Assembly: GCF_002585305.1 (NCBI RefSeq)
Contig: NZ_NUNF01000002.1
Coordinates: 23,523-87,522 of the forward strand
Source of the DNA: Bacillus sp. AFS037270
GTDB lineage: Bacteria; Bacillota; Bacilli; Bacillales_B; DSM-18226
DNA: 64,000 nucleotides
Direction: 5' to 3'
Within the stretch, counting starts at the first letter, position 1, and each line of letters opens with the position of its first letter. Positions 1 to 64,000 of this stretch are shown in pieces. The notes under the pieces were generated by a model, which was not told the origin of the DNA, searched no databases, and saw only the letters and a list, made by a program, of their open reading frames with translations. Made by a program: the position numbers and the translations under genes.

Positions 1-51
1 TTTTATTAACAGTTATCCACAAGCGAAAATTTTTTAATTTCCTAAACGAAA

Positions 52-90
52 AAAAAGACTTTTTCGCCATACTAGCGAAAAAGTCTTTTT
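52..90 (-). terminator. Rho-independent terminator after the binding-protein gene
   Basis: A 16-bp perfect inverted repeat (arms 52-67 and 75-90, 7-nt loop) is flanked by A/T runs on both sides. It could work in either direction, and it lies about 30 bp past the stop codon at 120, so it closes the first gene. Confidence 0.85.
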
Positions 91-119
91 CAAAATCATA
101 TTTTGAGAGAAACCTCGAT

Positions 120-1301
120 TTATTTAGGATCTACTTTTGTATTAAATACTTGCTTACCGTCTTTATATTCTAAAACAGTTGCCGATTTAATTGGGTTGTG
201 GTTTTTGTCGATTGTCACAATACCTGTTACAAGAGAAAGATCTTTAGTCTTTTCTAAAGCTTCTTTAATTTTAGTTGAGTCCGTGCTGCCTGCACTCTTG
301 ATAGCATCTGCTAATAGATAGACAGTGTCATAACCAAGGGCGTTAAAGGCATTTGGTGAATTGCCATCATTCTTTTCTTTATATGCAGATACAAACGTTT
401 GAATCTTCTTGTCTGGATCTTCAGATGAATAGTGGTTGGTGATATATGTGTTGTTTAACGCATCGGCACCCGCTAATTCTACTAATTTCGGTGAATCCCA
501 GCCGTCTGCACCCATAAGTGGAGCAGTGATTCCTAATTCACGAGCTTGTTTTACAATTAAACCAACTTCTTCATAATATCCAGGGATAAAGATAAATTCC
601 GGATTTTTAGACTTAATGCGTGTTAACGTTGCACGGAAGTCTGTATCCTTCCCAACATATGCCTCTTCAGAAACGACCTTACCGCCTTCCTTTTCAAACG
701 TTTCTTTAAATGAAGCTGCCAAACCTTTCGCATAGTCACTTGCACTATCAGCAAAGATAGCAACGTTTTTAACCTTTAATTCGTTAGCTGCAAAGTTGGC
801 TGCAACTGTTCCTTGGAATGGGTCAATAAAAGAAGTACGGAATACGTATTCGTTTAATTTCCCTTTATCTGTAACCGTTACGTTTGGAGCTGTACCTGAT
901 GGAGTTAATAGAACTGTTTTATTGCTATCGGCGATTTCAGCTTGGGCAACGGTGTCACCGCTTGTAGCAGCACCGATAATAGCTGTTACTTTATCTTGGC
1001 TGGTTAACTTGATGGCACCATTTGTAGCTTCAGCTGCATCTGATTTATTGTCCACTTTAACAAGCTCAATCTTCTTGCCGTCAACTCCGCCCTTTTTGTT
1101 AATCTCATCAACAGCAAGGTTGATCCCTGAAGCTAGTGACTCCCCGTAAGAAGCAACTCCTCCTGAAAGCTCTAAGTTCACGCCGACTTTAATCGTATCC
1201 CCACCGCCGCCGGCACTATCTTTCGCTCCCGAACATCCGGCTAATACGCCAGCCAATAATGTTGAAGCCATAAACATCTTTGCAAAATTCTTCTTCATCA
1301 T
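120..1301 (-). CDS. ABC-type branched-chain amino-acid (LivK-like) substrate-binding lipoprotein
   Basis: Extracytoplasmic solute-binding protein of the LivJ/LivK type (periplasmic-binding fold type I). The N-terminus has a lipoprotein signal ending LAGVLAGC, so the mature protein should be membrane-anchored through Cys. The body shows the family hallmarks: IKVGVNLELSGGVASYG near the start, then IIGAATSGDT and an NALGYDTVYLLADAI segment. I place the start at the first Met of MMKKNF because GAGGGGG sits about 6 nt upstream; the longer reading frame begins in the leader. The gene stands alone with its own terminator, and no LivHMGF permease or ATPase gene is in the window, so its partners must lie elsewhere. 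The ligand cannot be told from sequence; an amino acid is likely. Confidence 0.88.
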   Translation of the reverse strand: MMKKNFAKMFMASTLLAGVLAGCSGAKDSAGGGGDTIKVGVNLELSGGVASYGESLASGINLAVDEINKKGGVDGKKIELVKVDNKSDAAEATNGAIKLTSQDKVTAIIGAATSGDTVAQAEIADSNKTVLLTPSGTAPNVTVTDKGKLNEYVFRTSFIDPFQGTVAANFAANELKVKNVAIFADSASDYAKGLAASFKETFEKEGGKVVSEEAYVGKDTDFRATLTRIKSKNPEFIFIPGYYEEVGLIVKQARELGITAPLMGADGWDSPKLVELAGADALNNTYITNHYSSEDPDKKIQTFVSAYKEKNDGNSPNAFNALGYDTVYLLADAIKSAGSTDSTKIKEALEKTKDLSLVTGIVTIDKNHNPIKSATVLEYKDGKQVFNTKVDPK

Positions 1302-1632
1302 GATAATCCCCCTCATATATATATATTTTCTGATTTTTCTGACATAAACAACCGTTAATTAGTAGTTTCGTAGAAAAGGTATGTTTAGTCGTTGAATTAA
1401 TTGATATTTAGTATTGTAATACAATTAATTTCATTCGTCTAGTATATTATTTATTAATTTTAATATTTCTGAAATATATTATTTTTCGAACTCATTTAAC
1501 CTGCATAACACATATTATTAAGTAATTACCACGATGCTTCACTTCTTCCACTAGTCTTCAAAGATATTCTATAATATCGAACGATCTATTTTACAGATAA
1601 TAAACATAGTTGCGTTTTCATCGTTCAAATAG
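1302..1632. other. AT-rich intergenic region
   Basis: About 330 bp of AT-rich DNA between the mglC terminator and the binding-protein gene. It presumably holds the promoter of the latter, but I see no convincing -35/-10 pair, riboswitch-like structure or ORF with a ribosome binding site. Confidence 0.5.
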
Positions 1633-1664
1633 TAAAAGACAGCTCTCCAAGTTGGAGGCTGCCT
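1633..1664 (-). terminator. Terminator of the mgl operon
   Basis: An imperfect GC-rich stem (GGCAGC-CTCCAA paired with TTGGAG-GCTGTC, read on the minus strand) is followed by TTTT, just past the mglC stop codon. Confidence 0.65.
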
Positions 1665-1674
1665 TTGGTTTTGT

Positions 1675-2727
1675 TTATTTTTTCTTTGCGTGTTTGCGCA
1701 TATCGAAGGCTACTGCGACGATGATGATTAAACCTTTTACGATAAATTGGATGTACGGGCTTACCCCTAGGAAAGCTAATCCATAGTTGATAACCTGGAA
1801 AATAAGAACCCCGGTTACGATCCCCGGTACTGTTCCAATTCCACCTGTTAAGGATACCCCACCGACTACACAGGCTGCGATTGCATCCATCTCATACATA
1901 TTACCCGTATTGTTTGTGGCACTACCTACACGGCCTGCTTCAAGAACACCCGTGAAGCCGTAAAGAAGACCTGCGATCATATAGATGATGATGATATTTT
2001 TTGCTACGTTAACCCCTGAAACCTTTGCTGCTTCAGGATTTCCACCAATTGCATACATATTTTTACCAAGCTGCGTTTTATTCCAAATTACCCAAATAAT
2101 GAGTGAAACAATAATGGCATAGAAGATCAGGTATGGGAATTCATATTGCCCAAGCTTAATTCCTCGTTGTGCAAACGTTGTAAACTTCTCGCTTAAACCG
2201 CCAATCGGCTGTGCACCATATGGAGGGCGGTCAAAGTAGATAGAAGAAGTACCGTACACGACAATCATCATACCTAGAGTGGCAATGAATGGCGGAACAT
2301 GAAACTTAGCCACAATCACACCACTGATAGCAGAAATCAAACCAGTTGCTAACATTGCAATTATAATTGGAACAAATAGCGGTAATTCTTGTAAATGTGG
2401 GTACATTTTATAAGCATAATCACTTGCTTGAAGCATGGAAGCTGAAACAACCGCTGCTAATCCGACCATCCGGCCTGCTGAAAGGTCAGTACCGGCTAGA
2501 ATAAGGATACCAGCTACCCCAAGGGCGATAATAACACGTGAAGATGCCTGACTTAGAATATTAATTAAGTTCGTCATCGATAAGAAATCCGGGGATGCTA
2601 CCACAATCCCAACCACTAGTAGAAGTAATACCAAATATATAACATTATCTACAATCCATTTTGAGAAACCTGATTTCGATTTTTGTACATCCTTAGATCC
2701 CAATTTTTTTAAAGCTTCTGTACTCAT
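1675..2727 (-). CDS. mglC: Galactose/methyl-galactoside ABC transporter permease
   Basis: Membrane subunit of a CUT2-type sugar importer (RbsC/MglC family). The 350-aa protein is very hydrophobic with about ten predicted membrane segments. It carries family signatures such as ALGVAGILILAGTDLSAGR in the first third and ACVVGGVSLTGGIGTVPG near the C-terminus, the loop expected to contact the ATPase. The start is preceded by AGGAGG at 7-8 nt. It lies 12 bp after mglA and ends the operon. The galactose assignment rests on the neighbouring mglA and mglB and the downstream gal operon; ribose or another pentose cannot be fully excluded. Confidence 0.9.
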   Translation of the reverse strand: MSTEALKKLGSKDVQKSKSGFSKWIVDNVIYLVLLLLVVGIVVASPDFLSMTNLINILSQASSRVIIALGVAGILILAGTDLSAGRMVGLAAVVSASMLQASDYAYKMYPHLQELPLFVPIIIAMLATGLISAISGVIVAKFHVPPFIATLGMMIVVYGTSSIYFDRPPYGAQPIGGLSEKFTTFAQRGIKLGQYEFPYLIFYAIIVSLIIWVIWNKTQLGKNMYAIGGNPEAAKVSGVNVAKNIIIIYMIAGLLYGFTGVLEAGRVGSATNNTGNMYEMDAIAACVVGGVSLTGGIGTVPGIVTGVLIFQVINYGLAFLGVSPYIQFIVKGLIIIVAVAFDMRKHAKKK

Positions 2728-2739
2728 TTTTGTCGCCTC

Positions 2740-4245
2740 CTAATACAATGCGGCTAACCGCATGATTTCTTCTTGGGAAGTCGTCTTCGTATCAACGATC
2801 CCAGCTGCTTTTCCATTACTCATCACAAGAATTCGGTCTGTAGTACCCAATAGCTCCGGCATTTCGGAAGAGATCATGATAATTCCTTTTCCTTCTGCGG
2901 CTAATTGGTTGATTAATTGATAAATCTCGAACTTTGCCCCAACATCAATACCCCGGGTTGGTTCATCCAGCAATAGAATATCAGGCTTTGTTAAGAGCCA
3001 GCGCCCGATAATAACCTTTTGCTGGTTCCCACCGGATAGACTGCCAATCGATGTTTTTTGCGATGGGGTTTTTACCTTCATCGAATCAATGACCCATTGA
3101 GTATCATCCGCTACTTTCTTATTGGATAAAAACCCGCTCTTTGTTTTGTACTGCCTCATGTTCGAAATAATCGAGTTAAAGCTGATGCTTAAATCTGAGA
3201 AGATTCCGGTTGACCGTCTCTCCTCGGTTACAAGTGCAAATCCGTTTTTGATGGCATGCTGTGGAGAATGGTTTTTAACCTCCTTACCGTTCAGCTCAAT
3301 TTTTCCGGATTTTAATGCTCTGATTCCAAAGATCGCTTCGACTACTTCTGTCCGCTTGGAACCAACTAAACCAGCGATTCCAAGTATTTCACCCTTTTTC
3401 AGCTCAAAGCTAACATTTGAAAAAGAAGGCTGTGTTTCTGCTGTTAAATCAGAAACCCTCAAGATTACATCCCCTGGCTTGTTTTCCTTGGCTGGGAAAC
3501 GCTGTGATAAGTCGCGGCCTACCATTAGCTTAATAATCTCGTCTGTAGTTAAGTCCTTTGCACTTCTGGTCGCAATGTACTGACCATCACGCATAATCGT
3601 GACTTCGTCAGAAATCTTTAAGATTTCTTCCATTTTGTGCGAGATATAGATGATCGCGACATTTTCACTTTGAAGCCTTTTAATGATTCTAAATAAATGA
3701 TTGACTTCCGTCTCAGTTAAGGATGATGTAGGCTCATCCATTACGATTATCTTTGAATGATAGGAAACAGCTTTTGCAATTTCGACCATTTGCATCTCTG
3801 AAACAGATAACGAACTAACCTTGCTGCGCGGGTCGATATGAATATCTAAACTTTTAAAAATAGCAGCAGTATCCTCGTACATTTTCTTTTCATCTACGAA
3901 AATACCTTTTTTCGGATAACGCCCAAGCCATATATTATCCATGACATTTTGTTGGCGGACCTGGTTCAACTCCTGGTGCACCATGGAAACGCCGTTTTCT
4001 AAGGCTTGTTTGGAGTTGGCAAATGAAATCTCATTTCCATTAAAGGTGATTTTGCCTTCGTCCATCGAATAAATTCCAAATAAGCATTTCATTAAGGTCG
4101 ATTTCCCTGCACCGTTTTCACCCATTAAGGCATGGACCGAACCCGGTTTCACTTTCAAGGTAACATTGTCTAAAGCAAGTACCCCGGGGAATCGTTTTGT
4201 AATATTTTGCATTTCAAGTAGATTGGCAGTACTAGATCCTGTCAT
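2740..4245 (-). CDS. mglA: Galactose/methyl-galactoside ABC transporter ATP-binding protein
   Basis: Tandem ATPase of the CUT2 family (MglA/RbsA type, about 500 aa). The N-terminal half has a canonical Walker A (GENGAGKST), an LSVSEMQ signature and DEPTSS Walker B. The C-terminal half has the degenerate first loop usual for the family (GLVGSKRTE) but a good signature (LSGGNQQKV) and [10 protein letters not shown]. It energises uptake through MglC. The start has AGGAGG 7 nt upstream. It is separated from mglB by about 490 bp holding a strong hairpin and repeats, which probably gives it and mglC less mRNA than mglB. Confidence 0.92.
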
Positions 4246-4378
4246 AAGTGAACCTCCTAACTTAACAATTTTAAAAATATGAGTGGCCCTTCCTAGTCCG
4301 GCTCATATCTATTTAATAAAAACTATCTGAATTTAAAATTGCACGGTTTCCAGCTTTACACATGTAAGCTTAGTTCTC

Positions 4379-4414
4379 CGAACGAAGGAAAAGCATGATC
4401 TTTTCCTTCGTTCG
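4379..4414. repeat. Perfect intercistronic hairpin between mglB and mglA
   Basis: A 15-bp perfect inverted repeat (arms 4379-4393 and 4400-4414, 6-nt loop) lies in the mglB-mglA gap. It lacks a following U-run, so it fits a 3'-end stabiliser or processing structure for the mglB transcript better than a simple terminator. Confidence 0.7.
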
Positions 4415-4444
4415 AAGAGCGCCAAGGGGTGATAACCCCAGACA

Positions 4445-4742
4445 GGCGCTTCCGCTTTTCTATTTGTCTAGCTCCAGCTCCTAGGGGCTCGGGTCATAAG
4501 CCAATCCGTCAAGAAGGCTAAAGGGCAGCCTTCTCGCCGGCTCGTCTTATGCCGGTCGCCCCTGGGCAAGGCGCTTCCGCTTTTCTTATTGTCTAGCTCC
4601 AGCTCCCAGCGGCTAGTGTACTTCGCTCTTTGCCCTACGATAAGTCAACATCGAATCGCTGGTCGCTCTTCGTGTTTCCTTTATCTCGGTCAAAGCGCTC
4701 CAGTCCATACGCCGCTAAACGGTCGCTTCCGCTTTTCTATTT
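4445..4742. repeat. Dispersed Bacillus-type intergenic repeat, tandem partial copies
   Basis: The unit GCGCTTCCGCTTTTC followed by TTGTCTAGCTCCAGCTCC occurs at about 4455-4492 and again at about 4570-4606; a third partial GCTTCCGCTTTTC lies at 4725-4738. The first copy continues with GGGTCATAAGCCAAT, a small hairpin (AGAAGGCT/AGCCTTCT) and CTTATGCC, an architecture shared with the element at 48045-48170 in opposite orientation. Such elements are common between Bacillus genes. There is no ORF of note in the interval. Confidence 0.75.
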
Positions 4743-5795
4743 ATAAGCATCCTTACCAACTTGGATGTTGTCTTTTGTGATTTCGACGTAAGGAACACGG
4801 ACTGCTTTCTTGTCGTCAAGCTTCCACTCTGTTCCGTCTAATACATCCTTGCCTTTTGCAGCATTTGTAGCTAGGTCAATCGTTGCTTTACCTTGGTTCT
4901 TCGCGTCATTCAAGACTGTACCAACCATTTTGCCTTTTTCAATCATTTCAAGTGCTTCTGGAATTGCATCAACACCTACAACTGGGACAAACTTATCTCC
5001 AGAGAAGTAGCCTGCTTTTTCAAGTGAGGAAATTGCACCTAATGCCATACCATCGTTGTTAGCAATTACAAATTCGATTTTATCGCTGTACTTAGAAACC
5101 CAAGCATCCATTTTTTCAGTTGCTTTGGTTGCATCCCACATCGCCGTATCCATTGCTAATTGTTCCACTTGAATACCTTTAGATTTCACAGTGTCAACTA
5201 CATATTTTGTACGAGCCTCCGCATCTGGATGTCCTGGCTCACCTTTTAATAGAACATATTGAAGCTTGCCGTCATGGTTTTTGTCCCACTTATCTTTGTT
5301 CGCTTCCCAAGCCTTAGCGATTAATTCACCTTGCAGAACGCCTGATTCTGATGAAGTTGTTCCAACATAGTAGGCTTTATCGTAGCCTTGTAATACACTT
5401 TCATCTGGCTCTTTATTAAAGAAGATGACAGGAATATTTTTAGCTTTTGCTTTGTCCACAATGGTTTGTGCTGCTTTTGGATCTACTAGGTTGATCGCCA
5501 GCGACTTTGCACCTTTAGCGATTAACGTATCCACTTGCTCGATTTGTTTGGCTTGGTCATTTTGTGAATCGTTCAGCATTAAGTTAACATTTCCTTTTGC
5601 TGAAGTTTCCATTGCACGGCGTACGTAAGACATGAAGTTATCATCAAACTTATAGATGGTTGCTCCAACAGCTGGCAGCTTGCTGTCTTTGCTGCTTGCA
5701 GAACCTCCTGAACCGCTCGTGGAACTGCTGCAGCCTGCCGCTAATAGAATACTAGATGCAACTGTTAAAGATAGAATCAAACCTTTTTTCTTCAC
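4737..5795 (-). CDS. mglB: D-galactose-binding lipoprotein of the mgl ABC transporter
   Basis: Sugar-binding protein of the MglB/RbsB family (about 350 aa). A lipoprotein signal ends SSILLAAGC. Galactose-binding-protein-like segments are visible: [17 protein letters not shown] near the N-terminus, [12 protein letters not shown] in the hinge region and [12 protein letters not shown]. The frame opens with a TTG too close to the ribosome binding site; a GTG giving [10 protein letters not shown] has AAGGGAG 10 nt upstream and is my preferred start. It is the first gene of mglBAC. A cre-like site lies about 100 bp upstream, suggesting CcpA control, and the adjacent three-component system is a candidate inducer-responsive regulator. 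Confidence 0.9.
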
Positions 5796-5897
5796 ACTGA
5801 TCAATCTCCCTTTACTGTTTTATAAAGACCCTATTAAGCTGTTTTCCTGGAGCTTAATTCAGTCTTAATGTAAGCCCTTGCAAATATATTAGCATGG

Positions 5898-5911
5898 TGA
5901 CAACGGTTACA
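5898..5911. promoter_or_regulatory. cre-like (CcpA) site upstream of mglB
   Basis: TGACAACGGTTACA matches the Bacillus cre consensus TGWAANCGNTNWCA at 13 of 14 positions and sits in the mglB leader/promoter region. Function is inferred from the match and location. Confidence 0.55.
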
Positions 5912-5992
5912 GTAGGGGCGACCTATAGCACATATTTGCGATTATCTAGATTATTTTGCAATCTTTGAAACATCAATGTAATAAAACTGTTT

Positions 5993-6028
5993 GAAAAAAA
6001 GGGGGCCAATTTCACAAAAATTGGCCCC
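5993..6028 (-). terminator. Terminator of the three-component sensor operon
   Basis: GGGGCCAATT and AATTGGCCCC form a stem with a 7-nt loop, followed on the minus strand by CTTTTTTT, about 13 bp past the response-regulator stop codon. Confidence 0.85.
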
Positions 6029-6040
6029 AACAAGATAATC

Positions 6041-7627
6041 CTAATTTACCGTTGCCTTACGAAACTCACTTGGCGACAATCCTGTCAGTTTCTTAAACAC
6101 CCTGCTGAAATAGTTTGGATCCCGGTAGCCGACAGAATAACAGATTTCCTTCATGCTCTTTCCCGGATCGAGCATTTCCGCTTTGGCTTTCTTGATTCTA
6201 ATCTCCGTCAAGTAATCAATAAAAGTCATTCCAAATCGATCTTTAAATAGCTTGCTAAAATAAAACGGACTTAGTTCTACGTATTCAGCTGCAGATTCCA
6301 ATGTAATCGCATCTGCATAATGCGTTTCAATATAATCCTTGGCTTTTTGCAGCATTCCCTTTGCATGATTATTCCGCCATACCTGAACATGCTGAACAAC
6401 CGCAAGTAAGTGAGCTTTTCCCGCTTCTAGAACCATCCGAATATCCTCTGACTCATCAATGTTAGGAATCCGATCATATGTAATCCCAAGATCATGAAGC
6501 ATACGCGAAAGGAGGATAAACAGCTCCTCGAACGATTTTTTTACAAAGGAGGCTTTTATATTATTTGACCCAAGCTTTGACACAAAGGAATCAAAGATCA
6601 GCATCACCTGATTAACATCACCCTGTCTGACACTATCAAGCAGCCTTTTCTCCACCTCAATGATCTCAGAATCAGAAGGTAATTCAAAGGCAGGCCCCTG
6701 CTTGTTGTAAAATAAATATTTGCGGTTAGGCGTTTTTAAAAGCTCCTCAAGTGCCAGTATTGCTTCATGATAGGATTTATTCAGCTCATGGGCATGGTTA
6801 TATGGGTGGCCAATCCCAATCCTTAATTCTGCGCTAAAGTTTACTTGTTTAAAGAGACGATAAAGGTTCTCTATTATGCTTTCTGCGTTTGTTCTAAAAT
6901 GGGTCTTCTCCGCTGACTTTTTACAAAGAAATAGAACTGGAACTTGGCACTCCATCATCGCCCCCACCATAATTTCATGCTTGACCACAATAGACTTTAG
7001 CGTATTTTTAAGCCAGCTATACCATTTCTCTTTTTCTAACGAAGTTAGTTCCGTCTTAGAGGTTTGCTTTAATGTAAATAACATCGCATACCCCGATGTA
7101 ATCTCCACGCCTAGCAGCTGGCTCCACTCATCAAAGGTCATATCTTGTACCTGATTCATCAACAAGGATGATACCCACTCTTTCTGAGCAATTGATACGG
7201 CCCGGTCGAGGTTTTCTCTCAGGCTTTGCTGTTCTTCCTTTGCCCTTCGTTCTGCAAGAATCTCGTCTGCAACCCGCTGCAAGCTATCAAGAAGATCCTT
7301 TTTACTGCTCGGCTTGAGGATATATTCCTTGACCCCTTGCTGCATTACTTCTTTGGCATACTCAAACGTATTAAAAGCAGAAACCATGATAAAACGAATC
7401 TCTGGTTCGAACTTTTTAATCTCTTTTACTGCTTGGACACCGTCGGTTCCCGGCATTTTGATATCCATAAAAATAATATCCGGGCGGTGTTCCTGGGCCA
7501 TTTCAATGGCGATTCTCCCGTTTGGCGCTTCCCCAATAACCGTTACGTCCACTTTCGAGCCCTTTATGATTTTGGCAACTGCTTTTCGTTCAAGTATTTC
7601 ATCATCTGCTATAAGAATTTTCAACAA
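6041..7627 (-). CDS. Two-component response regulator, YesN/AraC type
   Basis: The N-terminal CheY-like receiver has acidic residues DDE at 8-10, the phospho-acceptor Asp55 in FMDIKMPG and the conserved Lys in YILKPSSK. A long middle region separates it from a C-terminal AraC-type double helix-turn-helix (about residues 425-525, ending GLSPSEFRK). The length (528 aa) is usual for the YesN family. It overlaps the 3' end of the kinase gene by 26 bp, so the two are translated together. It should bind DNA when phosphorylated by the neighbouring kinase; the adjacent mgl operon is the most likely target, though this is inferred from position only. Confidence 0.9.
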   Translation of the reverse strand: MLKILIADDEILERKAVAKIIKGSKVDVTVIGEAPNGRIAIEMAQEHRPDIIFMDIKMPGTDGVQAVKEIKKFEPEIRFIMVSAFNTFEYAKEVMQQGVKEYILKPSSKKDLLDSLQRVADEILAERRAKEEQQSLRENLDRAVSIAQKEWVSSLLMNQVQDMTFDEWSQLLGVEITSGYAMLFTLKQTSKTELTSLEKEKWYSWLKNTLKSIVVKHEIMVGAMMECQVPVLFLCKKSAEKTHFRTNAESIIENLYRLFKQVNFSAELRIGIGHPYNHAHELNKSYHEAILALEELLKTPNRKYLFYNKQGPAFELPSDSEIIEVEKRLLDSVRQGDVNQVMLIFDSFVSKLGSNNIKASFVKKSFEELFILLSRMLHDLGITYDRIPNIDESEDIRMVLEAGKAHLLAVVQHVQVWRNNHAKGMLQKAKDYIETHYADAITLESAAEYVELSPFYFSKLFKDRFGMTFIDYLTEIRIKKAKAEMLDPGKSMKEICYSVGYRDPNYFSRVFKKLTGLSPSEFRKATVN

Positions 7628-9083
7628 GTTTGTTCCCCCCTCTAGCCGTGACAGGTATCTTCAGTCGGAAAATCGTTCCTTTGTTTAATTCTGATTCAAT
7701 TTCCACCACATTCTTTTGTTGGTAAAAAAGCTGCAGCCTTTTAATCACGTTTTTTACTGCAATACCATTGGATTGTTCCTTCGTTTTCTCCAGTTCCACA
7801 TTTTCTTCATTGTCCAATCCATCTACATAATGAAGGAGCTTTCTCTTCGTCCGTCCGTCCATTCCCACACCGTTATCAATTACTTCAACATGTATATGGT
7901 CATTCAGCCGATAAATATGAAGTTCGATAATACCATTTTCTTCATATTCTTCAACGCCATGGGTGAATGCGTTTTCAATTAAAGGCTGTAAAATAAGACT
8001 AGGAATCTCTATGTCTAGATATTCTTCCTGAATTTCCGTGATAAATTGAATACGATCGCCGAATCTTGTTTTTTGAATAAAGAAATACTCTTTCACAATA
8101 CTGACTTCGTCTCTTAAGGTTGAAACTTTATCGAAATCACTTAGATTGTAGCGTAATAATGCCGCAACGGCTTCAATTAATCTCGACGTCTCCTCGGCTT
8201 CTTCAAGATATGCCATCTTAGAAACAGTGTTAAGCGTATTAAATAGAAAGTGCGGATTCATTTGGTTTTGCAGACTTCTTAACTCTAACTCTTTTAACAG
8301 CTTATCGAGCTCTCCTTGTTGTTTGATTTCAGTGACTAGTACTTTAAGGTTGCTGCGCATTTGATTAAATGTTTCTGTTAGCAATTTGAGCTCATCCTTA
8401 GTGGTTATTTTAATATCCTCACCAGAAAGGTTTCCTTTCGAAATCTCCTTAGCCGCTTTCGATAACAAACTGATGGGTTTGGTAATCCCGCCCGATATCC
8501 ATAACGCAAGCAAGGTGCTTAGGAAAAAGGCAGCCGCAAACAGAGATATCGACAAGAGTTTATAGTAATGATTTTGCTGCTCCATTTGGTCATAGAATTT
8601 TTGATAGTCTGTTAATTTATTATTTAACAGGGCAAGTGTACTTTCCTGGATAAAGGAGTTAACTTTCAAAACTTCATTAAAGTGAGTGGAGTATAGGTTA
8701 ATCTGATCCTGTTGGAATGCGCCAATCGTGGCATCTCCCTCATCTAAAAAGCTATCAATCATATTTTTATAATTCGTGAGTGTCACATCATTGGTGTTCA
8801 TCACTTTCACTAGTCTTTTTTGGTCCTTAATTAATTTTAGTTTTTCGCTTCGGTAGTCTTGAAGATACGATTTTTCCTTATCTAAAATATACCCATGAAG
8901 CTTTTCCGTCAGGAAATTACTTCTTTGTGAAATATCATTAAGCAAAAGAAATCGTTCAAAACTTTCATCGTATTCAGAAACGAGTTTTTCACTTCGGTCA
9001 TAAAAAAACATCCCGACTGAGGTAAGTAAAACGACAAGAACAATAAAATATAGTAACAGTTTCGATCTTATCCGGAATAACAT
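7602..9083 (-). CDS. Sensor histidine kinase, YesM/LytS type
   Basis: Membrane kinase with two transmembrane segments (about residues 8-28 and 176-198) flanking an extracytoplasmic, largely helical loop of about 145 residues. A HAMP domain (about 199-252) follows, then the His_kinase/YesM motif MNPHFLFNTLN with His278, and a HATPase domain with NAFTHG and DNGVGM. Its start codon overlaps the stop of the upstream binding-protein gene (TGATG), and its 3' end overlaps the regulator gene, giving a tightly coupled three-gene operon. The helical sensor loop and the anchored binding protein suggest that sugar is sensed indirectly. Confidence 0.92.
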   Translation of the reverse strand: MLFRIRSKLLLYFIVLVVLLTSVGMFFYDRSEKLVSEYDESFERFLLLNDISQRSNFLTEKLHGYILDKEKSYLQDYRSEKLKLIKDQKRLVKVMNTNDVTLTNYKNMIDSFLDEGDATIGAFQQDQINLYSTHFNEVLKVNSFIQESTLALLNNKLTDYQKFYDQMEQQNHYYKLLSISLFAAAFFLSTLLALWISGGITKPISLLSKAAKEISKGNLSGEDIKITTKDELKLLTETFNQMRSNLKVLVTEIKQQGELDKLLKELELRSLQNQMNPHFLFNTLNTVSKMAYLEEAEETSRLIEAVAALLRYNLSDFDKVSTLRDEVSIVKEYFFIQKTRFGDRIQFITEIQEEYLDIEIPSLILQPLIENAFTHGVEEYEENGIIELHIYRLNDHIHVEVIDNGVGMDGRTKRKLLHYVDGLDNEENVELEKTKEQSNGIAVKNVIKRLQLFYQQKNVVEIESELNKGTIFRLKIPVTARGGNKLVENSYSR

Positions 9084-10084
9084 CAGTTATCAGCCGCCTT
9101 TCGGTGCTGATCACTCAAAGGTAAGTCTGATTTTCTTAAGATTCGAGTATCGGTATGAACAATTGGCGAGACTTTATTTCCTTGGATAAGCTCAATCATC
9201 GTTTTAACGGCCCCATATCCCATTTGATAGGGTTCCTGAATAACAGTGGCATTGATCGTACCCTCTCGAATAAAATCAATTGTTTCCGGGAGTGTATCGA
9301 AGCCAATTATATAAATCTGCCTTTGTTTATGATATTTTTTTACGACATGCGCTATTTCAATTCCATCTAAGGCACTTGTCCCAAAGAAGGCTGTTACCTC
9401 CGGGTGTTCCTGCAGTATTTGATTTGCCTTTTCTGCCGCTTTTACCCTGCTAATCTCGGATTCTTCCACGTCGATTATATTGATTCTTCTTTCCGGTTTA
9501 ACGGCATCTTCAAACCCCTTGACCCGCTGCTGCATATGGTTGGCATAAAAGCTGCCGGTAATAATCGCCACATTTACTCTCCCAAATGTATCCGCTATCA
9601 AAGCTTTGCCCGCCAAATACCCCGCATAATAGTTATCAGTTCCAATATAGGCTAGTCTTCTGCTATTAGCGGCATCCGTATCAACAGTGACAACTGGAAT
9701 CCCGCTGGCAACGACCCGATCAATCAGCGGAGTGAATTGCTCGTCATTCAACCCTTGGGTCATGATGCCATCTACTTTGGAGGCTGCTGACATTTCGATC
9801 GTCCTTACGTGCTCATCAATGTTTGCCTGTTTTGGCCCTGCATATTCTAGCAGAACACTATATTTTTTTGCCGCATCCTTTGCGCCTTTTTCTACGAGTT
9901 TCCAATATTCATTGTCCAACTCTTCTGGAATAAGGACAAAATGGTAGTTATACTTTTCTACTGTTTTTTGTTCTTTAGGTAAATCATGGGTAATCACCTT
10001 GTAGCCAAAAAATATAGAAAATGAGCAACTAATTAAAAAAAACAAACCTCCAACAGTATACGCTATGATGGATAATCTGCTCAT
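9083..10084 (-). CDS. Membrane-anchored sugar-binding sensor protein (RbsB-like)
   Basis: Periplasmic-binding-protein fold (type I, RbsB/MglB-like) with an uncleaved-looking N-terminal membrane segment (about residues 5-25) in place of a clear lipobox. Conserved sugar-binding-protein stretches include FVLIPEELDNEYWKLVEKGA, VVTVDTDAANSRRLAYIGTD and IIGFDTLPETIDFIREG. The start is MSRLSII, with GGAG 7 nt upstream. It is the first gene of the operon with the kinase and regulator. This order resembles the Geobacillus AraPST three-component system, in which a sugar-binding protein presents the ligand to the kinase, so it is probably a sensor rather than a transporter subunit. Confidence 0.85.
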   Translation of the reverse strand: MSRLSIIAYTVGGLFFLISCSFSIFFGYKVITHDLPKEQKTVEKYNYHFVLIPEELDNEYWKLVEKGAKDAAKKYSVLLEYAGPKQANIDEHVRTIEMSAASKVDGIMTQGLNDEQFTPLIDRVVASGIPVVTVDTDAANSRRLAYIGTDNYYAGYLAGKALIADTFGRVNVAIITGSFYANHMQQRVKGFEDAVKPERRINIIDVEESEISRVKAAEKANQILQEHPEVTAFFGTSALDGIEIAHVVKKYHKQRQIYIIGFDTLPETIDFIREGTINATVIQEPYQMGYGAVKTMIELIQGNKVSPIVHTDTRILRKSDLPLSDQHRKAADN

Positions 10085-10204
10085 ATAACAACTCCGATCC
10101 CAAAGCATAAGATAAATCCATTATACGTAACATCCCAAAAATCGACAATCTGAATTATGTGAGCTTGTTTCTTGATATTAATCGATTTTTCGGTTGAAAC
10201 CTAG

Positions 10205-10247
10205 AAAAAACCAGCCTGCATTTTCTTTTAATGCAAGCTGGTTTTTT
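10205..10247. terminator. Terminator downstream of the GH3 gene
   Basis: AACCAGC(c)TGCATT paired with AATGCA(a)GCTGGTT, with U-runs on both strands. It ends the GH3 transcript and could also act in the opposite direction. Confidence 0.85.
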
Positions 10248-10251
10248 CGAT

Positions 10252-12642
10252 TTATTGTTTAGTAAGCCGCTTAAAGCCAATTGTAGGTTTTAGGACATCA
10301 GTGACTTTTTGTACAATCATATCATGGTCGACTGTAAAAGTTGCAGACCCTTTTATATTTTCGGAAGATGCGCCTACTTTTACTGTATAGGTACCTTTTT
10401 CAAGAACCCAAGCGGATTCTTCTTCGTCAAATGAAGCTAGGTCTTTAGCATTTAAATTGAAATAAAGCAGTCGACGCTGATTAGGTTTTAACACCTTTGT
10501 TTTGGCAAAAGCCCTTAATTCTACTGCAGGCTTTTCAAGCTTTCCATCTGGCGCAGAAACATAGACCTGAACTACTTCTTTTCCCGGAAGGCTGCCGGTA
10601 TTTTCAACCATCGCACTAATAGTGAGTTTGCCCTTAAATTTCTTGCCCTTGTTGACTTTCACATGGCTAATGTCAAAGTTTGTGTAGGATAACCCATAGC
10701 CAAACTCATAAGCAGGTTTTTCTCCAAAGGTTGTAAAATACCGATAGCCGACATAAATATCTTCCTGATAAATTACTTTAGCTGGGTTTGCAGCCGGTGT
10801 TCCTGGGAAGCTAGCTGCTGAGGGGACATCACTGTACTTTACAGGAAAAGTAGTAGTCAATTTCCCAGACGGATTTACTTTACCAGATACTACATCGGCT
10901 ACAGCTTTACCCGCTTCCTGACCTGGCTGCCATGCTAAGAGAATGGAATCCACCTTATCCCTCCAGCTTGCTACTTCAATTGGCCCTCCAATGTTCAGAA
11001 TAACAGCCACCTTTTTCCCTTGCTTATGGTACTCTGTTGATACTCTTGAAATCATCTCCTGTTCAGCATCACTTAAAAGGTAATCCCCTTTTACCACTTT
11101 TCGGTCTTCAGCTTCTCCAGAATTTCGTCCAATAACGATGATCCCAAGATCCGTTTCTTTTGAAGCAGAAGTAATTTCATTCTCCTCTAAGGGTTTCTCT
11201 GGAATCACTGGGACCAATTTCCCAAAATCTTCACCCCATGGATGCGGTTTAATTTTATATGGTTCTTGCCGGCGCAATGAATCAATATAGGTTTTATATT
11301 TAATTAATAGGTCTTGATTAATTTGGTAGCCAGCTTCCTTTAAACCTTCTGCAATCGAAACCGTATAGGCTGCGTTTACGTCACCGCTGCCAGTCCCGCC
11401 CTTAATGGTCTCAATCTGTGTATTCCCGAATAATGAAATCTTTTTATTTTTATTAATAGGCAGAGCTCGTTCTTTATTTTTTAATAGGATCATTCCTTCT
11501 GCAGCAGCTTTTCTTGCCACTATTGCATGTGCCTTTAAATCAGGCTGGTCAGAATTTTGATATTTCTTAAACTCAGGCGTTTGAATGACGATTCGTAGAA
11601 TGTTCTTAATATTACGATCAAGTATTTTCTCATCTAATCTTCCGCCTTCTACAGCTAACTTAATAAGATTAGATTTATTTGGCGACCCTGGCATAATTAA
11701 ATCATTTCCAGCCTTCATTTGTTCCACTGGGTCCTTACCAGCAAACCAGTCGGTCATAACAAAGCCTTTATAACCCCAATCTTTTCTTAATACTGTCGTT
11801 AATAAATCAGTACTTTCAGATGTATATGTCCCATTGATTTTATTATAAGAGCTCATTACAGCCCATGGATGGGACTCTTTTACCGCCATTTCAAAACCTT
11901 TTAAATAGATTTCCCTTAACGCGCGTTGGGATACAATCGTATCGATAATCATCCGGTTCGTTTCCTGGTTGTTTGCAGCAAAATGTTTAATTGTTGCCCC
12001 TACACCATTGGATTGAATCCCATTCACAACGGAAGCTGCTATTTTTCCAGAGATTAAGGGATCCTCTGAATAATACTCAAAGTTTCTGCCGTTTAACGGA
12101 TTCCTATGAATATTTAGAGCTGGTGCCAAAAACATATCAATTCCATATTCTTTTACTTCATTTCCCTGAGCCTTGCCCACCGCCTTTGCCACAGCTGTAT
12201 CCCAAGTAGAGGCCAATGATGTGGCGATCGGGAAGGCAGTTGCGTAATAGGTTTGAGTCTGCCCAGGTCTTGTAGGACGGATCCTTAGTCCTGCTGGGCC
12301 ATCTGCCATCCGCAATTCAGGAATACCAAGTCGTGGAATTCCATATGTACCACCTACTGCTCCTGTAATTTCAAATGGTCCTCTTGAGATACCAGGCATT
12401 CCTACTCCCACAACAAATTTTGCTTTTTCCTCTAAGGTCATGGCTCGAATAACTCTGTCAATGGAAGCTGCATCTGTCAGGTAAGGGTCATTCTTTTGTA
12501 CAGTAGATGTTTGGCTTTTTTGTACTCTGGGTAAATGCTGGGTCTCTGCGGATGCCATGTCAAAGGCGAATCCTGAAATAAGTAATGAAGATGAAAATGT
12601 TATAACAAATAATTTTGATTTTCCCTTTAGCCTTTTTAGCAT
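10252..12642 (-). CDS. Secreted glycoside hydrolase family 3 protein (beta-glucosidase-like)
   Basis: A 796-aa enzyme with a signal peptide (positively charged start, hydrophobic core, probable cleavage after MASA). Domain order: GH3 N-terminal barrel (about 60-330) with MADGPAGLRI and the nucleophile region GFVMTDWFAG, GH3 C-terminal alpha/beta domain (about 385-640) with GRNSGEAEDR, and an Fn3-like domain (about 690-770). It hydrolyses terminal beta-linked sugars, probably glucosides, outside the cell; xylosidase or galactosidase-type activity is possible within the family. It sits alone between two terminators next to the gal operon. The ribosome binding site (AAAGGGGA) is about 12 nt upstream, rather far. 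Confidence 0.88.
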   Translation of the reverse strand: MLKRLKGKSKLFVITFSSSLLISGFAFDMASAETQHLPRVQKSQTSTVQKNDPYLTDAASIDRVIRAMTLEEKAKFVVGVGMPGISRGPFEITGAVGGTYGIPRLGIPELRMADGPAGLRIRPTRPGQTQTYYATAFPIATSLASTWDTAVAKAVGKAQGNEVKEYGIDMFLAPALNIHRNPLNGRNFEYYSEDPLISGKIAASVVNGIQSNGVGATIKHFAANNQETNRMIIDTIVSQRALREIYLKGFEMAVKESHPWAVMSSYNKINGTYTSESTDLLTTVLRKDWGYKGFVMTDWFAGKDPVEQMKAGNDLIMPGSPNKSNLIKLAVEGGRLDEKILDRNIKNILRIVIQTPEFKKYQNSDQPDLKAHAIVARKAAAEGMILLKNKERALPINKNKKISLFGNTQIETIKGGTGSGDVNAAYTVSIAEGLKEAGYQINQDLLIKYKTYIDSLRRQEPYKIKPHPWGEDFGKLVPVIPEKPLEENEITSASKETDLGIIVIGRNSGEAEDRKVVKGDYLLSDAEQEMISRVSTEYHKQGKKVAVILNIGGPIEVASWRDKVDSILLAWQPGQEAGKAVADVVSGKVNPSGKLTTTFPVKYSDVPSAASFPGTPAANPAKVIYQEDIYVGYRYFTTFGEKPAYEFGYGLSYTNFDISHVKVNKGKKFKGKLTISAMVENTGSLPGKEVVQVYVSAPDGKLEKPAVELRAFAKTKVLKPNQRRLLYFNLNAKDLASFDEEESAWVLEKGTYTVKVGASSENIKGSATFTVDHDMIVQKVTDVLKPTIGFKRLTKQ

Positions 12643-12683
12643 ATTTTACTGTCCCCTTTAAGTTAGGATTTCTAGACTAAAAA

Positions 12684-12732
12684 CAAAAAAGCCGCTTTAT
12701 CCACAAATAGTGTGGACAAAGCGGCTTTTTTT
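12684..12732 (-). terminator. Terminator of the gal operon
   Basis: A 15-bp stem (12691-12705 with 12711-12725, 5-nt loop) has U-runs on both sides, directly after the galR stop codon. Confidence 0.88.
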
Positions 12733-12737
12733 ATGTT

Positions 12738-13733
<996 letters not shown>

Positions 13734-14792
13734 TTAATCACCTAATGTATTGGTTATGAAACGATACGTGGTATTAGCACGATATACATCCTCTGGATTT
13801 AATGTGACCGATGGAAAGCTTGGATGATGGATGGCATCCGGCAGCCCTTGGGTCTCTAAGCAGACACCAAGATAATTTCTAGCCTTTACACCCGAAATTT
13901 CAAACTCTCCATCTAACATATTCGAAGTATAGAGAACAACGCAAGGCTGGTCGGTCGTCATCAGAAGGACACGTCCGCTCTCTTCCTCACTTAGCACAAT
14001 CCGATTATTTCCTTCTTTTGAAAAAATAAGCGGGTGGTCGTAGCCTTTTCCTACCAAAACATTCTGGGGATAGGAAGTTTCCATGCCATCTTTCAATTTT
14101 CTTCCCGCAGTAAAATCAAATGGAGTATTGGCCGTCTCCAGCATTTTACCTGTTGGCATAAGGTCAGGAGCCAATTCTAAAAAGCGGTCACTATCTAATT
14201 GAAGGACGTGTCCCGAACAATCGCGTTTGATATTTCCGCTTAAATTAAAATAGGAGTGATTGGTTAAATTCACTACTGTTTTTTTGTCTGTTCTAGCTTC
14301 ATAAGTTACTTTCAACTCATTATCATTTGTTAATAGATACGTTACTATGGTATCCAGATTTCCAGGGTAGCCTTCCTCCCCGTCTGGACTACGATAATGG
14401 AACCTCAATCCAACAGCATTTTCTTCCTCGACCTTTTCTGTTGCCCAAATCACGGAATCAAAACCTTTTACACCGCCATGCAGATGGTTCGGTGCCTCAT
14501 TTTGAGCGAGTACATGTTCTTTTCCATCCAGTTCAAAACTTGCACCCTTAATTCTTCCCGCCACACGGCCGCAAACAGCTCCGAAATACGGCGAATATTT
14601 CGGATAGTCTTCAAAGTTGTCAAAGCCAAGGACTACATTTTCTAGCTTTCCGTTACGGTCAGGGACAATGATTTTCGTAATCACACAGCCGAAATTTAAA
14701 CAAGATACAGACATGCCTGAATCATTGCAAAATGTATATTCGAACACTTCTGCTCCATTATAACGGCCAACAAGTTTATTTTCCATTTTCAT
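13734..14792 (-). CDS. galM: Aldose 1-epimerase (galactose mutarotase)
   Basis: Interconverts alpha- and beta-D-galactose so that GalK receives the alpha anomer. The galactose mutarotase fold is indicated by NLTNHSYFNLSG (catalytic His region), NHLHGGVKGFD and the C-terminal GVCLETQGLPDA with its catalytic Glu. The longer frame begins with TTG; I prefer the ATG of MKMENKLVG, behind GGAAGTGG. It lies between galT and galR with almost no spacing and is clearly part of the Leloir operon. The length (about 350 aa) is normal. Confidence 0.92.
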   Translation of the reverse strand: MKMENKLVGRYNGAEVFEYTFCNDSGMSVSCLNFGCVITKIIVPDRNGKLENVVLGFDNFEDYPKYSPYFGAVCGRVAGRIKGASFELDGKEHVLAQNEAPNHLHGGVKGFDSVIWATEKVEEENAVGLRFHYRSPDGEEGYPGNLDTIVTYLLTNDNELKVTYEARTDKKTVVNLTNHSYFNLSGNIKRDCSGHVLQLDSDRFLELAPDLMPTGKMLETANTPFDFTAGRKLKDGMETSYPQNVLVGKGYDHPLIFSKEGNNRIVLSEEESGRVLLMTTDQPCVVLYTSNMLDGEFEISGVKARNYLGVCLETQGLPDAIHHPSFPSVTLNPEDVYRANTTYRFITNTLGD

Positions 14793-14827
14793 TGCTATTC
14801 CACTTCCTTTTTTCAATTAGGTCACGT

Positions 14828-16309
14828 TTATAAGGTGCCAATAAAGCGGTGGAATCCTGCCTCTCCCTCTTGATTCCGCTTAAACACACCAGCATCTTCT
14901 AAGACTCTTAAAAACTTCTTGCCTACTTCTTCTCTTACCATCGCTTGCACATTAGATTCATTTGCAATCATTCCATAGTGGGCTTTTAATTCATTTGCCC
15001 AATCTAAATGATAGTCTGCGACTGCATCTGTTTTACCAAGCAGGAAGTTTTCTACTTCTTCTAGCTCTCCTTTAAGGCGGGCAGGCAGCACTGCCAATCC
15101 CATTACCTCAATCAGACCGATATTTTCTTTCTTAATATGATGGACATCGGCATGTGGATGAAAAATTCCTAGTGGATGTTCGTCACTTGTCCGGTTATTA
15201 CGGAGAACCAAATCTAGTTCAAACAAGTCACCATTTTTCCGGGCGATCGGGGTAACCGTATTATGCGGTGTCTCATCCGTCCGAGCCAATATACCAAGGG
15301 CTTCATCACTGTAAGCTTTCCATCTTTCAAAAATATGGGCTCCTGCTTCCACCAGATTCCCTGTTTCAGATGATCGTAAACGAATCACTGACATCGGCCA
15401 TTTAACGACAGAGCATTCCACATTCGGAAAACCATCAATGGTAAAGCTCCAATCAGCCCCGGCCTTTGCCATTGCAAATTGATAATTCCCGCCTTGATAA
15501 TGCTCATGCGATAATATCGAGCCGCCGACTATTGGAATATCAGCATTAGACCCTAAGAAGTAGTGTGGGAATTGCTCCACAAATGCCAACAGTCTTTCAA
15601 ACGTCAATGGACTGATCTTCATGTCTGTATGTTTTTCCGATAAGACAATGCAATGCTCGTTATAGTAAACATATGGTGAATACTGTAAATGCCAATTTTC
15701 ATCTGTTAAATTCACTCTGATCATCCGGTGATTTGAGCGGGCCGGGTGGCCGATTCTTCCTGCATACCCTTCATTTTCGATACAAAGCAAACATTTCGGA
15801 TAGCTGGATTTCTTTGCGAGCTTCTCTAGTTCGATACTCTTTGGATCTTTTTCCGGTTTCGATAAATTAATAGTAATATCTAACTCGCCGTACTCGGTCG
15901 CGGCCTTGTACTCGATATTTTGACGGATTCGTTTCATCTGGATGTAATTGCTATTTTTACTTAGTTGATAGAAATATTCGGTCGCCTGCTCTGGACTTTG
16001 TTGATATTTTTCATAAAACTGCTGGTTCACACTTGAAGGCCGTGCGATAAAGCAATTCATAATTTTACTAGAAAATATATCCTTTACATCAAAAATATCT
16101 TCGATGATGCCTTGTTCCACTGCATACTTAACGATTCTATCAAGGAGTTCAGGAATTTCCGGGATACTTGCCCCGATCTCAACTTCCTTATACTCCTCCA
16201 ATTGCAGCAGTGCAAGCACTTGATTCCTTGCGTATATTTCGTCTTCCCGCTCAATTAACTGAGTGGCAAGCGCCTGTTGAACTAAATGTTGGACTAATTG
16301 AAAAATCAT
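14828..16309 (-). CDS. galT: UDP-glucose--hexose-1-phosphate uridylyltransferase, class II
   Basis: Leloir pathway enzyme swapping UMP between UDP-glucose and galactose-1-phosphate. It is the Firmicute-type (class II, about 495 aa) GalT, recognisable from GGSILSHEHYQGG, which holds the active-site His motif, and from SNHRMIRVNL and NNRTSDEHPLGIFHPH. A GTG directly abuts the galE stop codon, but the ATG of MIFQLVQ four codons later has AGGTGG 8 nt upstream and is the better start. It follows galE without a gap. Confidence 0.93.
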   Translation of the reverse strand: MIFQLVQHLVQQALATQLIEREDEIYARNQVLALLQLEEYKEVEIGASIPEIPELLDRIVKYAVEQGIIEDIFDVKDIFSSKIMNCFIARPSSVNQQFYEKYQQSPEQATEYFYQLSKNSNYIQMKRIRQNIEYKAATEYGELDITINLSKPEKDPKSIELEKLAKKSSYPKCLLCIENEGYAGRIGHPARSNHRMIRVNLTDENWHLQYSPYVYYNEHCIVLSEKHTDMKISPLTFERLLAFVEQFPHYFLGSNADIPIVGGSILSHEHYQGGNYQFAMAKAGADWSFTIDGFPNVECSVVKWPMSVIRLRSSETGNLVEAGAHIFERWKAYSDEALGILARTDETPHNTVTPIARKNGDLFELDLVLRNNRTSDEHPLGIFHPHADVHHIKKENIGLIEVMGLAVLPARLKGELEEVENFLLGKTDAVADYHLDWANELKAHYGMIANESNVQAMVREEVGKKFLRVLEDAGVFKRNQEGEAGFHRFIGTL

Positions 16310-16321
16310 ATTGATCGCCAC

Positions 16322-17311
16322 CTATTTTTGATAACCATTTGGATGATGTTTATGCCAATTCCAAGCATCTGTTATAATTTGTTCAATTGATGTTCTTGAG
16401 GGGTTCCAGCCGAGTACTTGCTTAGCTTTGTCCGATGAAGCAATCAGTGTACTAGGGTCGCCTGCGCGACGTTCTCCCATTTGGACCGGAATATCTAACT
16501 GTGTTACAGCTTTAGCCGTCTCGATAATCTCTTTTACTGAAAACCCTTGGCTTGATCCAAGATTGAAATAATTACTTTCCCCGCCATTTTGTAAATACTT
16601 CAGCGCTAAAATGTGGGCTCCAATCAAGTCCTCTACATGGATATAATCACGTACGCACGTACCATCCGCTGTATCATAGTCTTCTCCAAACACAATAATG
16701 GCAGGTCTTTTCCCAAGTGCAGCTTCGAGAACAACCGGAATCAAATGCGTCTCAGGATTGTGGTCTTCCCCAATCACACCTTCACTTCGCGCTCCCGCCA
16801 CATTAAAGTAACGCAATGCCACAAAATGAATCCCGAATCCTTTTTCGCACCAACCCATCATTTTTTCCATTGCAAGTTTCGTTTCACCATATGTGTTCGT
16901 CGGCCTTGTTTCCGCTGCTTCGGTGATTGGCATTACCCTCTGTTCACCATATACAGCTGCGGTTGAAGAAAAGACGATGTGCTTTACGCCAAATTCCTTC
17001 ATTATTTCGAGAACAACCTGTGTACCAAATACATTGTTATCATAGTATTTTAACGGCTCTACCATCGATTCCCCGACGAGAGAATTGGCGGCAAAGTGGA
17101 TGATTCCTTCAATCTTTTCTTTTTGAAAAACAGACCGTATGAACTCTCGATTACGGATATCTCCTTCGTAAAAGTGTGCCTTTGGATGAAGTGCATCACG
17201 GTGGCCTGTTTGCAAATTGTCAATAACAACCACTTCATAACCCTGATCAATTAATTGGTATACGGCATGTGATCCGATATAGCCCGCTCCGCCTAATACA
17301 AGAATACTCAT
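16322..17311 (-). CDS. galE: UDP-glucose 4-epimerase
   Basis: Interconverts UDP-galactose and UDP-glucose with bound NAD. The extended short-chain dehydrogenase fold shows GGAGYIGSH at the N-terminus, the catalytic YGETKLAME (YxxxK) motif, FSSTAAVYG and RYFNVAGA. The length of 329 aa is typical. An AAGGAG lies about 11 nt upstream of the ATG. It is the second gene of galKETMR, 16 bp after galK. Confidence 0.95.
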   Translation of the reverse strand: MSILVLGGAGYIGSHAVYQLIDQGYEVVVIDNLQTGHRDALHPKAHFYEGDIRNREFIRSVFQKEKIEGIIHFAANSLVGESMVEPLKYYDNNVFGTQVVLEIMKEFGVKHIVFSSTAAVYGEQRVMPITEAAETRPTNTYGETKLAMEKMMGWCEKGFGIHFVALRYFNVAGARSEGVIGEDHNPETHLIPVVLEAALGKRPAIIVFGEDYDTADGTCVRDYIHVEDLIGAHILALKYLQNGGESNYFNLGSSQGFSVKEIIETAKAVTQLDIPVQMGERRAGDPSTLIASSDKAKQVLGWNPSRTSIEQIITDAWNWHKHHPNGYQK

Positions 17312-17326
17312 GATACCAACATCTCC

Positions 17327-18490
17327 TTATAATTGTTTCGCTCCGTCACCAATGCAGGCTACGTAAAAATCCGCCTCATAACCAATCTTGTCAGCATATA
17401 CTACTCCTACGTTGTTAATAAAGCTTTCCACCTCATCATTTTCCACTATTGCAATCGCACAGCCGCCAAAGCCTGCGCCAGTCATTCGTGCCCCAAGCAC
17501 CCCTGGCTGTTTCCATGCTGCTTCTACTAAACTGTCAAGCTCAATCCCGGTCACCTCATAATCGTCTCTTAGTGAGATGTGTGATTGGTTGATCAATTGT
17601 CCGAATGCCTCTAGATTTCCAGCTTTAAGTTCTTCAAGTGCACGCAATGTTCTAATATTTTCATACACCGCATGCTTTGCCCGTTTACGAACTGTTTCGT
17701 TAGTAATCAAGTACTGATTCTCATCAAACTCACTGTCTGAAAGCTGACCCAGAGCTTCAATTGGAAGCTTCTGCTGCAACTGCGATAAAGCCTCTTCACA
17801 TTCTCCTCTGCGTTCATTATATTTAGAGTCTGCTAGCTCACGGCGCTTGTTAGTATTCATAATTATAATTTTGTAGTTTTCTAATTTAATAGGTGCGTAT
17901 TCATATTTGAGCGTCTGACAATCAAGTAAAATCCCTGCATCTTTCTTTCCCATACCAATCGCAAATTGGTCCATAATTCCACTATTAACGCCAATAAACT
18001 GATTTTCAACCTGCTTGCCAATTTTAATTAGATCAAGTCGTGGAATTTCTAAGCCATACAACCCTGCAACTAAAACCCCGGTTAATAGTTCAATGGATGC
18101 TGAAGAAGAAAGACCTGCACCATTTGGAATATTTCCTTCGATGACACACTCAAAACCGGTAGGGATTGGGTATCCTGCCTCTAAAATGTAGCGAATCATC
18201 CCTTTTGGATAGTTAGCCCAATTGTGATCTTTATTGTAATCAAGCTGGTCTAATGTAAACTCAATAATCCCTTTGTCAGGGAAGTTAGCTGAATACAAGC
18301 GGACTTTCCTGTCTTCACGCTTCTTAGCAGCTGCATAAGTCCCGTACGTAATCGCACATGGAAAAACATGGCCGCCATTATAGTCTGTATGTTCACCAAT
18401 TAAATTAATTCTCCCTGGAGCAAAGAAAGACTTCTCAGGCGCTTTTTCAAAAATTCCATCAAATATTGAGTTAAGTGTTGTATTGTTCAT
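17327..18490 (-). CDS. galK: Galactokinase
   Basis: Phosphorylates alpha-D-galactose with ATP to galactose-1-phosphate. GHMP kinase motifs are clear: the galactokinase signature GRINLIGEHTDYNGG, the ATP-binding GAGLSSSAS, and ARMTGAGFGGCAIA near the C-terminus. The reading frame extends 32 codons further upstream, but the ATG of MNNTTLNS has GGAGG just ahead of it and lies downstream of the identified promoter. It is the first gene of the gal operon, with a palindromic operator over its promoter. Confidence 0.95.
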   Translation of the reverse strand: MNNTTLNSIFDGIFEKAPEKSFFAPGRINLIGEHTDYNGGHVFPCAITYGTYAAAKKREDRKVRLYSANFPDKGIIEFTLDQLDYNKDHNWANYPKGMIRYILEAGYPIPTGFECVIEGNIPNGAGLSSSASIELLTGVLVAGLYGLEIPRLDLIKIGKQVENQFIGVNSGIMDQFAIGMGKKDAGILLDCQTLKYEYAPIKLENYKIIIMNTNKRRELADSKYNERRGECEEALSQLQQKLPIEALGQLSDSEFDENQYLITNETVRKRAKHAVYENIRTLRALEELKAGNLEAFGQLINQSHISLRDDYEVTGIELDSLVEAAWKQPGVLGARMTGAGFGGCAIAIVENDEVESFINNVGVVYADKIGYEADFYVACIGDGAKQL

Positions 18491-18557
18491 TTTATCGTCC
18501 TCCACAAATGTAATCCTTTTCATTTCTTTTAATAATTTAATATGTTTATTTACTTTT

Positions 18558-18586
18558 ATTTTACTCGCCCTAGTAAAATATATCAA
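18558..18586 (-). promoter_or_regulatory. Sigma-A promoter and palindromic operator of the gal operon
   Basis: On the minus strand, TTGATA (18581-18586) and TAAAAT (18558-18563) are separated by exactly 17 bp. The inverted repeat TTTTACT/AGTAAAA (18559-18565 and 18572-18578) overlaps the -10 element and spacer, an ideal repressor position. The related sequence CTTTTTACTA recurs just upstream (about 18588-18597) and near ganR. Confidence 0.78.
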
Positions 18587-18621
18587 TCTTTTTACTAAAA
18601 AATTACTAAAAACTTTACAAA

Positions 18622-18660
18622 CTAAAAGAGGTGCATACTTTTATGCACCTCTTCTTTTAA
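18622..18660. terminator. Terminator after larC
   Basis: AAGAGGTGCATA and TATGCACCTCTT form a 12-bp stem flanked by T-rich sequence on both strands. It lies between the larC stop codon and the galK promoter and separates the lar operon from the gal operon. Confidence 0.88.
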
Positions 18661-18672
18661 ATTTTAATTCTT

Positions 18673-20073
18673 TTATTTCATTGCGGACTGATATATTTCT
18701 TGAAAGGGAACCTGGTGTTCTCTTGCGGCTTTTGCCACATCTTCGTATTCAGGGGCTTGGTGCAGCATCCTATTCTCCATAAACGCCTGCTTCACCTTTA
18801 TCTTTCCATAAGGTGTGTCAGCAATAAAAAATTTTCTTTCCAGAATTTTACGGCTCCAATGACTTCTTCGGACCCCAAGAGTCGTGGTTTCAACCAACAA
18901 GATTTCTTCACAGAGATCGGCTGATTCTATGGATGCCAAGACCGTCACAAGCGTACCTGGCCGATTTTTCTTCATGTAAACTGGTGTATAAAATACATCG
19001 AGTGCACCCGCTGACAAGAGTCGCTCCATCGTATACCCAAAACCTTCCCCTGTCATATCATCCAGTTGCGCCTCCAACACAAAAATTGATTCACGTTCTT
19101 GTAAATCTTTAGCTTTTAATGTTTTTTTTAAGTCGGATGCTGTAATAAGCATCACTCTTAATACATTCGGATGATCAAAGTCTTTCTCCCCAGCACCATA
19201 CCCAATCTCTTCTACTGTAAATCCACCCGGAAGGATAAATTCTTTCACAAGTGCTCGTAAAATTCCTGCTCCAGTTGGGGTTGTTAATTCCCCCTTAACG
19301 TTTAGTTCAGCTAGCGGAATTCCCCTTAGTAATTCCATCGTCGCTGGGGCGGGGATTGGATATAAACCATGCGCCATCCACTTTTTTCCTGATCCTGTTG
19401 GTACAGGTGAGGCATAAATGTCGTCAATACCAAGACTTTCAAGTGCTAAGCAAACACCAATTGTGTCAATAATTGAATCCATTGCTCCCACCTCATGGAA
19501 ATGAACATCACTAGGATCGACCCCATGAATTTTTCCTTCAGCAATCGCGATTTCTTTAAAAATTGCCAGACTTCGCTCTTTTACCCTCGGCGGAAGATCA
19601 CTTTGCTCAATCATTTCCAAAATCATCGCTGCACTTCGATGGACATGATCATGCCCATGTTCGTGGCTATGACTTTGCCCATGCACGTGGATATGGTCAT
19701 GATTGTGGCTATGATTATGCTCGTGAACATGGTCATGGCTGTGATTATGACCATGCCCGTGAACATGGTCATGACTGTGATTATGTCCATGCTCGTAAAC
19801 ATGGTCATGGCTGTGATTATGTCCATGCTCGTGACTGTGCTCATGACTATGGATATGTTCACTATTTTCTGAGGATAATGGAAAATTGATTTCCAATTTG
19901 GTTGCATTGATACCAAGTTTAATGATTTTATGTACTTTAATTTCAAATGGATCCACTGGTAATTTCCTTAAATGATCCACTATATATGATGAATCCGCCC
20001 CCATATCGATTAGCGCACCCAATGTCATATCCCCTGAAATCCCAGAAATACAGTCTAAATAAATCGCTTTCAT
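18673..20073 (-). CDS. larC: Nickel-pincer cofactor biosynthesis protein LarC (single frame, His-rich loop)
   Basis: The last cofactor-building step: CTP-dependent insertion of nickel into the bis-thiolated pyridinium nucleotide, forming the NPN cofactor. The N-terminal LarC1-type part shows SGISGDM (10-16) and HFHEVGAMDS (191-200), with a His-rich insert at residues 73-145 holding about 35 His. The C-terminal LarC2-type part has LDDMTGEGFGYTMERLL and YMKKNRPG. LarC1 and LarC2 are continuous here, unlike the frameshifted pair known from Lactiplantibacillus. The start is MKAIYLDC, with GGGAGG upstream; the extra eight codons upstream are unlikely. It is the last gene of the sigma-54 operon starting at 26677. 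Confidence 0.93.
   Translation of the reverse strand: MKAIYLDCISGISGDMTLGALIDMGADSSYIVDHLRKLPVDPFEIKVHKIIKLGINATKLEINFPLSSENSEHIHSHEHSHEHGHNHSHDHVYEHGHNHSHDHVHGHGHNHSHDHVHEHNHSHNHDHIHVHGQSHSHEHGHDHVHRSAAMILEMIEQSDLPPRVKERSLAIFKEIAIAEGKIHGVDPSDVHFHEVGAMDSIIDTIGVCLALESLGIDDIYASPVPTGSGKKWMAHGLYPIPAPATMELLRGIPLAELNVKGELTTPTGAGILRALVKEFILPGGFTVEEIGYGAGEKDFDHPNVLRVMLITASDLKKTLKAKDLQERESIFVLEAQLDDMTGEGFGYTMERLLSAGALDVFYTPVYMKKNRPGTLVTVLASIESADLCEEILLVETTTLGVRRSHWSRKILERKFFIADTPYGKIKVKQAFMENRMLHQAPEYEDVAKAAREHQVPFQEIYQSAMK
19640..19860. repeat. Tandem codon repeats encoding the LarC His-rich loop
   Basis: A short imperfect tandem repeat of His/Asp/Asn/Ser/Gly codons (minus strand CAT GxC/AAT CAC) gives recurring HGHNHSHDHV units. 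It lies inside larC and should be prone to length change by slippage. Confidence 0.85.
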
Positions 20074-20196
20074 TATGATTTCCTCCCAGGTCAGCATTTA
20101 TATAAACTTACGGTATAGCCAGAGAACAACAGGACAAGATTTTTCTTGTCCCATCTTGTTCACTTCCTCTAGCTCAAAGAAGAGACTTACTCCCTT

Positions 20197-20949
20197 TTAT
20201 TCGCCCAATGGTCCTTCCTTAATGGCTTGTTGAATCATGGAAGCAGCCACGGCGGCACCAAATCCATTGTCAATATTCACCACGGTTACACCAGCGGCAC
20301 ATGAAGTAAGCATAGAAAGCAACGGTGTCAATCCAGATAAATGGGCACCATAACCAACGCTAGTTGGAACAGCAATGACAGGACGGCGTACCAACCCACC
20401 CACAGCGCTTGCTAATGCCCCTTCCATTCCGGCAACAACAATGACAATGCTGGCCTCCTGAATCCGTTTCCGTTGAGCGAGCAGTCGATCAATACCGGCC
20501 ACGCCAACATCATAAATACGGTCCACTTCATTTCCCATCCATTCAGCCGTCTGCGCCGCTTCCTGGGCAACTGGCAAATCAGCGGTTCCTGCTGAAAGAA
20601 CCGCGACCTTCCCTGCAAATCGCTTTTCCCCATGGCCGATCGTGATTAAGCGCGACATCGGATCATAATTGGCATCAGGGAAATCCTGCTGAATGATCTC
20701 GGCCATTTTTTCAGTAGCTTGCGTAACCATGGCCTTGCCGTGCTTTTGATAGATGCGGGAAAAAATAATTTGAACCTGCTCGACCGTTTTTCCTCTTCCG
20801 AAAATAACCTCAGGAAAGCCTGTCCGGGATTCCCGGTCATAGTCAATTTTCACAAATCCCAAATCTTCAAACCCCTGTATCTCTTGTTCAGCTTGATTTA
20901 CTGAGATTTCCCCGTTCTGAACACGATGTAATATTTCCTGTAAACTCAT
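20197..20949 (-). CDS. larB: Nickel-pincer cofactor biosynthesis protein LarB (NaAD carboxylase/hydrolase)
   Basis: LarB carboxylates the pyridinium ring of nicotinic acid adenine dinucleotide and hydrolyses the phosphoanhydride, starting NPN synthesis. The 250-aa protein has the expected PurE-like core: AVLSAGTADLPVAQEAAQTAEW, DVGVAGIDR, VAGMEGALASAVGGL and a Gly/Ala-rich C-terminus ending in NIDNGFGAAVAAS. A good GGAGGAG precedes the ATG. It sits between the sigma-54 activator and larC. Confidence 0.94.
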   Translation of the reverse strand: MSLQEILHRVQNGEISVNQAEQEIQGFEDLGFVKIDYDRESRTGFPEVIFGRGKTVEQVQIIFSRIYQKHGKAMVTQATEKMAEIIQQDFPDANYDPMSRLITIGHGEKRFAGKVAVLSAGTADLPVAQEAAQTAEWMGNEVDRIYDVGVAGIDRLLAQRKRIQEASIVIVVAGMEGALASAVGGLVRRPVIAVPTSVGYGAHLSGLTPLLSMLTSCAAGVTVVNIDNGFGAAVAASMIQQAIKEGPLGE

Positions 20950-20990
20950 GTTGTCTCCTCCTTTGTCTTATGAAAATACCTGTGCTTCCT

Positions 20991-22799
20991 CTATCTTGTG
21001 ATGCCGTACTTTTTCATCTTTTTAATTACGGTGGTATGGGAGACTCCAAGAGCCTGTCCTACCTTCCGAATGGAACCATATCGACTGAGTGATTCAATGA
21101 TTAAATCACGTTCTAATACATTAAAGGCGTTATAGTTATCGGATTCATTTATTTCTGTCATTTGAGGATTGGAAGCAGCTATTGCAACCTTCGAGTTTCC
21201 CTTTGGTATTGCTGGATGGTACACTGTCCTTGCCAACGGGCCTTCCAATGTCATAACATCCTCAGGGAGATGATGCAGTAGTATGGTAGGTTCAAATATC
21301 GTAACTACCAAACGCTCAATTAGATTAGACAACTGACGAACATTACCCGGCCATGAATAATTTTTTAGCGCATGGATGACTTGCGAGTCAATCATTTTTT
21401 GGATTCCATGTTTTTGATTGTAGCGATTTAAAAAGTACTGAATCATCGCTGGAATGTCCTCATGTCTTTCCCGCAATGGAGGAATATGAATTGGCACCAC
21501 ATATAACCGGTAATATAAATCCTCCCGAAATAATCCCATTTGAATTCTTTCTTGCAAATTCCGATGTGTTGCAGCAATAATACGGCAATTTACCTGAATC
21601 GGCTCAACCCCGCCTACCCTAGTAAACTCTTGTTCTTGGAGGACACGGAGAACTTTCACTTGAAGGGAAGATGACATTTCTCCGATTTCATCTAAAAAAA
21701 TCACTCCTCCTTCGGCAGCTTCAAACAGTCCTTTTTTTCCCGATCTGCTAGCACCTGTGAAAGCCCCTGCCTCATATCCGAACAACTCTGATTCGAGCAA
21801 ATCCGCAGGAAGAGCACCGCAATTGATTTTTACAAATGTCCCCTTCGAACGCCGGCTATTCTTATGAATAAAATTTGCGAGAACTTCTTTTCCAACTCCA
21901 GACTCTCCCAAAATCAAAACTGTGGAATCAAAATCGGCTACCCTTCCTGCTAAATCAAACACACTTACCATTTTCGGAGAGACGGCAATCACTTCGTCGG
22001 AAAGGACTTGCTTACGAAGCTTCAATATTTCTAATTGATACTCCTGGCTTCGTTTTTGCACAAAATTCAATTCTTCCCTCAGCCTGGCAAGTTCTGTCAT
22101 ATCTCGGACGGTCGCAACAGCACCTTGCATTTTTCCAAATTCATCAATAATGGGTACAGCACTTACAATATGTTCTTGACCGGTTGGATATCGCTGCAGT
22201 CCAATTACTTCTCGTTTTTCCTGTAACGCTTTCCATGTAATCGAAGGTTCCTGAAAAACCCCTTGGCTAAACAGTTCAGTCAAATGCCGGCCGATAAAAC
22301 GGTTTTCTAAAATGCCGGAAAAACGGGACATGGCTGGGTTCACCCTTGTCACCACGCCAAGCGAATCTGTAATTAAAATTCCATCATACGCAGAATCTAT
22401 AACGGCATCAAGATGCTTTCGCTGCTCATATACTTCCTTATATTTATCCCAAATGACTCTTTTTTGTTCGACTATCTTACCTGTCTCTGCTATGCCCAAA
22501 AATTGATTTTCTTTATCTACCACGCCAACTAGACTAAACTTGACAGGCAGTTTTATATCTATTATCTTAGTATCCTTGTAGAAGAAGGGGGCATCTTGAA
22601 CCCATATTCCCATTTCTGTCCCTGAAGGAAATGAATTTGAAAACAATTGAAATACACCGGACCAGCATCCTTGATCAATGACTGGTATTTCCTCAATGGA
22701 TAACGCTTTCATTTTCACTACAATTTGGTCGTATTCATTCTGAAGCATGTTCGACTCAACCATAAATGCAGGTTTTTGTGTTATATCTGAGAGAAGCAT
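20991..22799 (-). CDS. Sigma-54-dependent transcriptional activator (enhancer-binding protein) with PAS domain
   Basis: Activator of RNA polymerase carrying sigma-54. Domain order: N-terminal region of about 115 residues that resembles a degenerate CBS pair (EEIPVIDQG..GVF and FSLVGVVDKENQFLGI), PAS domain (about 128-240), AAA+ domain (about 270-500) with Walker A GESGVGKE at 298-305 and the sigma-54-contacting GAFTGA at 345-350, then a C-terminal Fis-like helix-turn-helix ending VSHTTVIKKMKKYGI. The start is MLLSDITQ, behind GGAGGGGG. It lies inside the operon served by the sigma-54 promoter at 26677-26694, and two more near-identical promoters nearby make it the likely regulator of the whole cluster. 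The ligand, sensed by PAS or the N-terminal domain, is unknown. Confidence 0.93.
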   Translation of the reverse strand: MLLSDITQKPAFMVESNMLQNEYDQIVVKMKALSIEEIPVIDQGCWSGVFQLFSNSFPSGTEMGIWVQDAPFFYKDTKIIDIKLPVKFSLVGVVDKENQFLGIAETGKIVEQKRVIWDKYKEVYEQRKHLDAVIDSAYDGILITDSLGVVTRVNPAMSRFSGILENRFIGRHLTELFSQGVFQEPSITWKALQEKREVIGLQRYPTGQEHIVSAVPIIDEFGKMQGAVATVRDMTELARLREELNFVQKRSQEYQLEILKLRKQVLSDEVIAVSPKMVSVFDLAGRVADFDSTVLILGESGVGKEVLANFIHKNSRRSKGTFVKINCGALPADLLESELFGYEAGAFTGASRSGKKGLFEAAEGGVIFLDEIGEMSSSLQVKVLRVLQEQEFTRVGGVEPIQVNCRIIAATHRNLQERIQMGLFREDLYYRLYVVPIHIPPLRERHEDIPAMIQYFLNRYNQKHGIQKMIDSQVIHALKNYSWPGNVRQLSNLIERLVVTIFEPTILLHHLPEDVMTLEGPLARTVYHPAIPKGNSKVAIAASNPQMTEINESDNYNAFNVLERDLIIESLSRYGSIRKVGQALGVSHTTVIKKMKKYGITR

Positions 22800-22893
22800 T
22801 GTTTCCCCCTCCATTTACCAAAATAAGCGGTTTATTTAAAAATTCACACTTATTTTATTTATACCTTAAAACACAGATGCTGGAAACTATTTA

Positions 22894-23718
22894 TTAAACC
22901 ATTGATAATTTAGGCGTTTTTATTGTTTCATTTAAACTACCAGAACGGTAACCTTGCAAATCAATGGTGATATACATATATCCAATACTCTTCAGTTTGC
23001 TGACAATCATTTCGTTAAAACCTGCCAATTTCTGGATATCTTGCGGTACAACTTCGATACGTGCTAATTTTTCATGCTGTCGCACCCTAACTTGACGGAA
23101 GCCGAGGTCCATTAGGAATTGTTCCGCCTTATCTATCATCGTTAACTTCTCTTGCGTAATCTTCTCACCATATGGAATCCTAGAAGAAAGACAGGCAAAA
23201 GAAGGCTTATCCCAAGTACGTAAATTCATTTGATAGGATAAGGCACGAATGTCCGCTTTCGTTAACTCCACATCCTGCAGCGGAGCACGAACCCCTTTTT
23301 CCTTTGCAGCCTTAAACCCTGGGCGATAGTCACTCAAATCATCAGCAATGGCTCCAAAAATAACTTGATCAAACCCACGTTCTTGGGCAACCGGAATCAA
23401 ATTGGTGAAAAGCTCCTGTTTGCAAAAATAACAACGATTGATTGGATTTTCTGCATATCCTGGAATATTCAATTCGCTTGTGTGAATAACCAAATGTTCG
23501 CAGCCAATTTCTTTCGCTAAACTCATCGCTTCTTTCAGCTCGCGCTCAGGATAAGTCTCAGCATCAGATGTTACTGCAAGGACATTTTTTGCTCCTAAAG
23601 CTTCCACTGCCGCCTTAAGCAAAAAAGTACTGTCAACGCCACCAGAAAAAGCGACGGCAACGCGGTTAAACCCTTTAAGACTCTCTAGTAACTTTTCATA
23701 TTTTAATTGATGTGACAT
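22894..23718 (-). CDS. larE: Nickel-pincer cofactor sulfur-insertion protein LarE (three-cysteine type)
   Basis: ATP-dependent sulfur transferase that converts the two carboxylates of the LarB product to thiocarboxylates after adenylylation. The PP-loop SGGVDS is at 25-30. Three cysteines stand out: Cys96 and Cys99 in RCYFCK and Cys176 in FACLSSR. The last aligns with the sacrificial Cys176 of the L. plantarum enzyme, but the extra CxxC fits the LarE subgroup that binds a [4Fe-4S] cluster and can use external sulfide. The start has GGGAG 9 nt upstream. It is in the same operon as larB and larC. Confidence 0.93.
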   Translation of the reverse strand: MSHQLKYEKLLESLKGFNRVAVAFSGGVDSTFLLKAAVEALGAKNVLAVTSDAETYPERELKEAMSLAKEIGCEHLVIHTSELNIPGYAENPINRCYFCKQELFTNLIPVAQERGFDQVIFGAIADDLSDYRPGFKAAKEKGVRAPLQDVELTKADIRALSYQMNLRTWDKPSFACLSSRIPYGEKITQEKLTMIDKAEQFLMDLGFRQVRVRQHEKLARIEVVPQDIQKLAGFNEMIVSKLKSIGYMYITIDLQGYRSGSLNETIKTPKLSMV

Positions 23719-23838
23719 GCTGAAACTCTCCCTTTTTAATAATTAATTTATATTAATGTAAATTGAAAATCAGTTTGACTCTAGTGAGATCTGTGATCCT
23801 AGCATTTTTAAAACAACACTAGCCTTTTTTGTAAAGTC

Positions 23839-24624
23839 TTACCTTTCCTTAAAACCAACTTGCACGCTGCCAACACCGCCGAAATGGGCTGTATAAACAT
23901 CTCCCGGCTTCGCCTCATATGCTTTTGTAAAAGAGCCTGAGAGAACGATATCTCCCGCTTTTAATCCTTCACCAAATGCAGCCAGCTTGTTACACAACCA
24001 TGCCACGGCTGCCGCCGGATGACCGAGCACCGCTGCGCCTGCAGCTGTATCGATGACTTCACCGTTTTGCTCCAATACCAGCCCAATCGTCCGTAGATCC
24101 AAGTCACTCACTCGACTTCCATAGCTCCCCAATACCAATGCCCCGTATGAAGCATTATCTGCTACCGTATCTTGAATCTTAATCTCCCAATTTCTGACGC
24201 GGCTATCAATAATTTCAAAAGCGGGCACGATATAATCCGTTGCCCGGATCACATCATGGAAGTGTACCCCCGGTCCCATTAAATCGTGTTTCATCACGAA
24301 GGCCAATTCTGCTTCTACCTTTGGCTGCAGAAATTGCTGATAGTCTACAAAACTTCCTTCCGGTAAAAGGGTATCATCGAACAATGAACCAAAATCTGGT
24401 TCAGGAACGCCTAGAGCATTCTGCATAGCCTTTGAAGTTAAGCCAATCTTATGTCCAATCACACGACTTCCGGAATCGAGTTTCCAAGCCTGGACTTGCT
24501 TTTGAATAGCGTATGCATCTTCGAGCGTAAGATTAGGGTACATTTCTGTCAACGGCGCAATCGGCTCTTTATTTTTATCTGCTTCCCATAATTGTTTCAC
24601 TGCTTGTTCGATCATCAGACTCAT
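23839..24624 (-). CDS. 2-keto-4-pentenoate hydratase family protein (MhpD/DmpE-like)
   Basis: Member of the 2-oxopent-4-enoate hydratase/4-oxalocrotonate decarboxylase family within the FAH-like fold. The 261-aa protein carries IGHKIGLTSKAMQ, the metal-ligand-type motif QPKVEAELAFVM, VPAFEIIDSR and a C-terminal KPGDVYTAHFGGVGSVQVGF. Such enzymes act in the lower meta-cleavage pathways or on related 2-oxo-enoic acids. No ring-cleavage dioxygenase is in the window, so the usual aromatic route is not complete here. It lies between larE and the CinA/MoaB-like gene, so its substrate may belong to the pathway served by the NPN enzyme. The start has GGGAG 7 nt upstream. Confidence 0.82.
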   Translation of the reverse strand: MSLMIEQAVKQLWEADKNKEPIAPLTEMYPNLTLEDAYAIQKQVQAWKLDSGSRVIGHKIGLTSKAMQNALGVPEPDFGSLFDDTLLPEGSFVDYQQFLQPKVEAELAFVMKHDLMGPGVHFHDVIRATDYIVPAFEIIDSRVRNWEIKIQDTVADNASYGALVLGSYGSRVSDLDLRTIGLVLEQNGEVIDTAAGAAVLGHPAAAVAWLCNKLAAFGEGLKAGDIVLSGSFTKAYEAKPGDVYTAHFGGVGSVQVGFKER

Positions 24625-24665
24625 CTAGACTCTCCCTTTCTATCCTTCTATAAAAATAGTAGTTT

Positions 24666-25586
24666 TTAATTTGTATGATTTCCATGATGATGTGCATGAC
24701 CGTGAGTACCCACTGTTCTCATCCACCGCTCCCGAAGAAGATCGGCCAACTGTTCTCCAAGGATTTCCGGTTCGGGCTGCTTTTCGATACTCTCCACAAG
24801 CACATCTGCACAAAGCCGCACTTCTTCATTCGGTCCGGGAAGTGTAACCACATAGCTTAATCCTTCTTTAGCGACTCCAATCCGAATCCCATCCTTTACG
24901 TGCCTTCCATGTCCGCGAGTAAATTTTGCAATATATGGTGTTGCAGCATCGGGGCAAACCTTTAGCAAAGCTTCAACCGAACAATCTTTATCTTCGGCGC
25001 CAACCCCGCCGGTGGTAATAATCAAGCCAAATCCCTGTTCGAGGGCCTGTCTTAATGCCCCTGCAATCTCGTCAATATCGTCCTCTAACGGCCGATGAGA
25101 TTGCACCTTACACCCTGCTTCAGTAAACCTGTTCACAAGGTAAGGCGTATTGGTATCTTCTATCATGCCCCTTCCAACTTCAAATCCAGTAGGGAATACC
25201 TTCACACGGCGGCGAATCCGGTTTTGAATCTCGTTACCCATCGCTGCACTCTGCTCAACCACCTTTTTCCCTTCTATTGGAGATAATGCGATCATCCCCA
25301 ATACTCCTTCGGAATGAATGTCCGGTTCCGGACCAAAATTCACACCTGGAAGCGAACCTACTGCTTTTAACAATTCTTCTTTCTTTCCTACAAACTGATC
25401 ATCATTTATGGTCTGAACGAGTAAATCCAATGCGATATGATCCTCGCGAACATCGATAACAAATACCCGGTCCCTTGGGAGCTTTAGCACCTCAGCCACT
25501 GTATTGGAAATATCCGATAAGTCACAATCACTTAGATATACATCGGTTAAACGGAGTTCTGTTTTATTTAAAAGACTATATTCCAC
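24666..25586 (-). CDS. CinA/MoaB-like nucleotide or molybdopterin-binding domain protein with His-rich tail
   Basis: The C-terminal two-thirds match the MoaB/MogA/CinA N-terminal fold: FEVGRGMIEDTNTPYL, a Dxx(D/E) stretch (PLEDDIDEIAGALRQAL) and LIITTGGVGAEDKD. About 130 residues at the N-terminus are of unclear type. The protein ends in a His-rich tail (GTHGHAHHHGNHTN). The start is a GTG with GGAGG 9 nt upstream. CinA-type proteins act on pyridine nucleotides and MoaB-type on molybdopterin; in this operon a role with the NaAD-derived NPN cofactor or its precursors is plausible but unproven. No molybdenum enzyme is seen nearby, which argues against a pure Mo-cofactor role. Confidence 0.75.
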   Translation of the reverse strand: MEYSLLNKTELRLTDVYLSDCDLSDISNTVAEVLKLPRDRVFVIDVREDHIALDLLVQTINDDQFVGKKEELLKAVGSLPGVNFGPEPDIHSEGVLGMIALSPIEGKKVVEQSAAMGNEIQNRIRRRVKVFPTGFEVGRGMIEDTNTPYLVNRFTEAGCKVQSHRPLEDDIDEIAGALRQALEQGFGLIITTGGVGAEDKDCSVEALLKVCPDAATPYIAKFTRGHGRHVKDGIRIGVAKEGLSYVVTLPGPNEEVRLCADVLVESIEKQPEPEILGEQLADLLRERWMRTVGTHGHAHHHGNHTN

Positions 25587-25631
25587 TTCTTTTCGCCTCC
25601 CTCAATTTTTATGACTCTCTTTGCTGACTGT

Positions 25632-26471
25632 TTATTCGGACAATTTAACCTCTAGACGCATATCGAGTAAGGGAGCGTTTAGAATCGAAGCACCTACATC
25701 GACCAAATCAACCGGAACATCACGAAGCAAAAGCAGTGTCTCTTCTGTTACGCTGCCCGCAAAAGCTACCTTTACCCGATGGCGGGCATTAAGCTGATCC
25801 AAGATTTGCAGAACAATTTTAAGATCGTTCAACGATCCTGTATCCACCATAAGGACATTCGCTCTTCCATGAACCGCGGCCTCTGTCTCCTCAGCGATAG
25901 ATTGCAATTCCCCACGGATTTGAATCACGGTCTTATGGTCAGGAAACTGTGCAGCCGCTTGAAGTGCTTGGCCGACTCCTCCAAACATCGAAACATAATT
26001 TTTATCGATATAGACAAACGGACCTTCAACCATTCGCATCCCAATCCCCCCTGCCGCCAGTGCAGCGTGTAGACCAGGCTTGGATTCCTGCGGGAGTTTC
26101 TTCCATCCCCCGCACACCACCTTCAAATTGCTTCCTGCAATAATCTGCAGTTGTCGTGCCCGAGTGGCATAGCCGGACGGAACCATCATCGACCCAAGCA
26201 CCCGGTCTTCAGCTATAGCAACACTTTTCGGCGTACCTCGAAAGGTTAAGATGACATCCCCCGGCTTTACTGCCGCGCCATCTTCTAAACAAGTTAATAG
26301 TTCAAGGCCAAGTTCATATACAAACGCAACAGCACACATGCTATTTGCCAATATCCCATAGTTCGTAGCTACCACTTGTGCTGTAAATAGGCGTTCTTGA
26401 ATGGGTATAAACAATGTATCACGCAAATCATATACAGCTGCTTCTTTTTTGTGCTGAGTTATTTCCAACAT
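25632..26471 (-). CDS. NadC-like (quinolinate phosphoribosyltransferase family) protein, divergent
   Basis: About 280 aa with the NadC layout: GILANSMCAVAFVYELG, VKPGDVILTFRG, a helix plus SGYATRAR, then KPGLHAALAAGGIGMR, NVLMVDTGS, VAFAGSVTEETL and VDVGASILNAPLLDMRL. Two normally conserved NadC motifs are altered: TRKTxPG becomes GGWKKLPQ..KPG, and the GGGxxHR region becomes AGGIGMRMVEG, so its substrate may not be quinolinate. NadC makes NaMN, the precursor of NaAD, which LarB consumes. It is the first gene of the sigma-54 lar operon. I start at MLEITQHK; AGGAGG is about 12 nt upstream, slightly long, and other upstream Met codons overlap that site. Confidence 0.75.
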   Translation of the reverse strand: MLEITQHKKEAAVYDLRDTLFIPIQERLFTAQVVATNYGILANSMCAVAFVYELGLELLTCLEDGAAVKPGDVILTFRGTPKSVAIAEDRVLGSMMVPSGYATRARQLQIIAGSNLKVVCGGWKKLPQESKPGLHAALAAGGIGMRMVEGPFVYIDKNYVSMFGGVGQALQAAAQFPDHKTVIQIRGELQSIAEETEAAVHGRANVLMVDTGSLNDLKIVLQILDQLNARHRVKVAFAGSVTEETLLLLRDVPVDLVDVGASILNAPLLDMRLEVKLSE

Positions 26472-26487
26472 GTTTCTGATCATCCTC

Positions 26488-26637
26488 CTACTCACATAGA
26501 TCTCTGTGTGCGATATCGATGTACTTTTTCAACTGGAATTTGTTGGGATTTCCACTGCCATCACCCATTTCAGCAGCTCGGTTCAATATCCTTTTTTGTG
26601 ACGGTATTACAGCCGATCATGATTGAAGCGCATTCAT
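26488..26637 (-). other. Possible small ORF in the sigma-54 leader (doubtful)
   Basis: Between the sigma-54 promoter and the NadC-like gene, an ATG at 26568 opens a 26-codon frame whose TAG overlaps the next gene's AGGAGG. The same frame continues upstream through a single TGA (26617-26619) to an ATG at 26637, giving about 49 codons. Neither start has a strong ribosome binding site. It could be a leader peptide, a decayed gene or chance. Confidence 0.15.
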
Positions 26638-26676
26638 TCTAATTAACGCCAGTTGGAGTTCCTTCACTTTTTATAA

Positions 26677-26694
26677 TTGCAAGATTTGTGCCAA
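26677..26694 (-). promoter_or_regulatory. Sigma-54 promoter of the lar operon
   Basis: On the minus strand TTGGCACAAATCTTGCAA matches the sigma-54 consensus TGGCAC-N5-TTGC(A/T) perfectly. Transcription would start near 26667, about 195 bp before the NadC-like gene, and run through the CinA/MoaB-like gene, hydratase, larE, the activator, larB and larC. Confidence 0.9.
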
Positions 26695-26722
26695 GCGTAA
26701 ATATAGGGGTTAATACGAATCC

Positions 26723-26787
26723 ATGGAACCCACCTAGTTCCATTTATCAATCAGTGGTTTCCACAATAATGGAAACCATGTGTTTCC
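26723..26787. promoter_or_regulatory. Putative enhancer (UAS) of the sigma-54 activator, copy 1
   Basis: The perfect inverted repeat TGGTTTCC-N8-GGAAACCA lies at 26755-26778, with another GTTTCC half-site at 26782-26787. A related repeat ATGGAAC-N7-GTTCCAT is at 26723-26743. The main block starts 61 bp upstream of the sigma-54 element, as in the two other copies. It lies between the lar operon and the divergent LarC paralogue and could also affect the latter. Confidence 0.7.
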
Positions 26788-26860
26788 ATTTTAGTATGCA
26801 TGGCAACTTTAAATGATTCCGCATTGGAACTCTCTTCGATTCGTTATATTTTTCCTGTTC

Positions 26861-26887
26861 TTGACTGCTTCCTGTTTATGCTACAAT
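26861..26887 (+). promoter_or_regulatory. Sigma-A-like promoter of the LarC paralogue
   Basis: TTGACT at 26861-26866 and an extended -10 TGCTACAAT ending at 26887 face the gene at 26923. The 15-bp spacer is short but the TGn extension compensates. This promoter is not sigma-54 type, unlike those of the rest of the cluster. Confidence 0.5.
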
Positions 26888-26922
26888 CGAAAGAAAATGG
26901 GACATGAAAGGAGAGGGCAGCA

Positions 26923-28122
26923 ATGACAGGTGCATATATTGAATGTTTCGAAGGGGTGGACAACGAAAGGTTATTAGGTGCTTGGTTCGATCTGGGATTA
27001 CCCGAAAATGAATGGCGTTCGTATATGGGTAAAATTGGTGTACATGAAAATAATCTTGCGGTTCAGCGAATGAAAGTGAAAGGAATTGCGGCAACGTCTG
27101 CCTGTATTTATCCATTTAAACTGCATGGTTCTATGAATCTATCCGATATGGAAAAAATAATCGATAACTGGGAGCTGCCACAAATAGTAAAAGAAAAAAG
27201 CAAACTGTTTTTTCAACACTGGGGTGCGGCCGAAGCAGTTGTGCGTGATACGAACCCTAGCCTCATACCTTTTGATCAAGAGAATTCTGCAGAAATACTC
27301 TGTTACACGGTTGGAAACATCTTGGCCTGGCATTTGATAGGAGAACCGGAATGTTATGTTTCCACCATTAATCTGGGAAGCGGGTGGAACCAATATGACG
27401 AGGGGTGGAAAGTATTTCCTGAACCAGCAACCGTTCAATTATTACTAGGATACCCTACCTTGACTTCCGGAGCGGCTGGAGGAATAACCAGCACCGCAGC
27501 TGCTGCTCTCATTCGAACCTTAGCTGTACCTGCTCCACAATCGGCATTTATTACGGAAAAAGTAGGATATGGAGCCGGACCAGAATATGCTTCCACGAAC
27601 ATTCTGCGGATTCAGCTTGGAGAGTGGTGCACCTCTTCTCAAACGGTGAAATCTTCCAATCCCCAAAAAAGAACGATTGTGATTGAAACCAACATTGACG
27701 ATATGAACCCTGAATTAGCAGGCTATCTCATCCAGCGCCTTTTATCCATTGGGGCAATGGATGCGTACATCATTCCAATCATCATGAAAAAGGGACGCCC
27801 TGGATTGCAGCTTCGGGTAGCCTGTAAGACTGAACGGCAAAAAGAAATCCAAGAGGAAATAGTACGTCAGACAACCACCATCGGGATGCGTCATTATACA
27901 GTCAGTGGTTGGGCCGTTCCCCATAAAATTGTCCAGGTAAAAACTTCTTTTGGTGAATTGCCGGTCAAGATTGCTTTCTTGGACGGAGAAATTGTAAATG
28001 TGGCTCCGGAATATGAAGCCTGTCGACAAGTAGCTGAATCCCTCGGAATTTCAGGAAAACGAGTCTATCAGACCGTTCTAGGCGAGGCTCTGGCACAATA
28101 TCCATTCACATCTAAACAATAA
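26923..28122 (+). CDS. Divergent LarC-like protein lacking the N-terminal LarC motifs
   Basis: A 399-aa homologue of LarC (old name DUF111). The C-terminal LarC2-type half is well kept: IVIETNIDDMNPELAGYLIQ, IIMKKGRPGLQLRVA, and an EYEACRQVAESLGI ending like LarC. The N-terminal half is recognisable but lacks the key LarC1 motifs: SGISGDM becomes EGVDNER, HFHEVGAMD is replaced by PFDQENSAE, TPTGA becomes TSTAA, and there is no His-rich loop. It is the only plus-strand gene of the cluster, with its own sigma-A-like promoter and a strong AAGGAGAGGG site. It may be a nickel-insertion helper, a regulator or a protein with a new nucleotide-dependent role; its function is unknown. Confidence 0.82.
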   Translation: MTGAYIECFEGVDNERLLGAWFDLGLPENEWRSYMGKIGVHENNLAVQRMKVKGIAATSACIYPFKLHGSMNLSDMEKIIDNWELPQIVKEKSKLFFQHWGAAEAVVRDTNPSLIPFDQENSAEILCYTVGNILAWHLIGEPECYVSTINLGSGWNQYDEGWKVFPEPATVQLLLGYPTLTSGAAGGITSTAAAALIRTLAVPAPQSAFITEKVGYGAGPEYASTNILRIQLGEWCTSSQTVKSSNPQKRTIVIETNIDDMNPELAGYLIQRLLSIGAMDAYIIPIIMKKGRPGLQLRVACKTERQKEIQEEIVRQTTTIGMRHYTVSGWAVPHKIVQVKTSFGELPVKIAFLDGEIVNVAPEYEACRQVAESLGISGKRVYQTVLGEALAQYPFTSKQ

Positions 28123-28135
28123 CCATACATAAGAA

Positions 28136-28174
28136 TAGGGGTTGACTAGCTTGTTTTAGCTGGTCAACCCCTAC
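28136..28174. terminator. Bidirectional terminator between convergent genes
   Basis: AGGGGTTGAC(t)AGC pairs with GCT(g)GTCAACCCCT around an 8-nt loop. It lies between the stop codons of the LarC paralogue and the NicO-type transporter and can serve both. Confidence 0.8.
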
Positions 28175-28225
28175 TTTATGAAATATAGCTTATCCTGTTA
28201 TCCCAATATGAGATCAGATGTCAAT

Positions 28226-28936
28226 TTACTGCATCCAAATTTTAAATAAGCCCTCTGTTACTCCTAAGTTATACATATAGTAAAGTCCAAATGCGGTACT
28301 GATTAGCCCGGTAATTCTTGTCAGTTTTAAATTTACACTTTCCTTTTTCGCACTAAGGACAAACGGAATGCCAATAATCGTTGTAAATCCAAGCATACCA
28401 ATGGTCGTTCCCAGGCCAAAGATAAGAATATATACGGCCCCTTCCCAAACACTTGTAACTGAACTCATGGTTAACAGCACCATTGCCGCACTTCCGCCAA
28501 GCCCATGCACTAAGCCAATCAGCAAAGACTTACGATAGGAAATCTTTTTATGCTCATGCAAGTGTGGAGCACCTTCAGCGCGATGATGAAAATGATCATG
28601 AACAACCTCATTATGCTGATGTTCATGATGATGGACTTTTTTAAAGGAAAGAATACTTGCTATGCCTAAATAAACTAGCATAATCCCAACTAAAAACTCA
28701 AAGGACATCGCCCACTCTTCCGGTATGTTCCCCTTCATAATAATCAAGATGATTCCAACTAAAAATAGTGTTGCAGTATGCCCGATTCCCCAAAAAACCC
28801 CTGCCAGAGAAGAGCGCCATAATTTTTTACTTTGACTAGCAATTGTAGAAACCGCAATGACATGATCAGGTTCAATTGCATGTTTGATCCCAAGAATAAA
28901 TCCTAAAAATAGTATAGATAGTAAGCTGCCTTCCAT
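28226..28936 (-). CDS. NicO/UreH-like nickel (cobalt) transporter
   Basis: A 236-aa membrane protein with about six predicted segments. Near the N-terminus it has the metal-transport motif KHAIEPDHVIAV (HAxxPDH). A cytosolic loop in the middle is rich in His (around HHHEHQH and HDHFHH), and a second motif GLVHGLGGSAAM follows. These features mark the UreH/NicO-type high-affinity Ni2+/Co2+ permeases. The true start is MEGSLLS, behind AGGAGTGGG; the longer frame has no good site. It follows UbiD by about 120 bp and is probably co-transcribed from the sigma-54 promoter at 30637-30654, so nickel supply is induced with the pathway. Confidence 0.87.
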   Translation of the reverse strand: MEGSLLSILFLGFILGIKHAIEPDHVIAVSTIASQSKKLWRSSLAGVFWGIGHTATLFLVGIILIIMKGNIPEEWAMSFEFLVGIMLVYLGIASILSFKKVHHHEHQHNEVVHDHFHHRAEGAPHLHEHKKISYRKSLLIGLVHGLGGSAAMVLLTMSSVTSVWEGAVYILIFGLGTTIGMLGFTTIIGIPFVLSAKKESVNLKLTRITGLISTAFGLYYMYNLGVTEGLFKIWMQ

Positions 28937-29057
28937 TTTTCCCACTCCTGTCTTAATAATATGTCTGGCCCGGCAGCAGTCTTCAATCATTTAAAGGGTG
29001 CTCTCTGCTGCGTAGTTGATTGCTAGTTAGAACATCACTAGTTTTCTATTCTTTTCA

Positions 29058-30440
29058 CTATTCTAGATGTTCAGCTTTAATAGAGGCCTTAAAATCAACA
29101 TAATCCTCTGTTTTCACTTCATTGTATCCCGGAATATATACCGGTAAATAACGCATCGGTTCACTATTCAACGGAACGGTACAATCCAATCCCATCTTTG
29201 ATCCTACACCATCCTCTGTAGAAGGGTCCAGTTTCGATCCCTGGGACTCGTGGATGAGTACCAAATCTTTTTGGGCTTGAAAGCGGGTGGCAATCACCCA
29301 CTCCACTTCCTCCATGTTAAAAATATCAATTTCTTCATCGACGACAACCACATGTTTAATGTCGAAACTATTCGCAAAGGCGGCGATAATAGCATTTTTC
29401 GCCTCTCCCTGGGTTCTTTTCTTAATCGACACTATTGCATGATAGCGGCAGGTTCCTCCTGGGCTCATATGGACGGCCTTAACGCCTGGAACCGTTTGAC
29501 GGATGCTTTGAAACAAGCTTGCCTCCCGAGGAATCCCACCCAATAAAAAGTGCTCGTAGCATGCAGGTACAATCGTATAGAAGATCGGGTTATTTCGGTG
29601 CGTGACCGCACTAATTTGAACAACTTCCTTATTACTGCGTGGTCCATAATATTTGGGGAATTCTCCAAAAGGTCCTTCCGGCTCGCGAACATGGGGCAAA
29701 ATCCTGCCCTCTAGGACAATTTCAGCAGATGCAGGTACATCAATATCAACCGTCTCGCAGCGAACCACTTCCAATGGTTCTCCGCGCAGGCTGCCGGCAA
29801 TCTCTAATTCATCCACACCATATGGCGTGCTTGCTTGCGAAGCTAGTAATGTAACCGGGTCTACTCCGATAGCAATGGCACATTCCAATGCCCTTCCCGC
29901 CTCCTCTGCCTCTTTAAACAGATGAAACGTGTGGCGTGGAAGGAGTAAGACGCCAAGCTTGTCCTTTCCTGAAACCTGTAGACGATGAATGGCGACGTTC
30001 TGCTTGCGGGTTTCAGGATCCCGAACAATAAACAGTCCAGCTGTAATATAGTTGCCTGAATCTTTCTCGTGATGAACGGGAATCGGAAGCAGCTTCATTA
30101 AGTCGATATCTCCGAGAATGATATTTTCTTTAACCGGAGCCTCCGCATCATTCACCAATCGACAGGGTGTCGGCGAAGCCACCGCTTCATTAAACTTATG
30201 GATAATTCCGTATTGATCAGTTTCGAGTGCTTCAGCAAAATCTTCCCGGCTGGAACAAATGCCAGAAACAACTGGTATCGAATAATCTTCTACATTTGTA
30301 AAATAAGTGGCCTTTTTTCCATCCAATTTTTTGCTTACTGCGGCAATCTCATACTGTAAACTGACGTTTCGATTAATAACAGCCAAACGGCCTTCGGTCT
30401 GAAGGTGCTTCAACCATGTCCTGAATGTTTTAGCTCGCAT
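29058..30440 (-). CDS. UbiD-family prenylated-FMN-dependent decarboxylase
   Basis: Reversible non-oxidative decarboxylase of (hetero)aromatic or alpha,beta-unsaturated carboxylic acids that uses prenylated FMN made by UbiX (gene at 36581-37156). The 460-aa length is typical. The prFMN/metal site regions are visible: VAIHRLQVSGKDKLGV with the catalytic Arg, and REPEGPFGEFPKYYG with the two Glu residues of the E-R-E triad. It starts at ATG behind AGGGGG and is the first gene after a sigma-54 promoter. The substrate cannot be inferred from the family alone; the pathway context suggests an organic acid processed by the NPN enzyme and two dehydrogenases. Confidence 0.9.
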   Translation of the reverse strand: MRAKTFRTWLKHLQTEGRLAVINRNVSLQYEIAAVSKKLDGKKATYFTNVEDYSIPVVSGICSSREDFAEALETDQYGIIHKFNEAVASPTPCRLVNDAEAPVKENIILGDIDLMKLLPIPVHHEKDSGNYITAGLFIVRDPETRKQNVAIHRLQVSGKDKLGVLLLPRHTFHLFKEAEEAGRALECAIAIGVDPVTLLASQASTPYGVDELEIAGSLRGEPLEVVRCETVDIDVPASAEIVLEGRILPHVREPEGPFGEFPKYYGPRSNKEVVQISAVTHRNNPIFYTIVPACYEHFLLGGIPREASLFQSIRQTVPGVKAVHMSPGGTCRYHAIVSIKKRTQGEAKNAIIAAFANSFDIKHVVVVDEEIDIFNMEEVEWVIATRFQAQKDLVLIHESQGSKLDPSTEDGVGSKMGLDCTVPLNSEPMRYLPVYIPGYNEVKTEDYVDFKASIKAEHLE

Positions 30441-30636
30441 ACTAGCATTTCCCCCTATTATATAAAATCAATGTTAGGTAACTCTATTTATTTTTTATAA
30501 AAAATGTTTAGATGTTCAAAATTACTTCTAACATATTTTTACAGCCATTACATTTGTAATTGATAGTAACAGCCTATAAATTAATAAGCGCATTCTTCCG
30601 CTCCTCTGAGCTTAATTTCACAAGTCAATTAATCTA

Positions 30637-30654
30637 ATGCAAGTATTGTGCCAA
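30637..30654 (-). promoter_or_regulatory. Sigma-54 promoter of the ubiD-nicO operon
   Basis: The minus strand reads TTGGCACAATACTTGCAT, a perfect TGGCAC-N5-TTGC match. Seventeen consecutive bases are identical to the promoter at 40868-40885. The expected start is near 30627, giving a leader of about 190 nt before UbiD. Confidence 0.92.
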
Positions 30655-30679
30655 TTGCTATATGATTACAGACGACGAT

Positions 30680-30705
30680 AAACTGGTCACTTTAATTACC
30701 AGTTT
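30680..30705. repeat. Inverted repeat between UAS and promoter
   Basis: AAACTGGT-N10-ACCAGTTT is a perfect 8-bp inverted repeat without a U-run. It may be a weak hairpin after the permease gene or a protein-binding site between enhancer and promoter; its role is unclear. Confidence 0.4.
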
Positions 30706-30718
30706 TGGTGCCTATCAC

Positions 30719-30760
30719 TTCCAAAATGGAAACTATTCTGTCCCAAAAAGTTTCCACATC
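30719..30760. promoter_or_regulatory. Putative enhancer (UAS), copy 2, overlapping the permease 3' end
   Basis: A 42-bp block aligns without gaps to 40948-40989 (32 of 42 bases identical by my count). It contains TTCCAAAATGGAA and TGGAAACT/AGTTTCCA (30727-30734 and 30749-30756). It starts 65 bp upstream of the sigma-54 element and covers the last codons and stop codon of the lactate-permease-like gene. Confidence 0.7.
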
Positions 30761-32298
30761 ACAATCACCACGATGGATAGACAGGGAACCAACAAACTAA
30801 ATACGATCAGTTTTCTGAGCAGCTTCGCCTCGGAACTGGAATCCATACCGGACGATTTAACAGCAACTTCGAGCGCTTGAGGAGCTATCATTTTCCCGCC
30901 GACCGCCGCAACTGCAAAGCAAGCCGCAATTCCAACAGCGGGCAGACCGGTAATTTGGGCCGCATAAGCCTGCATACCGCCAAACAGGGCAATTGAAGCT
31001 GCATTACTGCCCGTTAAAAAGGTTCCAAGCCAGCCCATTAGTGGAGCCACCACCATATATCCAGCGGCTAAATGTCCAAATGGATAGTCAAGCGTACCAG
31101 CAATACCACTATAAACCATTAAAAACCCAACAGATGAGATCATCGATAAATTAAATGCCACCATTCCAACAGAACTTAAAGAAGAGAACAGCATCCTAAT
31201 CCAGTTTAGCAAGCCCATACCAGATGTTAACGCAGTAAACAACGAAGCTAAAATGATGGCTGTTCCCGGTGAGGCAAGAAAATTATTTTTCCAGGATACA
31301 GATATCACATCATGTCCAAATGGAGCTTCTGTCATAATCTGTCGATCCAGAAACGGCATGGGCCATGCTTTCCCTACCACTTCCAATATTGATTGGAGGG
31401 ATGGGATATTCCAGATGGAAACAAACACGGTTAAGAGGACAAACGGCCACCAGCTTTTCAACCACTTTTTCGGTGACAATTTTTCAATAAAAATCCCTTT
31501 CTGTTTGCCTAACAGGAAAATGACAACAATATAGACAGCTGCACCGACAATCGCTCCTAAATAGGGAGAGACAAAAAGGACACTTAAGAGAGTAGCGGCG
31601 GCATAACTGCAGCCTCCAATGAAGATCTGTTTAAAGAATTTCCTTGTTGATTGAAAGCCGCAGGTGGCTAAACAGGTAATAAGTGGCGCCGCCAGTGCAG
31701 GAATGATATCGAAAAAAGCAACCTGTCGGATTGTTTCCTCCAAAGGCTGCTCAGTCACCTTGGAAAGGAGAATCACTGGAACTCCAACCGCACCAAATAC
31801 AGCCGGTATCGCACTGGAAGAAAGCGTGGCGAGCGCACTTTTTCTTGGTTCAACGCCTAATTGCACCAGAAGCGCAGTAACAATCGCGACTGGCGCCAAG
31901 AATCCAGCTGTGCTATCAATAAAAGCAGTCAACCCAAATCCGACGAGAAGCACTTTCCATTCTATTCCCTCTTCTGCCGTCTTAAGCGTATTTTTAATGC
32001 GATTAATATACCCGCATTTGTCGGCCACCCGAAACAAAAAGATTGAACTCCAAATCATATAAAAGAGTGGAAAAAGTGCAAAAAGAATCCCATAAAACAC
32101 GGTACTTGTAATCATCGATACTGGCATTTTCCAAACTGTCCCTGCTAATCCGGCGGTCAGAAGCAAAACCAATCCATAGGTAAGGGCTGGTTTTAACCAT
32201 CCCATGACAAGCAGGAGGCAAAGGATAAATAAGGGTAAGATACCCAAGAGTACCGACCAGCCGATTGGGGCGATGGGAGTATAGGTTTGTACGAACAT
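30733..32298 (-). CDS. Lactate permease-family (LctP/LldP) transporter
   Basis: A 521-aa polytopic membrane protein of the L-lactate permease family, which moves 2-hydroxycarboxylates such as lactate or glycolate. Family-typical stretches include GFGLTAFIDSTAGFLAPVAIV, LSSSAIPAVFGAVGVPVILL and LTGSNAASIALFGGMQ. It starts at ATG with GAGGTG 8 nt upstream. It follows the Na+/solute symporter gene after a terminator-like hairpin, so it is expressed by read-through or from its own weak promoter. The substrate is probably a 2-hydroxy acid, which fits the NPN racemase-type cofactor genes around it. Confidence 0.85.
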   Translation of the reverse strand: MFVQTYTPIAPIGWSVLLGILPLFILCLLLVMGWLKPALTYGLVLLLTAGLAGTVWKMPVSMITSTVFYGILFALFPLFYMIWSSIFLFRVADKCGYINRIKNTLKTAEEGIEWKVLLVGFGLTAFIDSTAGFLAPVAIVTALLVQLGVEPRKSALATLSSSAIPAVFGAVGVPVILLSKVTEQPLEETIRQVAFFDIIPALAAPLITCLATCGFQSTRKFFKQIFIGGCSYAAATLLSVLFVSPYLGAIVGAAVYIVVIFLLGKQKGIFIEKLSPKKWLKSWWPFVLLTVFVSIWNIPSLQSILEVVGKAWPMPFLDRQIMTEAPFGHDVISVSWKNNFLASPGTAIILASLFTALTSGMGLLNWIRMLFSSLSSVGMVAFNLSMISSVGFLMVYSGIAGTLDYPFGHLAAGYMVVAPLMGWLGTFLTGSNAASIALFGGMQAYAAQITGLPAVGIAACFAVAAVGGKMIAPQALEVAVKSSGMDSSSEAKLLRKLIVFSLLVPCLSIVVIVMWKLFGTE

Positions 32299-32357
32299 GG
32301 TTGATACACCTCAACTCACAATTAAAATCTAATTTGATAGAATTTGATAAATATAGG

Positions 32358-32395
32358 AAAAAGCAATACCAACAAACTTGTTGATATTGCCTTTT
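32358..32395 (-). terminator. Terminator-like hairpin between the symporter and permease genes
   Basis: Arms of about 17 nt with one G-U pair (AAAAGGCAATATCAACAA and TTGTTGGTATTGCTTTTT on the minus strand) are followed by T-rich sequence, about 50 bp after the symporter stop codon. It may attenuate transcription into the permease gene. Confidence 0.7.
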
Positions 32396-32445
32396 AATAA
32401 GATTTACATATTGAAGATCCCATTTGGTTCTAGTACAAGAATCTC

Positions 32446-33849
32446 TTAAAAATTTTCCTTCTTTTCCCACAAGATGATCTCCTGGTTTGGCTGCTTAAAA
32501 ATGTGATCAATTAACATGACAACCAATGGCGTAAGGCCGGCAATATAAATATTATCGATTCCCAACGGGTTCCCTGCCAAATACCAAGCAGTGGTTATGA
32601 TTACGGCAAGAATCATTCCCCAGGTTGCCCCGCGGCCGCTGCTGAATTTCGGGAAATAGAACATCAGCACAACGATTACCGCGATCGTTGTCCGCAATGC
32701 TCTAGCAAAAAAGATTGTCGTTAAAATTTGCGGAGCAAATATTGCAAAAGGGATCGGAAGCAGCCCCATCACGACAGTCGCAATTCGGGAGAACCGCAGC
32801 TTTTGCTTTTCGGTTGCACTTTTGTTGAAAAAGGGAATATAAAAATCCTTTAGTATCAAAGCCGCAGAACCAATTGTACTTGCAGCAACAGTACCAAAGA
32901 CCGCAGCAATCAAACCGGCAACGACCAATCCACCCAGAACAGGGTTCATCAAAGTAGTCATGATCGGCAAAGCCTGAGCTGAAGGAATAGTTGGAAATAG
33001 GCTTTTTGCAGCCATCCCAATTACCGCCGCAATAATCCCAACAGGAATAACCAATAATCCTGAATAAATACTTGCTTTTTTTGCCTGTGCTTGGTCACTA
33101 GTGGAACATACCGCTTGGATTATATATTGAGTTGAAAAAATAGACCCAATATTGGCAATGGTCCACGCAATAATCATAGGCCAGCCTATTCCAGTCCAGC
33201 TAAACATTTGGGGTTTAAGGTCTAAAGATACTCCAGCAAATCCTCCCGCTGCCGCCAATCCAAATGATAAGGCAAGGATTAATCCTAAATACTTGAATGC
33301 CACATGGATCAAATTTGTATAAGCTACGGCAAACATTCCGCCTGCAGTAACATACACCACAGTGATCAATCCTACTAAAATAGCTGCCAATGAATGTGGT
33401 ATTTTAAGAATCGCAGATAATGTTGCCGCACCACCTGCATACATGGAGACGTTTACTACACATAATGCATAAATCATAATAAGCGAAGTAATAACCATTG
33501 CGCTTTTTCCATAGGATTTGGAAATGGCACCGGAAATGGTGTACTCCCCTCGTTCATGAAACTTTTTGGCAAGAGTATAAGCAAATAGTATAAACGCAAG
33601 CGCTAGAGTAATTAGATTCCAAGAGGCGGAAATCCCCTTGTCGAAAGCGGTTTGTGCCGTCCCTAGAGTTGAACCGGTACCGATAAACTCGGACATCATT
33701 AAAAGACCAATGATTAAGGGGCCAAACTCTTTTCCACCTGTCATATACTTATCAGAACTCTTTGAAAACTTCTTGGTGTAGAGACCTATGCCTGTTGTAA
33801 TTAGTACATAAAGTAAAGCAATGCCCAAAATAATCGTACTTGCAGCCAC
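32446..33849 (-). CDS. Sodium:solute symporter family transporter
   Basis: SSS-family Na+-coupled carrier, 467 aa with about 12-13 membrane segments. Family features are DKYMTGGKEFGPLIIGLLMMSEFIG near the N-terminus and VTAGGMFAVAYTNLIHVAFK in the middle. It starts at a GTG with AGGG 7 nt upstream, 26 bp after the alcohol dehydrogenase gene, so it is the last gene of the ubiX-ALDH-ADH run before the hairpin. The substrate is unknown; a carboxylate is likely from the context. Confidence 0.82.
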   Translation of the reverse strand: MAASTIILGIALLYVLITTGIGLYTKKFSKSSDKYMTGGKEFGPLIIGLLMMSEFIGTGSTLGTAQTAFDKGISASWNLITLALAFILFAYTLAKKFHERGEYTISGAISKSYGKSAMVITSLIMIYALCVVNVSMYAGGAATLSAILKIPHSLAAILVGLITVVYVTAGGMFAVAYTNLIHVAFKYLGLILALSFGLAAAGGFAGVSLDLKPQMFSWTGIGWPMIIAWTIANIGSIFSTQYIIQAVCSTSDQAQAKKASIYSGLLVIPVGIIAAVIGMAAKSLFPTIPSAQALPIMTTLMNPVLGGLVVAGLIAAVFGTVAASTIGSAALILKDFYIPFFNKSATEKQKLRFSRIATVVMGLLPIPFAIFAPQILTTIFFARALRTTIAVIVVLMFYFPKFSSGRGATWGMILAVIITTAWYLAGNPLGIDNIYIAGLTPLVVMLIDHIFKQPNQEIILWEKKENF

Positions 33850-33874
33850 TGTCGATCCCTCTTCCCATATATAA

Positions 33875-35053
33875 TCACAATATAGCTTTTAATAAGGCTA
33901 AAACTTCATCGTCAGAAGGCTGACGCGGATTCATTTTCATCATCCCGCTCTTGAATGAATCCTTCGCAATATCAGCAAGCTTCTCCTCCGTTACCCCCAC
34001 ATCTCTTAGTCTTGTTGGAAGCCCAATTGACTCAACAAGTCTTGCAACAGCACCACCTGCTTGAGACGCTAACGCCTCCTGGTTCTCACCCTTCACTCCC
34101 ATCTGTTCAGCAATTCTTGCTGCTTTTTCCGGAAGAGCAGCCGCATTGAATTCAATTACACTTGGAAGTAATAGTCCAATTGCAACCCCATGTGGAACAT
34201 GACAGTGACCGGACAGGGCGCTGCCAATCGCATGGGCTAACCCTAAAAATCCGTTATTAAAAGCCATCCCTGCTAATAAGCTGCCATGTGATAGGCCAAC
34301 GCGTGCTTCCACTTCATGCCCTCGTTCGACCGCACTGCGAAGATGTCCATTCACCATATGGATAGCCTCCATCGCAAGTGCATCCGATACAGGGCTGGAT
34401 AGAATTGAAAAGTATGTTTCAATTCCGTGAGCCAAAGCATCAATTCCTGATGCAGCGGTCATTTTTACTGGTAAACTCATTGTCAAGGCAGGGTCGACAA
34501 TCGCAATAGTTGGCGCCATATATGGACTGGTCACCGTTACCTTCACATTATTTTGCCAATCCGAATAAACGCCGAACATGGTTACCTCACTCCCGGTACC
34601 AGATGTGGTTGGGATGGCGATAAGCGGAAGTGTTGGCGCAACAGGGACCCGATTTACCCCGGCATAATCACCGATGCTGCCCCCATTTGCGGAAACTACC
34701 CGGATCCCCTTCGCGGTATCAATCGGACTTCCGCCGCCGACTGCGACAATACAGTCATACACCTTTTGCCGAAAAATTTCATAACCATTGTTGATGGTCT
34801 CAAGACTCGGGTCGGGTTCTACCCCTGTAAAGATATCGAATAAAATCTCTGATTTTTCCAAAGATCCAGTTAATCCTGCAAGCAATCCAGCTGATTCGAC
34901 CCCTTTATCCGTTACTAAAAACACCTGTTTAACTCCAAGCTTTTGAAGCCGTTGTCCCAGCTCAACAGCCTTTCCATACCCGAATTCAATTAGAGTAGGA
35001 AGATTAAACGAGAATTTAAAATCGGTTGCCTTTACTAAATGTCCTGTTGTCAC
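33875..35053 (-). CDS. Iron-containing (type III) alcohol dehydrogenase
   Basis: NAD(P)-dependent dehydrogenase of the Fe-ADH family, 392 aa. The nucleotide-binding GGGSPIDTAKG and metal-ligand motifs DALAHGIE, GLAHAIGSALSGHCHVPHG are all present, so it looks active. It starts at a GTG behind AGGAGGGG. Together with the adjacent aldehyde dehydrogenase it would oxidise an alcohol or hydroxy acid through an aldehyde or keto form, or run in reverse. It is transcribed with ubiX, ALDH and the symporter. Confidence 0.9.
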   Translation of the reverse strand: MTTGHLVKATDFKFSFNLPTLIEFGYGKAVELGQRLQKLGVKQVFLVTDKGVESAGLLAGLTGSLEKSEILFDIFTGVEPDPSLETINNGYEIFRQKVYDCIVAVGGGSPIDTAKGIRVVSANGGSIGDYAGVNRVPVAPTLPLIAIPTTSGTGSEVTMFGVYSDWQNNVKVTVTSPYMAPTIAIVDPALTMSLPVKMTAASGIDALAHGIETYFSILSSPVSDALAMEAIHMVNGHLRSAVERGHEVEARVGLSHGSLLAGMAFNNGFLGLAHAIGSALSGHCHVPHGVAIGLLLPSVIEFNAAALPEKAARIAEQMGVKGENQEALASQAGGAVARLVESIGLPTRLRDVGVTEEKLADIAKDSFKSGMMKMNPRQPSDDEVLALLKAIL

Positions 35054-35083
35054 GGTATCCCCTCCTTTTTATTCCTGTTTTGA

Positions 35084-36550
35084 TTAATCGATTTCAAAAT
35101 GAATGTGTTTTGTCTCACAATATTCATTTAATCCATCAATACCGCGGGTACGTCCTTGACCACTTTGCTTATAACCGCCAAATTCAGCTTCTGGGAAGTT
35201 CCTGTTGTACGTGTTAATCCATACGGTACCTGCTTTAATTCCTCTCGACATTTTCATCGCTCGGTTTAAATTGGTTGTCCAGACACCTGCAGCAAGTCCA
35301 AAATCGGAATCATTGGCCATGGTGAGTGCTTCTTCATCATTAGAGAAAGACTGAATAGCTAGAACCGGTCCAAAGATTTCCTCCTGCACGACTCTAGAGG
35401 ATGACGACAGTTCATCGATAATAGTTGGTGCTATAAAAAAGCCTTTATCATATTCCCCACCTGTTAAGCGGTAACCGCCTGTAACGATTTTTCCTTCCTT
35501 ACGTCCCATTTCGATATAGTCTGTCACGATATCCAACTGACTTTGCGAAATAACTGGCCCCATATCCGTTGTTTCAAGAATTCCATTCCCGACCTTCAGA
35601 TTCTCCGCATATTGTTTTAAGCCGGCAATCACTTCATGTTTAATAGATTCATGGACTAACAATCGAGAACCGGCCATACAAATCTGTCCGGCGGTGTTAA
35701 AGATCGAGCGGCCTATCAGAGGGATTGCCTTCCTTAAATTTGCATCTGCAAATACAACATTGGGCGATTTTCCACCTAGTTCTAATGCCAGCTTCTTAAT
35801 ATTGCTTGTTGCCATTTCCATGATCGTCTTACCTGTGGAAGTATCTCCAGTGAAGCTGATCATATCGATCTTCTTGCTTGTTCCCATCGCTGCACCTATT
35901 GATCTTCCAGGTCCAGTCACAATGCTAACTATCCCTTTGGTGAAATCAGGAACTTGGTCAATGAGTTTGAAAATTTCCACTGAAATAGCCGGTGTGAGAC
36001 TTGCCGGTTTAACAATTACACCGTTACCAGCTGCCAAAGCAGGAGCTAATTCCCGAACCATCAAAAGGGCCGGCCAGTTCCATGGGCTGATAATTCCAAC
36101 TACGCCAATCGGCTCTTTTGCAATAACCCCAAAATTTTGCGATTCAAGCTGAATCGAGCGCCCAAATACGGTCCGGGATGCACCGGCAAAGTATTTTAAG
36201 GTATCAATACAACCCGCAATCTCGCCTCGGGATTCATTGATGGTTTTCCCTTGCTCGATCGTTAAAACTCTTGCAAGATGCTCCTTGTTCTCTTCCATTT
36301 TTTGAGCTAAACCTAACAAAGCGTTGTAGCGGCGCTTCGGATTATAGCCCCAGTCACTAGTGTTAAACGCATGAAAAACGGTATCAATTGCATATTCCAC
36401 ATCCTGAACCGTTGATTTTTGCGCGTAGCCCACCACTTCACCAGTAGCCGGGTTTTTTGATTCCAATAATTCTTTTGAAGAAGATTCCGTCCATTCCCCA
36501 TTGATGAGATTATAATATGTAGTCTGTTTTTGATCGATTAATGTAGACAT
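35084..36550 (-). CDS. NAD(P)-dependent aldehyde dehydrogenase
   Basis: A complete ALDH-superfamily enzyme, about 488 aa. Catalytic residues are visible: the Glu in LELGGKSPNVVF and the Cys in FNTAGQICMAGSR, with NPWNWPA-type and SFTGDTSTGK nucleotide-binding stretches and a C-terminal EFGGYKQSGQGRTRG. The start is MSTLIDQK, behind AGAGGAG; the longer frame has no site. It lies 31 bp after ubiX and 30 bp before the alcohol dehydrogenase gene. It oxidises an aldehyde of unknown identity to the acid, perhaps the product of the UbiD decarboxylase or of the alcohol dehydrogenase. Confidence 0.9.
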   Translation of the reverse strand: MSTLIDQKQTTYYNLINGEWTESSSKELLESKNPATGEVVGYAQKSTVQDVEYAIDTVFHAFNTSDWGYNPKRRYNALLGLAQKMEENKEHLARVLTIEQGKTINESRGEIAGCIDTLKYFAGASRTVFGRSIQLESQNFGVIAKEPIGVVGIISPWNWPALLMVRELAPALAAGNGVIVKPASLTPAISVEIFKLIDQVPDFTKGIVSIVTGPGRSIGAAMGTSKKIDMISFTGDTSTGKTIMEMATSNIKKLALELGGKSPNVVFADANLRKAIPLIGRSIFNTAGQICMAGSRLLVHESIKHEVIAGLKQYAENLKVGNGILETTDMGPVISQSQLDIVTDYIEMGRKEGKIVTGGYRLTGGEYDKGFFIAPTIIDELSSSSRVVQEEIFGPVLAIQSFSNDEEALTMANDSDFGLAAGVWTTNLNRAMKMSRGIKAGTVWINTYNRNFPEAEFGGYKQSGQGRTRGIDGLNEYCETKHIHFEID

Positions 36551-36580
36551 ATCCCTACTCCTCTCATGTCCATTCATTTA

Positions 36581-37156
36581 TCATTTTTCTATCGGATGTT
36601 CCATACCTGACCATCGCGTAAATAAATTAGCTTCAAGATCAAATTGATCAAGTGCTTTCTGAACACTTTGATTTACAATATCATCAATTGTTTTAGGTAA
36701 ATGATAGAAAGACGGAACCGGCGGAAGAATCACTCCTCCCATTTGGGTAACGTTCATCATATGTTGGATATGCCCAAGATGTAAGGGCGTCTCACGTAGA
36801 AGAAGCACCAGCTTTCTGCGTTCCTTTAACTGAACATCTGCCGCCCTGGTCAGCAATTCATTATTAAAACTATTAGCGATACCGGCCAGTGTCTTGATTG
36901 AGCATGGTGCGACTATCATTCCTTTTACTTTAAAAGAACCACTTGAAATAGCGGCCCCCAAATCACGATTTTCATATACCTCTGAAGCCATTCTATAAAC
37001 ATCCTGAAAACGATAATCTGTTTCGTACTCGATCGTTTTCCTGGCTGTTTCACTGATTACAAGGTGAACTTCCACCCCCAGCCGGTACAATGCTTCCACG
37101 GTGCGAACGCCATATATAGCACCGCTCGCACCGGAAATACCCACGACCATTTTCAT
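36581..37156 (-). CDS. ubiX: UbiX-type flavin prenyltransferase
   Basis: Makes prenylated FMN from FMN and dimethylallyl (pyro)phosphate for UbiD-family enzymes. The 191-aa protein opens with VVGISGASGAIYG, followed by VAPCSIKTLAGIA and RKLVLLLRETPLHLGH, all typical. AGGAGG precedes the ATG by 9 nt. Its partner UbiD is about 6 kb away at 29058-30440 in a separate sigma-54 operon, an unusual separation in which co-regulation would be through the shared activator. Confidence 0.93.
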   Translation of the reverse strand: MKMVVGISGASGAIYGVRTVEALYRLGVEVHLVISETARKTIEYETDYRFQDVYRMASEVYENRDLGAAISSGSFKVKGMIVAPCSIKTLAGIANSFNNELLTRAADVQLKERRKLVLLLRETPLHLGHIQHMMNVTQMGGVILPPVPSFYHLPKTIDDIVNQSVQKALDQFDLEANLFTRWSGMEHPIEK

Positions 37157-37185
37157 GTTTATTCACCTCCTGTAGTTTACAAGAT

Positions 37186-38547
37186 TTAGAAGTTTCCTTT
37201 TGTCTCTGGAATAATGATACTTCCAATTATGAAAATCAAATAGATTCCAACAAGGAAGCAAGCCAGCGCAACAGGAATGCCACCAGTTACACTACTAACC
37301 AAGGAAACGAATGTTGGCATGATTCCGCCAAGTGCAAATCCTGTGTTCCAAGAGATACCAGTACCAGTGGAACGGATAGCTGTTGGGAAGCGCTCATTCA
37401 GAAAGATCATAACAGGTGCGTATCCGGCATTGCCTAGTCCTGAAAACACAATCGCATAAAACGCAATAGCTGAGATACTTGTAGCATGTCCCAATCCCAA
37501 TCCCAGCACCGGAAGCGCAATAACATTGATAACCCCGATAATTAAGAAGGTTTTCTTTCTTCCAATTTGATCGCTTAAATATCCCAATGCGATCGGTGTA
37601 ATAATGGCCACAACACTAGCTCCCATTAGAATAAACGATGCTGTTGTAGGATTAATTTTGTTAACCATCTTCAAGAGTGTAGGAAGGTATCCGGATGTTA
37701 AATAGTAACCGGCACCACCACCAAAAACAATCATCAAGTTGACAAAAAATACGGAGCGATATTTTGTAAAAATAATCTTAACAGGCGATTTTTCAAGCTC
37801 TGGCTGTATTTGTACAGTCTTCTTGTTTTCCTTTTCTTTCTTCAATTGCTTCCATAGTGGAGATTCTTCTAGTGATTTAAATACAAAGATCCCCATGACC
37901 GAACTTAAAATTCCCGAGAAGAACATGACTCTCCATCCCCAGCCGTTAAATGCCTCGCCTGGAAAAAGCTGTGTAACAATAAGATAGACAATCGATGCAA
38001 ATAATGCTCCCAAACCTGCACCGCCGCCGCCGATCAGACCTGACATCGTTCCGCGCCACTTAGCTGGAACAGATTCGGTACCGATTGTATGCGTAGATGC
38101 AACAACGCCACCGACAAAAACCCCTTGAACTATACGGAGGACAAGGAAAATGATTGAAGCGGCAATACCAATTTGATCAACAGTAGGCAGAAGACCGAAT
38201 GAAGCAGAAGCCAGTCCGACACCAATAAATGCTACAGTCATTGCACCCTTTCTTCCGTGCTTATCAGCATAAGCACCAAAAATGGCGGAACCAAGCGGAC
38301 GGACAATTAATGTTACCGCAAAAGATGCGTAGACAGCTGCCAGTGAAAGCACCGGGACATGGGAAGGGAAAAACACTTGACCAACAACAGGAGCGACATA
38401 AAGAAGAATAAATAAATCAAAAAGATCGAGTGACCATCCTAATACAGATGCAATAGAGGCCTTTATCATTTGACTATTACTAACACCTGTTGTTGGACTT
38501 GAATTTGGATTACTTGCTAAATTTGAAGAACTAGACAAATTAGACAT
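37186..38547 (-). CDS. MFS transporter, metabolite:H+ symporter type
   Basis: A 453-aa permease with about 12 membrane segments and MFS signatures: YADKHGRKGAM between helices 2 and 3, RIVQGVFVGG in helix 4 and SDQIGRKKTF in the second half. Overall it resembles the carboxylate (aromatic or sialic acid) H+ symporters. A long Ser/Asn-rich N-terminal tail precedes helix 1. It has a strong GGAGG and leads the ubiX-ALDH-ADH-symporter run. It may take up the acid substrate of the pathway. Confidence 0.82.
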   Translation of the reverse strand: MSNLSSSSNLASNPNSSPTTGVSNSQMIKASIASVLGWSLDLFDLFILLYVAPVVGQVFFPSHVPVLSLAAVYASFAVTLIVRPLGSAIFGAYADKHGRKGAMTVAFIGVGLASASFGLLPTVDQIGIAASIIFLVLRIVQGVFVGGVVASTHTIGTESVPAKWRGTMSGLIGGGGAGLGALFASIVYLIVTQLFPGEAFNGWGWRVMFFSGILSSVMGIFVFKSLEESPLWKQLKKEKENKKTVQIQPELEKSPVKIIFTKYRSVFFVNLMIVFGGGAGYYLTSGYLPTLLKMVNKINPTTASFILMGASVVAIITPIALGYLSDQIGRKKTFLIIGVINVIALPVLGLGLGHATSISAIAFYAIVFSGLGNAGYAPVMIFLNERFPTAIRSTGTGISWNTGFALGGIMPTFVSLVSSVTGGIPVALACFLVGIYLIFIIGSIIIPETKGNF

Positions 38548-38652
38548 ATTTTTTCCTCCACATTTTCATCATTTTGCTACGATTACAGAGCAATCCTATG
38601 AATCCGGTTTCATTTTTAAAAATTCTTGTTGGAGAGGATGTTCAAAAGGGGC

Positions 38653-38700
38653 AGACCCCCAATACATAATAAGTGAACGTTTACTGTATATTGGGGGTCT
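38653..38700 (-). terminator. Hairpin after the LarA-like gene
   Basis: AGACCCCCAATA and TATTGGGGGTCT form a 12-bp stem around a 24-nt loop, followed on the minus strand by GCCCCTTTTG. It is a weak terminator or processing signal separating the ferredoxin/LarA-like pair from the MFS gene. Confidence 0.55.
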
Positions 38701-38729
38701 AGGGTGACCCTTCGTTTTTTGAATAATCA

Positions 38730-40157
38730 CTATGCGTTGACCAAAATGCCTCTTTGCTTTAGCCATTTTGGCATTAGGATGTTATCGACTTTGTCGCTGA
38801 CACTTGGTGCGACTTCCATCAGATGATCTGCCAAGGAGCGGCTCACATTGATCCCGCCAACGGCACCGTCAAATACGATGACTTTGTCTGTTCCTGTTGT
38901 TTTATAGGCAAAGTTCATGGAATCATGTAAGTTATCCGCTACCATCGCGTATTTCATATACTCGATGTTTTGCGAATCATGTTCAAACAGGTCTGCTTGT
39001 TCTTTTCCAACTACCAGCGTTGGCACCTGCTGAGAGAAGAATGCACTCGGATATCCGATCCACGCGTAGTTATGAACGACCATCTTAATAGCTGGATTGA
39101 CTGGTTTTACATCTGAAACGAGCGGTTTTCCGTCTCTGCCGTACATCGCTTCCGCATACCATGTATACGGTGCGAGTCTCTCATCGAGATCAAACAAATC
39201 GCAGTTGGCCCCAACAAAGTTACAGTAAATAACCCCTGCCGAGAATACATATGGCACCGGACATGGGAAGTCCAAACCAACGATACACTCATCAATTTCG
39301 CCTAACAGCTGGAACACTTTACCGTAGTGACGTAAACCACTAAGGGTAATGACATCGTTAATCTTGTACAGGTCATTATCTGCCTCGACGCTGATGACAC
39401 CACTTGGAGACATGTTGAGGAACACAGCTCCAACGAACTTGCTTTGTACAAACTCTGATTCAAAGATAGCCCGAGCAGTGAAGTTAGCTCCGCGCGGTCC
39501 TAGGTTTTGATGGTAAGTCGACCGAGTTTCAATCCGCGCATAAGACATCCCAAACGGCTTCACCGCACGGTCTACCTGGCGGTGGAAGTGAACCTCACGC
39601 ACGTCACTGTTATGAACGTGAATAATCCAAGTAGCATCATACGTCCATTTCAACCCGTAAAGCGTCCCGATTTCCGTTTCGATCGGAATGCCCTCATCAA
39701 TTGGGGCCATTCCTCTTGCTCTATCAAAATGCTTATTCAACTCAAAACGTTTAATATATTCTTCCGTCTCTCTAAAGCGCAGACCCACGCCTGCACGTAA
39801 ACGAACTTCCCTGGCGCCTGTACGCTGCTTAACTACGTCATAGACTGTTTTTAATAATTCGGCATACGGTTCTCCGCCCAGAAGCGTAAATCCATGGTGA
39901 GAAGCCAAGATATTCACCGTATGATTCGGCTGGATCATCGACAGATCAACTTTTTCGAGTGCTGCCTCAGCGTGGCGGCGGATTGAGTAGATTCCTTCTG
40001 GACTTGGATAAATGACATCCGGAACATCCGGGAACAATTCGTTTAGCATCAGTGAGGTCATCTCTGGAAGCTCAGCAAAACGGTTTTTCACCAATGATGG
40101 GTCGATACCATATCGTGATGGCCGTGGATTAAGTGGTTTAATTGGTGCTGGGTACAT
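38730..40157 (-). CDS. Divergent LarA-like, probably nickel-pincer-cofactor-dependent enzyme
   Basis: A 475-aa protein I assign to the LarA superfamily by fold pattern, not overall identity. Residues 80-140 read like the LarA N-domain (strand ending LASHHGF, then VRLRAGVGLRFRETEEYIKRF). His190, Lys200 and His216 reproduce the spacing 10 and 16 of LarA His174, Lys184 (cofactor anchor) and His200 (nickel ligand). At the place of LarA catalytic His108 stands Leu126, and at substrate Arg75 stands Phe90, so chemistry and substrate should differ from lactate racemase. The start is MYPAPIKP, with GGGGAGG upstream; its ATG overlaps the ferredoxin stop (TAATG). Ni-cofactor genes and sigma-54 control nearby support the call. 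Confidence 0.72.
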   Translation of the reverse strand: MYPAPIKPLNPRPSRYGIDPSLVKNRFAELPEMTSLMLNELFPDVPDVIYPSPEGIYSIRRHAEAALEKVDLSMIQPNHTVNILASHHGFTLLGGEPYAELLKTVYDVVKQRTGAREVRLRAGVGLRFRETEEYIKRFELNKHFDRARGMAPIDEGIPIETEIGTLYGLKWTYDATWIIHVHNSDVREVHFHRQVDRAVKPFGMSYARIETRSTYHQNLGPRGANFTARAIFESEFVQSKFVGAVFLNMSPSGVISVEADNDLYKINDVITLSGLRHYGKVFQLLGEIDECIVGLDFPCPVPYVFSAGVIYCNFVGANCDLFDLDERLAPYTWYAEAMYGRDGKPLVSDVKPVNPAIKMVVHNYAWIGYPSAFFSQQVPTLVVGKEQADLFEHDSQNIEYMKYAMVADNLHDSMNFAYKTTGTDKVIVFDGAVGGINVSRSLADHLMEVAPSVSDKVDNILMPKWLKQRGILVNA

Positions 40158-40822
40158 TACTTTTCCTCCCCTTTCACTTGAAGTTGACAAGTTGTACTTG
40201 ATAATGGAGCGTTACGCAACTTCTCCAGGAATTCAATATCCTCATCAAAATGGAAACCGCGTTTCGAATATTTCTCTTTTACTTCGTCCGGAATACTCCA
40301 AATAGTCGGTGTTTCTCCATACCACTGGTAACGGCCTTTAGGAGCTTCGAGTTCAATACCTGCTGATTTCAGCATGCGAATGGCCGGCTGGAGGCATTCT
40401 ACCGTACAACCTGTACGCAGGCCGGTTCTTTGTGAGATTTTATCCGGTGTATCCGCTCCTTGAAGAATGGCCGCAGCTACCTCGTCGGCACGTGTACTAG
40501 TACAATAGCAAACAATTTGCTCCGGGTGTAAATGGGCATCATAACAAATCTTTTGTACTTCTTCATAGTTTGATAGGCTAATATCCACGCCGATCATACG
40601 AGACTCTTCCAGATTGGTCATCTCAATCGCATCGAACGGACAGCGCTGTTCACACGCCGTACAGCCCGTACAATTTTCCTCCTCGACCACAGCCAGCTTT
40701 TTATGCTTGGTTCCTGGCACAGGTTCCATTGTAATTGCTAAAGTCGGACAAACTTGAGAACAAATTTTACAGCCGGTACATTTGTCATTCAGAATTACCG
40801 CCAACGAATTAATTAAGCGCAT
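40157..40822 (-). CDS. Ferredoxin-like protein with two [4Fe-4S] clusters and a BFD-like [2Fe-2S] domain
   Basis: The N-terminal bacterial ferredoxin domain has two complete CxxCxxCxxxC(P) motifs (Cys15/18/21/25 and Cys51/54/57/61). A BFD-type domain follows with Cys105/Cys107 and Cys139/Cys143, the pattern of a [2Fe-2S] site. About 65 C-terminal residues have no recognised domain. An upstream GTG overlaps the ribosome binding site, so I start at the ATG giving MRLINSLAV, 8 nt after AAAGGAG. It is the first gene after a sigma-54 promoter and is translationally coupled to the LarA-like gene, suggesting that the two proteins work together, for example by passing electrons. Confidence 0.88.
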   Translation of the reverse strand: MRLINSLAVILNDKCTGCKICSQVCPTLAITMEPVPGTKHKKLAVVEEENCTGCTACEQRCPFDAIEMTNLEESRMIGVDISLSNYEEVQKICYDAHLHPEQIVCYCTSTRADEVAAAILQGADTPDKISQRTGLRTGCTVECLQPAIRMLKSAGIELEAPKGRYQWYGETPTIWSIPDEVKEKYSKRGFHFDEDIEFLEKLRNAPLSSTTCQLQVKGEEK

Positions 40823-40867
40823 ACATTTCACTCCTTTGGGAATTACATCACAATGTCACTTATATAC

Positions 40868-40885
40868 TTGCAAGTATTGTGCCAA
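40868..40885 (-). promoter_or_regulatory. Sigma-54 promoter of the ferredoxin/LarA-like operon
   Basis: The minus strand reads TTGGCACAATACTTGCAA, a perfect sigma-54 element nearly identical to that at 30637-30654. The expected start is near 40857, only about 35 nt before the ferredoxin start codon. Confidence 0.93.
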
Positions 40886-40947
40886 TTTAGATTTATTTAA
40901 AATATGCGACGATTGGCGGTTCCATCCCTGACAGTGGTGCCATAAGG

Positions 40948-40989
40948 TTCCAATATGGAAATTTTTTCGTTCCAAAAAGTTTCCGTGTT
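40948..40989. promoter_or_regulatory. Putative enhancer (UAS), copy 3
   Basis: Contains TTCCAATATGGAA (40948-40960) and CCAAAAAGTTTCC (40972-40984), then another GTTTCC half-site. It aligns base for base with 30719-30760 and starts 63 bp upstream of the sigma-54 element. Confidence 0.7.
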
Positions 40990-41130
40990 TCCAATACTCG
41001 GATAAGGTTTAAACAGGTAGCTTAGGAGAGTAGGAATCTTGAAGTGGTTTGGTATAGGAGAAGATAGATTCTTGCAAAGGAACTCATCAATGAATACAAC
41101 CTTACTAAAATATTACTAAAACTTCAAAAT

Positions 41131-41172
41131 AAAAAAGAGACGCATGAACCAAACTTTTCATGCGCCTCTTTT
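41131..41172. terminator. Terminator after the endo-galactanase gene
   Basis: AAAGAGacGCATGA pairs with TCATGCgCCTCTTT, with A/T runs on both sides. It ends the gene at 41179 and also insulates the sigma-54 region to its left. Confidence 0.83.
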
Positions 41173-41178
41173 TATATC

Positions 41179-43626
<2,448 letters not shown>

Positions 43627-43677
43627 CTACCCTCTCAAGTTTTTTATGACTATAGCAACATCTTTGCTAAATCACCA

Positions 43678-43691
43678 AGTAAACGTTTCCA
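43678..43691. promoter_or_regulatory. cre-like (CcpA) site upstream of ganB
   Basis: AGTAAACGTTTCCA matches the cre consensus TGWAANCGNTNWCA at most positions (first base differs, one degenerate position weak). It lies between ganA and ganB. Confidence 0.55.
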
Positions 43692-43716
43692 CAAAACTGT
43701 AAAACTATCAATCTAT

Positions 43717-43758
43717 AGAAAAGACACCCACTCAAAATAACGAAATGGATGTTTTCTA
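43717..43758 (-). terminator. Imperfect hairpin after ganA
   Basis: AGAAAACATCCA on the minus strand can pair, with a small bulge, with TGGGTGTCTTTTCT, which ends in a T-run. It is a plausible but imperfect terminator about 50 bp past ganA. Confidence 0.5.
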
Positions 43759-43805
43759 TTGGTTGGACAAATCAAGCGGGAAAAGCTCCCGCTCACAATC
43801 ATCCA

Positions 43806-45872
43806 TTAATTATTTCTTACTTTTTCCAGAATACGAACCTCATACGTTTCCAGAATCAGCTCACCTGTAAGCTCTTCACCAGTAACTAAATCTTTTACAT
43901 GGTCCTCCAGTACAATTGGCTGCTTCTTTTCCGTAAAATTCATAACGAAAATATAGTCATGTTTAGGAGCTTGTCTAACCTGGACCGATACGCCCTTTTC
44001 ATGTTTTACAGAAACTACAGGCTGCAGTACTAACTCATTAATTAGTTCCTGGTAAAATTCTCGATGAAACTCATCTTCTAAGCGGCCGCCAAGATAATAG
44101 GTTTTACCTTGATTATACTGATGGCTCGTAACCGCTGGGGTATTGGCATAAAAGTCTACCTTATATTGAGCTTCAGCCTTGGCAGTATCAAGTTCAATGA
44201 CAGTTGCATAATCTTTCAATTCATAGACCTGGCTGCGATAACTTACATAATTTTTATCACTTGGATATAAAGTATCAGTTTCAATTGGCTTCATCCCAAA
44301 CATCTCTTGCAAGTCCTTATGCCAGCCGCCAAGATAAGTTAAATCATGTTCATTGACAAGTCCGCTAATATAAGTCATAACCAATCTGCCGCCATTTGCA
44401 ACGAAGGTCTTTAAACGGGCAATGGTTTCTTCACTTACTAAATAAAGCATTGGAACAATCAATAATTTATAGGAAGAAAAATCTTGTTCTTTTGTAATCA
44501 CATCAACCGGAATATCCTGTTCCCAAAAGGTACGATAATGATCGACTAATGTTTGCGGATATCGCTTGGTTTCCAATCCAAACCCTTGAGCGTCATTTAG
44601 TGCCCAATTGCTTTCCCAATCATACAGGATCGCCACATCCGCCGGACGATTTGTCCCCACAACATCCGACAGCTTTTCTAATGTTTGACCAACTTTTGCA
44701 ACCTCTTTGAAAACACGATTTTCCGGACTATTATCATGATCAACCACTGCGCCATGGAATTTTTCCGATGATCCACGGGATTTCCGCCATTGGAAATACA
44801 TAACACTATCAGATCCATGAGCAACCATTTGCATTGATGCAAGCAAATGCATACCTGGACGCTTTGCTTTATTAACATTATGCCAGTTGACACCACTTGG
44901 GGTAGATTCCATTAATAAAAATGGCTTTTGCTTTAGACTGCGGTATAAGTCATCGATAAAGCCAACTCGCATCGCTAAATCTGCCGTACTTTCCCAATCA
45001 TTATGCCACGCAGGGTACGCATCCCAGCTGATGACATCAAGGTGTTTAGCAAACTTGCTATAGTCCAGTGCTTGGAATGGTATGAGTTCATGCGTGTCAG
45101 CCATAAAGTTTGTCGTAATCGGTATATCAGGTGTTAACTCCTTAATTGGGACAATTTCATTTTCAAAGAATGAAATGGTTTGGTCAGTGACAAACCTGCG
45201 CCAATCTAAGTTTAATCCGTGAACCATGCTCTCTCCGATTGGAGATGGGGATTCAATCTGTGACCAGTCACTGTAAGTATGACTCCAGAACGGCCCCCAC
45301 CAAGCATCATTCAAAGCTTTAAGATCATGATTGTATTTTTCTTTCAGCCAATTTCTAAAAGCATCTTGACATTTGTCACAATAGCATTCGCCACCGTACT
45401 CATTTGAGATGTGCCACATTAATAAAGCCGGATGATTACCATATCGTTCTGCCAGCAGTCGATTCATCCTCTGTGTTTTTTCACGATAAACTTCTGAAGT
45501 AAAACAGTGATTATGTCTTCCGCCATGCAATTGTTTTACCCTTGCACTATTCACACGTAATACTTCTGGATATTTCTGTGACATCCAAGCAGGACGTGCT
45601 CCGCTTGGTGTAGCTAGAATAACACGTCCGCCAATTCCATGAATGTTATTAAAAATCTCATCTAACCATTCAAACTTGTAAACTCCCTCTTCCGGCTCTA
45701 TTGCAGCCCAAGCAAAAATTCCAAGGGAAAAGGTATTCGTATGAGCTAGTTTCATCAATTTGATATCATCCGCTAATATATCTGGGCGATCTAACCATTG
45801 ATCCGGGTTATAGTCTCCTCCATGAAGCATGAAGTTCGCTTTCGTTGTATAGTTTTTTTCATGATTTGTCAT
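43806..45872 (-). CDS. ganA: Beta-galactosidase, GH42
   Basis: Intracellular GH42 enzyme (688 aa, no signal peptide) that removes galactose from imported galacto-oligosaccharides. The acid/base Glu is in MWHISNEYGG and the nucleophile Glu in LLMESTPSGVNW. A CYCDKCQ cluster matches the zinc-binding Cys site of the family, and a trimerisation/glutamine-amidotransferase-like domain follows. AAGGAG precedes the ATG. It is the last gene of ganSPQA, 39 bp after ganQ. Confidence 0.94.
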   Translation of the reverse strand: MTNHEKNYTTKANFMLHGGDYNPDQWLDRPDILADDIKLMKLAHTNTFSLGIFAWAAIEPEEGVYKFEWLDEIFNNIHGIGGRVILATPSGARPAWMSQKYPEVLRVNSARVKQLHGGRHNHCFTSEVYREKTQRMNRLLAERYGNHPALLMWHISNEYGGECYCDKCQDAFRNWLKEKYNHDLKALNDAWWGPFWSHTYSDWSQIESPSPIGESMVHGLNLDWRRFVTDQTISFFENEIVPIKELTPDIPITTNFMADTHELIPFQALDYSKFAKHLDVISWDAYPAWHNDWESTADLAMRVGFIDDLYRSLKQKPFLLMESTPSGVNWHNVNKAKRPGMHLLASMQMVAHGSDSVMYFQWRKSRGSSEKFHGAVVDHDNSPENRVFKEVAKVGQTLEKLSDVVGTNRPADVAILYDWESNWALNDAQGFGLETKRYPQTLVDHYRTFWEQDIPVDVITKEQDFSSYKLLIVPMLYLVSEETIARLKTFVANGGRLVMTYISGLVNEHDLTYLGGWHKDLQEMFGMKPIETDTLYPSDKNYVSYRSQVYELKDYATVIELDTAKAEAQYKVDFYANTPAVTSHQYNQGKTYYLGGRLEDEFHREFYQELINELVLQPVVSVKHEKGVSVQVRQAPKHDYIFVMNFTEKKQPIVLEDHVKDLVTGEELTGELILETYEVRILEKVRNN

Positions 45873-45911
45873 AATAATCTCCTTCTACCATTAGTTCATA
45901 CTCACGATTCA

Positions 45912-46763
45912 TTAACCTTTTGTTCCACCTGCTGTTAAGCCTGAAACAAAGTGTTTTTGCAATAACAGGAATGCTACGGCAATAGGTATACTGATGAGAA
46001 TGGCCCCTGCAGCAAAGGTTGTATAACTTGCACCCATTACTTCATTGACTAAATTGTAGAGTCCAATTGGCAATGTGTAAGATTCTGGTGTTCTCAAAAT
46101 GGTCGATGACATAACGAAATCCCCAAGTGGACCAGTAAATCCATTCATCGCAACAACCGCTAACATTGGCCGTGACAATGGCATGATAATTTGCAAGAAG
46201 ATTCTTGTATTGCTTGCACCATCAATTTTGGCACTCTCATCTAAGTCCATAGGAATAGAGTCCATATATCCTTTCATCAGATACGTATTCATTGGAATCG
46301 TCCCGCCAATATACAGGAGGATTAAGAGCCAGTGACTGTTCATCATACCTAGAAGCTGCGCCAGTACAAACAGAGCAATTAACGCTGAGAACTGCGGAAT
46401 CATCTGCAGTAACAAAAACAGAGTTAAAGCATTTTTTCTGCCTTTAAAGCGGAATCGTGAAAAGGCATATGCCGTAAAGGAAACGCTGATAACCGACCCA
46501 ATCATTGTAAAAATACTAATTTTAAGAGAATTTAAATACCAATGCCCATATTGCAGACTTTCTTTTCCTGCAAATAGCTCTTTATAATGATCCAACGTAG
46601 GATTTTTTGGAATAATCGAATTACTGACTAAACTGTTACCGGGGTTAAAGCTTGCTCCCACTGTCCACAGTAGGGGGTAAATGATAATAACCGCCATTAG
46701 AATTAAAATTAAATGGGAAGCAAAGAGACGAAAAAATCGATTTCCCTTCATACCTGTTAACAT
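45912..46763 (-). CDS. ganQ: Galacto-oligosaccharide ABC transporter permease
   Basis: MalG-type permease of a CUT1 sugar importer, 283 aa with six predicted segments and the EAA loop (MDLDESAKIDGASNTRIFLQIIMPL). The start has GGAGGGGG 8 nt upstream, 3 bp after ganP. The ATPase is not in the window and is probably a shared MsmX-type subunit, as is usual for Bacillus CUT1 importers. Confidence 0.92.
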   Translation of the reverse strand: MLTGMKGNRFFRLFASHLILILMAVIIIYPLLWTVGASFNPGNSLVSNSIIPKNPTLDHYKELFAGKESLQYGHWYLNSLKISIFTMIGSVISVSFTAYAFSRFRFKGRKNALTLFLLLQMIPQFSALIALFVLAQLLGMMNSHWLLILLYIGGTIPMNTYLMKGYMDSIPMDLDESAKIDGASNTRIFLQIIMPLSRPMLAVVAMNGFTGPLGDFVMSSTILRTPESYTLPIGLYNLVNEVMGASYTTFAAGAILISIPIAVAFLLLQKHFVSGLTAGGTKG

Positions 46764-46766
46764 CTA

Positions 46767-48023
46767 TTAAGCCCCCTCCTTAAACGAATTTGTTCTTCTG
46801 AATTGCCATAAAGCAATTGCAATGACAAAAACAGATAACAAAATGGTTAATGCAGCAGCCAGTGAATATTGACTTGATTGCATCGTCAATTTGTAGATCC
46901 AAGATACTAATATATCGGTTCCGCCGGCATTTGAACCAGGAACTGCTGGCCCTCCGCCGTTGAACAGGTAAATAATATTGAAGTTATTGAAGTTAAAGGT
47001 ATACTGCGTGATAATAATTGGCGCCATTGCGAGTAAAATCATTGGCATGGTGATATGTCTGAATTTCGCAAAGATAGAGGCCCCATCAATCGTGGCCGCT
47101 TCATAAAGGTCGTCAGGAATAGACTGAAGGACACCTGTAGTCACGATGAATATATACGGAAATCCAAGCCAGCCCTGCATTAGGATAAGCGCTAATTTGG
47201 ACCAAGCAGCATTGGTCATCCAAGGAATAGGATCAATGCCAAACGCAGCTAAAATCGTATTATTAATCGCACCAAAACTGTCATTAAATAGGCCGGCAAA
47301 AATCAAAATCGTAACAAATCCTGGTACCGCCCATGGTAAAACTAAAATCGTACGATAAAGTCTCTTAAATTTAAGGTCTTTTTGGTTAACTAGTACAGCT
47401 AAGAAAATACCAAGTGCAACCTGCACTGTCGAAGCAACAAGTGTCCAGATGACCGTCCAGCTTAAAACATCGAAAAAGGTTGAACGCCAGATATCCACTG
47501 TAAATATTTGCTTAAATGTACTTAATCCAACCCAATCAGCTAAGTGTGCTGGAGGAGAATGGTATAAATCATAATTCGTAAATGCTAATGCAAAGCTAAA
47601 TAATATTGGAAAAACAACAGCGAAAATCAAAATAAATAGCGAAGGTCCACTAATAACATAGGGATAACCTTGTGAAATTAAATTTTGATAATCTTCTTTA
47701 AGAGAACTTGGATTCATGTTTTCGTCACGCATTTTTCCATTCTTATAAGCATCCCGGAAATTTGCGTAATAAAATGCAAGTCCAAAACAGGTAACAATCA
47801 GAGCAATAATCCCCTCTGCCAGCAGGAATATGGAATTATCCCGCGGCACTTCCGTCCCAAGTGTCATTAGCCCCCAAAAACCCATATTTAATAAATCTTT
47901 AAATACCGCAATGAACGATATCCCTAAAATGAGGAACAACAAACCTTTTACCCATTGTTTATTGTACAATTGCCCAAGCCCGGGAATAACAGAAAGTACT
48001 AAGGCGGTTTTACGATACTGCAT
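46767..48023 (-). CDS. ganP: Galacto-oligosaccharide ABC transporter permease
   Basis: MalF-type permease, about 418 aa, with an extended N-terminal portion (GLGQLYNKQWVKGLLFL) and an EAA loop (LYEAATIDGASIFAKFRHITMPM). The open frame continues 47 codons upstream, but that part is translated from a dispersed repeat and has no ribosome binding site; the ATG of MQYRKTAL follows AGAGGTG. It pairs with ganQ and the binding protein ganS. Confidence 0.92.
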   Translation of the reverse strand: MQYRKTALVLSVIPGLGQLYNKQWVKGLLFLILGISFIAVFKDLLNMGFWGLMTLGTEVPRDNSIFLLAEGIIALIVTCFGLAFYYANFRDAYKNGKMRDENMNPSSLKEDYQNLISQGYPYVISGPSLFILIFAVVFPILFSFALAFTNYDLYHSPPAHLADWVGLSTFKQIFTVDIWRSTFFDVLSWTVIWTLVASTVQVALGIFLAVLVNQKDLKFKRLYRTILVLPWAVPGFVTILIFAGLFNDSFGAINNTILAAFGIDPIPWMTNAAWSKLALILMQGWLGFPYIFIVTTGVLQSIPDDLYEAATIDGASIFAKFRHITMPMILLAMAPIIITQYTFNFNNFNIIYLFNGGGPAVPGSNAGGTDILVSWIYKLTMQSSQYSLAAALTILLSVFVIAIALWQFRRTNSFKEGA

Positions 48024-48044
48024 TTTCTTCACCTCTTTAATTTG

Positions 48045-48170
48045 AAAGCGTAAGCGCCACGTCCAGTACCGACAGGCATAAGACAAGCGCTGACAGAAGG
48101 CGCTTTTTGCCTTCCGAAGCGATTGGCTTATGACCCCGAGGGGCTTGGCGCTGAAGCTAGACATAATCCA
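48045..48170. repeat. Dispersed Bacillus-type intergenic repeat, single copy
   Basis: Read on the minus strand it has GTCTAGCTTCAGCGCC, GGTCATAAGCCAAT, a GAAGGC/GCCTTC hairpin, CTTATGCC and GGCGCTTACGCTTTC. This is the same order of blocks as in the copies at 4445-4585, on the opposite strand. It fills most of the ganS-ganP gap. Confidence 0.72.
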
Positions 48171-48192
48171 AAGTCAGGAATCATTAGAAAAC

Positions 48193-48228
48193 AAATGGTG
48201 TCAAACCTCATTAGGCGTTTGACACCAT
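48193..48228 (-). terminator. Attenuator-type terminator after ganS
   Basis: A perfect 13-bp stem (AATGGTGTCAAAC with GTTTGACACCATT, 10-nt loop), followed on the minus strand by TGTTTTC, lies just past ganS. It probably keeps binding-protein mRNA more abundant than that of the permeases. Confidence 0.75.
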
Positions 48229-48241
48229 TCTTTATACCTAA

Positions 48242-49522
48242 TTATTTGCTGTGTTTTGCTTTTATTTGTCCTTTAATAGTTTCAGCCGCTTGATTTAAGG
48301 CTGCTTTTGGTTCCGCCTTGCCAGTTGCAATAGTTTGTAATGCTGCATCAGCAGGTGTCCAAACTTCGTTCATCTCAGGAATATTTGGTGTCAATTCTGA
48401 GAATTGAGATTGCTGTGCAACAGCTTTTGCTGCATCACTCTCTGTGACAACTGGGTCATTAGCTAAATCTTTTACAGCTGGAACTTCTTTTGTAATTTCA
48501 AAACGTTTCTTAGAATTATCTTTGTTAGCTAAGTATTCAACTAGCTCTTGAGCAAGGTCTGCATTTTTTGAATATGCACTTACGTTATAGCTCTTCACAC
48601 CGACGAATGCACTCATGTTTTTACCATTATCTAGCTCAGGAAGTTTAGCTACACCAAAATTTACGCCCGCCTTTGTAAACGGGTCGATGTTCCAAGGTCC
48701 AGAAATGATTGCCGCTGCTTTACCTGACGTAAATAATGATTCTAAAACATTAATACCTTGTGCACCGATAATACCAGCAGGGAATAATTTTTCTTTATAA
48801 AACTTTTGAATAATTTCTGCCCCTTGAACCGCACCTTTATTATTAATACCGATGTCCGCTGGGTCATATTTACCTTGATCATCTTTATTGAAGATGTAGC
48901 CGCCATAACCACTCATTACACTTTGAGCATAATAAATTTGGTCAAATAGAGCTAAAAATCCATAATTGCCGCCTTTAGTTACTTTCTTATCATACTCGTA
49001 CCATTCATTAAGAGTTTTTGGCAGGTCCTTCTCTGCAATTAGGTCTTTATTATAGTAAAGCATTGTTGTTTCCACTGCTTTTGGAAGACCGTAAACCTTG
49101 CCATCTACTTTTTGCGACTGCATAGCAACATCCGTATAAATGGATTGAACATCGTCACCAACGTTTAACTCTTTAATTAACCCTTCGGTTACAGCTGTAC
49201 CAATTTGGTCACCAGGCATTGTTAATACATCGGGGCCTGTCCCAGCTGGACCATCTAGACGTAAGCCTTCAATTTGTTTTGCGTATGGTTTTTCAACCAC
49301 TTTGATTTTTACATTATGATCTTTTTCAAACTGGGTAATAGCATCCTTGATACCAGCAGATTTTTGTTGGTCTTCCCAAACTAGTAATTGTTTTGTTTCT
49401 TTTGAATCTTTATTTGCAGTATCAGAACCTGACTTACTACTGTCTTGTGGTCCACAAGCAACCAATGAGAAGCTCAGTGCAAGTCCACCTACGATCCCGG
49501 CATATTTCTTAAAATTTTTCAT
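48242..49522 (-). CDS. ganS: Galacto-oligosaccharide-binding lipoprotein
   Basis: Solute-binding protein of the maltose-binding type (426 aa) with a lipoprotein signal ending FSLVACG. Typical stretches are LLVWEDQQKSAGIKDAITQFEK, VYGLPKAVETTMLYYNKDLI and AIISGPWNIDPF. It delivers galacto-oligosaccharides, or possibly maltodextrin-like sugars, to GanPQ; the galactan assignment rests on the flanking ganA and ganB. AAAGGA is about 12 nt upstream. It is the first gene of ganSPQA, behind a strong promoter with a cre-like site just downstream of the start point. Confidence 0.9.
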   Translation of the reverse strand: MKNFKKYAGIVGGLALSFSLVACGPQDSSKSGSDTANKDSKETKQLLVWEDQQKSAGIKDAITQFEKDHNVKIKVVEKPYAKQIEGLRLDGPAGTGPDVLTMPGDQIGTAVTEGLIKELNVGDDVQSIYTDVAMQSQKVDGKVYGLPKAVETTMLYYNKDLIAEKDLPKTLNEWYEYDKKVTKGGNYGFLALFDQIYYAQSVMSGYGGYIFNKDDQGKYDPADIGINNKGAVQGAEIIQKFYKEKLFPAGIIGAQGINVLESLFTSGKAAAIISGPWNIDPFTKAGVNFGVAKLPELDNGKNMSAFVGVKSYNVSAYSKNADLAQELVEYLANKDNSKKRFEITKEVPAVKDLANDPVVTESDAAKAVAQQSQFSELTPNIPEMNEVWTPADAALQTIATGKAEPKAALNQAAETIKGQIKAKHSK

Positions 49523-49551
49523 ATCTTTTTCGTCCTTTCAAGTCAAATGAG

Positions 49552-49565
49552 TGAAAGCGGTTTAC
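49552..49565. promoter_or_regulatory. cre-like (CcpA) site in the ganS leader
   Basis: TGAAAGCGGTTTAC agrees with the left and central part of the cre consensus. It lies just downstream of the predicted transcription start of ganS, a repressing position. Confidence 0.5.
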
Positions 49566-49572
49566 AAGAATA

Positions 49573-49635
49573 AATATATCACCGTTAAGAAAAAGTGTAA
49601 ACAACTTTTTTACTAAATTAAGTGAACTTTTTTAC
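49573..49635 (-). promoter_or_regulatory. Sigma-A promoter of ganSPQA with direct repeats
   Basis: TTTACA (49596-49601) and TATATT (49573-49578) are 17 bp apart on the minus strand. Two identical 11-bp direct repeats GTAAAAAAGTT (49603-49613 and 49625-49635, 22 bp apart, two helical turns) lie directly upstream and are candidate GanR or GalR sites. Confidence 0.7.
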
Positions 49636-49649
49636 GAAAATTAATAAAA

Positions 49650-49676
49650 AAAGAAGAGCAGTAACTTTACTGCTCT
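49650..49676 (-). terminator. Terminator after ganR
   Basis: GAGCAGTAA pairs with TTACTGCTC, followed on the minus strand by TTCTTTTTTT. It begins next to the ganR stop codon. Confidence 0.82.
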
Positions 49677-50701
<1,025 letters not shown>

Positions 50702-50758
50702 TAAAAATTTAAAAATATTAATTTCACTTATTTATCAATGGTATGTTTCCATAAAACG

Positions 50759-50776
50759 AAGTAAAACTTTTTACTT
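50759..50776. promoter_or_regulatory. Operator-like inverted repeat upstream of ganR
   Basis: AAGTAAAA followed after one base by TTTTTACTT forms a near-perfect palindrome. It shares AGTAAAA/TTTTACT with the gal operon operator at 18559-18578, which suggests binding by GalR or GanR. Confidence 0.5.
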
Positions 50777-50881
50777 GTATTTTACTAGTTTTTCTTAAAC
50801 AGGTCAAGCTTTCCTAGAGTACTTTAGTTTACAACTCCTCCACGTCGTATCTAAATCCTAGATCGCCAAAGCTTTTTTACA

Positions 50882-50916
50882 CAAGAAAAGAGCCTGTATA
50901 CCCAGGCTCTTTCTTG
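50882..50916 (-). terminator. Terminator of the uronate-glycan operon
   Basis: CAAGAAAGAGCCTG pairs with CAGGCTCTTTTCTTG around a short loop, ending at the stop codon of the DUF2264 gene. Confidence 0.85.
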
Positions 50917-52779
50917 CTAATCTCCCTTACCCATTGGAATAGTAATTTTCTCAAGTCCCTCTCCAATAATAATTTCTACATCCGTAACCACAACATGCGG
51001 TACATTGTCCCATAGATTAATAGCATTCACACTGCCCGGTTGCCCAAACACCGCATTTACCAGCCAGTGCGTACCTGGATTAAGGCTTGCCTTTACTGTC
51101 GGAATGACTGTACGGGTATTCACCAAATTCGTGTTTGCATTAGGATAGACCAACTCCGGCTGCCCGTTTCCATAAATACTTTTGATGCCGCTTGCTCCCC
51201 ACGGTAATACGGCTAAGCTTTCTAGCTTATTCGCCAATACTTCCATTTTTTGATCTATACATGCCTTATGTTCTAGTCCTAGTGCGAATCCCCCATCCGC
51301 AACATCGAGGCTCCTACTTGTCTCAATACAATGGATACGGATATGCCATGGTATCCCCGCCACAATCCAGGTCCGAATCACGACATCCTTCCATGGACTC
51401 CATTTTGTATAAATCAAGTTTTCATCAATGGTATATTCTTCACTCTTTCTTTTACCCCTAAAAATGTTGTCACACTCGCTGACAGCCAGCATTGAATCAA
51501 ATGCACTTTGCCCAAGCCCCCACTCTGCTTTTGATACACTAAAACCAAATACATTTGAGTAAACAAACTTTTCGTATTTGGCCGCAGTATGGGAGTGGTC
51601 ATTCGTATGCTGATATCCCGCGTTAAACGCAACAAGATGGTCGTTGTCATCCCGTCTGCACAATATAAAGCGTGGTGCTGGTTGAACCACCTTCGTTTTT
51701 AAAACTGGAAGCGGCATTTCTTCTGCCCGCCAAAAAGGATGATTCTCTGGCAACGCTATAGGTAAAAAGGTCTTCAGGGCCCAATACGGTGAGCCGGGTG
51801 AATTGTAATTTTCCGCCATAAGCAAATTGGGATAGCGATAGCCAATTGTCAACAAACCATTAGAAGCAAAAATAGGCTGACTGAACCACCAGCGGAGGTT
51901 CCTTAAGATCAGTCCCTTCATCACACCCATAGGAAACGGCTCCGCTCCAGCATATACGAGGGCACTCCAAAAGGCAGATTGGGCAAATCTATAGGTTAAG
52001 CTTCTTCCATATGGAAGGGCAGAACCATCACTACTAAACCAATAGATAAAGTCTTTAGCGTAAGCCTCGGCTCTGCTTTTATAGCGCTGCGCCCTTATTG
52101 GATCCTCTTCACTCATCAGTGCTGAATATAGAAGACTGTAAAAATGGATCGCAAATGGCCCGTAATAGTCACAATGAGCATCTTTTCCGTCCGCATACCA
52201 TCCTTCTCCTAAATGAAATTGGTCTATACGGTCAAGGTTTTCCTTCACTTTTTCCTGGTCATAAGGTAATCCCACTCTCTTAAAACCAAGGTTCACAAGC
52301 ACAGGAAAAAACAGCCAATTACAATCATATACTTTGATTTGATTAATTTGATTGAGCCAATTATATAAATTCCCTTTATCTTGATTATTTAGTGGTTCCC
52401 AGACTTTTTCAGGTGTTAGTGCTAAGCAATAGCCAAATGCCGCCATTTCGACTGCCTTTTGATGGAAGTCGGTAATTTCTCCCCAGTATTCCTCATGGGA
52501 AGGGTTTGTACCATTCTTGATTCCTTGCAGACAATCTTCCCAGATTTCCGATTCTTCTCCTCCAGCCAATAGTGGAACGAGACCCCAAAGCACCCTTGAG
52601 AACCCCTCCATTCCAGCAATTGAATCAGAGTAACCGGCACCTGTACTTCCAATTTCTAAAAGTGCTCTTCCCTTACTGTAATAGGGCTTCAATGGGTTTA
52701 TAATTTGATTTACGGCATTAATAAAATCTCGTCGTGATTGGAGAGGATTCTTTTGTATAGGTAAATCTAGTTTTAACAT
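50917..52779 (-). CDS. DUF2264 domain-containing protein
   Basis: A 620-aa cytosolic protein without signal peptide or membrane segments, matching the DUF2264 (COG4289) family in length and style: LLEIGSTGAGYSDSIAGMEGFSRVLWGL near the N-terminus, GEGWYADGKDAHCDYYGPFAIHFYSLLY and PYGRSLTYRFAQSAFWSAL in the middle. The N-terminal half looks like an (alpha/alpha) barrel, as in many polysaccharide lyases and GH88/GH105 enzymes. Its enzymatic role is unknown. It is the third gene after a heparinase II/III-like lyase and a GH88 hydrolase, so a role in degrading uronic-acid-containing glycans is likely. AAGGAG precedes the ATG. Confidence 0.8.
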   Translation of the reverse strand: MLKLDLPIQKNPLQSRRDFINAVNQIINPLKPYYSKGRALLEIGSTGAGYSDSIAGMEGFSRVLWGLVPLLAGGEESEIWEDCLQGIKNGTNPSHEEYWGEITDFHQKAVEMAAFGYCLALTPEKVWEPLNNQDKGNLYNWLNQINQIKVYDCNWLFFPVLVNLGFKRVGLPYDQEKVKENLDRIDQFHLGEGWYADGKDAHCDYYGPFAIHFYSLLYSALMSEEDPIRAQRYKSRAEAYAKDFIYWFSSDGSALPYGRSLTYRFAQSAFWSALVYAGAEPFPMGVMKGLILRNLRWWFSQPIFASNGLLTIGYRYPNLLMAENYNSPGSPYWALKTFLPIALPENHPFWRAEEMPLPVLKTKVVQPAPRFILCRRDDNDHLVAFNAGYQHTNDHSHTAAKYEKFVYSNVFGFSVSKAEWGLGQSAFDSMLAVSECDNIFRGKRKSEEYTIDENLIYTKWSPWKDVVIRTWIVAGIPWHIRIHCIETSRSLDVADGGFALGLEHKACIDQKMEVLANKLESLAVLPWGASGIKSIYGNGQPELVYPNANTNLVNTRTVIPTVKASLNPGTHWLVNAVFGQPGSVNAINLWDNVPHVVVTDVEIIIGEGLEKITIPMGKGD

Positions 52780-52828
52780 ATACGATAGCTCCTTTTAATG
52801 ACAAGTGGCCACGTGCTGGCCGATTATT

Positions 52829-53956
52829 CTACCAAAATAATTCCTTGTAACCTTTTAATCTAGCAAGCCCTTCAACAAAATAGTAATCCCCATAAATCAG
52901 TGGGTTATCTGTATATTTCCCTTCAGGAAAATGGCTTGTCCCATGCAGGATTAACCCTTCCTCCTCCGAACCATCCCAATTACCATAATTCCTGTAAAGG
53001 GATTCGAGGATTTTCTCCCCAGCCCGTTTGTAAACAGGTGCTTCTGCTGCGGTTACCTCAGTTGCCAATAACAAGAGACCCGATGCGGCTATAGCACCTG
53101 CAGAAGAATCCGTTGGTGAATCGATATCTGCAGGAAGGCGGAAATCCCAATCAGGAACAAAATCCTCCGGGAGATGGGAGATAAAGAAATGAGCCACTCT
53201 TTTGGCAGTTTCCAGGTATTTTGCTTCTTTAGTATAGTGGTAACACAATGTCAGACCATAAATCGCCCAGGCGGTTCCTCTAGACCATGCTGAGTCCGGG
53301 CCGTAGCCTTGTCCCCCCAAAGCCTCAACCTTACTTCCGCTTTCGGGATCAAATCGGACAATATGGTGTACACTGCCATCATTCCGGATGAAATGCTCCA
53401 GCACCGTGTCAGCATGCCTTTTGGCAACACTTTTGAATCTTGGATCACCTGTTTCTTTATTTGCCCAGTACAATAGCGGCAAATTCATCATACAATCAAT
53501 AATCGCTACCCCGCTATTGTCTTCTCCCTCTGTCCATGGATTCCAAGCTCTGATAAAATTTCCATTTACATTAAATCTTCCCATGAGGAGATTGGCAGCC
53601 AAGAGTGCACGACGTTTGGAATCCTCATTTCCTAAGAGTTTATAGTGGGCAACACTGGTTAGAGTCCACATAAACCCCATATCATGATCGAGCCGGTAAT
53701 ACTCATTTTGGACAGTGTCCAGCTTGGCCTCACATTCCTCTGCCAGCTGCTTTAATGCAGCATCTTTCGTATCCTGATACACCAGCCACAGCAATCCAGG
53801 CCAAAAACCAGCTGTCCACCAGTGCGGTTCCGCAAGAATATAAGTCCCGTTTTCACTTGCATGCGGAAAATTGGCTCCTATTGTTTTGCTGGTTCTGTTT
53901 ATTTTTTGTGTAACTTGCTGCCATGCTTCATTTACCCAGTTTAATTGTTCTGTCAT
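52829..53956 (-). CDS. Glycoside hydrolase family 88, unsaturated glucuronyl hydrolase
   Basis: Removes the unsaturated uronic acid that lyases leave at the non-reducing end of oligosaccharides. The 375-aa protein shows GH88 hallmarks: YRLDHDMGFMWT with an active-site Asp, AIIDCMMNLPLLYWA with the second conserved Asp, and QGYGPDSAWSRGTAWAIYGL. There is no signal peptide, so it works on imported oligosaccharides. The start is MTEQLNW behind AAGGGTG; an upstream GTG is less likely. It lies 14 bp after the lyase gene. Confidence 0.9.
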   Translation of the reverse strand: MTEQLNWVNEAWQQVTQKINRTSKTIGANFPHASENGTYILAEPHWWTAGFWPGLLWLVYQDTKDAALKQLAEECEAKLDTVQNEYYRLDHDMGFMWTLTSVAHYKLLGNEDSKRRALLAANLLMGRFNVNGNFIRAWNPWTEGEDNSGVAIIDCMMNLPLLYWANKETGDPRFKSVAKRHADTVLEHFIRNDGSVHHIVRFDPESGSKVEALGGQGYGPDSAWSRGTAWAIYGLTLCYHYTKEAKYLETAKRVAHFFISHLPEDFVPDWDFRLPADIDSPTDSSAGAIAASGLLLLATEVTAAEAPVYKRAGEKILESLYRNYGNWDGSEEEGLILHGTSHFPEGKYTDNPLIYGDYYFVEGLARLKGYKELFW

Positions 53957-53970
53957 TTTCTTCACCCTTT

Positions 53971-55797
53971 CTATTCAAATTGAAAAACCAATTTAACACT
54001 ACAATCCTTTTCTGGATTTATTACAATAAAATCAAGTGCAATATTATTTTCCGTTTTTCCAAAATGGTTCTCAAATTCTAGTATTCTTACTACTAGCCTT
54101 AGCTTTGTTTTGTCATATAAAATTCTGAGCCTTTGTTGTCCCTCAAGGATCACTCCTTTACCATCCATCGTTATGGAAAGTGATGGTATGATAAATCGTT
54201 CAATAATAGAATCGGGTTGTTCTTTACAAGTGTAGATGTCTTCCAAAATTAGCTTAGGCTGTTTTCTTTTTATCCAAGTAAACTTTCGGGATAATTTTTG
54301 AAGACTGTCTACTTCATACGCATTTGTAATATCCAATTCAAAGGTATCAACCTCTTCTTCAAATGAAGCATTACAGATGCTGGCAAAACGCTCTGGACCT
54401 TCTTTTTGAAATTGATTATTAATAATAGGAACAGAATGTCCCTGGGAACCGTTACATAAATACGTATAGCGTTTGTCATTAAAGTAATCTTTAGTGTATA
54501 AACCAGCGCCCAAATCTTTTAAAAACACTTCATTATTACCTTGCAAGATAAAATGGCCGAGATCATTATGATTATGAGGTTCATCATTATGACCGCCTTT
54601 TGCTGCGAAGGAAAAACAGCCGAATTCTGATTGATGCCTTGAAATAAACCATGCAGGTTTTTCCGAGTAAAAGGTTTCGCTCTTCCTTTGTGTCGGTAAT
54701 GCCGTTTCATCAAACCATAGTAGATTGCGAATGGCTGGAGCCCATCTGCTGCAATGATCCTCTGTATACTTCGCGCGTAAATCCTGTTCCGGGACCTCAA
54801 AATCATTGTAAATTCTGCTTAAATAATGACTCATGCCTAAAAAAACGGTGGCTGTCGGCTGGGCATCTGAAAAGTTCACAACCAAGTTCCGACTCAGAAA
54901 ACACCTTTGTTGAAAGAGGGCAATCTGATGGACCTTTTCAGAAACAAAGAGGTTCCACTTGCCTCCAGTCCTCTTTTTTAATAAGTCTGCAAAATACACA
55001 TAATAGCCAAAGCCATATTGCCAGTAGCCGTACCCCTCAAGACAAATGCCATCATCATTGAAACCTTTTAAATAAGAATCCATGGCTGGAAGCACCCGCT
55101 CTATTACTATGGCGAGTTCTCCAGTATCCTTCATTAAATGCAGCGCCGCTGACCCAATTGATCCCGCACAAACAGCAGCCCAATTATGGGTCTGTGTTTC
55201 CCATCCAAATTGATTTTCCATAAATGGATGAAAGATTCGTTTAAATACTTCGTCATAAATACGCTTACAAATGAGCGGATTCAAGTAATCCTCTGTGAGT
55301 CTCAATATTTCTGCCAAAGAAAATGCGGTTTCAGCTGCAAACAAGTCAATCGAATATGTTTGCACAAAAGCCTCTTTTAATGAGTAACTGACTTGTACCG
55401 ATGTTTCCGGACTATTTAGCAAATGAGCGGGCAGGCACCAGCTGTACTCATTACAAATCGACCAAATGGTATTTTCCAACGCCGTTAAATAATCAATGTT
55501 TGTAGGTTCGAGCAAAACCATGATCGCAAATGTATTCAGCCGTCTCCTCTTTTCAAAATAAACCTTTTCATATTCAAGCCTGAAACCCGTTTCAGCAAAA
55601 ATTTTAAACAGTGAATAAGGCAGCTCTGGGTCTTTTTCTGTCAATAGCCTCCCTGCCTCATTCCTAATTTCATCAAGAAGCGGTTGAAAAGCGGCATTGT
55701 GGCTGATAGATCTCCACCATTTGTTTTTTTCTTCCATGCTTGAAAATAACAAAGAAGTATTCACTTCTAGCAATCTTTTATAATCAACAATGATCAA
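53971..55797 (-). CDS. Heparinase II/III-like polysaccharide (oligosaccharide) lyase
   Basis: About 608 aa, no signal peptide. The N-terminal half is an (alpha/alpha) barrel with NWAAVCAGSIGSAALHL and DGICLEGYGYWQYGFGYYVYF; the C-terminal half is a beta-sandwich with the heparinase II/III signature HNHNDLGHFILQGNNEVFLKD. It should cleave uronic-acid glycosidic bonds by elimination inside the cell, producing the substrate of the GH88 next door. The substrate (glycosaminoglycan, alginate or a plant uronan) is not resolved. A GTG overlaps the AGGAGG, so the TTG three codons later (MIIVDYKR) is the probable start. First gene of the operon. Confidence 0.82.
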   Translation of the reverse strand: MIIVDYKRLLEVNTSLLFSSMEEKNKWWRSISHNAAFQPLLDEIRNEAGRLLTEKDPELPYSLFKIFAETGFRLEYEKVYFEKRRRLNTFAIMVLLEPTNIDYLTALENTIWSICNEYSWCLPAHLLNSPETSVQVSYSLKEAFVQTYSIDLFAAETAFSLAEILRLTEDYLNPLICKRIYDEVFKRIFHPFMENQFGWETQTHNWAAVCAGSIGSAALHLMKDTGELAIVIERVLPAMDSYLKGFNDDGICLEGYGYWQYGFGYYVYFADLLKKRTGGKWNLFVSEKVHQIALFQQRCFLSRNLVVNFSDAQPTATVFLGMSHYLSRIYNDFEVPEQDLRAKYTEDHCSRWAPAIRNLLWFDETALPTQRKSETFYSEKPAWFISRHQSEFGCFSFAAKGGHNDEPHNHNDLGHFILQGNNEVFLKDLGAGLYTKDYFNDKRYTYLCNGSQGHSVPIINNQFQKEGPERFASICNASFEEEVDTFELDITNAYEVDSLQKLSRKFTWIKRKQPKLILEDIYTCKEQPDSIIERFIIPSLSITMDGKGVILEGQQRLRILYDKTKLRLVVRILEFENHFGKTENNIALDFIVINPEKDCSVKLVFQFE

Positions 55798-55847
55798 GCC
55801 TTTCACCTCCTAATTTACCTTACTTACGGAAAAAGCCTTTTAAAAAG

Positions 55848-55873
55848 AGGAATCCGGCTTTTACCAGATTCCT
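55848..55873 (-). terminator. Terminator of the ABC exporter operon
   Basis: AGGAATC(t)GG pairs with CC(g)GATTCCT, followed on the minus strand by CTTTTT. Confidence 0.78.
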
Positions 55874-55897
55874 TATACCCTTCTCTTTTATTCTTAT

Positions 55898-57679
55898 TTA
55901 TCCCACTTCTAAGGATTGATGTTGTGATTGGTGCAGGTTCCAATAGTAACTCTTTCGGCTTAATAACTCGTTATGCGATCCTTCCTCGATGATTTTGCCT
56001 TTATCAATGACAAGGATACGGTTTGCATTTTGAATCGTAGAAAGGCGGTGAGCAATAATAAAAGATGTTCTTCCGGCAAGCAAGGTCTCAAGGCCTTTTT
56101 GCAGCGCCAGCTCTGTTTCCGTATCAATCGAAGAGGTAGCCTCATCCAGAATTAAGATCTTAGGATCGGCCAAGAGTGCACGGGCAAAGGAAATCAATTG
56201 TCTCTGTCCAGTAGAAAGCCTTGTGCCACGTTCGTTGACCTCTGTTAGATAACCATCGGCTAGACCGCTGATAAACTGATGTGCCTGGACAGCCTTCGCA
56301 GCCGCGATCACTTCCTCGTCTGTAGCATCAAGCCGGCCATAACGGATATTATCCATAATTGTGCCAGAAAAAATAAATGGATCTTGAAGCATAACGCCCA
56401 TTTGCTTCCTTAGAGAAGGAATGGTAACTGTATTGATATCAACACCGTCAATTTCTATTTTTCCGGTGCTTACATCATAAAATCGGCTGAGCAAGCTGAC
56501 AATTGTGGTCTTTCCCGATCCGGTAGCACCCACAAGTGCGATGGTTTCACCAGGATTGACAGAGAAACTTACATTTTTAAGGATTCTTTCGCCTTCTTCA
56601 TATTCAAAGACAACATCCTTGAATTCAACTTTTCCTTTAATAAGAGGAAGCTCCACAGCATTTGGTTGATCTTCTACGGTAGGCTTTTCATCGATCATTT
56701 CAAAAATTCGTTCCAAATAGGCCGTTGCATTAATAATCGCATTGTAGAAGTTTCCGATATTGGCAATTGGAGCCCAAAACATGCTTATATAGCCAACAAA
56801 GGCAACCAAAGCACCGACAGTTACTCCTTCTCCAATCTGGGATATACCGAATACATAAATAATCGAAGTAGTGAGAATCGAAATATTCTCAATCGAAGGC
56901 CATAGCAGGAACTGGATTCTAACCGCTTTCATCCAGGAGCTTCGATAACTTTCCGATACATCTCTAAAGATTCGTTTATTTTCCTCTTCCCTTGTAAAGG
57001 CCTGAGTTACTTTAATCCCATTGATACTTTCATGAATATAAGCATTCATGTTGGACTGCTTATTACTTAAAGTTTGCCATGCTTTCCGCTGTGCATTTTT
57101 AATAAGGAGAATGACGGCAGCAAGGACAGGAAATCCGAGCATTGCCATTAGCGTTAACTTTACATCAATCGCTAACATAAAACCGACAATAACGAACAGG
57201 CTAAACAGGTCCGTAATCAAATTAATTAATCCATTTGATAATAAATCACTTAAGGAGTTAACATAGTTAACCACCCTCACTAAAATCTTCCCGTGCGGCC
57301 TGCTGTCATAAAAGGAAAAAGACAATTTTTGCAAATGGGTAAACAAGTCTTTTCTAATGTTGAGGATGACGCTCTGCCCTATCTCGGACATCATTCTAAT
57401 TCTGAATTTCATACAAATCCCGGTAATCACTAGGGCACCAAGGTAGATGCAGGAAAGGACCACTAAACTTCCTACATCCTTGTTCGGAATACTATCATCG
57501 ATTGCTTTTTTTATTAAATAGGGTCCAATTAAATTTGCTCCGCTGGCAATCAGCATAATCAAAACGGTTAATAGAATCTTTTTTCTGTACGGTTTTAAAT
57601 AAGTAAATAATCGTTTCAGATGAACAAAGCTGAATGGTGATTCCAACTCTTCATCCACATCAAATTTATTGCGCGCCAT
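55898..57679 (-). CDS. Heterodimeric ABC exporter subunit (canonical Walker B)
   Basis: Half-transporter, 593 aa: six membrane helices (about 30-330) then one ATPase domain. The Walker A is GATGSGKTT, Walker B ILILDEATSSID with the catalytic Glu, while the signature is RLSTGQRQ, deviating from LSGGQ. The partner encoded just upstream has the opposite pattern, so the pair forms one consensus and one degenerate ATP site, as in BmrCD or TM287/288-type exporters. It overlaps the partner gene by 14 bp. The substrate is unknown (drug, lipid or peptide). Confidence 0.9.
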   Translation of the reverse strand: MARNKFDVDEELESPFSFVHLKRLFTYLKPYRKKILLTVLIMLIASGANLIGPYLIKKAIDDSIPNKDVGSLVVLSCIYLGALVITGICMKFRIRMMSEIGQSVILNIRKDLFTHLQKLSFSFYDSRPHGKILVRVVNYVNSLSDLLSNGLINLITDLFSLFVIVGFMLAIDVKLTLMAMLGFPVLAAVILLIKNAQRKAWQTLSNKQSNMNAYIHESINGIKVTQAFTREEENKRIFRDVSESYRSSWMKAVRIQFLLWPSIENISILTTSIIYVFGISQIGEGVTVGALVAFVGYISMFWAPIANIGNFYNAIINATAYLERIFEMIDEKPTVEDQPNAVELPLIKGKVEFKDVVFEYEEGERILKNVSFSVNPGETIALVGATGSGKTTIVSLLSRFYDVSTGKIEIDGVDINTVTIPSLRKQMGVMLQDPFIFSGTIMDNIRYGRLDATDEEVIAAAKAVQAHQFISGLADGYLTEVNERGTRLSTGQRQLISFARALLADPKILILDEATSSIDTETELALQKGLETLLAGRTSFIIAHRLSTIQNANRILVIDKGKIIEEGSHNELLSRKSYYWNLHQSQHQSLEVG

Positions 57680-59435
57680 TGAGATAGATCACATCCTCAC
57701 CATTGTGCTGACCATCAAAATTGCCATTTTGATTCATAAACACTTTGTAGTAATACCCTTTTTTCGCAAGCAGCTCTTTATGCTTACCTCTTTCAATGAT
57801 TTCGCCATTTTCCATTACAAGGATTAAATCAGCCTCTTTTACAGAAGAAATCCGATGAGCAATGATAAAACATGTCTTCTCTTTTAGTAATGACTTTAAT
57901 GTCCGCTGGATACGAAGCTCCGTTTCCATATCGACAGCTGATGTTGTGTCATCAAGGACTAGGACGGATGGGTTCTTTAGAATAGCCCGGGCTAAAGCAA
58001 TCCTTTGCCTTTGGCCTCCCGAAAGACCTACACCCCGTTCCCCAATAATCGTGTCGTAACCTTCTGGAAGGTTGGTAATAAAATCATGAGCCTCCGCCAT
58101 TTTAGCAGCAGATTGCACCATTTCCAAGGTAGCATCTGGATTCCCATACGCAATATTCCCCTCAATCGTATCGGAGAATAGGAATATATCCTGCATGACC
58201 ATGGCCATACTATCTCTCAATTTAGAAATATCCCAATCTCTAACTTTAAGCCCATCCACTATTACTTCCCCGCCGGCTGTATCATAAAAACGGCTTAAAA
58301 GGTTTACCAATGTAGATTTACCAGCTCCGGTTGGACCGATGATTCCTACTGTTTGGCCCGGAAGCACTTTAAAGCTGATATCTTTCAGGACCTGTTCATC
58401 CCCATAACTAAAGGACACATGGTTAAACTCAACACCCCCACTAATGTGTCTAATAGCTGCTCGGTTTGCTTCATTGGTGATTTCTGGTTCAGTATTTAAC
58501 AAGTCCTCCACTTTTTCAGCTGAAGCAATAAACCGCTGCACATCATTGATTAACCATCCAGCCATTCGCATAGGATTATTTAACGCCCAAATCAAGGAAT
58601 TAAAGGTTACTAATTCCCCAAACGTAAGCGAACCATTAATGACCATAATTCCTCCAACCAAAATCATCACAACAGTTAATACTCCTGCAAGTGAATCGAG
58701 CACAGGCAAATATTTTTCCCAAACTTTTGCAGAATCAAGACTCTTTTCCTTAAAGGCCTCATTTTCGACTGAAAACTTGTCAATTTCGTAATCTTCCTTC
58801 GCAAATGCCTTTACAACCCGATTTCCGCTAATGTTTTCCTGTACCACTGAGTTTAACCGTGCAAACTGTCCCCTAATCTCTGTAAAGGTCGGTTTGACCG
58901 TAAAGGATAAGCGAGTAGCAAAGAAACCAATAATCGGTGTTACCGCTATCATTGCCAAAGCCAATAATGGGTTAATATAGAACATAAACCCAATCGCAAT
59001 GAGTAATATGGTTAGATTTTCGAAGATCATATAAATAGCCCACGCCGTAAAATGCCTTACAGCTTCTAGATCCCCGGTCATACGGGCCATAATATCTCCC
59101 GTTTTGGTCCGATCGAAAAAACTAAAATCTAAATGCTGAAGCCGGTCATACAATTGTTCTCTAATTTTAAATATGACGTTTTGTGAAACTGCTTCAAACA
59201 TTAATTGGTAATTATATCGAATGACCGTTTTGATAACGGTAACCCCAATCATAGTCCCTAAAAAGGGCCATAATAAATTGTTCTGGTGGCCATAAATCAC
59301 TTTATCGACAATTTTTCCTGCAAAATATGGATTCAGCATGTTTAGCATGGAAACAGCTAATGCCAGAAATAGTCCACTGAATAATCGAATGCGAAAGTTC
59401 TTAATATACCCCCACACCCACCGTATGCTTTGCAT
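57666..59435 (-). CDS. Heterodimeric ABC exporter subunit (degenerate Walker B)
   Basis: Half-transporter, 589 aa, with an N-terminal six-helix membrane domain and a C-terminal ATPase. The Walker A is GPTGAGKST and the signature GLSGGQRQR, but the Walker B reads VLVLDDTTSAVD: Asp replaces the catalytic Glu, typical for the degenerate subunit of a heterodimer. The gene begins the operon, transcribed away from the AraC-type regulator at 59581, which may control it. A carbohydrate-related role is not excluded given the neighbours. Confidence 0.9.
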   Translation of the reverse strand: MQSIRWVWGYIKNFRIRLFSGLFLALAVSMLNMLNPYFAGKIVDKVIYGHQNNLLWPFLGTMIGVTVIKTVIRYNYQLMFEAVSQNVIFKIREQLYDRLQHLDFSFFDRTKTGDIMARMTGDLEAVRHFTAWAIYMIFENLTILLIAIGFMFYINPLLALAMIAVTPIIGFFATRLSFTVKPTFTEIRGQFARLNSVVQENISGNRVVKAFAKEDYEIDKFSVENEAFKEKSLDSAKVWEKYLPVLDSLAGVLTVVMILVGGIMVINGSLTFGELVTFNSLIWALNNPMRMAGWLINDVQRFIASAEKVEDLLNTEPEITNEANRAAIRHISGGVEFNHVSFSYGDEQVLKDISFKVLPGQTVGIIGPTGAGKSTLVNLLSRFYDTAGGEVIVDGLKVRDWDISKLRDSMAMVMQDIFLFSDTIEGNIAYGNPDATLEMVQSAAKMAEAHDFITNLPEGYDTIIGERGVGLSGGQRQRIALARAILKNPSVLVLDDTTSAVDMETELRIQRTLKSLLKEKTCFIIAHRISSVKEADLILVMENGEIIERGKHKELLAKKGYYYKVFMNQNGNFDGQHNGEDVIYLNGAQ

Positions 59436-59580
59436 AATTCAACTCCCCCTCCCTACACCTCTTTACATAAATACATTAAAATAAAAACATTTATGAACCA
59501 ATTATAGTGTTATTATTAAAGAATAAAATATAAAATCATAACAAAAAATTGCACAATCCTAACATTAGAGGAGAGATCAA

Positions 59581-60495
59581 ATGCTTCAATTGTTTGCCCC
59601 GCCTTTACCAACACTTCTTGCCGCCGGTAAAAATACTTTTGATATCGGTCAAACACATCTAAATCGAAATAATATTGGTGTTTTTGATTTATTAGTTGTC
59701 ACAAAAGGACAATTGTTCATGGGTGAAGATTATCGTAAATATAAGGTTAGTAGAGGAAATGCATTGATTCTCTACCCCGATCGGCACCATTATTCTATTT
59801 CACCGTGTGATGAAATTACCGACTTTTTTTGGTTTCATTTTGTTTCTTCGAAGGGCTGGCAGGACCTTACCATTTCTAAACCTTTTCATTACGAGGAAAG
59901 AGCTGCTGAAGATTGTGGAAACTTTTTATCAGAGAGCCCGTTCGGAATTACACTACCCAAATATTGCAAAGTATCCAATTCTGAAGCGGTTGAACTCCTG
60001 TGCTCAAAAATTACTTCATCGGAAAATGAGTCTATCTACTCTAGAGAATGGCAGCGGCAGATCCTTTTTCAGCAATTACTCCAAGAACTTTCAAATCATA
60101 TGCACTTAGCCAATTCTCTGCCCGCATTCGCGGTCGCAGAAAAAGCAGCCGTTTATTTGCGGAAAAATTATGCCAAAAAAGTGACCTATGAAAGTATTGG
60201 CCGGGCTCTCAAATTCCATCCCAATCATATTGCAAGATGCATGATCCAGTCCTTTGGCTGTACACCGATTGAATATGTAAATAAAATTCGTATTGATCAA
60301 GCAAAGATATTATTGGTTTCAACAGATTGGAGCATTGATAGGATTTCAGAAAGCAGTGGTTTCACACAATCCGCATATTTCAGTAGAATCTTCAAAAAGC
60401 TGGAACATTTAACTCCCAATCAGTTCCGAAAACAATATGTTGGAAAAGTACCTAATAATAAATCATCAATTAAAAGCAATGAGGACACGCCCTAG
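59581..60495 (+). CDS. AraC-family transcriptional regulator
   Basis: A 304-aa regulator with an N-terminal cupin-like ligand domain (about 20-150; GNALILYPDRHHYSISP) and a C-terminal AraC double helix-turn-helix (about 190-285) ending LTPNQFRKQY. GAGGAGAG lies 6 nt before the ATG. It is divergent from the ABC exporter operon and convergent with the GH43 gene. Sugar-sensing members of this group often control nearby glycan genes, so either the exporter or the glycosidases could be its targets. Confidence 0.9.
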   Translation: MLQLFAPPLPTLLAAGKNTFDIGQTHLNRNNIGVFDLLVVTKGQLFMGEDYRKYKVSRGNALILYPDRHHYSISPCDEITDFFWFHFVSSKGWQDLTISKPFHYEERAAEDCGNFLSESPFGITLPKYCKVSNSEAVELLCSKITSSENESIYSREWQRQILFQQLLQELSNHMHLANSLPAFAVAEKAAVYLRKNYAKKVTYESIGRALKFHPNHIARCMIQSFGCTPIEYVNKIRIDQAKILLVSTDWSIDRISESSGFTQSAYFSRIFKKLEHLTPNQFRKQYVGKVPNNKSSIKSNEDTP

Positions 60496-60526
60496 TTCTG
60501 TTTCATCACTCAACTAGGGCGTGTCC
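60483..60526. terminator. Strong terminator between convergent genes
   Basis: A perfect 15-bp stem (GGACACGCCCTAGTT with AACTAGGGCGTGTCC, 14-nt loop) is followed by GTTTTAC on the plus strand. It overlaps the last codons and stop codon of the AraC regulator and may also serve the GH43 gene from the other side. Confidence 0.85.
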
Positions 60527-60560
60527 GTTTTACTTTATTTTTCCTTTAGATCTGTCTTTT

Positions 60561-63500
60561 TTATTTTAATAAAAGGTTACTAGACAGTGATATTAATAGA
60601 TTTGCTTGCTTTTCCGTAATAGATTTACCGCTTTGGGCCGACAGTTCATTCACAAATGCTTTAAGTTTGCCTGCCACAGCCTCTTTATTTCCTCCAGCAA
60701 ATGCTTCTTTTGCTGAGGCAAGTTTGGCTGTAAGTGAATGCGCTATTCCTTCGTCTGTAATAAACGACTCAGTCAATCGGCTTAGACTGTCGAAGTCAAC
60801 AGTCACTGTAAATTGAATTTCAGCTTCCGAGGAATTCCCTGCATGATCTGTAGCTTTTGCTGTAAATTTATTTACACCAACACTATATTCATATGCTGGA
60901 CCTTCAATGGCCGGACAATCAACAGATTCAATTCCAGATAAATTATCGCTTGCACTGCAGGAGATGGATATGTTTCCATCAACAGAATAGGTTCCCTCAT
61001 TACCTTTAACCGTAATGACTGGAGCTGTTATATCTTCTTCCACAATCATAATCCAGCTGATTTGCGGATCTGGTGAACCAGGTACCCTGCGAACAGTCAC
61101 ATCCAATTTTCCATCCGTTACGTTCACATGTTGATAGCTTAGAGCATCATATGCACTTGTAAATACATATCCCTTTGTTTTTGTTTCACCGTTAATTAGG
61201 ATATCCGCTTTTCTGCTTCCCTTAGTCGATGAATACCAGCGATCATATAGACCGGTATATACCGTGTACTTACCATTTTTTAGATCAAACTTATATGAAA
61301 GGTCATCACCAGAATTCGCTAAAAGGTAGCGTAATGAAGAAAATAAATCATCACCTTCTCCGCCAGCAAGTCTTGTTTTATCCCCAACAAATCCCCATGT
61401 CTGACCATTAACTGGGTCATACTTTTGATCAATTACATCTTTGTTTAATAGTGTATTCTCCATATAAGAAGACCATGTCACGTAATCACTTGTTTTCACT
61501 CCGCCCGCATGGACAAAATATCTTACATGATCCGGGATAACTAAGATTTTTGTTCTAATCACTTTATTGGCTAACTCAGAAAGTGTGCCTTCAACGACAA
61601 CGGTACTAGGCTTTGAGAAATCTGCTGGATTAATTGCCCATGTTACCGCCGTATCAAGCTTTTCCCCCTCTGAATTTGTTACGTTGATTCTATTCGGTAA
61701 AGTGGGCACTTGACCAACAGACACCTTCTCAGGCAGTTCTGTATTGATGGTGACTTTCCCCATTCTGTCTAATGCATCCAGTTTCCACTCTTCATACCAT
61801 TGCAGACTCATTTCATCACCCTGGCCGAACTCAATTGGCAGCCAAATATATCTTGAATCCTTTAAATCACTAGCCTTCCATCTGTCAGCCATAAAAATAA
61901 ACTTACCCTTTTTAGCATCGACTGGAATAACGTTGGTACTTTGTGAATCAAATGTCGTCGAAGCTTTGTCGCCTATCGAAGGATCACGCAAAGGCTTCCA
62001 TTCTCCAAATATATTATCCGCCACTGTATACCTAGCTGGATTAGGGTCCCAGCCGGTAGCGCCAGATGTTATTAAATAGTATTTTCCTTGATATTTAAAC
62101 ATTGCCGGTGCTTCACGCTGCGCACCTGGAAATACCCTCACATAATCCTCACCATAAACCGCTTTATACTCAGTATCACGTTCTATATTTCCGTCCTTAT
62201 GCCAGCCTACTACATCGGTATAAGAATCATTTAGCTTTGAAATATAAATCGTCCTATTTTCTTCGCTAGAATAGATCAAGTATGCAGTACCGTCATCATC
62301 CTTGAACAAATTCATATCACGAGCCATCCCCGGCTGATCTGGCTGACCATTGTAGGTGGCATCCTTAGGTGCTCTATCCATCCGATTGCTTACTTGATAA
62401 ACGAAAGGTCCTGTAGGAGAGTCACTTAATGCATAACCAGCTTCCGCTTTTGCATACATCGCAGTTGATGTAGTCGAAGGGCCATCGGTATGCATCCACA
62501 TGACATATTTTTTTGTCTTTTCATTGTAGATGACTTTAGGTCTTTCTATTACCCGGTCTGTACCAATATCATTTAAAATATCGGCTTTGTCCTTTCTGCC
62601 TTCATAAAGTCTAGAGATTAACGGGTCGGTCTCAAACTGATCCATCGATTCAATGGCAGTAAGGGCTAAGCCTTCATCTTTCCAGTTATATAAATCAGTA
62701 GAAGAATAAACTCTTACCCCTCTGGCAGGAAGATATCCATTTGTTTTATCTTCCCCGTACCAATAGTATTTTTTCGTTTGCTCGTCATACATGATCCCGC
62801 CGCCGTGCGCTTGAATAAGGGCACCGTTTGTATCTGTCCAAACTTGCCCCGGTTTATAGGAAGTATTTGGAGCGTAAACAGTAAGCCCTGCCAGTGCAGA
62901 GTCTAGATTTTTTATGGCTGTTCGAATTTGCTCCTGAATCGTCTTATTCTCACTATCTAACCCGTTTTCATTGATATTTTTAACCAGGGCATCTGCTTGT
63001 GTGATGGCTTTATTTAGTGATTCTAGGCTGAATTGGGTATAGGTATTTGTTTTATCCGCCTCTTTCTTTGCCGATTCTATTTTTGCATCCAAATCTGAAA
63101 GAGGAATCACAACATATTTTTTGATAATGATATAGTTTACTAATGGGTCATTATAGTTTGATAGGGCAGCTGTGGCAGGTCCTTGGATTCTGACATCTAA
63201 TTCTCCATCCGTTACCGAAACCTGTTGATAAGTAACCTCTTTTTCAGCATTATAGCTTCCAATATCCAAATCTCCATTGGATAGATTTTGTCCCTCACCG
63301 ATGATATTCACACTTCGGCCGCTCCACGGATTTTTGAATCCTAATGTAAGATCATATTGACCATTCGGCAGCTCGAACTTATACTCTAATGCCTTATCCC
63401 TAACTTGCGGTCCGTTATAATATCGAAGTGAGCCAAATTTATCAGCGCCATTAGAGACACTAGTATTACTAGCGGTGGTTACCAATCCCCATGTTTTTCC

Positions 63501-63728
63501 AGTAACACTGTCTACACCGTATTTTTGCTCTGTTTTACTAGAATACCGCCCAAATTGATCGGTTCCCTCGACCGTATCAGGGGTCGGGTCACCTGCATTC
63601 ACAAAATAGAGCACGTCTGTGTCCACGGTTGTCCCCTCAGCAGAAACATGTCCGGTTGAGGAAAAGGTTGGGATTGTAATGAGTGAAGCTGTTAAAATCG
63701 AAGATAAAACCTTTTTCATTTTAAGCAA
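60561..63728 (-). CDS. Large secreted GH43-type multidomain glycosidase with FIMAH domain
   Basis: About 1055 aa. Order: signal peptide (cleavage near VSA), malectin/CBM-like module (about 35-205, VNAGDPTPDTVEG), helical FIVAR-like segment (about 205-275), GH43-like five-blade propeller (about 285-650; GALIQAHGGGIMYDEQ, YYWYGED, DMNLFKDDDGTAYLIYSS, EAPAMFKYQGKYYL), bacterial Ig-like domain, second CBM-like module (FVHAGG...), an Ig-like/HYR segment and a C-terminal FIMAH domain (LTESFITDEGIAHSL). The AHGGG/YWYGE pattern recalls exo-beta-1,3-galactanase-type GH43 members, so arabinogalactan side chains are a possible target. The start is probably the second of two TTG codons, 7 nt after GGGAGG. 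Confidence 0.82.
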   Translation of the reverse strand: MLKMKKVLSSILTASLITIPTFSSTGHVSAEGTTVDTDVLYFVNAGDPTPDTVEGTDQFGRYSSKTEQKYGVDSVTGKTWGLVTTASNTSVSNGADKFGSLRYYNGPQVRDKALEYKFELPNGQYDLTLGFKNPWSGRSVNIIGEGQNLSNGDLDIGSYNAEKEVTYQQVSVTDGELDVRIQGPATAALSNYNDPLVNYIIIKKYVVIPLSDLDAKIESAKKEADKTNTYTQFSLESLNKAITQADALVKNINENGLDSENKTIQEQIRTAIKNLDSALAGLTVYAPNTSYKPGQVWTDTNGALIQAHGGGIMYDEQTKKYYWYGEDKTNGYLPARGVRVYSSTDLYNWKDEGLALTAIESMDQFETDPLISRLYEGRKDKADILNDIGTDRVIERPKVIYNEKTKKYVMWMHTDGPSTTSTAMYAKAEAGYALSDSPTGPFVYQVSNRMDRAPKDATYNGQPDQPGMARDMNLFKDDDGTAYLIYSSEENRTIYISKLNDSYTDVVGWHKDGNIERDTEYKAVYGEDYVRVFPGAQREAPAMFKYQGKYYLITSGATGWDPNPARYTVADNIFGEWKPLRDPSIGDKASTTFDSQSTNVIPVDAKKGKFIFMADRWKASDLKDSRYIWLPIEFGQGDEMSLQWYEEWKLDALDRMGKVTINTELPEKVSVGQVPTLPNRINVTNSEGEKLDTAVTWAINPADFSKPSTVVVEGTLSELANKVIRTKILVIPDHVRYFVHAGGVKTSDYVTWSSYMENTLLNKDVIDQKYDPVNGQTWGFVGDKTRLAGGEGDDLFSSLRYLLANSGDDLSYKFDLKNGKYTVYTGLYDRWYSSTKGSRKADILINGETKTKGYVFTSAYDALSYQHVNVTDGKLDVTVRRVPGSPDPQISWIMIVEEDITAPVITVKGNEGTYSVDGNISISCSASDNLSGIESVDCPAIEGPAYEYSVGVNKFTAKATDHAGNSSEAEIQFTVTVDFDSLSRLTESFITDEGIAHSLTAKLASAKEAFAGGNKEAVAGKLKAFVNELSAQSGKSITEKQANLLISLSSNLLLK

Positions 63729-63815
63729 CAAGATTCCTCCCTACTTTATTAATGTTTCTTTCCTTCTGTAGTCAAAGAGGTAATTTCATGTAGAGGAACC
63801 CTACTTCCTGAGCCG

Positions 63816-64000
63816 TTAGCGAATAGGGTTCATTGCGTTTTTAAAGGTGTCATATATCAAACGTGGTTTTTCTTTGTCGAAAGACATTAAGCCCATTGTG
63901 GAAATTCCATTAATCTGTTGGTTGTAGTTTAATCTTTCTTTATAATCTTTTAACACCCAGAACGTATAGCCGGCCATATAAGGCAGGCGACTAGGATCTG
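63816..64000 (-). CDS. C-terminal fragment of a probable GH2-type glycosidase (cut by the window edge)
   Basis: A 60-codon open frame runs in from the right edge and ends in TAA at 63816. The residues YMAGYTFWVLKDYKER and NGISTMGLMSFDKEKPRLIYDTFKN resemble the end of GH2 beta-galactosidase/glucuronidase barrels (YVAG..IWNFADY..., GLFTRDRQPK). Codon use and position suit a real gene. An 8-bp inverted repeat (GAACCCTA/TAGGGTTC) spans its stop region. Most of the gene lies outside the window. Confidence 0.6.
   Translation of the reverse strand, partial: DPSRLPYMAGYTFWVLKDYKERLNYNQQINGISTMGLMSFDKEKPRLIYDTFKNAMNPIR

What the first reader, a model, noticed from the sequence alone, without database searches (positions are those of the whole stretch)
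38730..40157. A highly divergent LarA-like enzyme that keeps the cofactor-anchoring His-Lys-His spacing but loses a catalytic His
The protein shows His190-x9-Lys200-x15-His216, the exact spacing of His174, Lys184 and His200 in L. plantarum LarA (acid/base, covalent cofactor anchor, nickel ligand). A gapless alignment of its residues 121-138 to the LarA strand ending GxHR puts Leu126 where catalytic His108 should be; Phe90 replaces substrate-binding Arg75. The number of residues between the His108 and His174 equivalents (64 versus 66) also fits. It is the only LarA candidate near a full set of NPN genes. A LarA-fold enzyme without one of the two proton-shuttling His residues should do something other than simple racemisation.
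Basis: partly seen in the sequence, partly recalled or inferred. Interest (0 to 1): 0.93.

Follow-up and report, generated by a model that had tools for sequence, protein, structure and literature searches.

The report
Nickel enzyme for opening furan rings
A widespread, unnamed bacterial protein family that is predicted to have the fold of the nickel enzyme lactate racemase is encoded directly after a ferredoxin gene, usually near genes for breaking down a five-carbon acid, and it likely uses a nickel cofactor to open furan rings without oxygen, a step for which our searches found no known enzyme.

The parts
38730..40157 (-). LarA-fold enzyme (475 aa), the finding
40157..40831 (-). ferredoxin: two [4Fe-4S] motifs plus BFD-type [2Fe-2S] domain; its stop codon overlaps the ATG of the LarA-fold gene by 1 nt
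37186..38547 (-). MFS metabolite/H+ symporter-like (substrate uptake, inferred)
   Evidence: under NCBIfam cut-offs
36581..37156 (-). UbiX-type flavin prenyltransferase (prFMN for the UbiD)
   Evidence: over two NCBIfam cut-offs
35084..36577 (-). aldehyde dehydrogenase (inferred to oxidise furanic aldehydes)
   Evidence: no model shown is over its cut-off; substrate unknown
33875..35053 (-). iron-containing alcohol dehydrogenase (inferred to oxidise furanic alcohols)
   Evidence: no model over its cut-off; substrate unknown
29058..30440 (-). UbiD decarboxylase; best PDB match is HmfF 6h6v/6h6x (561/553 bits; next 217)
28226..28990 (-). NicO-type nickel transporter-like
26923..28122 (+). second LarC-like nickel-insertion protein (LarC2 domain over cut-off, LarC1 domain under)
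25632..26495 (-). QRPTase-like protein, core partner (inferred cofactor tailoring)
24666..25586 (-). MoCF-domain protein with His-rich C-terminus, core partner (inferred cofactor tailoring/nickel handling)
23839..24624 (-). 2-oxopent-4-enoate hydratase-like (FAA_hydrolase family)
   Evidence: best NCBIfam TIGR03220, 306.8 bits, cut-off 408.8
22894..23718 (-). LarE
   Evidence: TIGR00268, 354.9 bits, cut-off 150
20991..22814 (-). PAS/sigma-54-dependent activator (operon regulation, inferred)
20197..20949 (-). LarB
   Evidence: NF033503, over cut-off
18673..20097 (-). LarC
   Evidence: both LarC domains over cut-off

Best explanation
The gene encodes a protein that AlphaFold predicts to have the lactate-racemase (LarA) fold and that likely works as a ferredoxin-fed, nickel-pincer-dependent reductase that would open the ring of 2-furoate to 2-hydroxypenta-2,4-dienoate. 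Steps: (1) inferred: NPN made by LarB/LarE/LarC, perhaps modified by the QRPTase-like and MoCF proteins, is tethered to Lys200 with His216 as nickel ligand. (2) inferred: the ferredoxin encoded next to it delivers two electrons, and with a proton they form the NPN hydride that ordinary LarA gets from its own substrate. (3) inferred: the hydride adds to C5 of 2-furoate, and the carbanion left at C4 expels the ring oxygen, giving the enolate of 2-hydroxypenta-2,4-dienoate; one acid/base (His190) suffices, which would explain why the second His is absent. (4) supported by homology: a hydratase, an aldolase and an acylating acetaldehyde dehydrogenase turn this into pyruvate and acetyl-CoA. In the window, ADH, ALDH and UbiD/UbiX (HmfF-like) likely supply 2-furoate from furanic alcohols, aldehydes and furan-2,5-dicarboxylate. 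The formula balance is exact: 2-furoic acid C5H4O3 + 2 H = C5H6O3.
Against: No cofactor, substrate or activity was measured. Sequence-profile comparisons with LarA found no significant relation, and Foldseek TM-scores to LarA entries are only 0.40-0.52. Five of 50 carriers lack both LarC and LarE, one of them a complete chromosome (Breznakiella, L055); A. terranovensis (L016) lacks LarC; G332 lacks LarC. 15 of 20 carriers in the sample hold no close HmfF relative, so for most members the furan link rests on the lower pathway alone; 7 of 33 full loci lack the aldolase and dehydrogenase nearby. The window itself has neither (all 5 close relatives' genomes tested have the aldolase). The QRPTase-like, MoCF and M24-peptidase-like genes have no role in furan chemistry itself and could point to an N-heterocycle. 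Some carriers (Alicyclobacillus, Aneurinibacillus) are not strict anaerobes (recalled).
Confidence: 0.45

Rival explanations
1. Same reductive, ferredoxin-fed chemistry, but on another ring acid (for example pyrrole-2-carboxylate or a pyridine or benzenoid acid) that is opened to the same C5 dienoate.
For: The lower pathway only fixes the product. The BenE-type transporter gene, in 18 of 33 loci, is not furan-specific. QRPTase-like, MoCF and M24/ectoine-hydrolase-like genes fit nitrogen chemistry. Close HmfF in only 5 of 20 carriers.
Against: HmfF is the closest solved relative of the window's UbiD by a wide margin, and its five closest relatives in 299 genomes all lie near this gene. A nitrogen ring needs a deamination step for which I recognised no recurring gene.
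Confidence: 0.22
2. Oxidising enzyme: NPN takes a hydride from a 2-hydroxy acid and the electrons leave to the ferredoxin (a dehydrogenase).
For: LarA's normal half-reaction is hydride abstraction from 2-hydroxy acids (PMC12611868); a ferredoxin gene is the direct neighbour.
Against: No 2-hydroxy acid is required on the way to the C5 dienoate; ring opening of furoate to that product is a reduction.
Confidence: 0.1
3. Redox-neutral hydration/hydrolytic ring opening of furoate; the ferredoxin serves another enzyme or only keeps the cofactor active.
For: Operon association cannot show electron flow.
Against: Hydration of furoate gives C5H6O4 (2,5-dioxovalerate level), which does not enter the hydratase/aldolase route; the ferredoxin gene overlaps this gene in the window and is directly upstream in 33 of 33 full loci.
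Confidence: 0.1
4. Ordinary LarA-type racemase/epimerase of a 2-hydroxy acid with a replaced second acid/base (Arg127, His87 or His88).
For: LarA fold; invariant His87-His88 could replace His108. LarA homologues lacking one catalytic His are known structurally (PMC12611868).
Against: No 2-hydroxy-acid pathway recognised in the conserved operon; racemisation needs no ferredoxin.
Confidence: 0.08
5. LarA-fold protein that does not bind NPN.
For: Five of 50 carriers lack LarC and LarE; the Arg75 position appears lost.
Against: Anchor Lys, nickel-ligand His and third His invariant in 182 of 182 distinct sequences; LarC enrichment; those five genomes hold Lar_N proteins too, so salvage or incomplete assembly is as likely.
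Confidence: 0.05

Closest known systems
LarA, lactate racemase of L. plantarum (PDB 5huq, 6c1w, 8ezh)
   Same: Predicted fold; His-x9-Lys-x15-His spacing; most carrier genomes have LarC and LarE.
   Different: 13-14% identity over the structural alignment; no Lar_N Pfam match; no His at the His108 position; ferredoxin gene partner; QRPTase/MoCF partners; catabolic operon for a C5 dienoate.
LarA homologues with a single catalytic His (Blautia 9q3j, Streptococcus 9q3k; PMC12611868)
   Same: LarA fold, one of the two catalytic His missing; structural scores tied with LarA.
   Different: They lose His174 (to Asn); this family keeps the His174 equivalent and loses the His108 one. The paper suggests carbohydrate metabolism for them; this one lies in a ring-acid-type catabolic operon with ferredoxin.
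HmfF/HmfG furan-dicarboxylate decarboxylase and the aerobic Hmf route (PMC6604932, PMC8988006 passages)
   Same: UbiD/UbiX that likely gives 2-furoate; alcohol/aldehyde oxidation genes nearby in the window.
   Different: No recurring furoyl-CoA synthetase-like gene; the oxidative furoyl-CoA route is replaced here by a proposed reductive ring opening.
Meta-cleavage lower pathway (2-oxopent-4-enoate hydratase, 4-hydroxy-2-oxovalerate aldolase, acetaldehyde dehydrogenase)
   Same: Aldolase and dehydrogenase families in 26, hydratase family in 32, of 33 full loci.
   Different: Proposed to be fed, in many hosts from anaerobic groups, by a LarA-fold protein instead of an oxygen-dependent ring cleavage.

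Membership tests
LarA (NPN-dependent racemase) superfamily | LarA two-domain fold | tested here: met
LarA (NPN-dependent racemase) superfamily | His-Lys-His cofactor/catalytic spacing (His174, Lys184, His200) | tested here: met
   spacing exact, 182 of 182 distinct sequences
LarA (NPN-dependent racemase) superfamily | these residues surround one cofactor pocket | not testable with these tools
   model coordinates not available; residues 181-220 have pLDDT 69-85 in the better model
LarA (NPN-dependent racemase) superfamily | Lar_N (PF09861) sequence profile | tested here: not met
   no Pfam match at E<=0.1; no significant profile-profile match
LarA (NPN-dependent racemase) superfamily | second catalytic His (His108) | tested here: not met
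   positions 126 and 127 are Leu/Met and Arg in 182 of 182; which of them is the equivalent is by eye
LarA (NPN-dependent racemase) superfamily | Asp72/Arg75 equivalents | tested here: inconclusive
   His87 and Phe90 by eye; no coordinates
LarA (NPN-dependent racemase) superfamily | NPN biosynthesis genes in the genome | tested here: met
   window has LarB, LarC and LarE over cut-offs; LarC 44 of 50, LarE 45 of 50 carrier genomes; exceptions told in the report
LarA (NPN-dependent racemase) superfamily | covalently bound NPN; racemase activity | not testable with these tools
   needs protein
single-His LarA group (LarA Bw/Sp) | Asn in place of His174 | tested here: not met
   His190 in 182 of 182 distinct sequences
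HmfF (for the UbiD at 29058-30440) | close similarity to solved HmfF | tested here: met
   561 bits over query residues 5-448; next best structure 217 bits
HmfF (for the UbiD at 29058-30440) | decarboxylates furan-2,5-dicarboxylate | not testable with these tools
   needs protein
aerobic Hmf furoyl-CoA pathway | furoyl-CoA synthetase in the cluster | tested here: not met
   AMP-binding-like motif in ORFs over 380 aa of 3 of 80 loci only; motif scan, not a profile search; rest of the window's genome not held
ferredoxin (2x[4Fe-4S] + BFD [2Fe-2S]) | cluster-binding cysteine motifs | tested here: met
   two 4Fe-4S motifs in 67 of 68 and C-x-C...C-x(2-4)-C in 68 of 68 ORFs (window included)

The most novel reading that the evidence does not exclude
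The first nickel-pincer enzyme that performs a net reduction: recharged by its own ferredoxin, it delivers hydride to 2-furoate and opens the furan ring without oxygen, CoA or ATP, using an NPN cofactor tailored by a dedicated QRPTase-like/MoCF pair; it is the missing ring-cleavage step of anaerobic furan degradation in clostridia, acetogens, sulfate reducers and gut bacteria.
Probability: 0.35. Interest if true: 0.96.

Novelty: new variant of a known kind. Interest (0 to 1): 0.88.

Why it matters
The NPN enzymes with known activity described in the papers I saw (PMC12611868 first part, PMC7583248 section 8) are racemases or epimerases; [quoted passage not shown] This family gives a concrete, testable case with a partner protein and a predicted substrate. 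A 2018 review (PMC6604932, passages) expects other furan pathways to come from anaerobes and names the oxygen requirement as the limit of the known route. If right, the finding gives both: a new nickel hydride chemistry, and an oxygen-free route for furfural/HMF/FDCA carbon, which matters for biomass conversion and bio-based plastics. Even if the substrate is different, a conserved, unannotated LarA-fold/ferredoxin/QRPTase/MoCF module with more than a thousand homologous protein clusters is worth solving.

Tried and rejected

Literature: searches for nickel pincer with furoic/furan, for anaerobic furoate/furfural, HmfF, Pelotomaculum, and nickel pincer with ferredoxin listed no paper joining a LarA-type enzyme to furan or ferredoxin. 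Only the top rows of long lists were seen, and subscription papers are not held. The Payne 2019 HmfF paper is not held; I know it only from the reference list in PMC8988006. The gene context of HmfF in Pelotomaculum was not examined.

Counting choices: genome tests of LarC/Lar_N/LarE used the genomes of 50 of the 80 loci, and MoCF copies were counted in 24 of those 50, chosen by me (two of the 24 hits are flagged with a stop in the aligned stretch). LarB was not searched in genomes. In the 299-genome table I counted enzyme matches above 100 bits (20; G179 at 18.6 bits dropped, the fragment in G092 kept). In G260 only the first half of MoCF matched. G099 is the one holder of MoCF (with in-frame stops) and QRPTase-like genes without the enzyme. 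Two of the five close HmfF relatives (G235, G180) carry one TGA in the aligned stretch. Neighbour counts from predicted ORFs miss genes hidden by antisense frames; the ORF-based count of the ferredoxin directly upstream was 61 of 74, and tblastn in the 33 full-flank loci found it in 33, which I quote. QRPTase/MoCF are missing near L015 and L076; their genomes were not searched for them. In one search two query entries (L083, L087) were wrongly picked lactate permease ORFs and their hits at 30790-32136 are that permease, not a LarA.

Full report
Observation. The ORF at 40157-38730 (-) encodes 475 residues from an ATG that overlaps the stop codon of the preceding ferredoxin gene by one base, behind a GGGGAGG ribosome-binding-site-like stretch. 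It contains His190-x9-Lys200-x15-His216 exactly once; 1.9% of shuffles of this protein contain such a motif, and 0.09% when only labels of the 104 invariant columns are permuted. It has no Pfam family at E<=0.1, no meaningful NCBIfam family and no relevant PDB relative by sequence, singly or as a profile. The protein search found 1335 homologues at E<=0.001 among 7997 scored candidates (a capped set); the 120 listed are 67-91% identical, mostly unnamed or 'hypothetical protein', one bearing a name beginning 'LarA-like N-terminal d'.

Active-site residues. In 191 alignment rows (182 distinct sequences, window included), His190, Lys200, His216, His87, His88, Phe90, His192 and Arg127 are invariant; position 126 is Leu (145 distinct) or Met (37). 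LarA numbering was anchored by aligning a close LarA (L083) to 5huq. Either way there is no His. The strand ASHHGF stands where LarA has SDHTR. Arg75 binds the NPN phosphate (PMC11770544, passages), so its loss, if real, concerns cofactor binding. The published single-His LarA homologues lose the other His (His174 to Asn; PMC12611868, first of five parts and passages). Desguin et al. [quoted passage not shown]

Neighbourhood. A scan of one genome per species confirmed 108 relatives and kept 80 loci. In the 33 with full flanks, tblastn finds the ferredoxin directly upstream in 33, the hydratase in 32, the QRPTase-like gene in 31, the MoCF gene in 31, an IclR-type regulator in 31, the aldolase and the acetaldehyde dehydrogenase in 26, a BenE-type transporter in 18, an M24-peptidase-like gene in 15, LarC in 14, LarB in 13, LarE in 10 (with score floors). 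Predicted LarA-like ORFs most often overlap the ferredoxin ORF by 1 base (18 loci) or 4 bases (9). The ferredoxin ORFs have two 4Fe-4S motifs in 67 of 68 and a BFD-type motif in 68 of 68. In the one representative tested (L001) the aldolase (524 bits, cut-off 286) and acetylating acetaldehyde dehydrogenase (449.7, cut-off 282) are over the curated cut-offs; the window's hydratase is closest to 2-oxopent-4-enoate hydratase but under the cut-off (306.8 of 408.8), and its best PDB relatives are hydratases and decarboxylases of this pathway. Aldehyde:ferredoxin oxidoreductase lies in 10 of 80 loci and pyruvate:ferredoxin oxidoreductase in 6 of 80.

Dedicated partners. In 299 genomes drawn evenly from the phylum of Moorella, the enzyme occurs in 20. 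The MoCF subfamily occurs in those 20 and in one other, G099 (Fisher 3e-30); the QRPTase-like subfamily at 150 bits or more in the same 20 and G099. LarC occurs in 19 of the 20 and in 145 of the other 279. In each of 24 carriers chosen from the 50, one full-length MoCF match was found. In three loci (L017, L032, L043) the QRPTase-like and MoCF proteins are fused into one chain of 595-604 residues, which ties the two together. MoCF proteins have three or more His in their last 25 residues in 34 of 55 cases, against 0 of 56 hydratases and 0 of 54 QRPTase-like proteins; such tails are typical of nickel-handling proteins (recalled). They keep a TTGGVGAExKD motif like that of molybdopterin adenylyltransferases (recalled). 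The QRPTase-like family differs from true QRPTases around the quinolinate site (by eye). I infer that the pair makes or modifies the cofactor; this is the weakest part of the model.

NPN dependence. The window holds LarB, LarC and LarE over their cut-offs, a second LarC-like gene and a nickel-transporter-like gene. Among 50 carrier genomes, LarC is found in 44 and LarE over cut-off in 45. Five lack both: three metagenome assemblies (L018, L040, L044), Oscillibacter sp. 1-3 (L065) and the complete chromosome of Breznakiella (L055); A. terranovensis (L016) lacks LarC only. All five also have Lar_N proteins, so the absence does not single out this enzyme. M. thermoacetica (L020) and O. ruminantium (L057) have LarC and LarE but no Lar_N match, which leaves this protein as their only NPN-enzyme candidate that I could see.

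Furan. The window's UbiD matches HmfF (6h6v, 6h6x) at 561 and 553 bits, the next structure at 217; [quoted passage not shown] In the 299 genomes the five strongest relatives of this UbiD (564-588 bits, then a gap to 477) lie in G052, G226, G140, G235 and G180, all among the 20 carriers, on the same contig and 0.4 to 15.3 kb from the enzyme gene (hypergeometric 8e-7; the cut was made at the gap after seeing the list). Two further carriers (G098, G137) have a weaker UbiD (426 bits) elsewhere, and 15 of 20 have no close one. Among the 80 loci, UbiD ORFs of 446 to 824 bits against the window's lie in 9. The window places UbiX, ALDH, ADH and an MFS carrier with it. TRAP transporters of one family occur in 4 loci and a MatC-type dicarboxylate carrier in 3. 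The aerobic pathway converts 2-furoate through furoyl-CoA to 2-oxoglutarate (PMC6604932, passages); no CoA ligase recurs here (motif in 3 of 80 loci).

Mechanism. 2-furoic acid plus two hydrogens has the formula of 2-hydroxypenta-2,4-dienoic acid, the substrate of the hydratase. Hydride addition at C5 gives a carbanion at C4, stabilised by the carboxylate, that expels the ring oxygen and yields that enolate directly. This uses the NPN hydride chemistry of LarA in one direction only, needs an external two-electron donor every turnover (the ferredoxin) and one acid/base residue, and so accounts for the missing His and the partner gene together. Pyruvate made downstream could reduce ferredoxin again. 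Computed: fold, conservation, linkage, homologies. Inferred: bound NPN, electron flow, substrate, reaction, role of the QRPTase-like and MoCF proteins. The window lacks the aldolase and acetaldehyde dehydrogenase, but the genomes of five close relatives all hold the aldolase, in A. terranovensis next to LarE.

Verdict. A real, unannotated LarA-fold subfamily with a conserved ferredoxin neighbour and cofactor-type partners, filed as a new variant of a known kind because it fails two tests of ordinary LarA (Lar_N profile, second His) while keeping the fold and cofactor residues. Whether its chemistry is categorically new depends on the experiments named.

Noticed in passing
26923-28122 (+): A second, divergent LarC-like gene on the opposite strand, beside a nickel-transporter-like gene; its LarC1 domain scores just under the curated cut-off (84.2 of 90).
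   Followed up: partly
L055 (Breznakiella homolactica) / G034: A complete chromosome with four Lar_N matches and this enzyme but no LarC or LarE found; suggests cofactor salvage or an unknown route.
   Followed up: no
L044:13486-14535, also L048, L069, L077: A protein family (F27) with a Lar_N domain in the member tested (L044) lies near the LarA-fold gene in four loci.
   Followed up: no
L017:12899-14686, L032:3363-5159, L043:1617-3431: Natural fusions of the QRPTase-like and MoCF proteins in one chain.
   Followed up: partly
L035, L037, L074: A gene for a molybdenum-hydroxylase-type [2Fe-2S] subunit (Fer2/Fer2_2 in L035) near the operon, perhaps another way to make the acid from an aldehyde.
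   Followed up: no
P0058 (Moorella thermoacetica Y72): This family is named 'exonuclease VII, large subunit' in one database entry, most likely a misannotation.
   Followed up: no
L003, L004 (Alicyclobacillus): These loci hold LarA-like, QRPTase and MoCF with two LarC-like genes; L003 lacks the hydratase and carries an ORF with an AMP-binding motif, a possible variant route.
   Followed up: no
G099 contig C55: The one genome in 299 with the QRPTase-like gene and a MoCF gene with in-frame stops but no LarA-fold enzyme detected; possibly a decaying or truncated locus.
   Followed up: no
14828-18586 (-): Galactose utilisation genes (GalT, epimerase, galactokinase by Pfam) next to the NPN genes, apparently unrelated to the finding.
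   Followed up: no
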